From: Branchiostoma floridae
Taxonomy: Eukaryota > Chordata > Leptocardii > Amphioxiformes > Branchiostomatidae
Assembly: GCF_000003815.2 (NCBI RefSeq)
Contig: NC_049987.1
Span: forward strand, 12,957,434 to 13,021,433
DNA: 64,000 nt
Direction: 5' to 3'
The position numbers and the translations under genes are program-made. How positions within the stretch are numbered: the stretch's first letter is position 1; the number at the start of each line of letters is the position of its first letter. Shown here one piece after another: positions 1 to 64,000 of the stretch. The notes below the pieces were generated by a model. It ran no database searches, was not told where the DNA came from, and saw only the letters and a list, made by a program, of their open reading frames with translations.

Positions 1-270
1 TTGTCTCCTATTTACATTTTTAGGCGGGCTACTTTCGTCTAATTTTCGTGGAAGGTATATGATAAAATAATACAAGTTCGAATCTTTTGGACCCACAAAG
101 GACTGACAGCATAAACACGATCGTCATCCAATATAAACGGAATTGCTGGGTATAACTAGTATTTATACGCATAAATTGACCGTTTTGCATGTATTTAAAT
201 ATGAATAAAGGATAATGTGTTTGGTCATAACTTAATATTTCTAGGAACGTTGATACTCCTTGGTTCGGCA

Positions 271-785
271 TCGGCAGCTAATTTTCTAGGCTAGGAAAGT
301 AGGATTCAGGTTTCCATCCGCCTGCTGATCGTCATGGTTACAAACTCGACAAACAAGACTTACCTGTTCCTGATGGAGCTCTTGGGTCGGAACACAGCCA
401 TCGTACGATCCTGGTCGTCGAGCAGTCGACCGACGCAACCATACTCCAGGGCATACATTCTACTTTATGTGTTTTTTAAATCTTTTTGTTAATCGTGTTT
501 TGTCTGCGTATCTGTTCAAACAAACATGTACCTGTTCTAACAATGTTGTGTTGGTGTAACTAACATAACTTCTACTATGTAGTTAGATATCGGTAGCTAA
601 TTTTCTAGGCTAGGAAAGTAGGATTCGGATTTCTATCCGCCGATTTCCTGGACATACAGCTGATCGCCATGGTTGCAACTCGACCAACAAGACCTACCTG
701 TTCTGTTCCTGACCGCCTCGGACGTTCCTGGTCGTCAGGCAGTGGACCCACGCAACCATATTCAAGGGGCATACGTCTTGGTTCG
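271..785. repeat. Diverged duplicated block, two copies about 320 bp apart
   Basis: The segment from about 271 to 466 recurs from about 590 to 785. Both begin with TCGGYAGCTAATTTTCTAGG, continue with AAAGTAGGATTC, share CTCGAC(C)AACAAGAC and end near GGGCATACRTCTT. Short indels separate the copies. No terminal inverted repeat is visible, so this is either a local duplication or two copies of an unclassified dispersed repeat. Confidence 0.6.
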
Positions 786-2389
786 ACACAGACAATTGTT
801 ATTTTGCCGAAAATTTCTTCATCAGTTATTGGTTTTCTTGTTGAGTATGTGATCAAGTTTTTCTAACCTGTCATTGATTCAGTTAAAAGTTGCGTTAGCG
901 TTACTAACCTTACTTCTACTTCTAGTATTTAACGTTTCTAAAATGAACATGTTTTTAGTCAGTTTATCTACAACTGTTATGCGCTGTTCAAAGAGGTTCA
1001 CTCTTTTACTAAAAGGGCCTATACGTTTACGGTTGTTTTTCAGCAACATACAGATATATAAATTTAGCTGGTCGGGATACTACGAAGAGGGATTTGACCA
1101 ATGAAATAGGTAAACACGATATATCATTGCCTTTGGAACATGAAAGGTAAGTTTACTACCGATGTTATCGATCATCATTCGGCAGCTTCTACACCAGTCG
1201 GATCGTCATCATCTGTTCCGAATGTTGGAAAAACGGTAGGTTGTCCGTGAATATGAATATGTCCGTGTACAAACTTTAATTAATAAAGAAATTTTATACA
1301 CTTAAACATTTAAAAACATTCTTAATTCATTGGTCGTGGCTCCTTTAATATGAACCAGTTGGGAAATGAATTATAGAATTTGGAATACAGAATTTATAGA
1401 TCATCCACCCCTGCGACATTGCCACAAAGTTCAAATATGACGTACGCTACCGCTGCGTGTGCAGTCTACGAAGTATTTTAATTAGTCTAGATCTGCTCTA
1501 GAAATTGTCAATAATACAAATAAAACAAAGTTAGATAAATCAAGTAGGTTGATAAAACCCCCTTGGATAAACCAAGAAAAAATAACCACATATTAAACAC
1601 GGGGCTAGAGTAGAAAATAAACGCAGAATATTGCAACAGTCAACGTGGCCTTCTTCTGTGGGAACATACTTTCAAAGAAGCCGCTCCTTACCGTGCATGT
1701 GTCAATCAAATTGAGCAGCACGTGAGACCAGACCAGACCAAATTCTGGAGGTTTACAATGTAATTTTTCTACAAGTTTACCAGCACCGTAACAGTTACGT
1801 CAATCGTGTACTTACACACACTAAACAATCAAAACAGCTGTTGATTTTATCGCAACGATATAAGTTTCATATTTGCGCTCAAATAACCCAATCTTCCACA
1901 ACCTGTCCCACGTTCTGGACCCCACACAAACCGTGTACACGTCTAAATGTAATATGATATGCTAGTAGTCGCGCCGTGGCGAACTTTAGAAAGGTTGGAA
2001 TATTTATAAACAGGTCACGTTCCACCGGAGGCGGGGCGGCGCTTGAAGTTCGGATGTAGATACTTACATGTAGTATCTGCCGGTCGAAGCCTGTTTACTT
2101 GGTAGTGAGACCGCCAGGATTTTGTACGACTACACTGGTCGCACTGGACATTCCTTGTTGTTCATTCTGAAACTGAAAGATTAGTGTACTTACCTATCAG
2201 TTCGGAACATGATTAACTTTTCTTCACTTTCATCGATAGATAAGAAATGCAAACACAGACTATTGTAGCTATTTACAGTGGCAAGTATCGTGTAGTGTGG
2301 GCGAATTTGATATCGCTACACCAGCGTACAAATAATGCAACAACAGAAATAGGACACAAATAATTCAACATAGAGTCGGTAGGTTTTCT

Positions 2390-3109
2390 TCGGGTGGTCC
2401 TGACACTGGCCGCGGTAGCGGGCCGTCCTCGTCACGCATGGTCAGACAGAAGCAGAATTTACTCCATGTTTTCTGATTTAGAAAAACACATCTTGCCATT
2501 CTTGGGAAAAAAACAATTTATTTGATGTTTTCTTGTCATGTACGTATAAGATTCAAACTTGCACTACACAGTCGGTTCCTCAAAATTGTAGCAAATCTTC
2601 CGAGAAAGAACGTGGTAGGTTAGGTAGCGGCGCGGGTGCGAGGTGGCACCATACATTTTGTATCTTCGGAAGGATTTGTTCCGGTACGTGACCCTGGCGC
2701 TAGCCACGGCAGCGCCGAAAGATCGGGGTCCAGTAAAAGCATACTTTGCCATATATTCTGCTTCAGAAAAAGACACCTTTGTGGAAATTTATTTCTTATT
2801 CTTTAATTTTCACGTATCAAATTTAAACATGTGCGGAACAGTCGGTTTCTCAAAATTGTAGCAAATCTTCGGAAGGATTTGTTCCGGTACGTGACCCTGG
2901 CGCTAGCCACGGCAGCGCCGAAAGATCGGGGTCCAGTAAAAGCATACTTTGCCATATTCTGCTTAAGAAAAACACACTTTTGTGGAAATTTATTTGTTTT
3001 TCTTTAATTTTCACGTATCAGATTTAAACATGTGCGGAACAGTCGGTTCCTCAAAATTGCAGCAAATCTTCTAGAAATATCGTGGTTGGGAGCGTCGCGG
3101 GTGCGTTCT
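2390..3109. repeat. Tandem repeat with period near 202 bp
   Basis: Two near-identical units begin at 2662 and 2865, each starting ATCTTCGGAAGGATTTG. Each holds a GC-rich CTGGCGCTAGCCACGGCAGC core, a T-rich segment and a GCGGAACAGTCGG end. A third, much more diverged unit lies upstream at about 2390-2595, and truncated ends resume at 2596-2640 and 3066-3109. The short frames that run through both units reflect the repeat rather than a gene. Confidence 0.75.
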
Positions 3110-3289
3110 AGACTGCGTTAGTTCAGAAACAAATTGGGAAATTGGGCGTGATACGTTCTCCGCCCTCCGCGCGGGGGTCTGCATATGAAAAGAAGCCGAT
3201 TTCTGCCAAACCCCGAACTTTGGACGGCACGGGCGTGTCTAGAAAATGTTTATGAAAAGAAGAGGCGTGTCTGAAATCTATTCATTGAT

Positions 3290-3450
3290 CGTCTAAACGC
3301 GGTTAGACGTGATTTCATGCATATCAGACGCGGGTACACGCATATCTAATCGCGTTTTACCCGAGAATTGCACGAGTTTTAATCGCGATTTACACGAGAT
3401 GTAATCGCGACTTGCACGACTTTTGCACGCGATTAAATCGCGTTCAGACC
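3290..3450. repeat. Irregular TAATCGCG / CACGAG motif array
   Basis: At least four occurrences of AATCGCG or its inverse CGCGATTA occur within about 110 bp (about 3345-3440). They are interspersed with TGCACGA and TTACMCGAG words. Spacing is irregular, roughly 20-30 bp. The motif is partly palindromic (CGCGATTAAATCGCG near 3427-3441). It looks like a low-copy degenerate satellite or the core of an inverted-repeat element. Confidence 0.55.
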
Positions 3451-3494
3451 GGACCATAAACGTAGTCGGTACTGTATAGTCGCTTGGTCACTTT

Positions 3495-6400
3495 TTAACA
3501 CACAAGAAGCAACACTCGACCATTCAGTTTCTTCACCTTTTGGTTGAGTTCAAACTTGAGCTGTACGTTCTGGATACTCTTGCTGGTGACGGCAGCAGTC
3601 ACCACGTTTGTGAAGGCCCCGCGGGTGACACGATAGTTGGCGGAGTCGATGATGAGGGTGCGGACATTGGTGTTGTGTAGGAACAGCTCTCCCAGGGAGT
3701 CGAACCAGTCCAGATGGCAGATGTTCCGTGTGGCTGGAAGGAATCTATCCGAACAAACAACTACACATTTAGTTTTTGGAACATGAAATATGGCTGCAGT
3801 AGCTCAAACGAGAAATTTTGCCAATAAAATAGGTTCTTAGGTATAATGTAAATGTAAATAAGGTGATGTGGCAATAAGTTCTTCATAAACCAAAACTGTT
3901 GGCTACTTCACAATCAAGTGTACTAAAATTTGGTGGTCGCTTGGGGGGAAAATTCAACTTCATTTTTATTTGGCAAGGATCGATTCTCCGGAGATGTATG
4001 CAGAGGGGACGCCAGGTCTTTCAAACTCAAACTGTGGCAAGGTTGAAGTGGGGAGAACTTCGTTAGTTTATGGCCCAGGGCCCAAAAAAATGTTTGAAAT
4101 ATGCTTTGTGTATTTTGTTATGAACTGGGAACGTATGGGGAAAAAAAGGTACACCTAATTGCTTGCAAGCCATTTACGGATGCAGCACAAGCTTCTTACT
4201 TGTCTGTGAAAGTGAGAGTCCTGATGATACGATTGTTCTTGAGGGCCCTGAAGACAATTTGTAAGTTGCTCGCAAAGATGCTGATGTCTAAAGAGTGCAG
4301 ACCAGCCTTGTCCTCCTCTGGCTCTTCTTTAAGAACCTGTAACAAAGGGATAATTTCTTAGTATCTTCCAGTATGGAAATACACTTTATATCAGAGGTAT
4401 ACACGTATATGCACACAAACATGTAACTTACATATCAGCTAAAATTATGACTTAAGGTATTTGATGTGTTGTTTTAAGGAAAAAAATAATAGAATCAGTG
4501 AATTTCTTTCTTCTACACTTTTGACTGAGTTTGATCAAAGTATAATCATCTTCAGATGTACTCATGAAATTTTGTAACATTGTCTTAAACTATATAGGGA
4601 AAATGTAGACCAAACCCACTTCCTCTTCCTCCTCTTCAGGATCAGTATCCTCTTTTTCTTGCTGTTCCACATCTTCCTGAGGTTTGACATCACCATCTTT
4701 TTTCTCCTCACTTGTTTTGCCAACATCCTGAAAAGACAATTCACACATGAAAACCTTTGACAACAGAAAGTAAGGGCAATGAAACAAGCAGTCTCATGTA
4801 CAAGTATATACATTTACATGTACATGTACCTGTAGTTACGTGGTATATTTAAGATCCTTCTAAAACCCAACAAGATAAAAGCTTTCATGTACCTCCTCCA
4901 TCGCATCTTCAGTTACTTCCGCCTTGAGTTCCTCCTTTTCTTCCTCCTCTTTCTTGGGTTTGGGAGGAGATTTTCTCTTCCCTTGTACCCCCTTGCCCCA
5001 TTTGATCTTTGGTCCTTTATGTCTGTCTTCTCCCTTAGGACTTTGTCTTCTCCCAGGTCTTAACTTTTCCTCATTGCTTTCTCCTTCTGAGCTTTTCCTT
5101 AGTCTACCTGGACTTTTTGTTGGAGATGACATCTCCCTTGTTCTTGACCTGGGTGACACACGGGTGCTGTCCTGGCCACGTACTTCAAACTTCTCATCTG
5201 CAATGACCCGAAGCTGTTCTCTGGCAATGCTCTTTGCCCTGCGACCTCTGACCCTTAACCCTATCGGGTCGATGAACTCCCCTCCACTTTCTTGTGTTTC
5301 CTCTTCCGACTCTGAGGTCATCTCTTTTTTCTCTTGCACATCAACGTTTGTTTTTTCTTCGGTCTTTTCTCCAGCTGATGGCTGTTTTTGTTTGATGGGT
5401 GATGGCACGTGAACCCCTCGAGCACGTGTCCTCGTTCTGAGGCCGATAGGATCCACAAATTCTTCCTGTTCCCGTTCACTCTCACTGCTCTTATCCCTCC
5501 TGGCCACCTTGGCACGAGGGCTTGTGCGTGTGCCAGTCTTGGGACTTGTGCTACTCTGTAGTGCATCTGATCGAGTTCTTCTACGCGTTCTACTACCAAT
5601 GGGATCAACAAAGCCCTCCTTTTTATCATCATCATCATCTGCAGCTGACTTAGACTTTAATGCTGTCTTCACATCACCAGTTGATCTTGTTCTAGTCCCA
5701 ACAGAATCAACATGTGCTTCAGGCTTGCTCTCTTTTATTCTGGATGATCGTCGTGGAGACTCTTGAATCTTTTCTGCTCTCCCAGGGGACTGATCGTCAT
5801 CACTGTTATCTCTGCCCCTACGTGAAACTTTTGAGTCCTTCTTACTCTCCTGTCTTGTCCTGTTCCTGGTGTTTCTGCCTCCCTTTAGTTGGTCTTCTTC
5901 TTCAGATAACTCTGCACCCTTTGTTTCTTTCTTTCCTTTCAATGAATCCACATTTTTCTTAGACGTTCTCCTACCAGCCTCCATGTCCTCTTCATCTTTA
6001 TCACTGTCTTCTTTATCTTCCATCTCATCTGAAAGTGTAATGGATGTTCTAGACCTCCCTCTTCTTAGTGTTCTAGTAGCCTGCAGGGAGTGTTTAGCCT
6101 TCTTCTTTACGACATCCTTTGTGTTTCTGTCATCTTCATCTTCATCTGCTCCATGTTTCTTCTCTACATCCTTCTCATTAGTAGTGCAATCATTTCCTTC
6201 ACTTTCAAGTTCTTTCTTGCTTTTCTTTTGGTCTTTTGATGCTTCAACTTTTATTTCTTCTTTATCTCCCTCCTTGGTAGTAGACTCAGCTGTTCCATTT
6301 CTCTGAGTGTCTGTCCCTTGGTCAGTGTTTTCTGTGGAGTCGTCTGAACCTTCCATGACAGAAGCCTTCCTCTTCAAAGGGTTTTTACCTTCCCTTGATG

Positions 6401-9400
6401 GTGAATTTGCATCATGAGCCTCTTTGTTCTCTTCCACAGTGTGTGTTATACCCTCAGCCTTTGTACCTGTTACATCTGTGTCCATCTTCTCAACCTTAGC
6501 ACCTGAGCTGTCTGATTTTTCCTCTTCATCTATTTTCGTTTCCAGAGCTTCTGTACTCTCCTTGGCTGGTTGGTTTGCTGTACTGTCTGAAGTATCGTTT
6601 TCTGTTGTCTTTGCTGCTGTCTCTGATACTTCAGCTGCTGTTCCCTGAGCAACACCTGGCTGCTGTGAGTCCTGGTACTGCAAAATGGACACAATGCTCT
6701 GCAAAAAAATAAGAAATCTACAGTTAACCTTAGGAAACAAGCACGGAAATGATAGGAAATATTGTTACTTTTTCAAATCTCTTTTACAGACCCATGGGCA
6801 GGTAAGGGTTGGCCCTTTACCTAGTCTAGCTACCACCAGTTCATAGCTACCACATGTTCACACTATTTATCACACTACACACACAAAAAAAGAAACTTGT
6901 AGCTGGCACGGTTCGAGAAAAGAAATCAGGGGCAACAGAGTTAGTTAGTGGTCACCTGTAGGCAGCTCTTAGACGACCAATCGGAGATGAAGAGGCGGTT
7001 GGCAAAGTGCATGGCGACCATTGGTGCGAAGCGGTCCACCTCGCCAGTCTCGTGCAGACAGAGCAGCGCCAGGTGGAGGGTGTCGTCCAGGGGGTTCACG
7101 TTACCCCCGCCGACAGGGACGTTCAACTGGGAACAGAACCTGATCTGCTCAGCTAGCTGCTGGAACAGGATCTCTGCCTTATCCTTCAGCAAACCTGACA
7201 CAAAGATGCACACCTGTGCAAGAAACAAAGGCTGGGTCAGGGCTAAACAAGATACACAACTTCACAGTTTAAAATCTGTGCCAATAAAGACAAAAGATAA
7301 CACATCAAATGTCAGATTACACCAATAGATCTGTGTGAGCATCTTTTATTCTACAGGTTTGATTTTTCATCTTGGCTTAGGTTTGATTTTTCATCAGTTG
7401 GCATAGCCTCATTCCTTATATATTCAAAGAACAGTTGTCAAGTGACCCTCGTATGCATACAACTAATCCTCTTGGAGAGTATAAAAATACAAGAGGGTTT
7501 GAGCACAAACTAAACAGAGACAAATTTTCTTAAGAATCAGTATCATCTGTCAATGTATTTTAAAGAGTAAAATGCAGAACAAACATGCACTTGAATATCT
7601 GGCGTTCTGCATAACAGAAACATAATCTTGTCCTTGTCTCCATTGTTCTGTTTTTCTAGCGTGAGAGTTTTTACCTGCTGAAACCCCTCCTGTGTACAGA
7701 GTCGCAGGTACGCAGCTGTCAGCTCAGAGTCGGGGGTGAGTCTGGCCATGGTGCTGATGTAACATGCTGAGAAGATCTCCTGGAACACACGGTGGGAAAA
7801 CGTGCAGCGTAGGCTCTGTCCACACGGCTCCTCCGGCGTCACGAACATCAGAAACCCAAACTTCAGGATCTCATTGGTGATGGGGTAGCACCTTCAATAA
7901 AGTGGAGAAGTTAAAATATAAAACTATAATATAACCCTGTTAACGTCATACAACCCACTCATTATAGAAAAAGTGGGACAGTCTTCTATCTTCCAATGCT
8001 TCCAGAAAAGAATTTAAACCCAAAATGCTTAGATCGTAGCTCTCAGCAGTCCATATCAATACTAGAATAGCCACCAGTTTATACTTGTCAACATTGTTAA
8101 CTACTAAAGTACACCAAAGTCTTCTATTTCAAGTATGTTTACTAAATATTCTGTATGTCACATGTTGCAATTAGCCCTCGGGCAAGAACTTGTAAATAAA
8201 CTACCATTAATACCAGTAGCTATACTAATAATGATGTGAAAACTGAATACATGAAAATCCAGGTGGCACTGAGAGTAAACATTTCCATTTTGTCACTTTT
8301 TTCAAAGTTTTGTCCCTACCTCCTGAGTTCAGACACATCAAATGACATGAGTCCATTGCGCAGCCCTTCCCACGCGATGTGGCCCAGACTAGCGATGATC
8401 TGGTGTACAGCACTGGGGATCTCTTCTCCCTTCATCTCTATTCCCTTCCTGTGAAGAAGCAAATCACACCATAACCATTAATTCTTCCTTGTGCTGCCAA
8501 AGAAAAGGAAAGATCTTTTGTCCAAGCATAAAGCAATACACGATATCTTTATCTACTTTGTATGATGTACTGTGTTCATGTTTCAAAAGCAGAAGGAATC
8601 CTAGATCAGAGCTGTCCCCATGAAAGTGATGAAAATTTATCTAATGAATTTAACAGATGAACATCAAACAATAAGTGGGGCAGACAAAAAAAATAAACTG
8701 GATAAAGCCCAGCCCCAGGCATTAAACTCCAAACAGAAATTGGTACTATTTTCCTCTTCCCCCACCTGTGACAGTTCCATCCCACCACCCCCATGACCAG
8801 TTTGGTGAACATGGCGGTGAAAGTGTCGGGTAAGCCCTGGTTGATCTCGTACAGGCGGCACAGCAACACGGCATTCAGAGGGTTCCGGATTATCTCATCC
8901 AGCTGCCATACTGAATGCAATTCCTCAATCACCTGGTAGAGGGTATAAATGTTCCTTTAGCATATTGTCGTCATATAATGCCTTGTGGCAAATCATAGTT
9001 TCCTTTGTGGACCATTTCGTACTATCTTGTTTAGGTAGATTGCAATTCTTAAAAAAACTCATTGATAGAGCAAAAAAATACTGTTTAATACAAATATCTC
9101 TGCTTTTCCATAATCAATTTGAAACCTTACTCATTGAGAATCTTTCCTTGGAAAAACTCTAAAACATGGGTCAATCCCTTGTAATGACTGGTAGCATATT
9201 TTACCTTTAAGGAAAGTCTTCCTAGATGCCTGCGTACGTACTCCTTCCTCTTCTCGGCAGTGAAGCCCTTCATAACGTAGTAGGAGTCAAACTCACACGG
9301 CAGCTGCTCCACGGGACGTGTTGTCACAATCACACAGGCTCTGGGGAGGATCTCCTTCCTGTGAAAGGAAAAGTTGATAAGTACACTATCCTCGACATGA

Positions 9401-12400
9401 AAAGTAGGAGGCGAATTATTACCTTGTCATGGAAAACCGAAACAGTTGTCATGTAGTGATATTAGGTCTTGGAATACAAACACACAATATGCAATTTGCA
9501 AGCTGTTCTCAAGACTATTGCATGCACAATTTTTGACAACATGCATATAACCAAACAAGTGCTTTTAAAAAAGCTGGCATTTTGCCAATGTTTGCGTGTG
9601 TGAACGTTTTTTTCTAGTTATTAGAATGTCATATGAATAGAACAGAGTAACTAAACCTGATATTGGCGCATGGAGAGATTCACATATGTGCCTGAATCTA
9701 GATCTAGACGCCACCTGTTAAAATTTGCGTGAACTGCAGCAAATTTCACTACACTGCCTGTTTTTGAGTGAGCTCTGTTGCGGGGCATTTTTAAGTTGTT
9801 TTTTTTTAATTTTTATTTCTATTCGGCAAAAAAACGAAGCGGCGAATCCGTTAACCAAAGAAATAAATTGGTGTGGCCAAATGGATGTAAAAATTAGTAC
9901 TTTAATGGTGTAAAAAAAGAAAAAAAAAAATCTACCTCCCCGGATTCGAACCGGGTGCATTGGTTTAGAATGCGTAAACTTTAACCACTGCGCCAGTGCG
10001 AACTTGTTGAAAAAATGCCCGTTTTAACAGGTATAGAAATGTTTGGCATGAATTGAACAGGTCCGTTCATCTCAACATCACTCCATCACAACGGCGACTA
10101 GTACTACTATGGATAGAAATGCAAACAAGAAAGAATAAAATTCGTTCGGTGATTTTTATCATTAAAGATCGACAAATCCTTTCAAGTTGACTTTTATCCC
10201 CCGAAAAATTAATTTTTCCTCATGTTCCAGGCATCATTTTAAAGCTTGAAATGTGCTCTTTCAACATTCATTCTACTGCGGTCTAAGACGGCGAAGCGCA
10301 AGCGCAGTAAAGTGGGGGTTCCCGAAAGTGTGGAAGCAGGATCCGAAGACCCGACCTCCCCGCTTACACCGGCGAATTTCTGGCATTTTAAAAATTTACA
10401 AGCAAAATAAACACATCACAAGAAAAAGAAACTTATATCCTTTATTTTGATGGGTAACTTTACCTCTAGAACCGGATAGTTTTTGTACCGCGGGTGTGGG
10501 AAGATGGTAGGAAATTTACGGATCGCCGTACTGCAGAGGGTTTTCGCGGATCAAATTATGAATATTCGCAAGGGCCTCTGGGACGCTATATGTAAGTGTT
10601 ATGTATATATATTCGATTTATTTGGAAAACATTTCATCTTTATGAATTGCTAATGCATGGTTAAATGTTAAAGCAATTATTTGATGATATGCTGCACCAA
10701 TCTAAGGAATATCATACTTCATTTATTAAATTCAATGAAATATCAGGGGCAATTACGGACCACAAACAATGACTCATGACAGAGCTTTTAAGAAGTATAC
10801 AAATTCTTCTCAGATACTGTAAATCACTTTATCTTCACGGTACCAAATTTTCACGGTCTGAGAAAATTGAACTTGTTCTCGGAACTATATGTTCACTGTC
10901 GAGGCAAGTGCACATGAAAAATGTCTGTGAATTATTTTTTATCGGTAATGATAAGTTCACGTTACAGTCGTCACCGTGAAAACAGTGAACATAACATTAC
11001 AGTGAAAAAAAACAGGAATTACAGTATTGAACAGGTCCGTTCATCACAACGGCCACTATTCTGGCCTCAGAGCATTTTGCCGCTAAGGCGGCAAAATGCA
11101 AAAAGTCAAATGGAGTCGGATCTGGTTGACTGGATTTAACATTGAAAATTAAAAACATGGGGTCAGACAGGTCTGTATGTGACACAGTGTCTAACTAGTT
11201 TTTTAAGAGCTACACCACAGATAATTGACTTCTTCTAAATGGATTTTAGTTGCAAACCAATGAGTGCTTACTTCATGAGTGCCAGGTACTCAGGGTGGGC
11301 ATGGGTGGGCATCTGGTCCAGACCATCAAGGATGAAGAGGGTCTCATGCTGACGTTTCTCAATGTATGCTCTCATGTCTGACCGCTTCATCTGGGGGAAA
11401 ATAAAGTACAGTAGTGTGCAAGTCTCTTACAGTGATGTTGCAAATGTACGTGATGGAAAGAACATTTGATGATAAAAAAATTGATGATGAGTTGTACTCC
11501 TCACTAGCTTAGCAGGTTGTCAAATTTTCAAATATCTCAGTTCTGGATTGATAACACAGGGTGAGTGTTTCTTCCCTTTTGTGTATATCCAATATGAGAA
11601 TATGAGACAATGAGAATGGATATGATTTTGAATTGATAAAAGACTTGTCTTTGTTAAGTATAAGTATATACATATATATATTGTGTGTTAACTCTGTGTG
11701 TACATGTACCCAAGGCCTTCCTGGAAAACAGTGCCTATTGCCACTGAGGGAGATAACCTGCTTAAAGAATATGGAAATAAATAAATACATAAGGTGTACA
11801 CAAACCTTGGTGTCAGTCTCTAGCAGCTGGTGATAGATGGTAGAGATGATGTCAGCCCTGACAGAGCTCAGGTCCACCTTGAACACCAGACTGAACTGGA
11901 CATACACGTTGAACAGGGTACAGCCCCAGTTGTAGCAGATCTTATGACCTAGCAGGAAAAAAAATAGGTAACTTTTTAGATGTGTATTTTATGTGTTTTA
12001 AATGTTTTCTAAGCAAATTGTACATTGTCATTAACAGAAAGGAAAATATCACAGGCTATCATAGTATGGTTAAAGTTAGTCTGTTTAACAACAAACTCTG
12101 TTGTCCAGGCCTATACATTTGTAACTGACCCCTTCCCACAAAGGGCAGGTTCAAGGAGGCCGGTTGGATTTTGGGCAGGCTGCTATAAGAGAGATTTCAT
12201 CAGGCTAGGTTGAAGTGATTTTTGCTGAAGTTTGGACACATTTGAGCCAAGTACACAGCAATACTTACAAAAGGTTGACTTGCCGATCCCCTGCTCCCCC
12301 TCGATAAGGATACGGCGAGGCGTGACCAGCATGACAGTACCTGCACGGACAGTCTGGGCCTGGGGCGTGATGATACTGCCGATGTCTTCCACTGGAGTCT

Positions 12401-15400
12401 GGACGTATCATAAAGGAAACAATGTTACAAGGGAAGTCGATTCTAATTCTATTAAATGCTATCTCTGTTATAACTATTTCATGTTGGCGTTATTGATACA
12501 TTGATTCAATGCCAGATGACAAAATATACAACACTTTAAACACCTTTTCTATATGTCTTAAGTCCAGTTGTGTGAAACATATACACATATAAACAAATGA
12601 TTCGCAATATCAAAGAACTCCACGTACATTGTATATATAATTTGGACTTCATGTGCAATTCATAACTGTCTACGTCACTATGGGACACATTGAGTACAGT
12701 AAAATTTCACCTATATTATAACAACAAAGGACCTTTCTGCGTACCTGTGTGTCCCTGTCTACCAGCTGCAGCTGTGTGTAGACATGCTGCACATTCAGAC
12801 GGACCAGAGAACCAAACAGGAACACCTCCGGAACACAGAACAACTTCCTACGGAACAACAGATATCAAACAAAATCAGACAACAGCAGCTTTTTACATCT
12901 TCATGAACAAAACATCAATAAGCAATCATAAAATTGGTTTCAATCAAGCTCTTGTCGTAATATTGCACAACCAAAAATTCAATCAAACTGTTTCTTTTTG
13001 TCCCTTTTTTCTCTCTACAATCAACAGCTAAGCAAACAAACTTATCATCCCATCCTACCTACTGTCCTACAACAAAGTGTAAACAAAGTTTTTTTTTAAA
13101 TACACAATTCTTTTCCTGAAACAGACTGCAATCATACTTCTACATTACCTGTATGTCTTCTTTATCTCGGTCACCACTTCCCTCATATAGAAGTCTATAT
13201 TCTCTCCTACATTGTCCGGTTCTGCAGCATCCGACTGGGTTAAGGCAAGACCCTGTTGTCCTGGCTTCTTCTTCCCCAGCACCAGCCTGCCAGTCTTCTC
13301 ATCAAGGATCATGATTTCTGCCACCACCTCACCACTGTCATCCTTGACATTGTCATCCTTTGCTGAACTATCATCTTTGTTTTCTGACGTCTTGCTTGCT
13401 TCAGCCTTCGGTGCGTCCTCCTTTTTTGCCACGGTACATTCTCTCCTTGGTCGCAGTGATCCATAGTTGTTTGATGACTGTGTAGGCACACTTTCTGCTG
13501 CATGTCTGACCTCTGAACCTTTCTGTGTTGCCAGCTTTGGTGATGTTGAACTACTTTCAGTCTCAGTCCTAGAAGATGTAGCTGAGCTTCTAGAAGTATT
13601 AGACTGTTGTCTGCTGTTACCTGCTGCTTCTGAACTTTGAACTTTGGATTTCAGGTCATAACCTTTGCCTTCTGACCTGCCAAGACTTGCTGTAAGGGAA
13701 CTCTGAGTACTGCTTTTCAGAAGGTTGCCTTCAACATGCCACTTTCTGATACCTCTTCCACCATTTGGTGTCTTTCTGTTTACACTCTCAAAGGCAACAG
13801 TATTCTTCAGATTAACTTTCACATTTTGGAGAGATGTGCCTTTTGACCCATTGGCTGTACCCTTTGAACTCTGACCTGTTGCAAACCTAAGTCTCTGTGT
13901 GGGAAGTGTTACTGACAACTTATTAACGTCTCTCCGCTTCCTGCCTGGTTGTGGCAACGTAGACAGCATTTGATTTCTTGCACTGGGACATTTCTTTACA
14001 ATTTCATCTGCAGAAACAAGGAAAAAAAGAATCTGCATTAGAAATGCATAAGTCAACCATTGTTGAAGTAGCAATTGAAGCAAGTACTGTGACTCCTAGG
14101 AAAAGTTCCACTAGTTTGCACTAAGAACCATTCACAAGACCGGGAAACATTCTGGAGTACCTGCCATCCGAGACAGCAGCCTGACTTTGGGTTTATGCAG
14201 TGCCCTGACCAGCTGCTGTACTGTAGCCTGTTCAGTGAAGGTCTCCTTCCAGGTGCACAAACACTGGAACACTTCCTTCATCACATTCCCTCCACACTGC
14301 CTCGTCACCCAGCCAATCTGTAAATACACCATCAAGGGTAAAACTTAGAACTTACTACAATCGCACAAGTGACCACCTCTACATAAAGACCACATGGCCA
14401 ATGTGACCATTTTTCTGTGGTCCCTTAGATAAATTTTTCCATTGACAAAAGCATTGCAGATATTGCCTGGGCTGAGCAGTCTTCTTAGACAGCTTTGACT
14501 GTCTTTTGTCTTGCCTTTTATTACTGAGTCACTTTTGCTTTTAATATCTAAATGGTCACATCACATTCTGGGTCCCGGACAGTCCTACTATCACTAAAAC
14601 TACTATAAAAAATTGTGGCACATAAGGTGCTATGATGTTTCACTTCTGCTTTCGTGTATTAAATGTTGTACTACTAATAGTAGTAGGACTAAGGAAGATC
14701 TGGAAGCTCTGACCCCCAGGGGAAGAGCATGCATGGATCGGGAGAGTGTAGCAGAAGTGGTAACCCCAGAAGAAAAAGAATTATTGTAGAACGGCAACTG
14801 CTACTTCTTGGCTCCATTTTCAATGACTTAAAAAAATCTCACAATTTCCGAAGTTGTCTATCAGTGATAAACTCTATAATTTAAGCTACCGACCTGGCCT
14901 GGCGTGAGGCCCAGTTCTGGAGCGAGTGTTCGCCAGTTTAACCCGATGTTGTCCACCAGCAAACGGAAGGCAATATCCAGCTCTGAGGAGGAGAAAACAA
15001 ANNNNNNNNNNNNNNNNNNNNNNNNNNNNNNNNNNNNNNNNNNNNNNNNNNNNNNNNNNNNNNNNNNNNNNNNNNNNNNNNNNNNNNNNNNNNNNNNNNN
15101 NCCCGATGTTGTCCACCAGCAAACGGAAGGCAATATCCAGCTCTGAGGAGGAGAAAACAAATTTTAGACACGCACAATTTTTCCTACAGTTTGAAATTTG
15201 TATTGTTTTGAAATAAAAGCAAAGATGGCAAGAAGGAAAGGGTAAATGTGCCTGTAAAAAAGTTGAAGATCTCAAATCCACCATAAATGTTGACGTCAAT
15301 CTGCCCAGTATTTACATCTTTTTATCTAAAAAGTGCAACCTTTCAAAGCAAAACAAGAACATTCCTAAATTTAATATGGAATTTTACATTCTAGAATCTC

Positions 15401-16585
15401 AACAAATCTAGGTAAGAAAGCAAGATGGCAACAACAAGGTTACATATTCTTCAATTCTCTAATCTGAAACACAGCATGACAAATAGTTACATGCTGTAAA
15501 AGTACAGCATATTGGATCAATGCCAATGCTACATGTAAGACAGAGACTCAACAAGCCATGATCACACGAAGGTCTTGTACAAACAATGCCTACACAATCT
15601 ATCGGGTTAAGATGTGCATGTAACATTACAGCTTGTGTACAAACACAGAAGCTGGTGTGTTAAACCGAAGGGCGGTTATACCGGCTACATATATACAGAT
15701 ACAGAAATCAGCAACTAAATGTCACATGCCACATATGTGATGTGTGTGTAGATACGACATTGACAATGTAAGAGCAAAAAAAGCTTTGTAAAAGTGAAAC
15801 CGTATCATTTCGTGCAACAAAGTTACAAAATTCTAAAGTTACACAAAGGATCATTGAACTTTTGTTTATTGATAAATATGTTAACTATAATGCACAAAAC
15901 AATACAAGTTAGTAGACTGTTTTACATGACAAAGAAAAATACAGGTGGTGCATTTACTTTGCCTTTCTAATTCTACATTTTCAGTGAAGAAAACTGCTAT
16001 GGGCAAAACTAAAAGAAATATTGGATTTTGGAAGCTGCTATCAAAAAGTCAATACCAACTGTACATGGATGTTCTTTTAAAACAAAGGTATTGACTGTTT
16101 CGGGGAAAGTCTAATTATTTACAATTGTGAAAAATGCATGACCTAGATACAGTCCCATAACAGTGCATTGTATACATTTGGAACAGCCCAAACTGGAGGT
16201 AACCAGCACTTCTTTTCAAACTTTTTTAAATGACCACAAGTTGTGAAGTCATCGACGGGTTAAATATTCCACCCTCCCACACCTGCTGTGGATTTTACCA
16301 TTGCGCACCCTTCCCTCCCCCAAGAAAACCAAATGGACTAGTCCATTCTGTGTGGGACGGGGAGGGAAGCCAGCTCAGAAAGTCGGCCATTGAAGGACGC
16401 AAAATTTTCACTCAAATTTCCCGCCAACAGCACCTAAATGTGCATTCAAACTTTCCGAAATAGGGCTACGGCATATATGGCAATGGAGTCTGGGGTAAAA
16501 AGTGCTGAAATTTGTAGGAAAATGCAATTTTTGAGAAAACTCCCCTACCTGATGAGGAGCTACCCTCCTCCACACGGGTGGCCAT
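3495..16585 (-). CDS. Death-NACHT (NLR-type) receptor with long disordered charged region, 17 exons
   Basis: Predicted 1620-residue intracellular sensor; NLR proteins use the NACHT ATPase to oligomerise and the Death domain to recruit signalling partners. Coding exons (minus): 16585-16549, 14982-14894, 14317-14161, 14007-13149, 12847-12745, 12398-12269, 11948-11806, 11390-11272, 9358-9205, 8932-8766, 8448-8320, 7891-7675, 7213-6956, 6698-4893, 4727-4620, 4336-4200, 3744-3495. Phases agree throughout. The exon 2 donor (GTCGGT) and the last acceptor are weaker choices made to keep frame. Residues 13-90 form the Death domain (WRTLAPELGLTPGQ; ATVQQLVRAL). Walker A is GEQGIGKST (K455), Walker B LFILDGLDQM (D528, D531), and the sensor-like strand CVIVTTRP (554-561). 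Residues 95-380 and 855-1492 are Ser/Lys/Glu-rich and probably disordered. The last 125 residues look LRR-like. The start ATG is inferred from a clean CAG/GTAGGG donor joining in frame. Confidence 0.85.
5258..5714 (-). repeat. DPIGxRxR protein repeat inside the Death-NACHT gene
   Basis: Exon 14 of the Death-NACHT gene encodes four related motifs on the minus strand: VDSVGTRTR, FVDPIGSRTRRRTR, FVDPIGLRTRTRAR and FIDPIGLRVRGRR. They fall at approximately residues 1183, 1217, 1267 and 1328, spaced 34-61 residues apart. Each is a short hydrophobic-acidic head followed by an Arg-rich tail in a disordered, Ser-Pro-Arg context. The arginine clusters could act in nuclear or nucleic-acid binding, which is inference. 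I do not recognise the motif from a named family. Confidence 0.75.
9931..10001 (-). repeat. tRNA-derived SINE or tRNA pseudogene (intron of Death-NACHT gene)
   Basis: On the minus strand an A-box-like TGGCGCAGTGG is followed about 40 bp later by a perfect B box, GGTTCGAATCC, within a 5 bp T-arm stem (CCCGG/CCGGG). A possible anticodon arm (GCATT/AATGC, loop CTAAACC) lies between them. A T-rich run (T10, C, T7) follows directly and would stop RNA polymerase III. The 5' acceptor strand does not pair with the 3' GAGGTAG, so this is not a functional tRNA. It is a tRNA-derived retroelement head or a decayed tRNA copy. Confidence 0.6.
10814..11027. repeat. Small inverted-repeat element with ATACTGTAA termini
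   Basis: The left end ATACTGTAAATCACTT and the right end, which reads ATACTGTAATTCCTG on the opposite strand, are inverted. Subterminal TTCACGGT words are also inverted. No coding capacity is visible. Similar ends occur at 28060-28224 and 32639-32856, suggesting one MITE-like family in introns of this window. Boundaries are approximate. Confidence 0.45.
12042..12215. repeat. Dispersed repeat, AACTCTG-TGTCCAGG to GATTT-ATCAGGCTA
   Basis: This intronic segment shares an ordered set of words with 17790-17910: TAGTCTGT-TAAC, ACAAACTCTG, TGTCCAGG-CTATA, then AGATTTMATCAGGCTA. The second copy lacks about 60 bp of the middle. The ending GATTTARTCAGGCTA also abuts an N gap at 32092 and appears inverted near 62286. 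It looks like the terminus of a common local repeat family. Confidence 0.5.
14942..15161. other. Assembly gap flanked by an identical 60 bp duplication
   Basis: A run of exactly 100 N occupies 15002-15101. The 60 bp before it (14942-15001) are identical to the 60 bp after it (15102-15161), and both contain the 5' part of Death-NACHT exon 2 with its acceptor. Two contig ends apparently overlap and were not merged. The gap is therefore probably artificial, and only one copy of the exon exists. Confidence 0.9.
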
Positions 16586-17481
16586 GATTGAATTTTCCCC
16601 GATCCCAGCAAGCCCTGGGAAAACCAACGATACCATACCTTTTAGGTAAATTATCATAATAGATTCGAAAAAACTGCTGATCATTCGTGCAGTTAATCAT
16701 TAATAAAACATATATAAAGCTATAAAATAGTTATTATATATAACAACATATAAAAACACGCTTTATTACATTTGAATAGAATTATGTAATGTTTCATTAT
16801 CATTATCTAATCCCCTTTAAGGACATTTTGGACTATTCCGTTCAACTCTAACCTCGGTCTGCACCAAGATGGTTCCTGTTCGCAGGTAGAAATTTCAGGT
16901 GAGAGTAAAAAGTGGGCGTTTTGTGCTGTCTACACCAGGGGCATGGTCAAATCATCACATCACTGATACCTAACACTAATATCTGTCCTTGAGAAGCGAA
17001 AGCGCAAGAAAGAATCATTCCATTTTCTTTATTATACGTTTTCTTTCACTGTGTATGAAGTCTTTTTCGTTTCCAATGTTCGATATTTTTGTACCGTGTT
17101 TCTGAGTGCACCTGTCCTTGCATAATTTGACTGTGCCGAGGACAAGCACTTTATACTTGATGCTCCAATGGCTGAGTATGGATGTATGGCAATCTACTCG
17201 TGCAGTCTTGTATTTGGTTACTCCTAGGTGTTGGATTTCACAGGCGGCCATAATTTCGTTGTTTTGTACATATCGATTATGTTAGCCCCTCCCTCTTCCC
17301 ACTGAAAACCAGCTGCAGGGACTCTAGGTTGACTCTACATGACTTTGATCTAGTTTCGTATGATATTTTGCCAAATACCCACAGATATTGAATTGTGCTC
17401 TCCTATTCACAGATACATTGTATTGTTAACAGCAACCGTTATAAAAACTGCTCGGATTGGAGGAGATTTGGGCCAAACACC
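16586..17481. promoter_or_regulatory. Divergent promoter interval between Death-NACHT gene and ATG5
   Basis: The start codon of the Death-NACHT gene (minus, 16585) and that of ATG5 (plus, 17482) face away from each other across 896 bp. The interval has no convincing open frame or TATA element. It presumably holds both core promoters and 5' UTRs. Whether it works as one bidirectional promoter cannot be told from sequence alone. Confidence 0.6.
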
Positions 17482-19645
<2,164 letters not shown>

Positions 19646-22600
19646 ATATTTCCATACTTCATTAAATATTCCTGCCAAGAAATTTTCTGTTTTCACAGTG
19701 AGCTCTTCTGGCAAACTCATTCCACAGTAAGCGTCAAGGAAAGCTCTTTACAAAATATATATTTGTTGTAAATATGAGTGCCATTAGAACATAGTACTGT
19801 ACAGACAAAGTCTTGTGTTTCTTTTGTCCAATTTGATAGTGAAAGGTGCATATGGAAGCATGAATGGTCTCAAAATATTTATATATGTACTGTGAGACCA
19901 AATGCAAGGAAGGGTTTAATGTTCTTTTGTCCTGTGGCGGATTTTTTTCTTGTACCAAGTGACACACTCATAAGGCATTTGCACAAATAGAACTTCTAAA
20001 GAAAACTATCTATTAAGACTTTGATGTTATACTGTACCATTAGATTAGCATTTCCTTGTGGAAGAAATCATTGGTATTTGTTATGAATTTGATACATATA
20101 GACATGTGATATACCCAGTAGAGTATTATGATATTCTTGATGTAATAAAGATTCTCTCCACCAGACTTTTTCTTTGTATCAATGATTTGAATATTTCCCA
20201 TAGGAACACCTTCCATACCCCAATCAACCTATATGCTTAGAATGAAAATTCATCTGTGTTGGTAAACTAAATCATGGAACAAATTGACCTTTATCTAACC
20301 AACATCGGAAGAGTTGAGGTATGCGACACAAGTTTTCTGGCACTTACCCATTGGTAGTTGATTAGATAAAGTTTAGTTTTGTTCCACAAATTTAATGCTT
20401 ATATCTTATCCAGTACAAAAAGACAAGTCCTGGTACAGCATTGATTATTGAAACAAATACTGCAGCTTTAATTTGCTCTGTAGCCCATAAAATGACCACA
20501 TGCTATACAAGTGATGACATGTACAGTACAAAAGCAATGGCATACAATTTTACAGTATCAACATTATGTAGCCTGAATACCCAAACCCTTACAGCCAGCA
20601 ATTACAATTTATCAATAATTACAATGAAACCCATGAACCAATTTTAAACATGACAATGGCATAATATACCAATAGTTGGTATAATTCTAATATAACTGAT
20701 CACCTTTATAGTCAAATGATTATTCATATTCCTGGTAAAGGCTATAGAAAGGGTAATCATGTCTTTTCCTATCTTAACTATAATAGGTATCTTCAATAAT
20801 GAAAGCAGCAAAGCTATATTATATCATAACTTACTCCATGACTGCTATAATTAGGATATACTTAATGCTAGAAGACAAACAATACATAAGCAATTAACAA
20901 GTGTAGCTATTAACAATACATACAAGACCACCATGACAATATTACAATTTCATGAAAATCTACCCGCATCGACTAAAACAACAATGCTTCAGTGTCTGAC
21001 TTTAAAATTGCTAACAGTGGAGCTTACTGTTGTATGTAGCATGGTTTGAAACTACTTGATTAAAGCTAAATGTATCATACACACAATTTTCCTGTTCTCT
21101 TACATTCATACAAACAAGCTGGTACTCAAGATTCAAACATTTTATCTACTGAAACTAGATTGGAAGTTAATGTGAAATAAATTTCTTGCTTTAAAATGTT
21201 ACTGGAACCTTGACTACCAAAATGAAATCATGAATAAAGACTAACTTATGTAAACTTTTTTTTAATCTGTTTAATCCCATAATAAAATGCACACCACCCA
21301 TCTCACAAATGTACACACCATTAATGTATGATATTATATTCTAAGTTTCTTGATCAGATCTATACAAATGTGCAATGAAGCAAGGCACCAACAGTCTGCA
21401 ACATACATTTACATACATCTATCTAGAACATGTATTGAACTCTGTACACAAACTGGAATGTACATAATAATTATAGCAGAAATTGGGACCAGTAATTACA
21501 CAAACCACCATACATATAATATATATATATACTGTATACATGTAGCAATATTTCCAAGTTGTAAAATTGCGTTAAGTCATTGCCCTGGCCCCATGTCTGT
21601 TCAATCCTACAGCTGGACACTGGGTGATACATGCATGTCTTTTAAAATGTAGTAGTGTGTCTACGAAATCCCCTATGTATGCCCTCAACTCAAGCAGTAA
21701 AATTGAATGGTGCATGAACTGTGCAACTGATGCTGACATTAGCTTGTATCATAATGTTAACTATAAATCACTAACCCAAGTTTGAGTGTCCTAAAAAGTG
21801 TATCCTTCTCTCAAACACAAGACTTGTTTGCTTACATAAAGACACAACAGCATGACATGTATCTGTGTCAGTTTCTTTCATGCTTGTGAATGTGTGATCA
21901 TTGTAGAGTGTGAATGTGTATTGAGCACTTTTTTTGAGAAACCAACTAATTTCAGTTGTGCCTCGAAAATAAAAAAAAACACTGTATCTTAAAACTCAAA
22001 GGTAGCTGAAATACAAAACTGTATTGTGTGTGCATGTGTATTGTGTATGCGTACATGAATTTGTATGTGTGTGTATGCGGGTGCATTTCTGTACAGGTAC
22101 ACCCTCCGTGTACACAGTGGCACCAGTATAGCATGATTATAGGCATGGCACAAGCAATAGACAACTACATATATGTATATGTATTACACAAACTGTGTAC
22201 CAATTTTCATTTTTACACTCTCATAATTGATATATACGTATAGCACTTTATGAAAATATTACAAAGTCTAACTATGAATCAATTTGTAATTATAGTACAG
22301 CCAATAAGCATTACAATTTGACCCTGTCACCTTTTATATATGTAGCATCAAGTAACATTACCAGTAAAAGTTCTTGGATAATCATAAATTCTACTCTTTT
22401 TCAGATATATAAGATCTTTCTACTCTCTACATAACATAACAGTACAATGTTCCACTTTACAGTTATAACTGAACAATCACAGAACAATCAAAATGGGTAA
22501 AATTTGGGAATTTCATCACATGCACATTGATTAGTTTTGTGATGTCATGTCTGTTTACATTTGACAATTCTTCAATTTTATCTACACACAGAAATTAGAT

Positions 22601-22905
22601 GATTGTAGAGTTTAATCTCTGCATTAAGAACACATGGCACATTTAACCATCTAATTTTGCTGAAGCCAAGGATTATCATTTTACTGTCTGTAGAGATTTC
22701 CATTTAGGACAGCTTAGGACTGTTCTAGAAAAAATAGCATGAAGAAATTTTGGAAACAGCTCTACATGCTATACACAATAATTCAATTTTCCAAATTTAA
22801 GATTGATAAAAAGAGCCTCTGCACTTTGATGTCTTCCTCTTTTTGTTTTGTTTTTAGAACTGAGCTTGTCCTTAAAGTGTGCCCTCCGTGTTAAACTTGA
22901 CATAC
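19646..22905. other. Convergent interval between ATG5 and GOPC (UTRs and AT-rich spacer)
   Basis: The left part is the probable ATG5 3' UTR. The right part probably includes the GOPC 3' UTR on the minus strand. The centre is AT-rich with short TG/TA simple repeats (21520-21540 and 22020-22080). No coding exon is seen. Confidence 0.6.
20144..20149 (+). terminator. Probable ATG5 polyadenylation signal
   Basis: AATAAA lies about 500 bp after the ATG5 stop codon (TAG 19643-19645), followed by T-rich DNA. It would give a 3' UTR of about 0.5 kb. It is the first canonical signal after the stop. Confidence 0.55.
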
Positions 22906-25900
22906 CTATGAGGGGTGGAACAACTCTCTGTCTTTTTGACCCAAGACCTCTTGTTGTACAGCATTGGCCTGTAATGACCCTACACTGAGAGTTTGCAGGC
23001 CGGCCCCCCCTTGTTGCTGTGTAGAGTTCGGCGCTGCGGCGAGACCCGGCATCGTCTGGTTGCTCCGAGGGTTCTCTACGGTCTGCGGTGGTGGAATGTA
23101 GTTCTGGATGTTTGTCGGGAGTTTGAATTTCCCCGTCTTGGCTGGCCGTGTTGCATTCTGGGTGTCTCCTGTTGCATTCTGGGATTGCTGCTCTGCTGCA
23201 CTGTGTGTGTGATCTGCATTGGGTTGAGATGGAGACTCTGCATTGTGGGATGCCTCTGCTGGTGCATGTTGGGAGCTAGTGCCTGGAGGGGGTCCCCCCT
23301 CTTCCGCTGTTGGGGTCCGCTGGGGTGTGGAGGGGCCGGACATGGTGCCGTTCATCTGAGGGGGAGGGTTTTCTTCTTCCTCACCCGTATCTCTGTAGAG
23401 TCGGTACCTGCAAGAGCAGCACATTTGAAGATCATTCTATTCCTAGGTTTAATAACATATTCACCTTAAAAACACTATCAGAATCATTACAACTGTGTAT
23501 AACTAAGTTTCTGAAAAGATGAGTTCAGTTTTGCGATTTTGAGTTTTGCATAACAAGCATANNNNNNNNNNNNNNNNNNNNNNNNNNNNNNNNNNNNNNN
23601 NNNNNNNNNNNNNNNNNNNNNNNNNNNNNNNNNNNNNNNNNNNNNNNNNNNNNNNNNNNNNTTCAAAATGTCTATAATGTATACTACCTACAGACCTCTT
23701 CTTTGCTACTTGTATCTAGAAGAAAATTGCACCTTAGGACAGAAAGAATTCATCTGAACCCCTTATGACACCAGGATAAGAAAGAGAAAGGCAACAGCTG
23801 TGAAATTGAGATCTACACCGACATGACTCCCACCTACCCAGCCTCATCCAAGGTTGGCAGGTCGTGGGTTCTATTCCCACATCCAGCAGCAAAGGTTGAT
23901 GGGAAATATTTGGATTCAGACTCAGACTATGTCCCACAGTTCTTTAGTCAGCTTGTTTTTTTAGGTTTTTGAAAGTATTCTGGATCGACTTAAAGACCTT
24001 TTTCTCCGTGTTAGTGTCAAAGACTGTTTCTCATGTCATTGACAACAAAAGTTTTTTTAAGTGGTAGAAATGGTTATATTGCAATGATTTTAATTATGCA
24101 TACACTTTTCATGCAGATGTTAGCATAATTGTATGCTTTTTACAGCAGAATCCGAAAAATGGTCCATTTTCAAGTGGCTTCAGATTAAAGTTTCATTTGG
24201 TTGCTACAATCATAATTCAATCTGTGATCCATTTATCTAATGATATAAAATTTTACAAAATACAAACCTCCCTATATTGAGTGTTTTAAGGGGAAGGTTT
24301 CTTGAAAGCCACTTGAAAGCCAATGATAAACATTGCATGATGACCACAAAAAACAAGCCTTTTAGGAAGAATTATGGTGCATAGTCTGAGAACATGCAAA
24401 CAGGCAACAATTGTCATCAGTGTGTTATGCAATTGTAAAAGCAGGTTGATTTCATACAATGAGACAGTGCATGAATTCATGTATGCAAAGCATCTATGCC
24501 ATACATGCATGTTAATACCTTTGCAGCTTTAGTTGCAGATATCATAAATTACTGTCAGACAACCATGCAACCATCTTCAAAACCTTATGCACTGCAAAGA
24601 GGCCTTAGATGAAGTCCAACAAATGTTTCTGTCTATGTGACATAAAATCACAGCTCATGCATGATGAAGTATAGAACAATCTGACCCAAACGAAAGACAT
24701 TCATGATCAGTCAGTAATACCCAACAAACATTTCAAGTAATGATTATTGTAAGGAATTTATATACATGTAACCACACCCTACCTAAATCCATTCTCATCC
24801 ACGTATTCTTCATTTTCATCATCAGAGTCAATGTCAGGTGCAACAAACACCACCTCCAGGGTGATCTCTCCAGTCTGAGGGGGGGTTGGGGGTGGCAGAG
24901 GGATGGATATGCTTATCACAGTGGCTTACCACCAAACATAACACAAAGCAATAGTCTTCCAAAAGTATAAGATATAAAATTTTGTATACAATGTATAAAC
25001 CTCCAAGTTTAACAAGATAAAAATGTACATAACAGTACAAAAAGTGTAGTAAAAAGATACAAATGCCTATTTGAAAAAAATGAATACATACTGTACACTC
25101 ACGAAGAAGACGACTCTGAACTTCTAATATGCTATGAACAAATGGTTTGTGATGATATCTCTCCTTTTCATACCATTGCTCTCATTAGCATACATGTTCA
25201 TTTGCATACCACCTCTGATTGGTTACCCTCCAAATTGAGTCAATTGGCCACCTGTTTGGTGTAGTGTTGTGAATAGTGTGGCAATGATTGCAGTTACAAG
25301 TCAAACTGTGCCTATGTAAAAGAATTTGTAGTAACAAGCAGAGGGCTAGTCGAACCGTACCTGTTGTGAGAGTATGCCGACTGCCTCCTGGTGCTTAGCG
25401 TTCCTTAAGTCCACCCCATTGACCGCTATGATGGCATCACCCACAAACAGATTCCTGCATCGCTCTGCTGGTTGTCCTTCATGGATCTCTGATATCAAGA
25501 TGGGGACGCCATGTTCTCTTCCACCCTGTGCAACCAATGTCAAAATCTGGTCACTCAGGTCCTAGGTATATTCTAATACATTGTAAATTCACATAAAATA
25601 ATTTGCAAAACACCCCTGTGGGTAAAATGTACTAGTCTGACATCTCACAATGGCAGGGAAAGTTTTTGGAGAATGGACCATACCATTCCACCTTAGAGGT
25701 GGGAGGTACTTACAGTGATGGATATACCGAGTCCCTCCTCAGGCTCCTTCATCAGTTTGATAGTCCTGACGTCACCTATTCCCTGGGTGCGCCGCAGGTG
25801 CTGTGGGTCCTGATCAGAATACAAAAGAGGATATCTTTAGGAAGCCCCCATTACACATGTACTTTGTTTAGGCAACACTTCTTAGGATTTTTCCATAAAG

Positions 25901-28900
25901 GAACGATGAAGTTGCAATTACACATAGCCAACAGTGTCTGTGCTCCCTGTAGTGTCTGTAACCCCTATAATATCCATACCCCCTGTAATGTCCTTACTCC
26001 CTGTAGTGTCCGTACCCCCAGTAGTATCCATATCCCCTGCAATGTACGTACCCCCTGTAGTGTCTGTACCCACAGTAGTGTTTGTACATACTGTAGTGAC
26101 CATACCTCCTGCAGGGTCCATACCCCCATGTTAGGTTAATTGCAATACAGTGGAAGCCGCTTAATTGCACACCCAATTTGCCAGCGAATTTCGTGCAATT
26201 ATCCGGCGTGTGCGATAATGCAGAGTTGGTCATTTGGACCGCATCACCACGGGCGGGGGGGCCGAGAGGTGGTATGGGAGGTAGTACATCGCACAGTTTA
26301 TTTACGTGCCACAGTAGTGCTGTACCTGTTGTGCTCCGTACGTCATATACATGTCTTCACGAAACATCGTTCTGCAATGCACTTGAAATCAAAACTAAAA
26401 GTAAGTTACTGTATACGTTATCTAGCTTCCTTATCACGAAACTAAAGCACTGCATGCGCACCGCCGAAGGCGAGTGTTATGTCCGTCTGTAGGCCCCGAG
26501 TCGCTGTGTTGTTTCCGACTGGCTGCCAAGAACATACATTTTGTAAAACCACTGCACCAAGTATTTCCCCGCGACCCTAATTACGTAATTAGACAATGGA
26601 CAGATAGAGAACATTTGTTATTGAGTACTGTATGTCAAAGCAAGTTGTCTGCCAAATCGTAATGCCGGCTTTTGACGACCTTTCAAGCGGGCGGGCGTCT
26701 CTTCATGGTGCTGACCCCACAATATCGCTTTCTTTTGATCCCAATAACAATTTCATACATGTTGTCAGTATAGCGACTTCACAAAGGTCATTATCAGCTT
26801 ATTTGTACCGTGTCTGACGATTTTAACACGCATTTTCAGTCAATTTGCCAACGATGTTTGACAAATTGTCGTGCAATTATCCGGCGTTGGTAATTTTTTG
26901 TTGTGCAGATAAGCGAAGTCACTAACAATGGAATGAATGGGAGACGGTTTGGGATTTAGGGATTCCGTGCAATTATCCGAAGTGTGCGTTTATCCGAGGT
27001 GCAATTAACTGGCCTCCACTGTATTCTGTAAAAAAATGCTCCATAACTGCTACAAATCTGAGTCTGACCACTGTGGCAATTTAAAGAGGGCTCTATCAGA
27101 ACATACTATCTGTAATCTAACTCACATGTCCGGGTGGTGCGGGGAGCTGACGTAGAGGACTGTGGCGACCGCGGCACGCCCGGATGACCGTCTTGTGCCT
27201 GTGGAGGTGGATCTCCGCCTCCAGCTGGTTCCACAGTTTGTCGTGTTCCGCACCCTTCATGTCGCGGCCCAGCAGCTGGATCTGTTGGATTCTGGGAGAA
27301 GAGAAAACATCGGAAGAGTCTCAACGATGTGTTCTGTCTTGATGTTCCAAAAGAATACTCTAGAAGGACAACCTAGAGGGCTAGAGTTGACAGGTCTAAA
27401 CTCAAATCTAATCTTTGAGCTAAAACAGAGACATGTAAGCAGGAAATAACAAACAACTTCTTAAAGCAGTATGTCAGGGATACTAGATGCAACATGTAAT
27501 TGTCTGTAAATTTTATCATCAGTTGCCTTTCAAAATATAGGCCAAAATCTGCGAGATTTTTAACCCCATGGAACTGCCCTCTAGAGGCCTGATGTGGTAC
27601 TGCAACACCTACCTGCCAGCCAGCTCCTTGTCCAGGTACTTTGCAGCCAGTCTGGCACCGTAGACCTCGGACTGTAGAGCGTGGATCTGTTGGCGCAGCT
27701 CTATGTTTTCCTTTCGTAGCTCCTTCACTTCCGCTTCCAGGTTGGCCTCCTTCATGGCATCATTTTTAAACTGTTCCATTTCACTTTCCTGGCAAATCAA
27801 TACAAGTGATTTCACTCTCTATCACACCAAATCTGTTTCAATTAGTTTAAGTAAATGAAGATGAAGTGTGAGAATACAAAAACTCAAAGTGTGAAGTGCT
27901 GTAGGTCATGTCATGATAAAGTCATGTTCCAATAGGGTAAACTAGCCAGAAAAAATGAAGATTTCAGAAGGCTGGCAAGTCTGTATGTAATATTGGTAAA
28001 AGATGACACAGAAAAGGCCCCGTTGATAATCACACCGAGGTCAACTTCAAGTTTATTGTTCTGTAAATTCTTTTATCTTTACAGTAGGAGGGTTAAAGGA
28101 GGTTTTTGCTGTGCTTCAAATTTGTGGAAGAAATGCGAGAACACATATTTAAGTGTTTGCCATCACAAGTCACCACAAAACCTGTAAAAATAAACCACCA
28201 CAAACATTTCAAAATTTACAGTATGACCTTCTTGATGAAATACATCTAATAAATAACCTTACAGGAAGATGTGACCTTCACCTGTTAACCTTTCACCTCA
28301 TTACAACCTAAGGTCACACCCACCAGGCTTGCCAAAAACAGCAGAGCATCTGATTGGTCAGGACGGAGATCACCTGACTTCTTCTGAACCTCCTCCTGAA
28401 TATCATGGAACTGCAAGATCGAAGCAGAAAATTCTGAAGGTCAAAGCGTTGTCCATGTTGATGGGTTTATCCCTTTGACTACCAGCACCAGGAAATTACA
28501 TTTATGGCAAGTAGCCATTCTGTGTACATGACTTGCCAGCCTTGAAAAACCTTCACCAAGATTCTTTGAACAGAGCATCTTACTCTTTAAGGCTCAAGTG
28601 AGAAAAAAAATGACAATTATAAAACTCTAAAAAGAAATTTGAAAGTAATTCAATACACTAAGAGATGTGAACAAAAGAGGGTGAACACCTGGATTCCCCT
28701 ATAGAATCTTGAAATGAAACAGATGATGTCATACTCATCACAAGTAATTGAAAGTGGAAGCTTTAACATGATACACTTATACTATCATAGCACATGTATT
28801 TTACATGGCACTGCATTATTAAAAATGCTTGACAACATTTGAGTGGTCCCGTGGGGACATGCTCCAGTCTGTGGTTCAATCCTCACCAACTTGGCCTTGA

Positions 28901-31900
28901 TGGCATCTGAGTCGACATGGACACCTGACTTGGAGTGCAGCTGCAGCTGTACGGCATGCAGCTGCAGCAGCTGGTTGTGCAGCTCCTTCTCCAGGATAGA
29001 CTTGGTGGCACGGACCTCACACAGGTCTGAGCGCAGGTCCACAAGCTGGGCCTGGAGAAGGGAAAACATCAATCAGAGGGTTAGATTCAATCCCTGTAGA
29101 AAACATGATTGCATAGGAAAGAGGCGCACATGGATTCCAAATTCACTTTAGGGCATAGGTACACAAGAAACATCTTAAGTAAAGATCATAAAACAAAATA
29201 CAGATCATATGATGTAAGCAAAACCTAATAGAAACCTTACGGCCTCTCTTTANNNNNNNNNNNNNNNNNNNNNNNNNNNNNNNNNNNNNNNNNNNNNNNN
29301 NNNNNNNNNNNNNNNNNNNNNNNNNNNNNNNNNNNNNNNNNNNNNNNNNNNNNNNNNNNNNNNNNNNNNNNNNNNNNNNNNNNNNNNNNNNNNNNNNNNN
29401 NNNNNNNNNNNNNNNNNNNNNNNNNNNNNNNNNNNNNNNNNNNNNNNNNNNNNNNNNNNNCGCAGCATATAAATATTGACAGTCTACCAAGCCCGCAAAT
29501 CAATCCTATGGTCTGAAAACAAAGCGCAGTATTTAGTCATTGATTTTGTCGCTGGTCGAGAAATGGCAAAGCTATCAGAACTCATCAATCCTACATAAGA
29601 TTGTCTGTCGGGTCCCCGAACATTCATGATTATTATTGAGCGAGATAGATTTCCCAGCTTGTGCACGGGAGATACCACCAAATCCCTCAGAAATCAATAT
29701 ATACTCAGGGTTTGGAATAACGCACTTATCTGTAAGGCTGGTAATCATGGCTGGGTTTATCGTAATGGCGGTCATGAAAGTGTATCAGGTACTGCATTTT
29801 TTTCCGCGAATGATAATGCCAGTTGGTGCTAAGATGTAATATTCTCATGCGAACTTAATATCTGACTCATTCCATTGCTTCTGTCCTTCTGTACTGTACT
29901 CATACATCATGTCATATCGTGGACATTAAAATGTAAATTCCACATAACTACAATGTAAAAATCCATCAGAAATACACATTGAATCCATACATGGAAATTA
30001 GGGGATGCTTATAAAATTTACCGTGACACAAAAATGTATGCAAACAGAAAGAAATTGCTCCTAACGAAGCATAATTGTTTTTGTTATGACCGATGACTGT
30101 TATATGAATGATTTCTGTGTACAAACATCCCTTTGATAATTATTGGTAAGACATAGAAGAAAGAATTTTCCATATGGCTCCTCTTCTCCTCTGTCAAGAA
30201 CAGAAAAAANNNNNNNNNNNNNNNNNNNNNNNNNNNNNNNNNNNNNNNNNNNNNNNNNNNNNNNNNNNNNNNNNNNNNNNNNNNNNNNNNNNNNNNNNNN
30301 NNNNNNNNNNNNNNNNNNNNNNNNNNNNNNNNNNNNNNNNNNNNNNNNNNNNNNNNNNNNNNNNNNNNNNNNNNNNNNNNNNNNNNNNNNNNNNNNNNNN
30401 NNNNNNNNNNNNNNNNNNNNNNNNNNNNNNNNNNNNNNNNNNNNNNNNNNNNNNNNNNNNNNNNNNNNNNNNNNNNNNNNNNNNNNNNNNNNNNNNNNNN
30501 NNNNNNNNNNNNNNNNNNNNNNNNNNNNNNNNNNNNNNNNNNNNNNNNNNNNNNNNNNNNNNNNNNNNNNNNNNNNNNNNNNNNNNNNNNNNNNNNNNNN
30601 NNNNNNNNNNNNNNNNNNNNNNNNNNNNNNNNNNNNNNNNNNNNNNNNNNNNNNNNNNNNNNNNNNNNNNNNNNNNNNNNNNNNNNNNNNNNNNNNNNNN
30701 NNNNNNNNNNNNNNNNNNNNNNNNNNNNNNNNNNNNNNNNNNNNNNNNNNNNNNNNNNNNNNNNNNNNNNNNNNNNNNNNNNNNNNNNNNNNNNNNNNNN
30801 NNNNNNNNNNNNNNNNNNNNNNNNNNNNNNNNNNNNNNNNNNNNNNNNNNNNNNNNNNNNNNNNNNNNNNNNNNNNNNNNNNNNNNNNNNNNNNNNNNNN
30901 NNNNNNNNNNNNNNNNNNNNNNNNNNNNNNNNNNNNNNNTGCAATTTACTTCATGTTGGGTGACATACAACATTGCCTTTATACCTATAGGTATTGCATT
31001 ATGCACAATTAGATACCACAGCAATATATATGTCCAACACGGTGTGCATAATAGTAATAAAAGACAATGATGAAGGCGCAATTACTAAGTAAGATTCTAC
31101 AAGAATTGGGGCAATCATCCGGCGGTTTTCTGCTATTGGAAAACGAGACTTTATTGGGATGTAATAGAAATCCAATACTGAGTGTTGGGGAAGCTAAGGG
31201 CCGTGGGAATAGGTAATAAGAACTTGGAGTTTAGCTGTGCTTCTGAGGAAATGGTTCGCTAGTGGCCAATTTACCATCTGGATATAAGATGCAGAATTGA
31301 ACCTGTGTGGAGAGCATTTTTCTTTACGCTTTTTTTTTCAATTTATCTTTTTGTCCAATGTACACACAATTATGTATTGACAAAAACAGTTTTTTTTTAC
31401 ATTTTACTTTCTTGAGCACCTTGCTATGACCATTTTTTTTAAATCATCAGAATATTTCACTGTCTTGAGCACCTTCCTTTCCATTTCTACTACTAACCTA
31501 ACAAAACAGTCTTGTTCCTCAAAAACGTGCATAGATGAATAGCCTAATAGCCATTCTAATACTATCCTAATATACTACAAGCCTTCTAATAGACTATTCT
31601 TCTATGAATTTTCTTTTTAATTAAAAGAACGTGGACTGCAAATTACTCAAGCTTTGCTACATGTATAAATACCTTCAGGTGCCTCTTAATTAAGAAGTCC
31701 TTCTGTAGAGGCACCTAAAGGTATTTATACATGTATCGAAGCTGGCATAATCTTTAGTCATGTGCTCCACTTCTCTAATGGCTTAGAATTCACTGGAGTT
31801 GATGTTGCTTCATTCTTTGGACTGACGTCATCTTCTTGTGCGAATCAGTCCGATTGATTATTTCTCGAAACAATTACTACACCCCAACTCGCATCTACTG

Positions 31901-34900
31901 TACATGTCCAGTCATTGATATATCTGAACTTAACAACGCGTAGAAATAGCACAGACAAAGTTAACAACCTTGCCAATGGCTTTTGAATCAANNNNNNNNN
32001 NNNNNNNNNNNNNNNNNNNNNNNNNNNNNNNNNNNNNNNNNNNNNNNNNNNNNNNNNNNNNNNNNNNNNNNNNNNNNNNNNNNNNNNNNNNGATTTAGTC
32101 AGGCTACAAAACAGTACTGTTAAGTAAATACCTTTAATTTTACGTGAGGACAAAATAGAGTTTCGACATAGTTTTTTGCTCCACTAAAAGTAGCGCTATA
32201 GTCACAAGCTGTAAAGTAATGGTAAAAAATATTTGTGGTCATTGTCAAAACTGCGAACATGAAACTCTGAGAGAATTACATGAATTACAGTACCTACGTC
32301 AGAACATGTTAAACTACTAGCACTACCTGACACCAGAGTTGAAAAACTGCTTTCAGTTTTGAGCACATCATACCCTGCTTTTAGCATACTTACACTTACA
32401 TAACCTTCACAGAAACTACAGGATGTAAAACTAAACCTAAGTAGTATAAAAGCTTTCAGTCTAGCTCAGTCATGAGTTTCAAATACTGTATTCATGGTGT
32501 GCTATTTTTAGACACTACCTGTAAGGAAATATGGATTAAGTAGTGACAGTGATGGTTTGTGATTCCTGTCCAATCCCATGTACGGGGTGACCATACACGT
32601 TATGTACACGGATCACTCAAAGTGCCTATTTAGTGCAAATACTGTAATACTTCAAATTTTTGCCACATTTTCATGTTCACAGTTCTTACACTAAGTTACA
32701 GTGACCCCTTCATTGTGAGCTCAAAACCACCAATGTGTCAACTACTGTACACCATGTAACTATAGCACTATCACAAACTCCAAACCACTGTAAACACCCC
32801 ATTTTCTGCTTATCACAAAATTACAATCACTGTGAAGTTAAAGGCATTTACAGTATACTGTAGTAAGACACAAGGCTGGTTACCTTATTAGATATATGGG
32901 AGACCAAATAGCCAATCAATCTCCAACCCTACATATTTAGAAATTTAATTACGACAGTTGATTATTTCCGCCATGAGGGAAATCTTGCTGGATTCTGAAA
33001 GCTCTATAATCCTTCAACAATTGGATTCAAATCTGTATTCTAAAAACATACCAAAACCAGACTGTCTGTTCTATTAACAGTTTTTGCTTTTAAGTCATCT
33101 GGATAATTCTCTCTGAAATTTGACAAGAATGCGCCTGTTCTTATTTGGCAGAGTCAATTACAAATTTGAAAGGTTCTGGAATGAGAACCAAATTGGTATT
33201 GCTCTATTTTAGCAAAGTATGTTTTCAAAGACTAGATGCATATGTCCATATTAATAATACACAAGAATAAGTAGTTGAGAGTCTTCGTTCAAAATACCCC
33301 ATGTGGCAGTAAAGGAGAGTGAATGCAAGTGAAGGTAATGTTAATGTGTTCTGTGAAGGTTGCCCCTCCCATGACAAGACTTTCCACTTACCAAGTTACA
33401 TACTAGAGCCCTCTGGGCCTACAGCAATCATACTGCACCAACCTTTATGATAAAAGGCTGCAGCTGTAAGATTGCTCAAGGTGCAATGAAGTGCTTATCA
33501 GACGTCAGAAAAGGAGAACGTTTTAACCTTGTCCGATGTCTCCTAACATCTTCATTCAGTTTTACTTTTAGCTATAGCACTTTCTATGTTGTGTCCAAAT
33601 GTTTTACCCATGATATTAAATTGGCAAGATTTTCAGGGATTCATATGATCAGTCTTTTGGGATAACATTGCCAAAAAAATGCCAATATCAAAACACCAGT
33701 TACTCTCCACCTATTAACCTTGTCACTGCTGCATATCCCATAACCAACACAAATGTGGTGCCAAAATGTTACCTTAGCAGAGGCAAGGTTAAATGTTATG
33801 TAACTGTAACAACTTAATTGTGGTGAGCATCTCTACCAAGTTTCTCAGGACATTTATCTGAAGTACAGTACTAAATGGTTCATACTTCTTAAAATTTTAT
33901 GTCATGATAAATGCAACCGAATGTAAAACACTTAACAGCAGAGTACAAAGCCAAGAGCTTTATCATCGTCTGCCAGTTTCTGTCTATTCTATCAGAAACA
34001 CACTCATTCATCACATAACACATAACAGTGCACACGTACATGTATAAATTACCATAATAGTTAATACAGAAGATCTCTGTCTGCGATTGCCAGCCGGTCG
34101 ACAAAAATCAAAAAGCCATAAGGCACTTAATGGTCGCTTAATCAGGCTTAGATTGTATCTGGAGGTATGCCTGGCATAATGGATTTGTAATATCTTATTT
34201 TATCCACAAAAACATGAACATAAGGCTTTCAACTTTCTGACAGGTGAATACTCAATCTGACTAAATGAATAATCATGCTTTTGGTCAATTCATGGTTATT
34301 GAAGATGTGTTTGTCCCGAAATACTCGATAAAAATATTAAATAGGTGTACAAAATCACAACTACAGTCTATGTGCTGTGTAGGTGGATTGTGCATAGTGC
34401 TTTGAATAAGCAACATTTGATATTTTAAAGATTTTATTAACTTTAATTTCTCCAGATAATTGCAAAGCAGTGATACACACAAGAAGGAAAGATGAGACAC
34501 AGGTGCAGCCCTGTTCCTGGCACCTGCTGTTACAGGTGTGCACACCTGGAAGGGCTGTAAATTTACACCTGTACCGTAGTAATATTTCGAAGATCATCAC
34601 ATCCATTTTTTTCAATTACAGCTGTGTTTGTTGTAGATGATATGGAAAATAACACAACGAAATATCACTGTTGCATTTTCATATTTCACAAAATTTTGAC
34701 CATTTCATATCCAGTATGCCACATCGCTTGCTTGAATGTCAATCAAGCACGTCCGTCCTATACAAACAGCCTATGGTCATGTACTATGATTTGCTTATCT
34801 ATCTGTTGTGGTATATTTTTGTACGAAGATCATTAGAAAAGCTCCCTTCGTTGAGGATATAATTCGTGAGGACATCGCTCCCTGCCCACGGTACTTGTCC

Positions 34901-35344
34901 GTGCTACAGCTGAGAATGGTCAAGACACCTCAAAAATATCATCATAAATTATCATAAAATCTTCGACGATCGCGATCGGTGTTATTAGTGTATGCGTGTA
35001 ATTATTTCCAGAATCGTTCACTTCACACAAACGTGTTTAACTGTCGATAAGAAAAACGAGCACAGGGTTGGTGCGAGCTGCACCGGCCCACGACAAAACG
35101 GAGACCAAATCTGAAGGACTAGACTAACCTCAAGTTTGGCGTTGACTTGGAAGATTGTCTGCGCCTTGTGGCACAGCTGGGCGAAGGCCGAGCTCAATGC
35201 CGTCATCTTCTGCCGCCCCTCGAAGGTTAGCTCGCACTGGTCCGGGTCCACCTCGCCCAGGAGCAGGTCCAGGTCCACGAACGCCTTGTCGAACTCCTTC
35301 TCCAAAAGCTCCAGCCATCGGAACATCGTCGCCGCTGCCGCCAT
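22906..35344 (-). CDS. GOPC: Golgi-associated PDZ and coiled-coil protein (GOPC/PIST/CAL), 8 exons
   Basis: GOPC is a trans-Golgi adaptor: its coiled coil binds Golgi partners (syntaxin-6, TC10, Beclin-1 in mammals) and its PDZ domain binds membrane-protein C termini, steering them between recycling and lysosome. Exons (minus): 35344-35129, 29051-28887, 27788-27613, 27291-27126, 25809-25714, 25525-25361, 24874-24783, 23407-22906. They join in frame to 525 residues. [20 protein letters not shown] is diagnostic near the N terminus. The coiled coil spans about 70-200 ([19 protein letters not shown]). The PDZ domain covers about 256-340, with carboxylate-binding loop GLGI at 267-270 and [14 protein letters not shown]. 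The [10 protein letters not shown] acidic stretch follows, as in mammals. The last exon encodes about 165 Pro/Gln/Thr/Asn-rich residues, longer than the human tail (462 residues total). The start at [10 protein letters not shown] was chosen over an upstream in-frame ATG-like extension. Confidence 0.95.
23562..23661. other. Assembly gap, 100 N
   Basis: A run of exactly 100 N, probably of unknown real length, lies in the last GOPC intron between exons 7 and 8. No flanking duplication is visible. Confidence 0.98.
23820..23895 (+). repeat. Possible SINE remnant with B-box-like T-arm
   Basis: GTGGGTTCTATTCCCAC at 23864-23880 has the 5-7-5 geometry of a tRNA T-arm (stem GTGGG/CCCAC) and a near B-box GGTTCTATTCC. 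No convincing A box or acceptor stem is present. It may be a decayed tRNA-derived retroelement within the GOPC intron. Confidence 0.35.
25937..26125. repeat. 18 bp minisatellite, about ten units
   Basis: Units resemble CCTGTAGTGTCYGTACCC with period 18. Translation in any frame gives a 6-residue periodic peptide, such as VPPVVS on the plus strand, which is an artefact of the period. It lies in the GOPC intron between exons 4 and 5 and ends about 20 bp before the pogo-like element. Confidence 0.8.
26148..27021. mobile_element. Non-autonomous pogo/Tigger-like (Tc1-mariner) element, 874 bp
   Basis: Left terminus CAGTGGAAGCCGCTTAATTG and right terminus, read inverted, CAGTGGAGGCCAGTTAATTG match at most positions. 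Both are flanked by TA target dinucleotides (26146-26147 and 27022-27023). Subterminal repeats CGTGCAATTATCCG occur near both ends, as in pogo/Tigger elements. No intact transposase frame is present, so the element is internally deleted or degenerate. It sits in the GOPC intron between exons 4 and 5. Confidence 0.8.
28060..28224. repeat. Inverted-repeat element with CTGTAAATT termini
   Basis: The left end CTGTAAATTCTTTTATC and the right end CAAAATTTACAGTAT are partly inverted, like the elements at 10814 and 32639. It is non-coding and lies in the GOPC intron between exons 2 and 3. Boundaries are approximate. Confidence 0.35.
29253..29460. other. Assembly gap, 208 N
   Basis: An N run of 208 bases in GOPC intron 1. 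Its non-round size suggests an estimated gap or masked sequence. Confidence 0.98.
30210..30939. other. Assembly gap, 730 N
   Basis: An N run of 730 bases in GOPC intron 1. The GOPC reading frame is unaffected because exons 1 and 2 join in phase 0 without anything from here. Confidence 0.98.
31651..31742. other. Near-perfect 35 bp hairpin in GOPC intron 1
   Basis: Arms 31651-31685 and 31708-31742 are inverted copies with only three mismatches, sharing the core TACATGTATAAATACCTT. The 22 bp loop contains a small AGAAG/CTTCT stem. The 92 bp structure could be a pre-miRNA-sized hairpin or a very young fold-back element. The long perfect AT-rich stem favours the latter slightly. Confidence 0.7.
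31992..32091. other. Assembly gap, 100 N
   Basis: A run of exactly 100 N in GOPC intron 1. The sequence to its right begins GATTTAGTCAGGCTA, a terminus shared with dispersed repeats elsewhere in the window, so the assembly probably broke in a repeat. Confidence 0.98.
32639..32856. repeat. Inverted-repeat element with ATACTGTAA termini
   Basis: The left end ATACTGTAATACTTCAA is matched by the inverted right end ATACTGTAAATGCCTTTAA. The interior is rich in CACTGTAA/TTACAGTG words on both strands. Non-coding, in GOPC intron 1. Probably the same family as the 10814-11027 element. Confidence 0.5.
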
Positions 35345-38271
35345 TTTGAATGAGGTTGTGTAAGGGGTTTTCAAGAATTTTCGTATACCCAAGGCCCCAA
35401 CCCAGCGCTCGTGCTACTGTACATGTGCTAGGTGGAGTATGTCTGATCAAGTCTGATACACCGTGACCCAGTCAAGCTAAAAAAAAGTCCATTAACAATT
35501 TCTTTTAGTAATATGTTTTGATGCATAGGATCCAAATCAACATGATACTAGTAGATGATTTGCAGAAACCAAAGTTATTGACTACTATTGTTTTGTTTAA
35601 TGTTTTTCACAACTTTAATATATATCAGTTGCTAAGAGTAAGAAAGCTTCGCTTGATAAAAGCTCAGCCTCCCACAGGAAAAAAACTGAACAGAAACGGA
35701 TGAGAAGGTTTTTACACAATCAGTGTTTTGCTTTATTTTTTGTTAAAGAACAATAGACGCATAAAGTTCAGATAGAATCAAATAACTTCGTTTTTTTCTT
35801 CTCCATATGATTCTGCATGTATCTGTTTGAGTGTAGCATTTGCTATTGAATTTTGTCATCTTTTTCACATCAACCAATGACTCCCTAATGATGTTTATAT
35901 ACCGGCAGATAAATCCCCTTGCTTCAACACATTGGGCATCACAGTTAAAAGGTACTCGGAAGCCCCCAGGGGACCCTAAGGAGCTGAAGTTGTAGAAAAG
36001 AAGGTGAGAGCGCTTCTACACGCTAAACACCCTTTGAAACCATTTCAGCTTATTACAACATTTGCAAAATGTTGCACTTCATTTGAAACATATCTTCTAT
36101 TCAAAAAGAAAATGGAAATATCTTTGTAGTTATCGTATAGTCGTGGTTCGTGATAGTATACTTTATGTTTGCTTGTCTTCACTGCCAACGCGGAAGTCTC
36201 GTAAGAAATACGAACTCTCGCGAAGTGTGGTTACGAGAAGGTGCGGCCTGTCATTTTCGTGGTAGTCGTTTGAAGGCGCTCCAACAATTCGCTGTCAATG
36301 ATTTTACAGGATGCTCTCTGTCTTATGTCTTACGGGACGTTTCCAAGAGCTAAAATTGTTTCCACTGGCTATTACCATACAGATGAATGTTGAAAACAAC
36401 TTCATTTTTTTTTTAAAGCAATAGCTTAAAAGCGATAACTTTCAGATCCACGTATCTATGCATTTCGTAAGAGCCTTCAAATAACAACTATTGTCAAATG
36501 TGTCCCCAGAAAGTTCTTTTATTGATCGCAAGGCATACTAGTATATATATTCCAAATCTCGATCAATCAACAATATATCATCAGTCGATATTTAGTTCAA
36601 TAATGATAATGACAGACGTTTTAGAGTTATCTTTATTCTAAAAAGGACAGAAACAAATAAGAAAAACATTGCATCCAACCGAGCGAATGACTGACATGGT
36701 TTTCTTTATTTACAACAGAAGAATAACGCCTCACATAGAGATGGTTTTGTCTGAGAATATCATCTGTGTCTCCTGTTTCCATCTTCAGTACACCGTCATC
36801 ACTTCTGGCTCTAAAATTATAGTATTGTTATCGACAACGAAACCAAATTGTCATTGTAACAAAAAAGTGAGCGAAAATAAACACTTATTACTTAGATTTT
36901 CCTTCCACTGTTGACCGAATTTAAATTTAAGTTACCATGGAAAAGCCAACAGCAAAGCTTAGTGTTTGGGACACTGTGTGCGTAGGAACTACATTACATG
37001 TATCCTGCAGGCACTCCTATGCGTAAGAACTTGCCAATAATCACAAGAAAACATGACACAGATTTAAATATATTTTAAATGGACTCACAGTCATTGTTAT
37101 TACAGTCCACTGGATTAACACATTATGTTTCCTTTTACACCAATATCACAACACACGACGTCACGATTGTAACATTTCTACCTAATCAACTAAGGTCATA
37201 ACGTTATTTACAGAAGTCTAAAAGACGGACTCCGATGTACACATCTATTCAGCTCAAAACGTTAGCAAAATAAGACAAAGACAAACCAAAACATTTTAAG
37301 CCACCACTATAATATCACCGTCTATCGAATTTCGATAACATTATACATGTATAAGATTTGTCGCTTAAATATGTGAAACCCACCTCGCCCGATATACATG
37401 CATAGAAGCGAGGATGCCACGGTTTGCCACATCACAAAATATACGTCTTATCAAGGAGGTTAACGAACGGTGTACAGAATTGAGAAAGAAAAAATCATGT
37501 ACATTTGTACTTAAGACGCAGGTCTTTTGACGTGAATGCGGTACAAAGTAACGTTATATTGTTTACTTCATCACTTTAGACGTAGCTTGATTAAAGAAAC
37601 CCAAGCTTCTTGCTTGCCCTTGCTTAGTTGCGTCTCACCGCCGTGCCGGTGCATCCGCCTGGTCCCAGACAACACGATACGAGGGTGACAGATGTGGTGG
37701 CAACCACTTCAAGAACCGAGCGTCGCGTCGACTGATGCTGAGAAAACCCCCGTCCTTGTAGCACATTCTCATTGCTACAGCTAGTGGATGAACAATTTCC
37801 GATAGGTGTACATATGATGTAGTAAGTACTGTACATCCGCCTACACTGTGACGTCTCATGATGTTGGCCAACAAAAGTCCTAACTGTTGTTGAAAGATGT
37901 AGTTTTGAGGGCCCTAGATTTTATCAATAAACAAACTTAAGCGAAAAGAAACACGCCTTTCAACGTTTGTACTAAGAGAGTCTGAATAGAAGCATGGGAA
38001 AAGTCCCGATGTGGATCTGATTCTGCGCTAGGCGATGTCCACACTGCCTATCGATATCAGTCGGTGTAGCACATGTACTATACCAAGGTCCGTCAGCGCG
38101 TGAGGAAACCATGAACGCTTGATCCTCCGTGTAGACCACAGCGTGTTATCATCTGACTAAAGCACCAGAAAATGTTTATTTTCAGCAGCTGACTCCACTA
38201 AAAACATACTAGTAGTATCCAGGATTTGTGTTTTTGAGGTGTTTCGCTGGAGTGCCGGATCATGTGACACG
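35345..38271. other. Interval between GOPC 5' end and PRSS 3' end
   Basis: The left edge should hold the GOPC promoter and 5' UTR (minus strand), and the right edge the protease 3' UTR. Short frames occur on both strands near 37624-37874 but show no family resemblance and no phase-consistent splice partners. Otherwise I see AT-rich unique DNA. Confidence 0.55.
38175..38180 (-). terminator. Probable polyadenylation signal of the serine protease gene
   Basis: AATAAA on the minus strand lies about 92 bp after the protease stop codon (38274-38272). This is a typical position for the first usable signal. Confidence 0.5.
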
Positions 38272-41183
38272 CTAGTACCCCTCCCGGCAGAGGTTGTAGT
38301 CGCCTTTGGTCCAGAAGCAGATCTGCGCGAACTTCAGAGGCGTAATGCGCGTACCCACATTGTAGTCACGTGGTGCACCGTCTTGGTTAACCCACTGATG
38401 ACCTGAGAAAGAAAACAGTAATAATGAATGTAAACCGGCACATTTTTGGCAACGCCTCAAGGGCGATCCAAGTAGTATGGGATTTACATACAAATGCACT
38501 CCCGACAATTCTTCGTTAGTCATATCGTTGGGGCACCGTAAGAGCAAGGCTGTGGCAGAACTTAAGGAATGACACCATTGTCGAGAGGAAAGATAAAAGC
38601 ACATAATTTGACAGAACTGCAGACCTGAAAATACACCGATGATCTTCCGTTCCCATTTCTCAGTTGAGTTGTCCCAGTTCCGGATGTAGATGCCTGCACC
38701 GGAAGTGCCGGGCTGAGCGTCACAATGTTGGTACAGGACGTCGGCTGTGTTCTCCAGGACACTGCAGTACCTATACGAGTCGAAAGACGGTTGTCGTCAG
38801 TATCCAAGCTATAAGGTCAGACTCCGTTAGTCAAATGTTAGTACAACTTTCCTATGGGCATAGACATCGCTGTAACTCGCCGCTGGATTCTACCTTTGCT
38901 AGAGTTTATTTAATGTTTATTTAATGTTTATTTGTTTGCTTGGACATTAATTCGACTGCTTCGAATTCATCACTTGTCCTCACCTGTAAAGCAGCCTGTC
39001 CTCCTGGTCGTTGTCGAATCCCGTAAAGTGGATCCGCCTACCGGGCGCCGTGTTAACTGCAGAGCTGACGCCGATGTCCATGAAAGGCCGATCGGTGGAT
39101 TCCTTCAGCTCTACTACCGCATAGTCGTACCTGTAGGTGTAAAGGTAAAGGGAGGGACATGTTTACGGTTGTTTGATGATGTATTAATATGTTTGTTTGT
39201 TAGGGATTTTAGCACAAAACAAAGACATTGCGATGTCAGCAGTGATATGCTAGTTTTAATGGTCAGATTTGCAACACACACTCCTGTATAAAAATGAAAT
39301 GCATGAACATCCGTGTCCGCCAGGGGAGCTCACTTACTTGACGGCCTCAATTTCCGGATTATCTTCTTCGTCCACCTCACGACGGCTGCGGCTTTTGGTC
39401 TTTCGTTTCTTTGTCTTCGGAGAGTCGGGGCTGGCGGATGGATGGATGGACGCATGGATGGATGGAAGGAAGGACAGAGGCATGCAGGGATGGGGAGAGT
39501 GCGGGAGGGTGGGAGAATGGATGGTAAAATTGCGAAGTTGGCAACGTGGAAGCAACATATAAAGCAATATGGAAGTCCAAGGTTTGGTCCGAGTTGCTAA
39601 GGTCTGTTCCAGCCGGTTATCTCAAGCTGGTAATGGCATATACATGTTCTAGTAAGCTACTAGTTTATGTTTGTGTTAGCCTTTTTTTCAACAAACATAA
39701 AATTTTAGGCTCTACAACAATCATTGCAGCATTGCCGGCCTAAGCGGCTCTGTTGTCGGGATTTTCAGAGTTCACATGAATATATAAATACTAAGTCGTC
39801 TTCCATAAGAAAGCACAATTAGCAAGGACCAAACCCTGGTAAAATGACCAAGACAGCGCGTAGCAAAAACAAGAATAATGCACAATATGTACAGAGTGAA
39901 ACAATGCGTAAAGACAGCGCAACAAGAGACAATGCAGGATGTTGGCGATGCTATAGGGATGAGACATGAATATTAGCAGCAGGGAGATGCAGCAACAACA
40001 TTTACACGAGCACATGACTGTTGGCGGAACAGCATCTATCGTCTGAAAATGACGTCATAACTGAAGGCGTGGGAACTCACATGACGGCCTTTTCCCTGTT
40101 GCGGATCTTCTTCCAGGCGGCGGGAATCTGCGTCTTCTTGGCCTTGATCCATCTCCACTCGGAGTCGCGGTGCACGCGCATAGTCTCGTTATAGGGCTGC
40201 GACACGATGAAGCCGATCTTCATGGACTTTCGTCCCTTTACGTATCTACGTACAGGAAGGGAGGGAGAAGTTGGTACGACTTGCTGCCTTTTGCGAGGAT
40301 ACCAAATCTCAGTGATCAGGCTATGTGTTACTCTCCAAGCAGAGGCCAGGCTCCGGCCGTTTTTGACGTTTTTTTAGTCGTTTTCATCGGGCTTTCTACT
40401 AGTATTTTGTTATGTTTCTTGACGTGCGCCGGCCTAGAAAACCCGATAAAACGACTAACAAAAATGTAAAAAACAAAAATGTAAAAAAAAAAAAAAATAG
40501 CCGGAGCCTGTCCTCTGCCTGGAGAGTAGCTGTGAGTGCGAACCAAGTGCACAGCTAGCCGAGACAACAAACAGAGATGAGAGAATGACGTACCTTTTCC
40601 CGTTGTGTATGCAGTGCGCGGCCGTCAGCACGTGTTTGTCCGAGATGAGGACACCTGTGCATCCCGTAGACAGCTTCACCACCGCGCTGAATGGGAAGTT
40701 CGTCAGGAACTGCTCACCAAGGATGTTAAACCTCGTGTCCACACCGAATATTTGCCGTTTCCTTCTCTTCGTTTTCACGACCATCTCTGCCACCTCTCTC
40801 CGGATCTCTTTCTCCGCTTCGGGTACTTCACTCCAGCTCACCCTGGTGAACACACTGGTCCCGTTCTCAAACAGTGTCTCATACGACAGGTAGTCGTTGA
40901 AGTCGCTGAGAGAGGGTGTGGGGAGGGCCTTCTCGCAGTCTGGTCCACATGACGTGTTATGTTCCTCCTCTACCTCCCCTGAAAAGTCCGTTTCCACAAC
41001 CTCTGAAACATCCTCTGTGACAAGGTCCGGTAGGGGGGCATTCGCCCATGTCCAAGCCCTGAGCTCACGCGGAATGTGTTCTTCTGCTGGTCTGTTCGCG
41101 TCGGTTTTGTGCTCGTTGCAGCATGCCAGATGGACCCACAGGTAGAGCAGCGCAGCTAACCACGGTCTCGGTCTCGGCCACAT
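38272..41183 (-). CDS. PRSS23/PRSS35: Secreted serine protease of the PRSS23/PRSS35 family, 6 exons
   Basis: Trypsin-fold secreted protease, 423 residues (human PRSS23 383, PRSS35 413). Exons (minus): 41183-40594, 40245-40081, 39430-39338, 39130-38984, 38770-38625, 38402-38272, all in phase. A signal peptide (about residues 1-22) is followed by an acidic propeptide and the basic site KTKRRKRQIFG (137-147), matching the family's RRKRQIYG. The catalytic triad reads LTAAHC (H190), YDYAVVEL (D285) and PGTSGAG (S355), so it should be active, like PRSS23 and unlike human PRSS35, which has lost the serine. IGVFSGHQWV spans the last junction. Residues 252-283 (exon 3) are a basic/acidic insertion absent from the mammalian proteins. 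A 5' UTR acceptor is likely at 41238. It is probably the pre-duplication orthologue of both vertebrate genes. Confidence 0.93.
39436..39474. repeat. GGAT-type microsatellite abutting PRSS exon 3
   Basis: Imperfect GGAT/GGAC/GGAA tetranucleotides occur immediately upstream (minus sense) of the exon 3 acceptor at 39430. Read on the minus strand the tract is CCAT-rich and provides the pyrimidine-rich stretch before the splice AG. Confidence 0.75.
40331..40526. mobile_element. MITE with CTCTCCAAGCAGAGG terminal inverted repeats
   Basis: The left end CTCTCCAAGCAGAGGCCAGG and the inverted right end CTCTCCAGGCAGAGGACAGG continue into CTCCGGC, giving about 27 bp inverted repeats. TA flanks both ends (40329-40330, 40527-40528). 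The interior is AT-rich with an A15 tract and no gene. It lies in the first intron of the protease gene. Confidence 0.75.
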
Positions 41184-44100
41184 CCTTACTGGCGCCCGGA
41201 GACGACGGTCACTCCACTCGGTAAGATGTCAAGCTGACCTGAAACTGAATAAAAATAAGGTTGAGATCATTGTCCAGAAGTAATATCTCCCTTTTGATCG
41301 ACTGGAAAGGAGCAAAGAGAATGATTCTTTACCAAACACAGTGTGGCATTTGAGATAAATTCGAGACTGTGATTGTCACCGGCTCTGTCACTATACCGGG
41401 GGACAGGTCTGCTGAAAGAAGAAAATCCTACCCAAGTGCGCCCTGTGCCAGCTTGCAACAAACATCCCAGATCATTAACAAATCTTCAAAGGATCGGGGT
41501 AAGACGTTGAAATGTCAGGGCAAGTCGAGGTGATGTAGGGTCAATGGAGTTACCTTCTAGCCGTGAGAATGGATACCTGGTGCGTCAGGAACAAGGATTC
41601 TCAGTTGTCTCAATGTGCAACGGTCTATCCATTTGAAAATACATCCAGCTTTAACCTTACGATTCATCTACGTCCGTTAGATATTCAATGAATCACTCTC
41701 TTTTTTCGTCAAATTCTAGATTTTATTTGAAATGCCAACATCCCTCGACCACATGCAAAGCACTGCAAGGGCAAAGTTCTCTGAACAAATGTTAGGAAAA
41801 CTGTTGCGTTGCCCTTTTCACTGAAACATATAACAAAGCAAGTAGTTTGATGATACAGTTACGCACTTACTGAGTCGCGTATCTTTATCTCTAACCTTGC
41901 CTGTCTCTGTGACGCCACTTTCAGACAAAAACTTATCACTCGATTACACAACTGTTCATTCATCAATCGAGTGTGGCAAGACGTTTCAAGACTCTTTGTC
42001 TACACTTGGGCATGTTCTGTACAAAAGGTCTATGTTCTTAAGATAACAATTAGCAGCTTAAGTACTAAGGGTCAGTAAACGTGTCAGACACCTTATTCGT
42101 CACTGCCAATCAGCATCATTGCCATAACATGACTAAGTGAAGAAGGAGTATCGCATAATGGCGTACCCGTGAACTTTAGATGTGGACACTGACAGGGCCT
42201 CAGAGTGATTAGTGCGTTCTTTGCCTCCTCCTCTGACCCGTAATCCCTAATAGGTTAGACGATAACAGGCGGGATACAGGCTTCATTGTACAACAGAACA
42301 GCTGGGTTTACGTAACCACATTCATACGTTACCTGAGCATTTCATTAGTAACTTCATCACATGTATAAAAGTGGTCAGGCTCTTCCCGTGGTCATGCAAT
42401 GTGAGGCATGGATACGTTACGATCATTGCACTGATTGTTTACACCAAACAATGCACGAAAATATGACCACGCGACTATTTTATTTCATCAAATTGTAGAC
42501 TGATACGTTGGTGGGTTGTCAAAAGCGTCTATGTACTTTTCACAAGATACTGGGTAACAAGTAAAAGAACTGATTCAGTCCATCTAGTATACATTACACC
42601 CAGAACATTATACAGTTAATAGACTTTCGCAAACGTACGCTTAGGTTTACAGTATATAAACAGTAGACAGGAAGGTAGACTCCGACTAAACACCAAAGGT
42701 TGACTTGTTACCAACTACTGTAGTCTTCAGAGTGGGTCATACAAAGAGCTCTTAGTGCAGAGCGCAGCGCAGAAGACTGTGTGGATACAGACTGTTGTTT
42801 CTGGGAGAGACAAGACGCGCCAGCGAGCAAACAGCAAGACAGACACAAGGATCTATGTGTTCATGGAGGCACAGTGTCTTTCAGTCATCTGAAGGCATAT
42901 ATTGTAGTACATGTATCTGATAATAACCTTCATGATTCATGACTGTGACAGATACAGTGACCCCAAAATCCGGGAAACAAACGATTGCACTTTCCCAAAT
43001 TTCTCTCTTCTCTCTTTTCTATGATTTCTGTCTTTACATCCTATGGGAGCTAGCTACGTCAGTCTTTTTTGTGAAGAAATCGAACCTTTTTGCTCTTGTT
43101 GAGTTGAATGATCAACATACTATCCTTATGAAACACCCCTATCAAAGCTCAACATACTTTAACGTAACATTGTGGTCACTGACATTTGGAATGATGTAGA
43201 ACACCTTCAACCCCCCCTTATCTCACTACATTCCCCTCCATTTACGTTCCTGGGATAGCTAGCACGCCGTGGCTTGTGGTTTGACCTGTGTGACCTTGGC
43301 GGTTGCCCATGTCTTAGTGACCTGTTACAGTCTTAACTTCTGGCGGACAGCCAGAGTCTACCTTGTCATAAGTGCTTTTAACGGTATAGAACCCAAACCT
43401 GTCTTATTCTGTCGCTGTAATGAGATACTCTTGGTTAGCTATGTTTACAATTTTCGTCATTTCTTCCCAAGGGCGGCCTTTTATCTCATAAGTGTCCTTG
43501 TCTGTCTGTTATCTTTCAGTCGATTCCTAAGATGTTATATATGATTCAGTTTGATGACATGTGCGTATGTATCGTGGTTCCTGCGTCATCGTGACGTCTA
43601 AGAATCACTTGACCTTGCGTTTGCTACATTGTATGATTAGATACTCCGTCTATTGGCCGGTGTAACAGATCGAATCATACTGTACCCGGGTGCAATATCT
43701 GACAGGGGCTAGATTTCGTCTTGTTACAACGGGTACGTCGTCAACTTAAAGCCGCGCAAGTAGTTACCTCAAAGACATGCACATACAGTAGACCTTAGAT
43801 TTTTTGTTAGGTTGGTTGTCTAAGAACGTGACTTGACAACCTGACGTCAGTGGTCTTTGCTCGTTTAGATTTGTCTGTCGGGTCGTTGGCCGAAAATTCC
43901 GGACGAGGAGGACATAACTCCGAGGAAATACTCCGACGTCCACCGACGAAGATTTGTTCTGCCCTAAAGGATGCTATGGGCGTCCCTTCATATAGTGGCA
44001 GTATACAATTGAAGAAGCAATCAATGACAACTATCAAGAAAGTATCTGCTCCATATAACAGTCCCACAGAAACAGTATAGTTATAACACAAAATGTGGCG

Positions 44101-44598
44101 ATGTTTTACGATGTTTTCTCGTCACCCGACTAATTCATCGGCGCGGGCAGCCTACTTCACCTTGACGCAAGGCCTGCTGACCTTGACCCAAATTAGGGAC
44201 TGTGCAGTTCTTATAAAACCTGAAGACTTCTTATGCGAACACCTCACAACTTCACAACAATCTATGATAAGAGAAAGGCAAAATGTTACGTCAACATGTC
44301 ACAATATCTGACAACAACTAATGCCATATTTCCGAACGGTGTCTCTGACATTCAAAAACATCTGAGTCATTACATGTATATTGCCAGTTTCAACAAGAGT
44401 TATTCCCGAAGGTGGTCACATTGCCATGACTCATTCACCATCTGCGAAACGTCTCTGGTTGTTACGGAACGGTTCAGACCAGCGGGCGGGTTCTTGGCAT
44501 ACCCCTCCGACAGGACCCGTGTTCCGTGTGTCAGACCTAACATGTCGATACGTCCACATGTTGACTCGTGTGTGATGACAGCAGTGGTCCTCCACCTA

Positions 44599-44666
44599 CT
44601 CTCCTTGCAGAGGTTGGTGGGGAAATCAGCCTCCCAAAAAGACGGCATATACCTCTGCTTGGAGAG
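44599..44666. mobile_element. 68 bp miniature element with CTCTCC-GCAGAGG ends
   Basis: The left end CTCTCCTTGCAGAGG and the inverted right end CTCTCCAAGCAGAGG are flanked by TA on both sides. The ends match the element at 40331-40526, but the interior has shrunk to about 38 bp. A further single terminus (TTCTCCAAGCAGAGG) lies at about 44709-44723. Confidence 0.65.
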
Positions 44667-47600
44667 TACCTCCACTTTCTATCCTTTCGTTTCAGCTGTC
44701 ATTGTATATTCTCCAAGCAGAGGTTAGACTAGTACTTAGGCTTGTTTTGACGCCCTTTGAGGCGTTTTATTAGTGTCCAAGCAGACGAGTCAGCTGGATG
44801 AAAAAGAGATGAATTTGTCCAAATAGGGACAAACAAGTTGCCATGGGATTTCAGTCAGTCTTTTGTAGTCTATCCAGCGCCGGCCGGTCTGTTCACCCCT
44901 TGACCAATCAACCCCAACTATGCTTTTATTCCGAACTTGGCCAAAGTCCCCTTTTACTGTTCGGCCAGGCGGGAGTCTGGTAGAGACTAGCGTTTTGTCA
45001 GGCTTTCTACATCTGTTTTGTGAGCTCTGACCAAACAGAAAGCGAAAGCTCGATAGAATCGCTTGGCACATGATAGAGTGCACTTTATAACGTTCTCCGA
45101 TACAGGTAATGGCATTTGATCTTTTATCATAAATCTTAAATGCCAAAAAGTTTTCATATCTTAGACGGTAAACTTATCATCATGACAAAGGGTAAACAGA
45201 CTTCGAACTTACAGACTCAAAGACAAACTATAAGACTTTCGTCAGTTATTCTGCTGCATGAAAGGCACATCGTGTTCTGCTGAACCATCGCAAAAAGTCA
45301 AACAACCACCGTCTGACATTTCCCAGTCAAGTGCATGTAACTTCACCTCTCAAACATTTCCTCGACCGCATCAGAACCAGAACTTTGACCGCATCAGTAC
45401 GTGACCTTTGTGTCGGCACACCCATGCGTCGCTGACAGACATCTCACACGCTGTAGGTGTTCCTACAAAACTTTATGCCTTATTAGCTTCCTTTGGCCCT
45501 TTTAGTCATGCTTGACTTGACCTAGCCAAATCACAATAATCATTCAAGTTCTTCTCCACCCCCTGCCCCATATAAGTCAACTTATCAAACATCAGTGCTA
45601 CCCTGTCCTTCAATCGTGACTTGAGACATGACTCGTGTCGGGTCTTACATGTCTTAAGACATCCTGGGAGGTTGGCGTCGCCTACGGGTTAAGGCCCAGC
45701 CGATAAAGGACTTGTGACACATCTTGGGCCTTGTAAGACATCTGCTGAAACAAGTAAAAGCCAGCCTCATACAAGAATAACATATATCGAAAATGCGTCG
45801 AAAAATGCTTTAGATAACCTCCTTTGGTTTTGCTACATTGCTCTATACATTGTGACTTCTCCATCTCTCATTTGTGTGCATTCGAAATCTGTTTGAATCT
45901 GTTTTGTCTATGATGGGCGACCACAGCATGTGGAATAGTGATGGAACCTCGGGGGTTTGGAAGATAACAATCAGGCATGGCCAAGTTCACGGCACCCTGT
46001 GTCTTGAGCCTGTCGTTAATGCCAATTTGGCTCTAAGTTTGTTTTTATGGGCGGAAACTCATATATGAGAATATCGAGTGGACAAAGGCGTTTTCAATTT
46101 TTGGTCATCATAATGATTGTGACAAAACTACTCCATGGCCAGTACATGACTAGCAGACCTCCCACTGGGCCGTAGTTTGTCTATCACGGAAATAACGTAC
46201 GGCACTACCATAAATTCGAAAATGGCAGGCCTACGTGCCTTTTTAGACGCATAAAAAGACGTCCGCGTACGTACGACAGGTAATGTTTTCTCCTGTAAAT
46301 CATGTCTAACTAACATCACAATTCGTCGCTTGCGTTACGCTCTTATGTTTTGCTGTTGGTTAAGTTAACATTACATAAGCAGATGTACAATCTCTTATAG
46401 GACGCCAATTCTAAGGCTTTTAAGAAAACATACTTTACCTACTTGGACACTGCACTCGATAATATAAACAATGCCTGTATAGTGAGTTAATCAAATTCAC
46501 ATACCTTGAAATGACTTTAGCTTACATGGATTCCTGTGCTCAACAATGCGAAACAATCTCAATAAGCGTTCATGCTCAAAAGCGAGTAGTTAAGTACAAT
46601 ACGATTCTGATGTTAAATCGTCTATCATATCAGATAACTACAAATAAGCCTAGACTGCAAAGGCTAAACATGAGAACATCTATCATCAACCTACCAGTTC
46701 GGTCCAACCTCTGCCTATTGATGACTAGCGTCTGACTCTAAGTCTAGAAACTCGCAGGCTTTTGTTCAAGCTGAAAAGGGCGGTGTTTAGCCCACACACG
46801 TATATCGTGTCACCTGGCTTCCATTGCATGTCGACAATGAACTTCCCTCTTGCCAAATGTAATTTCCTTCCGTCGGACTGTGGGTGCAGGCAGTCGCTTG
46901 TGGGCGGTGATGGACGTTTTGGGATATTCCATTAAAACGGTTTCAATCAGGGGTGGGCTGTAGAATATCATAACCATCCTGCACTTGTTTTGTTACCGGT
47001 GTAAGACAGTCCTTTCTTTTCTTTTTTAAACATTCTGCGTTGACAGTCGCGATACCAATGGTGGCTTCATTTTTTATTAATGACATTTATAGCAGAGGTC
47101 CACAGCATCGTGATCATTGGAAAAGAGAGTAACAGTTAGGGTAGGGTGTGGATGTTGACTGGTAAAAATTGAATTACAGAAAGGACTCCCAAAGTTTGCC
47201 GCCCAAAGACCCTTGCACTGACTCGCGCCTGTGTTCAGCATATTTACGAACCATGGTTATTTCTGTCCTAAACAAGCACAGAAACACGGACTAACTACAG
47301 GAATTCAAACATTTTCTGCCTAACCGGGCAATATAGTGAGGGAGATATGGGGTCTTCGGTTTCAGCAGGCGACAGTTGTCTGATAGAACGACATCTTAGT
47401 GAAATATAACTGGAGCTCTTTGTTGTATTACTTCAACAAGAACAGGTTCTGAAACAGTTTCACACAATTAAATTCTGTAATTGGAATCTGACAAAATAAA
47501 CACAGTTTCAAAAAAAGATTGTGACATTTATTTATAATTTCATTGATCGATTCGAGTGTATATAAAATCAGATTGCTTCGTTTAAAAACCGAATACAATG

Positions 47601-50600
47601 TCTACATAAGAACCGTTTATCTGAGCATAAAATCGAAATAAACATAAGAACAAACTAAGAAAACACGACAGTACACAGCGTGCAGTGCTGAAGTCACTTG
47701 ATACTGGTTTACAAATAGGCACTGTTGTCTTGTTTTGTAACCACACTGGCACCACGGTCGCACAGTGGCAGCAATGTATTAGTAGTAGATAAGATAACTC
47801 TTTTCACTCAAATGTAACTGAGCTCAAGCATGAATTTCAAGGATTCCTTCCTTACTTTCCAACCTTTTATAATATCACAGGTCTCTGATCACAGGTATTA
47901 AAAGACTCAGAGCTGAATCAGACGACCCTGTCTGTGTGGCGAACCACAGGAAGAAGAATCTAGTGCAAGGACATTTATCTTAAAATTCCCACTCGTCTTG
48001 GTTTGGCCTTCAAAGACCATAACTACAGGGCAAAAGTGGAAGTATTTGGGACGCCATACACATGACGTCATGACGTCCATTCATGCAATACCACTCTGTC
48101 GCCCATAGTCGGCTCTACTGCCCTTTTTTTATATCGTTGGACTGTTTCTGGTCGCGACAGCACTCTTATGCTCAGCAAGCAAAATATGGTGAACGAGGCT
48201 CGTCTTGGTATTTCCGCCAGCCAGCTACCATTACACCACCCTTCTAACATGTTAGACCAGTAATCCATTCTCTGACCTCCTTTCCTAATCCACCACTTGA
48301 ACGTGTAAGGACTGAGAGACATGTTCTACAAATAGTACATGCGTCCGTCCCCGACTACCAGCAAAGTAAACCGGGTTTCACACGGCGCTCTTATATTTTC
48401 CACATTGCCGTCTTTCAACATACGGCAACTGCTAGCTGTTGAAATATGTCACAAAGCGCCTGTTCCACAATATTCATGATATTCATCTCCTACTTGATTG
48501 TTTCTACCAGTTCTTGGTCATAACTAGAAACAATTTCGACTTTCGACCAAGATATCATAAAAAAATAGAAGAAACCCTAGGTAACCTTAGCCGAAGACCA
48601 CATTCTATGTCTGCGTCCGTCAATACCACAAAGGAAACAGTATTATCACTGTAGCCACTAGATTCAAGCAACCACACTGTTTTGAAATCTGCAGAACCAC
48701 TTAAAGACACAAGATATACAATATTTCACCTGCTCCTTTTCTTTGGTTCTTCTAGAAGTTCAAGACTTCTTCATGTCCGTCACAAGTCCAGTATGGCACG
48801 CATCCCTTCAGAACCTGTTACTGTTGTTTCCATTCCTACCCACTGAGCATTTCTGCACAGATCTCTGATTACTACTCAAAATAGGCGGGGTACTGTCAAC
48901 TCCTTGGGGCTGGTCGCATAAGTCCGCATTACGTTTCCAAACAAAGTCGCCTTTGATATTACACATGAAGTTGATTCTAGCGAGTTATTTTGCAAATACG
49001 AGGGACATAAATGCATTTTTAAACCAGTGAAATTCTTGCCGTTTAGCATTTCGTAGTGAAATGCAGTATTTGCTTTTTCAATGCTTTTTAATCCATGCCG
49101 CACTGTAACCCAGAATGCTCAATGTCACAAGGGTCGCAGCTGAGGAGTTAATTATTAGTGTCATGTTGTGACTGTGACACCTTTTTTTCAGACTAAGGTT
49201 TCACTAATTAGAGCAGCTTTGTGTACAAAATAGAACCTTTGTCTTCATTTGTTAGATCGATGGTCTTTTGACCTCTACCTTCACCCTGCCCTCACTACAC
49301 GAAATGTTATTGGCTGTGTAATCTCAGACCCAACGGGGAGGGAGCATACTAAAGTTAAAAGTGCTGCACGTCTTGTAATGGTTCGCTTGAAAACCATGCA
49401 AGAATGTATGAAACGATCCCTCTTGCTAGCTACACTTGGTGACGTCATAGCGGTTTATTTTAGGAGAAAGTTAGTCAGGAGTTGCTAATGGGAGAGTCAA
49501 CAAGTGTGGAGTAAAGAAAGCAGCGTCAGGATTCGGGAATCTGGGAAATGCTGGGGGTAAGCTTGCTTCCAGAGGCAAACATTTCCTGGTCTTTCAGCAG
49601 AGGTATAAACAGAGCATGTAGCGGACTTTGATGCCAGGTGTCAGTCAGAATAGGGAAGAGGGAACTAGCCGAGCAAAAAGATCTGGAAGATACGCAGATG
49701 TTTATTACTTATTAATCTGTTAACAATGGTGTGTTACGATTGTACAGACACATATGTAAGCGACCCGTGTTTTCGATACTAACTGTTGTTTTGCCATCAA
49801 CTGTTATGAAAATGATGTTTGAAAATCAGGAAAATTGAGATTTTAGAAGAAATGAAGAGACACAACCAACGGGTCAAATAAGGACAGCCGAACTGTGTAC
49901 GGAATAGACATTAGTGATGAGACACAAATTACAAGTTCAACATCGTAAATGACAAGTTCAACACAGACGAGATGTAGCTAAGAACATTGCAAACACGTGG
50001 AGAGCGAGCTCGAGTCTGCCCGTACATGCACGCAAAGTACGGCGAACTGGGAAGAATTCCAAATATGTCGATGGGAAAAATTCATATACAATGAGAAGAG
50101 ACCGGGCCTGGGTACATATGGACAAAGAGCAACTGTTATAGCACTGTGGAACAACGAAAGCGGACATTATTCCCTGCCCACATAGTACTTGTAATCTGTA
50201 GTTCCAAAGTAGGCTGCTAGAGGGTGTTCAGAAGTTCCCATGAGGGCAAATACTTAACCTAAATAGTAATTCAGTACAAATGTACTGTATTCGCCAACCA
50301 CTAACACTAACCGACCCACTCCATCCGATGACTTACCAAGTAACACCCGTCTGACCAACCAACCCGCATCCACCTACCCAACTGCTGATAAGATACCTAA
50401 AATGGAAAAAAAATGTTTGAAATATATTCATTATGACAGTCATGTAGTTCATTGACTATTGACTATCCATCCGACCCGAAGGCTGTATTTCCAGACCACA
50501 AATGGTAACACTGGAAACTGTAGAAACTGGTGATACGGATCGGCTGAAGTCGTCTTTAGCGCACTAGACAGTGAAGCTCGCCAGACTTGCAGAGTTACCG

Positions 50601-51145
50601 TCCCAACCTGTACTGACGCCATATGCGCTTCTTGTTATGGCCAGAACATTACCTGATGCCGACGGATCTTAACGTTAGACTTCTCGCCTTGTAAATACCA
50701 TACATGCCCGTTGGATGAGGTAGTGCGAAGTTACGTAATTCTCTCCCGGATGCGATACCGTCTCTTCAAGAGAAATCCTTCTGTCGAAAGTCAAGCACAC
50801 CAATGGACTTTTTCATGGGCTTTCTTTGAAAAAAAGGCGATTCCTTTGAAATGGAATCTCCTATGTCACAGGGCCATGCTATAACATATCTACATCCTCT
50901 GTAAGGTTGTATGTAGCAAATATGTGAAGCAAGTTGAACTCGGAAGCTTTCCTATGCGACTAGCTACAAATAAAAGCGATGGTTCTGGACCAAACCGCTC
51001 GACATTTGGGCGATGATGTATAACGTTAAAGACACAATCTGCAAAGATCTTTATATTTCGCTGACTATGTACCACAAGCAGGTAGTCAGGTGAACCCTCA
51101 AAGCGACGTCCCGTATTTGGTGTGAACAACTGAGTGGACACACCG

Positions 51146-51695
51146 CATGCCCGTAGCCAGGGGGGGTTCGGGGGGTTCGGAAGAACCCCCCCACATGCTC
51201 AAAAGGTCCGCTTTTTCAGGCTGGAAGGTCCACTTTTTCATGTCCAAGATTTTTTTTCAAAGGTATGACTGATTTGCATTTTTCCATGATAGACATTTCA
51301 GTCAATCTTAGTGAGTCTATGAGCAAAACTTGCTCCAAAAAGTGCAGGAAATGGCTTTTCAGAGGGTCCAGATTTCAAAATTTCCCCGGACCTCCATTGC
51401 GACGCCTTTGGTGTCGGACATGGTGAAAATATGTCGAGGGAGTTGGCCTCAAAGACTTACGCAAAAGCCTTGTCTTTTAATAGAAATTTCATTAAACTTC
51501 GCAAGCGTTTTTTGCCCGTCAAAATGCAGAAAATGGCGTTTCAGAGGGTCAAAATTTCAATTTTTCCGGGGGAGCATGCCCCCGGACCCCCCTAGGTAGC
51601 TCACGCCTTTGGCGTGAGTCTCGCGCCTGCGGCGCTCGATGGTCCAACAATTACTAAAAAGAACCCCCCCAACCAAAATCCTGGCTACGGGCATG
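51146..51695. mobile_element. Non-autonomous DNA transposon, 550 bp, CATGCCCGTAGCCAGG inverted repeats
   Basis: The termini CATGCCCGTAGCCAGG are inverted and flanked by a 5 bp direct repeat CACCG (51141-51145 and 51696-51700), consistent with a target-site duplication. C/G homopolymer runs sit just inside each end. Internally, a block near 51333-51395 (GGAAATGGCTTTTCAGAGGG) recurs in diverged form at about 51525-51585. No transposase frame is present. Confidence 0.8.
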
Positions 51696-52629
51696 CACCG
51701 GACAGACACAACGGGGCGACCAGCACTGACCTGTAACGCAGCTGGAACCGCTTGACCATGATAGTGCAGATATGTATACCTAGAAGTCTACAGATAAATT
51801 TTTCCTTATAAATCTAGAATGTATCTTTCAACAATAACAATAGAAACTTATTTCGCATAAAAAGTTATAACTTTATAGGTCAAAAGCAGACCGTTTTTTT
51901 TATGTTGTTGTTGCATCTATGCTGTGTCGATGTTTTTCGAATCTTACGTTTGAGGCTTTGAATCACAAATGTTTACTACAATTCTTTTCTTGTGTTAGTT
52001 GACAGTTCACACAGTAGTATGTAGGTCAGAGCGCCGCAAGTTTACATGTAAACACACACGGAGTCGGCAAACATTCCCCAACCCCAGACGGACAAAACTA
52101 ATCACCGTGCCTGACATTCTCCTCAAAATAACAACAGCAAACTGTAGGGCACAACGGATGTTTCTTTCTATCCCCTTTCCTTTTTCATTTCCTTCCTTCC
52201 TCCTCTATATATCATGTCTTTTCTTGTTTCTTTCTTTCTCTCGATGTCTCTTTTATCCTCGTTGTTCTTTAAAAAAGGTACCGTTACGCGAAAGAAGCAT
52301 GGACAGAACCAAAATAAATTTAAGGTGAACCGTTTTGCAAAATGCTTCAAAGAAGATGAAAAAGTAGGAATGACAGGGTTAAAAGAGAAGCACAATCTTG
52401 ACAGGGATAACTTGAAGTGAGCCAAATCGTACTTCAATCAGCTATGTGTGGGGCCGGAACAACGTGCTCAAATCCCGTGTAGATGTGTAATTGGGTTCTG
52501 CGTAAGAAAACATCTTCAACTTTCAAGGATGATAGCATAATTTGATACGGGTGGTGTTCTCTCGACACAGGGACCGCCAGGAAGTGTCCGAAGATAGCGG
52601 CGGAGATAACAAAGAGTGAGAGTGGGGCC

Positions 52630-52647
52630 GGGGGGGGGGGGGGGGGG
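52630..52647. repeat. G18 homopolymer
   Basis: Eighteen consecutive G after GGGGCC. It is a potential G-quadruplex and a likely sequencing or length-polymorphism hotspot. It lies in the gene-free interval. Confidence 0.9.
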
Positions 52648-55625
52648 TTGGAAGATACCAAAACCATAACAATATTAATCTGCGCAGATAAGATAGAGAT
52701 AAACTGACAGGCGTGGAGTGCAAAATGACCATAGTATTAGATGGAATCGAAGGATGGGGATCTACTTAAAAAACAATAAATGAGGGCCATAGAGGGAAGA
52801 AGATGGACTAGGCTCCTGTAACTGTCCTTCCAAACTTGGAACTGTGGGTTGAGACTGAGAGGGAAGACGACATTCTGGCCTTTTGTCCTACATTTCTGCT
52901 TGGAGAGAGGGAGGGAGAATACCTGTCTGTCTTCATCAGATAAGATGAGTCAGGTGCCAAGGCGTACCTGACCGGTAGGGGACAGTCCGTTATACACACA
53001 AACGGAGAAAAGAAACAGTCGCCAAACTCAACAGTCTCCAACGTTATATTGGAGATCAGGAGACATGATATGATGGTCTGAAGTGAAGCGAGAAGAGAAA
53101 TCCCACTGTGTCTGTGCAAAAGAAACGTCAAGTTATCGTCGTATATCATATACAGGGAGATAGCTTGTTTTCTCCCGTCTTGGTAGACATGTTAGAAGAT
53201 AATGATTGACAGATAAGGCAACACCTGGCAGGAAGACATCCATCAGGGGAGGGGGTTCACAGCCGGATGCCGCACGGGAGGGGGAGGGGCGCCCTGACTC
53301 ACTGAGATCGTGCTGGGCACGGCCTAGGTCAGGCTGGAACCACTGCTGACCGGGAATGTTAAAAATCTTAATGACTTCTCTAAAAACACGTGGGAGAATA
53401 AACATTTCACTCAAGGCGAGTCCCACTTGGGGTAGAAAATATTCAGGCTACATTGTATCGAACATGGCAACTACTAGACAAGCTACCAATGCAAGTCCCA
53501 GTGGCTTGTAGATCAAAGTAGGAAACACCGTACAGGTGCCTGACGATCTACAGACTGACCATGACATAAGTCATAACCTCCGATTTATAGCCATTATACT
53601 ATACTGTAACATCCCTCCGTACAGAGCCAGAGATGCTATGCCATGCGAGGGTTGAAACCCCTAACGAGTTTTACCTTGCCGTTTGTTTCAAAACTACGCT
53701 GGTTTCTTCTTGATAGTGATAAGTTTGTTGAAACCTATTTTTGCGAATGACTTTAAAACGTCTATTACAAAACATGACCTTCCTCCCTCAGTGTGTAATG
53801 ATGACCAAATTGCCGGGAAGGCACTGGCAGATATGGGAAACAGGTGCATGTTATACGTGAAGCTAGTCTATGTACAACTTCCAAGTATCACGCAGCACCA
53901 ACTTTGCACTATCAAAGATATACATACAAGTATACAGATTGCGATCTAGAAGATGGGCGGCTACATGACAACATGTGTCAAAAAGACAATCGTTTGGAGA
54001 GTTTTCTCATTTTTATCATTCCTGGTTTCACACTAGCTTCATTTGGAATCTACTACCAGACGACCCGACGCAAACCAGGATCGCGTCCTTTTGAGCAGCA
54101 CAGAATCTTTTAACTTAGAACTCAAAAGTCAAACATAGTCAAAGTATAACACTTACCAACAAAACGACTCGTCAAAGGTCGACTGATTACGGATTTTCCA
54201 CTCCAGGCTGGGATCAAGAACGAGTCGAAATTTGCCAAGAAAGCAGAAACACCCCCAGACTGGTCCAACAGGGCGGGTCCTCACGGCAAGTTCTAATACT
54301 TCGTGATGAGACCACGAGAGAAAGTATGCTGACATCGCCCGGTGTTTCTGAGTTCCGGAATGAATAATTTTTGATCTGTAATAGATAGCGCAAATCCCTA
54401 CATGACTCGGGGCCGTTCATTTAGGTCAGACCTGTGGGAGGAGATGGCGCGTAATGAACTCTTTCCACAGTGTGTCAATCAGCCATTAGCTGTCAGTCTA
54501 GATCTATAGAATGTGTATCCTTTTCTGGAAACATCCTTCTGACCAATCAGAGAGCTCCCAGCCCTGTGATCGGTGTCCAGGCAGAAATTGGATTATGGAT
54601 GGGATTATCGTTACCATATCACAACATGTGACTTTGACCCTCAGATTCCTCCACGTGGCCACCTGTTTTTCCAGTGGGTCGCAAAGAAGAGAAATGGGTC
54701 CTTTTCCATCTTGTCAAGATAAAAACGCGTAGGAGGTATATCATACTTGACAGCATGACTCCGTCCTGTCCGTAGGTCGTGACACCGCTCCCAGCTTGAC
54801 CAGCCAACTCCACGCGACCTCTCCCCCTCCCACAAGGTCATTGACCTCTGGTGCCCACCTGCCGCCACCACTCTGTCTCGCTCTAATTATTTCTGAGTCA
54901 TCTGACGTCATTTCTGGCCCTAATGAGGTGAAGATGTCGTTTTGATTTGATAAAACTTTACATTTGTGTCATGAGTATATGACACTAAACCAGAGAGTCA
55001 GTAGTGCAAGACTTTCTACGTACACAAGGTTATACAAAGATCACAGCAATAAAGACATTGTTATCGGCTACTATGGCTAGTTATCTGTTGGCAAATTCGT
55101 ACGAGATTAAATTATCGAAATTCATGGACTCTACAGTCTACAAATCAACAAGTAGCGATTTTCACTGTAGTGACACTGAATAGAACAACATCAGGCAACA
55201 ACTAACCATTCATGCGCTTGGAAACCGGCGATCCCACATTGACATAGACACGTCAAGACCAATTTGAATCGTGGAATCCTTATGTGAATGTCAACCAACC
55301 CATACAATTTACTCATTATGTCACCTTCCTTATTAGTAGTCCACGACTGGTCAACGCGTCGGATGACCTTCCCATAAATAAAATTCTTGGGCTGTATTTT
55401 TCAATCAACGCCTCGCACAGCGGTCACCTTGTAGATGTCTGTGACGTTAAATCACGTTCTAGAACGCCATTTTGACGTCACAAGACCTATGGACAAAGCG
55501 TACATTTTCACCGTGCTTCATGCCCTGAGACTCTCCTGAACATTGTTGTGGAGGTAACATCCCTGAGGACAACGATGAAACAGTGACGGTTTACAGACTT
55601 CTACCTTGGAGCGTCTGCTGTCGAC

Positions 55626-56066
55626 ATGCAGCGGTACTGCACAGTGCTGGTTCGGCGGATCAGGTTTGTATAGTGTGACTTATATGTTTGTATTGTGTGG
55701 CATAGAACTAACCAGGTGCAACCAACGGGACCCAACTAGCCTGGAATCCATCTCTTTTTAGATTCCTGATTCCTAACCAAGTACCCGTATTTGCAACAGG
55801 CTAAATACGGATAGATGTTCAAAAGGCAGAAACAGAAAACCTGAAATTTTCGAGGTAAAATATCAACATAGCAGACATAACACATAACATTTTGAAAGAA
55901 AAGTTGGTCGTTTCTTTGATGACACCAAAGTTGAGATTATATTCCTTTAAGTTTATGTTTGTGTATATGCAGTACCAGCGCCGCCTGTAGGACCGAACAG
56001 AAAACCAAGTCCTTCCATCAGTACCCCCGCGGCGCGGCTTTGCTGCAGGACTCACGGTATTACAAG
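55626..56066 (+). CDS. Malic enzyme, alternative N-terminal exons A (mitochondrial-type), partial gene
   Basis: Two exons, 55626-55663 and 55973-56066, join in frame to 44 residues and end in phase 0 at a GTCAGT donor. The first 20 residues (MQRYCTVLVRRIRSTSAACR) are Arg/Ser-rich and free of acidic residues, as in a mitochondrial presequence. The end, PRGAALLQDSRYYK, resembles the N-terminal RG-x-LL-x-NP-x-x-NK stretch that precedes the AFTLEERQ core of NAD(P)-malic enzymes, which oxidatively decarboxylate malate to pyruvate. The catalytic body is not in the window, so identity rests on this short match, the splice phase and the position next to a PRSS35-type gene, as ME1 is in vertebrates. 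It could instead be an unrelated mitochondrial protein. Confidence 0.6.
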
Positions 56067-56483
56067 GTCAGTGAAGGGAAGACGTTCACTATGTGTACGT
56101 CTACGAACGTAGTTATTACAAGGAGTTTATTACAAGGAGGTTATAACTTCCTTGGTTATTACGGAGCAACCGGCGTTCTAAATGCATACATACCAGTCTC
56201 GCCTAGCAAGCACGTAACTTTTATCTGGTTAGGCAACAGTATTAAATTAACGGCATAGCTTCTGATTATTAAATATGATCCCAAACTTGATTTCCCAAGT
56301 ATTTGCAACGCTTCGCATCTGCTTCCGCATTCCATTACACTTTCACTTTTGCTGTGAAATTTGGCGCGCTGCTCTGTGGTTGGCTGGCGCTCCTGGGTGA
56401 GATAAAAATGGCCGACCAAATTTCGGGGGAGAACCGCAAACATCGACCTTGTTGAAGAATTTGGTAGCTGTTTGAAGGGCACC

Positions 56484-56567
56484 ATGGCTTCCAGAATCTC
56501 ACAGAAGGGACTGATGTTCTTTAGAGCGTCAGGGCACAAAATATTGCGGGATTCTCGGACCAATAAG
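56484..56567 (+). CDS. Malic enzyme, alternative first coding exon B, partial gene
   Basis: A single exon of 28 codons (ATG in an ACCATGG context) ends exactly at a CAATAAG/GTAAGG donor in phase 0. Its last residues, GHKILRDSRTNK, parallel the end of exon set A (LLQDSRYYK) and the PRTNK sequence before GMAF in human ME2. Both units would therefore splice to the same downstream exon. The N terminus (MASRISQKGLMFFRAS) is shorter and less clearly a presequence, so this may give a cytosolic form, though it has no acidic residue either. No downstream exon is visible before 64000. Tandem duplicated genes are the main alternative. Confidence 0.55.
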
Positions 56568-59500
56568 GTAAGGAAAAGGTGCAACAAGCATCTGTAGAGC
56601 TTCGTGGTGTACCGCTATATGCCGGGCCGCGGGGTGACATATTTGTTGACATGCCGGTTAATATTTGATTGTGACCTTCCCCCTCGCTTCGGTCAACGTT
56701 CACGCGCACGCTTTTGTGGATTTTATTTCAGTTTGAACAGTTATCTAGCCCAACCCGTTCAAATCTGGCAAGTTTAGTCAGTTTTAAAAACAGAAATATG
56801 TGGTTTGTCATTTGTCAAGCGTTGAGGTATTTTGGTAACCTCCTTGGTGACACGTTAGGATTTGTTTATGCAGCTTTTAAACATGTCTCAACGCAGGAAA
56901 AGGCTTTTTGCTGAATTGCAGCCAATTGCACAGAGGTAATAGCAATGGTAACTCGTTGCATAGAGAAAATTGATATGCACGGCGTGTAAATGGATTTCAT
57001 GGTCCTGTTGTTTCCGTTACTCGAGGATGTTGGGGTGGGCGGGGCAAGTGACATTACCAGTCCATTTCACCTTGGAGGTTCAAATTAATACGCTATCGTA
57101 ACTCACAAGACCTTAATGGCAAAGAGAGATACCATATAGCATACTTCTCTCATACTTTGATAATGCATATATCAACATCTATAATTTTTCATCCACTCAG
57201 AATTTCATACACAATAAATAACCTCTTAACGATTTGAATATTTGACATTACAATGAATGATGACTTTGCAGTTTTTTACGTTTCGAATCTACTAGTGGTA
57301 AACGATATTGCAGTACCGAGTGCATTGAAGGTTAGCACTGCATAGCAGTAATATTGCAGTACTTAATTTGAACAACAGGGGTCTCTTGTGAATGTTGTAT
57401 CCAGGCCATTGCATGCAGGATATTTAATAGAAATTAGCAGTTGTGAAAATTTCCTCCGGCTATCTGGGCAGCATTACTTCTTTCCTTGTATTAGGATGAT
57501 AAAGTCTACGAGACAAACTAAATAAAAGGAAAATGATTCCTTGCATGTATTATATATTATATATATACCTTTTGGAATGGCTGTTTTTGATCTCCTAGGT
57601 AATAATCCATCTAATTTCTCCACATAAAGGTCAGTCTGTTAGAAATAATTCAATAACAGCATTACTTCTGGATATGATTATTCTGAATAAAGTTACTGCT
57701 TCAGGACACTTTCTTATTACGCACACATGGTCTCACAAAAGATATGATCCCACATGGTTGAGCTTGGCAGGTCATTTGTAGCCACACTACAGTGCTGTAT
57801 GGTAATGCTTCGATGAGTTGTGTCGCCCCTAGCATTGACCTGTGACCTGACCTCTGACCTAGCAGTAATAGACGAGCCTTTGTTTATTCCGACAAACCTG
57901 ATCTGGACAGTGGTGAGATGAAGCAAACTGGCAGCTAGCTGAAAAGGAGGGAAATGTTTGGGTACTGGGATGTCACCATATGTCCTGGTCAGGCCTCATG
58001 ACTTCTGTGTCTAGAAGAGGTAGCTGTTTTTTCCTGGTTCTTTAGGAATATCGCTCTTGAGTTCGTCATGGAGGGAGTAATGTAAGATGTACGGACAGAC
58101 AACAAGAAAACATGTATGGATGCTTCTGATTCCTGAACTCAACTCTAGTTTATTTCAAACGTTCCAACAGTTCGAATGCTGCACCTGCGAACGGGCGGCA
58201 ACGTCGCTGTTGGACGTCGAACGGCCGATCCCTTTCGTAGGTGCAGATGTCAAGCGATCGCAATCTAAGAATGCTACTCCTCCCACAGTCTCTGATGCAA
58301 CACAATGTCACCCATTCTCAGACTTCTACCATCCTACGTGTACACATAGGCAGTGAGACAATGTCTGCTATGAGCATCTTTGAAATAGCTATAAAAAAAC
58401 TTTGCCCTGTAGTTGAGTTAAGCCATGTATATCCATTAAGTTAACAGCATTAATATTCAGCAGAGTTCAGCATCTTCGGTTTGCCATTGAAAAAATAATA
58501 CTCTAAAAAATAGAAATGGAAGCCATGCTGAGAGCAAATCATCTGAAAGTGATGAATGCAGTGAAGTTTTAAAAACAATAAAATATGAACATCGATATTT
58601 CACTTTTCAAAGTACAAGAGTACTTAAGACCCTGTTGTCCAGACTTTATGTTTTTTACATACAGATTGTAAAACTAAGATGAATAGACTTACACCAAGTT
58701 ACATGTAGATAGAATGGACTTACATGTAGTTATTCTATATCTATTGAATGCTTCTGTTTAAAAGTCAAATAGGAAAGTACCACACTCAAACCATGGCATT
58801 AAAACTACATGTTTCACTGATCGCCCAGTGTCAGACACTGTCAGTACAAGGCTTGAATTACTATTTAAAGCCCAGGTCATTTACCCCTGATTCAATCAGG
58901 TCATGGAGTAATTTCTTCTCCATTTCCGCAAGGTTATGTAGAGGTCAGGCAATGTTGATACAAGAAATTACAGGGCTGGTTAACCCAGGGTTATAAATAA
59001 GAAGTGAGGTTAGATGTAGTGTGTCTCCTCCAAACAACACTGGGTTCTGTTCACTGAGGCCTAATCATCATAACTTTGCACTATACAATGTAGTTACAAT
59101 AGACAACTGAACAGTGTTCTCAAGAAACTGGCCATACTGTGGACAGTGATGATCACCAGATGACAGGCTATTTCACTTTAGCCCTACCATCCTATCTTAG
59201 ACAGAACAGCTGCAACCTTAACGTTATCTTAAGACTTGTTCCATTTATTTGTAAATGTCTTCCATAGAGTGAGTTATGGTTGTTTCTGGGGCAGGGTTAT
59301 ACAAGCTTACTTATGTCTTGGGAGATATAGGTCATAGCCATCAGGAAGATGACCTAGTACTATTCAGAATAAACCTTTCAGGTAATGTTAACATGATGTA
59401 ATATAATAGTATGTGAAATCAATTAAATGTTGTTAATGATAATATATGTATGATAAGTAAGAACTTTAGTAAGTGCTTCTATGAGAGTGGCCCAGTGCTA

Positions 59501-62500
59501 GCTTGAAATGAAATGTAATAGAGTCACATACATTTGTACTCTTACAAGATATTGATTAAAGAAAATCAGAAGAGAATCAAAATATATGATCGGTACATGG
59601 TCTATTAAGTAATCAACAGAAGTGGTTGTTAATGCTTATACTTTGGCTGATAGTTTTATAAGAAATCAAAGTGTTCAAGTTATAACACTCACCTTTTGTG
59701 TTCAACTTAAACATCACACTGTCCTGAACTTAAATGTCACACTCTTCAAGTTCAACCAATCAAGAGACAGTGGATTGGAAGTAAAACAGAACAGCACAGA
59801 GAGGACTGAGTCATGTTAGTTGTACCAGGATTGTTCTACCCAGTCTTCTACCTCCAGCCTCTTGGGCATGTGCTTTAACAGTCAGCTATAACACACAATT
59901 TGGGACAGAGATGACCAGGGAGGGTTCACTTTAAATCTAACAGGGTTCTAGAAGAATCTGTTTCATGAAAAAAGTACTGAAAAAAATTCCATTTTTCACT
60001 TTCGAAGTCTTTATTTTCTTGAGTGACTTACACAATTTTTCAACAGTTCTTGAGACAGCCCTGGTCTTTCATATCCATTCTCCAAGAGTTTTAACAGTCT
60101 TAGGTCATTGGCACAGGTCTTCTGACTAAAATCGCACCCCTAGCGGCCGGCCCTACAATTGCTGCCGCCCTAGGAGGGGGTCATTAACCCCAGCCAGCAA
60201 GAAATTGTGTAAACACAGGCTAGCACAGGTCTTGTCTCTGTCAATGTCACTGTTATCAGTGAGCTATGATCTGGTTAATCCAAGGGGTGTACAATATGTC
60301 TGTTATAGGACATGACTTGTCATGCTTCAAACAATCTTTCTAGGTCATTTGTGCACTTCTTGCTGAGGTTACACTTACAGTTATCGGTGATTACAAAGGA
60401 TACATATACATGTACATCATATTAGAGAAGATAACTGTACCAACTTTATCAAACTCCATTGATAACCAACATGGTAATGGTTTAGTCCTTTCAGCTCTAG
60501 ATATGCTACCATATCTAAGAATATTTATATGCCCATGTCACTGTTATCATGTCTTACATGTCTTTATCAGCTGGTTGAATAGGATTGAGAAATAGGGGGC
60601 TTGCTTGGAAATGATGAATAACTTCAATAAGTTGTATAAAACATAGTTTCACATGTACCAGTAGGAACATCAATCTTACCTAATTTTTCTCCTGGATCTA
60701 TATATAACACTTCATTTTATCCACCATCAAAAGACCATATCATGTTAGGATTGCCTCCAGGTAAAAACATTACTGGATGTTCCCTTGAATGTTACCACTT
60801 GTCCAGTTTCACCATTGGGCAGCCTTAAAAATGACCTCTAGTGACCCTGTCACAAAGTGTCTGACCACCTAAGTATGAGATGGACACTGCCTCCTGGGCA
60901 TGCACAAAAACTGGGGTGGTTCTATTTTTGCATTTTTTCACGTTGATCTGGCCACCAAGAATTCATCATCATGTGCATATGTCTTCCTTACAAGATGTAC
61001 ATACTGTTCAGCACTGTGTCAATCACAAATTCCTCTTGGCTCTTAAGGGCGATTTAAGGGTAAAAGCCCCATTTTTGCTCCCACCATGAGATTTAAAACC
61101 ATTGTGAAAGTTTCGTGAATTGCAGTACATATCTGTTTTCTACAGTGTAATACTTGTAACTTATATATAATAGCAATACTAATGATCAAGGTATCTACCT
61201 AAGAGCATCTCTAGCCTGAAATCCAGTCGCTCCATTTTACCTCTGATCAGACTTGAGCATTCATGGGTGGATTTCAGGCTATTTCTTCACTCCTGCATAA
61301 TGTAATAGGAAGACGAATTTGTCGCACTTAAAACAAGTAATAAACTTACTTTATTCACTGTTGTGGCAGGAATGGTCTACTGTTCCTTCTTCATTCCAAA
61401 CTCTTCCAACTGGAAAAACAAACACATTTGGACTGCTTAGATAACATTTCACAACATTTTCTTATGAGTTTCACAGGAAAACATGCTTAAGATTTTTAAG
61501 TCGTAGTTCTTTCTTCTTTTTCAAAGTTTTTGTTTTTGTGTTGCTTCTATCAATGCAGTGACCGTGCCCACACATCTCCTTTCGGAACCCTTTCATATGT
61601 CGCGGCAGTCATGCGATACCTCCAGCCTGCATTCTCTGAGTCGTTAACATCAACGTTGGATAGCCTTTTTGTAAAGCTTTTCAAGTACTGCTGTATCATA
61701 GAGGACACAAGAGAAAAAAACATGAGGATTATGATTATTCAAAGACCCTTCAGGATCCGTACACAGGCCAAGAAATGCATGATTGTCACAATGTGTCTCC
61801 ACCTGCAAGCCAAAGTACCTGCTCCGAGTCCTACAGACAGCAGCTCTTCACAGGGCTGTTTATGTGACTGTGACCTTTGGTATCGCAGTGGGTGGCTGAT
61901 CTACCATGTTCTTAACTACTGTCTGCTCACTAACAACTCAGTCTGCTGCTGTTTCTCACAGACAACAGTTGGTTTCTTTTACTGTAAGTTTTTTTACTGT
62001 TAGTTTACTGTGAGTGTCAGTCTTGAAGTGGGATATATAAAAAGCCTGGCAAATGGTAAAAGTGACTTGCCTCATACTCTTAGACTTGATAGCAGTAGGA
62101 ATGATAGGCGACTTGTGTGTTGCCACCCAGTGGTATTAGGAAATGTACATTTTGGGGCTGAAGTAAATACTGTACAGCAATGTACCTTTGCGGTCATGTT
62201 TTTGGTGCCATTTGTGTGCATATTTGTTTGTGGTTTGTGTGTGGTTTTGTGGACAGCATGACAATCCTTTTTTTCTTGCCTTTCAACATTTCTTCAGTAG
62301 CCTGATTTAATCGCGCTTCTCAGGCCCGTCGTACATTGCCGCGCCTATCCGGGAAGAGGCTACAAGCTCCGGATAGCAGAGTTTGCGTTACACAGACTAT
62401 TTCTTCAGGTGTTCTGACTTTCTCTTGGTTTTCATTTTGCCTAACTGCTATAAGTCATCTCCCATGGACAGTTCTAAACAACCAATTGACATGTACTGTG

Positions 62501-64000
62501 CCTTACACAGCAAGATGGATGAGTGTTGTCACATACCAGTGATTAGGGCAATAAAGAAGGGATAATTGGTACTAACAACTCTGTAATCATGGCCACACAC
62601 CCCAGGACTTTGGGTCTTTTTGTTACATACAGTAGAGAAGAAATGGGACACACAAGTAAACAGCATTTTCCATATAGCCTTGAGTCTACCACAATTGTAC
62701 ATCGTACTACATGTTGAGTGACCCTAGTCAAGTTAAACATAGAGCATTTGTCCTCCTCAGACCTCAGCCATCATGTTTGTCCTCTCTTTTCACAATGTTG
62801 TAGAGTGATTTGAAGCATATTGTGATCTCGCTTTGAATTTCTCCACACTTTTTTTTATATCAAAATAAGAAGGATGTTTGGAAAAATAAGCTGTTAATTT
62901 GTAAACTTTTGTTGACTGGATTTTAAAAAGTTGTAGACAATTGTATCCAAAACAATTAAAACTGAGGCTACATAGTACAGTGGTAGACCCCAATGAGAGC
63001 CTCTGCCTGGTGAGACTTTGATGGATAAGGTCTCACCACAGTGTTTACTGTCACTTACCTGTCACATCAGCACCTCCACAAAACCCATATGACATGCCAC
63101 AACACAGTATACTATTCAACACTCACAATTAGGCCATACCAGACTGTCCCCAGTGATTTGTGTCATTTTCTAATCCTCATTTCATCTACTGAATTTGAAT
63201 TACATTAAGTGTAATCAAATGAAAGACATTCAATTCAAAGACAGGTAGTTCTCTTTCTTGGGTCATTTTCTAATTAGAATCTAATAAAATTGCATTTCTT
63301 AAACAATCACCAGCATAAAGGGCTTAGGAATAGGAAGATGCCAACTGGCAGCCCTCTAATGTAAGAAATGAATTTTATGAATATCAAGTCTTCCTCCTTT
63401 CATAGGAAATACGACAATACTGTAACAGTTCACTGTCCTATGACCTAAAAGGATAAGAGATAACTAATCAACAACCTGTTTTGTTTCAAAACATGTTACC
63501 TGTTGTTCAGATATGTTATCTACAAACTCAAAATAGCTCCAAATGAGACTGAAAGATTACTTTGATCAGCAGGATGGCTGGTATTTGCAGGAATATGGAA
63601 GTGTACATTTGTTTGTGCAGCTTTAATGTGTATTACTTTAATATATGATTTAAGCTCAATCATTTTTCTCCCTCTCTCTTTTGTATTGACTCCAGTATTG
63701 AAAAAAATGAATGAATCAATAAAAGGATGGATGAATGGTCAATGAAACATAAAAACCGAATGAAGAACAGACAAATGAATGAATAAAACCTTGACCCCAA
63801 TGGAAAGGTTAGCTCCTTCCTGGATTGCCATGGAATCCCTCCCACTCACTGTTCCTTCCTTTCCCAGAAGAAAACAGAACAAGCCTGAATCTAGGCCAGG
63901 GTGATCCTCACCAATCCCTCATCATTGATACCAGATAAGGAACACAACTTCAAAGCAGAACTCCCTCCTGGAAGCTGCCCAGATGGGATAAGGCTAGAGA
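56568..64000 (+). other. Probable first intron of the malic enzyme gene
   Basis: No exon encoding the expected AFTLEERQ-type segment was found on the plus strand. A GC-richer patch at 61556-61665 has an acceptor-like CAATGCAG but reads TGA in the required phase. The rest is AT-rich intronic or intergenic DNA with scattered short repeats. Confidence 0.5.
61212..61281. repeat. 70 bp element with perfect 14 bp inverted repeats
   Basis: TAGCCTGAAATCCA at 61212-61225 is exactly inverted at 61268-61281. A related terminus, TAGCCTGGAATCCA, appears at about 55738-55751. This suggests a miniature inverted-repeat family active near the malic enzyme locus. Confidence 0.6.

What the first reader, a model, noticed from the sequence alone, without database searches (positions are those of the whole stretch)
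55626..56567. Two tandem alternative first exon sets for one malic enzyme
Unit A (two exons, presequence-like) and unit B (one exon) both end in phase 0 immediately after related LLQDSRYYK / ILRDSRTNK stretches. Either could splice to the same body exon. One locus could thus make mitochondrial and cytosolic malic enzymes by promoter choice, where vertebrates use separate genes ME1, ME2 and ME3.
Basis: partly seen in the sequence, partly recalled or inferred. Interest (0 to 1): 0.75.

Follow-up and report, generated by a model that had tools for sequence, protein, structure and literature searches.

The report
Malic enzyme with three first exons
The only malic enzyme gene found in this probable lancelet genome carries what look like three alternative first exons in front of one shared enzyme body, so one gene could make several versions that differ only at the end that decides where in the cell the enzyme goes.

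Summary
Units A (55626-55663 + 55973-56066) and B (56484-56567) end in phase 0 at GT donors. A shared phase-0 acceptor lies 16.4 kb past the window (C9:13037833, GMAFTLEERQ...). Thirteen body exons give a complete malic enzyme of 603 aa (A) or 587 aa (B). Two genome-wide searches found no second malic enzyme. A profile scan found a third first exon, C, at C9:13032219-13032323. C, B and A are the top three of 7,347 open phase-0 GT sites in 114 kb; 0 of 12,110 control sites reach A's score, though a narrower profile did not single out A. CpG depletion starts just after B and covers the body, as for one transcription unit. Head-to-head lies a PRSS23/PRSS35-like gene; PRSS23 neighbours human ME3, so this is probably the pre-duplication counterpart of ME1 and ME3. 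The mitochondrial/cytosolic split is not shown: B's leader looks as presequence-like as A's and C's. No transcript data were available. Alternative first exons are a known device.

The parts
55626..55663 (+). Unit A, first piece (A1): ATG and start of the leader, MQRYCTVLVRRI + 2 nt, phase 2; donor GTTTGT
   Evidence: in-frame join with A2; the donor is weak on a consensus score (1.7; the 12 body-exon donors score -0.5 to 7.6)
55973..56066 (+). Unit A, second piece (A2), ending RGAALLQDSRYYK in phase 0; donor GTCAGT
   Evidence: third best of 7,347 sites in the profile scan; joins the shared body in frame
56484..56567 (+). Unit B: complete coding first exon, MASRISQKGLMFFRASGHKILRDSRTNK, phase 0; donor GTAAGG
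   Evidence: second best of 7,347 sites; joins the shared body in frame
56408..56455 (+). Short upstream open reading frame (15 codons) before unit B's ATG, out of frame with it; matters only if the transcript starts upstream of it
   Evidence: read from the sequence
56568..64000 (+). Window part of the long intron between unit B and the shared body exon at C9:13037833; unit C (C9:13032219-13032323, window-equivalent 74786-74890) lies in the same intron beyond the window
   Evidence: gene model; unit C; CpG depletion begins in this stretch
57836..57860 (-). Two DR1-type direct repeats of the nuclear-receptor half-site AGGTCA; possible regulatory element, function not shown
   Evidence: the genomic background of such pairs is higher than the model predicts

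Best explanation
This is the only malic enzyme gene found in the genome (probably Branchiostoma floridae: recalled from assembly size and chromosome number, not named by a tool). It has what look like three alternative first exons: A (two pieces) and B in the window, and C about 18.2 kb downstream of B. Each has its own ATG, its own leader and its own version of the 13-residue segment that precedes the intron, and each ends in phase 0 at a GT donor that can join the same acceptor of the shared 13-exon body. The choice of transcription start would pick the leader, and splicing from that leader's donor to the body would skip the later first exons. The isoforms (A 603 aa, B 587 aa, C 594 aa) would share an identical catalytic body and differ only in the leader, so the likely role is choice of compartment, of promoter, or both. 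Shown by sequence: open frames, splice-site consensus, one body, no second gene found. Inferred: use of each start, and mitochondrial import of A and C. Open: whether B is cytosolic.
For: Complete in-frame gene model with GT-AG introns. Only this gene is matched by PF00390 (3 matches) and by the body protein (13 matches). A, B and C are the three best of 7,347 open phase-0 GT sites, and 0 of 12,110 control sites reach A's score. C's donor AAGGTACAT is the same as that of body exon e7. CpG o/e is 0.69 or more in 15 of 15 bins of 1.5 kb from 12992500 to 13013500 and 0.37 or less in 22 of 25 bins from 13016500 to 13052500, as expected if a methylated gene body runs from just after B to the last exon (amphioxus methylation lies almost wholly in gene bodies: PMC6292497, passages). 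No Pfam domain in the 7 intron ORFs scanned.
Against: No RNA evidence for any junction. A was within background with the vertebrate-only profile, its A1 donor is weak (1.7), and the acceptor before A2 has no strong pyrimidine tract. The region upstream of C is CpG-poor (o/e 0.24), so C lacks the CpG-rich setting of A and B. No second species could be compared. The second malic enzyme domain (PF03949) could not be searched genome-wide.
Confidence: 0.82

Rival explanations
1. All the first exons encode mitochondrial leaders. The alternatives serve tissue- or stage-specific promoters, not compartment choice, and there is no dedicated cytosolic form.
For: B's leader is as basic and amphipathic as A's and C's. 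C. elegans has a single malic enzyme gene, described as carrying a mitochondrial signal (PMC6471790, passages).
Against: B's leader is only 15 residues before the conserved segment, and that segment matches the cytosolic pigeon enzyme best of the 7 sequences compared. The measures used are rough, not a trained predictor.
Confidence: 0.4
2. Only one or two of the three first exons work; the others are vestigial or rarely used.
For: No RNA data. A has a weak A1 donor and stood out only with the broader profile; C has a CpG-poor surrounding.
Against: All three keep an open frame, an ATG, the conserved segment and a phase-0 donor.
Confidence: 0.18
3. A and B belong to different downstream genes, or one of them to a second malic enzyme.
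For: The shared body is about 24 kb from A and B.
Against: No second malic enzyme found; no Pfam domain in the 7 intron ORFs scanned of 28 listed; the CpG-depleted stretch runs on from B to the body.
Confidence: 0.03
4. The units are chance open frames beside splice-like sites.
For: They are short, and A is within background with the narrower profile.
Confidence: 0.02

Closest known systems
Vertebrate malic enzymes ME1 (cytosolic), ME2 and ME3 (mitochondrial)
   Same: Same enzyme family over the whole body; 63.2, 62.8 and 63.3% identical to human ME1, ME2 and ME3. The leader meets the body at the same conserved segment. Head-to-head neighbour of PRSS23/35 type, as PRSS23 near ME3 (PMC8306649, passage).
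   Different: Three vertebrate genes at 6q14.2, 18q21.2 and 11q14.2 (PMC12162812, passage), here one gene with several leaders. Cofactor residues 346/347/362 are Lys/Asp/Lys, unlike ME1 and ME3 (Ser/Lys/Lys) and ME2 (Lys/Tyr/Gln).
Drosophila Men and Men-b; C. elegans men-1
   Same: Invertebrate malic enzymes; C. elegans too has a single gene (PMC6471790, passages).
   Different: Drosophila is described with separate cytosolic (Men) and mitochondrial (Men-b) genes, C. elegans with one gene and a mitochondrial signal (same passages). Whether those genes have alternative first exons was not examined.
Genes that make several isoforms by alternative first exons or surrogate promoters, such as mammalian Gls2 (PMC3367983, search listing and abstract start only)
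   Same: Alternative promoters give transcripts with different starts from one gene.
   Different: Here each first exon also re-encodes a 13-residue segment of the mature enzyme, and there appear to be three.

Membership tests
NAD(P)-dependent malic enzyme family | Both malic enzyme domains (PF00390 and PF03949) over a complete open frame | tested here: met
   262 and 307.7 bits against cut-offs of 23.1 and 23.5; gene model complete to the stop
NAD(P)-dependent malic enzyme family | Catalytic and metal residues (ME2 numbering Y112, R165, K183, E255, D256, D278, D279; the list is recalled) | tested here: met
   all 7 identical in human ME1, ME2, ME3, pigeon and this body
NADP-specific malic enzyme (ME1/ME3 type) | Ser346, Lys347 and Lys362 | tested here: not met
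   Lys346, Asp347, Lys362. Lys362 favours NADP; Asp347 as in the Ascaris NAD enzyme is described as repelling NADP (PMC3183043, passages). Specificity cannot be asserted.
Fumarate-activated ME2 type | Glu59, Arg67 and Arg91 (recalled) | tested here: not met
   Leu59, Arg67, Arg91
Gene with alternative coding first exons | Several first exons, each with an ATG and a donor of the same phase for one acceptor | tested here: met
   (sequence only)
Gene with alternative coding first exons | Transcripts starting at each first exon | not testable with these tools
   no RNA data
Gene with dual (mitochondrial and cytosolic) products | At least one leader with and one without a mitochondrial signal | tested here: inconclusive
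   charge and helical moment make A, B and C all presequence-like; no trained predictor available
Pre-duplication counterpart of ME1 and ME3 | Conserved gene neighbourhood | tested here: met
   PRSS23/35-like gene head-to-head at 41051-38278 (with a recalled PRSS23 probe); ME3 and PRSS23 lie together in human; PRSS35 beside ME1 and the human gene orientations are recalled
Pre-duplication counterpart of ME1 and ME3 | Place in the protein tree | tested here: inconclusive
   best tree puts it outside the vertebrate enzymes with support 58/34; grouping with ME1+ME3 (p-AU 0.35) or with ME2 (p-AU 0.49) is not rejected

The most novel reading that the evidence does not exclude
The chordate ancestor's single malic enzyme locus carried several compartment-setting first exons, as this genome still does. 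The vertebrate genome duplications then split these leaders among separate genes (cytosolic ME1, mitochondrial ME3, perhaps ME2), so that compartment-specific paralogues arose by dividing up existing first exons, not by gaining new targeting signals.
Probability: 0.28. Interest if true: 0.7.

Novelty: new member of a known kind. Interest (0 to 1): 0.48.

Why it matters
A survey of human mitochondrial gene families judged relocation after duplication to be mostly gain of a new location, noting that none of the Drosophila counterparts it looked up was annotated with two locations (PMC2790464, passages; malic enzyme is not named in its main text). A single lancelet locus with several leaders in the ME1/ME3 neighbourhood would, if the leaders differ in destination, be a concrete case of the other route: splitting of old leaders. 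It can be tested with lancelet RNA data and simple tagging. The mixed cofactor residues also make this body a candidate for a state before NAD and NADP preference diverged.

Tried and rejected
Second malic enzyme gene: none found by PF00390 or the body protein. Another gene in the long intron: no Pfam domain in 7 ORFs scanned, of 28 of at least 80 aa listed; the other 21 were not scanned.

C's leader as a relative of the human ME2 presequence: attractive by eye, but outside the conserved 13 residues no better than shuffles (p 0.25). A's leader against ME3's gave p 0.018, one of 9 comparisons and with a recalled, unverified ME3 leader; not used.

A and B as recent tandem duplicates: 18 of 39 bases identical over the last 13 codons, no support beyond the constrained segment.

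Nuclear-receptor elements: 5 perfect half-site pairs in 114 kb against 0.25 on average in 40 simulated sequences, at most 2; but 3 pairs in the 20 control stretches show a higher genomic background, so the excess is modest.

Linkage: MH2 (SMAD) matches lie on C3 and C7 (SMAD4 beside human ME2 is recalled). ANTH matches lie on C11, C13 and C9:25.16-25.18 Mb, 12 Mb away (PICALM/SNAP91 near ME3/ME1 is recalled). Both of little weight.

Papers: ten searches. In those on malic enzyme with alternative first exons, promoters or starts, amphioxus, or one gene for two compartments I saw, by listed title and abstract start, no paper describing this; (ME1, ME2, ME3 and whole genome duplication) found 0 papers; searches list more papers than I opened. 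Opened, passages only: PMC5624297, PMC2790464, PMC6471790, PMC3183043, PMC11292947, PMC6292497, PMC8306649, PMC12162812.

Rows dropped: from the profile, bacterial loci L015 (its stretch before the junction does not match) and L016 (partial), leaving 6 of 8; from the tree, L016 and L017 (partial), leaving 6 of 8.

Full report
Setting. The window is G000:C9:12957434-13021433 in a genome of 513,431,437 bases and 431 contigs; the stretches taken from C1 to C19 lie on contigs of 17-35 Mb. Size and chromosome number fit Branchiostoma floridae, from recall; no tool named the species.

The exons. A1 (55626-55663) joins A2 (55973-56066) in frame; B is 56484-56567. The shared body starts at C9:13037833, acceptor TTCTCAG before GGTATGGCA, in phase 0. 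Thirteen body exons with GT-AG introns lead to a stop at C9:13051903. With A the protein is 603 aa, with B 587 aa. Both Pfam malic enzyme domains match far above cut-off. The best solved relatives are the pigeon enzyme (845.6 bits), human ME3 (812.2), ME1 (810.8) and ME2 (805.1).

One gene. PF00390 gives three matches in the whole genome, all exons of this gene; the body protein gives 13, all in this gene. The tool scores only its best candidates (4 and 12). PF03949 could not be searched genome-wide. The single-copy claim rests on the two answered searches and on the completeness of the assembly.

More than chance, and a third unit. The residues before the junction (RGxxLLxDPxxNK in many relatives) are conserved down to bacteria: 6 of 8 fetched bacterial homologues carry them before GTAFT. 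A profile of these 6 and 4 vertebrate sequences was run over all 7,347 open phase-0 GT sites on both strands of 114 kb. The best three are C (C9:13032323, 23.8), B (23.3) and A (18.0); the fourth scores 12.4. In 20 stretches of 10 kb from elsewhere, 0 of 12,110 sites reach 18 and the best is 12.2. The first, vertebrate-only profile found B (36) and C (35) but left A (18) within the background; A is nearer the bacterial versions. Exon C begins at C9:13032219 and reads MNCLRRIMPLSVINSRCYYVSQRGKQVLLNKNVNK; with the body it makes 594 aa.

One transcription unit. CpG o/e is 0.69 or more in 15 of 15 bins of 1.5 kb from 12992500 to 13013500. In finer bins it drops at about 13014750, apart from one bin of 1.04 at 13015500. 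It is 0.37 or less in 22 of 25 bins from 13016500 to 13052500, and 0.43-0.65 from 13054000 to 13063000 beyond the last exon. In amphioxus nearly all methylation lies in gene bodies and goes with low CpG density (PMC6292497, passages). The simplest reading is a germline transcript that begins at A/B and runs to the malic enzyme's last exon. The three exceptional bins are 0.74 and 0.54 (13033000-13036000) and 0.48 (13046500); the repeat search for the first did not complete. Exon C's own upstream region is CpG-poor (0.24), so C, if used, has a different kind of promoter.

Targeting. The leaders of A, B and C all have net charge +5 in the first 25 residues and maximal helical moments of 0.70, 0.65 and 0.56. 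Of 2,359 open ATG 22-mers from the control stretches, 0.8% match or exceed B on moment, charge and lack of acids together, 1.8% A, 4.7% C, 5.6% human ME2 and 21% human ME1. These are rough measures without a trained predictor. They favour mitochondrial import of A and C, and they do not support calling B cytosolic, though B's leader is short and its conserved segment is nearest the cytosolic pigeon enzyme.

Relation to ME1, ME2 and ME3. The body is about equally close to the three human enzymes (63.2, 62.8 and 63.3%), while ME1 and ME2 are 55.6% identical to each other. The tree does not resolve its place. The neighbourhood helps: upstream, on the opposite strand, five tblastn pieces of a PRSS23/PRSS35-like gene lie at 41051-38278 (E from 1e-37 to 0.004), and beyond it a GOPC-like gene at 35326-24782. 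In human, ME3 and PRSS23 are lost together with FZD4 at 11q14.2 (PMC8306649, passages); ME1 is at 6q14.2 and ME2 at 18q21.2 (PMC12162812, passage); PRSS35 beside ME1 is recalled. This suggests the single pre-duplication counterpart of at least ME1 and ME3. The cofactor residues 346/347/362 are Lys/Asp/Lys, a mixture of the ME2, Ascaris and ME1 types (PMC3183043, passages); NADP preference cannot be asserted.

Regulation, in passing. Two DR1 nuclear-receptor repeats lie in the first intron at 57836-57860 and an IR1 at 54835, upstream of A. Vertebrate malic enzyme is a TR/RXR target and 9-cis-retinoic acid raises a malic enzyme orthologue's expression in Trichoplax (PMC5624297, passages). Controls weaken the statistics.

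Verdict. One locus with several leaders is well supported by sequence; use of each leader and the compartment split are open. The device is known; the interest is a single chordate gene with three apparent leaders in the ME1/ME3 neighbourhood, which makes the origin of compartment-specific malic enzymes testable.

Noticed in passing
window 38278-41051, minus strand: PRSS23/PRSS35-like serine protease gene, head-to-head with the malic enzyme gene (5 tblastn pieces, 28.6-68% identical to a recalled human PRSS23).
   Followed up: partly
window 24782-35326, minus strand: GOPC-like gene (7 tblastn pieces to a recalled human GOPC, 51-82% identical).
   Followed up: no
window 54835, 57836-57860; C9:13024797: Perfect nuclear-receptor half-site pairs: IR1 upstream of unit A, two DR1 in the first intron, another DR1 further on. 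Background in control stretches is higher than simulated.
   Followed up: partly
window 4863-6764, minus strand: 634-codon open frame rich in charged residues with repeats like FVDPIGxRTRxRxR; not identified.
   Followed up: no
C9:13033400-13036100, beyond the window: CpG-richer patches inside the otherwise CpG-depleted gene, just after exon C; perhaps an insertion or an internal regulatory region. The repeat search did not complete.
   Followed up: partly
C9:13054675-13059023, beyond the window, minus strand: Downstream neighbour with an 857-codon open frame; adjoining frames look like a RhoGAP domain by eye, not tested.
   Followed up: no
window 56408-56455: Out-of-frame upstream open reading frame (15 codons) before unit B's ATG (read).
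   Followed up: no
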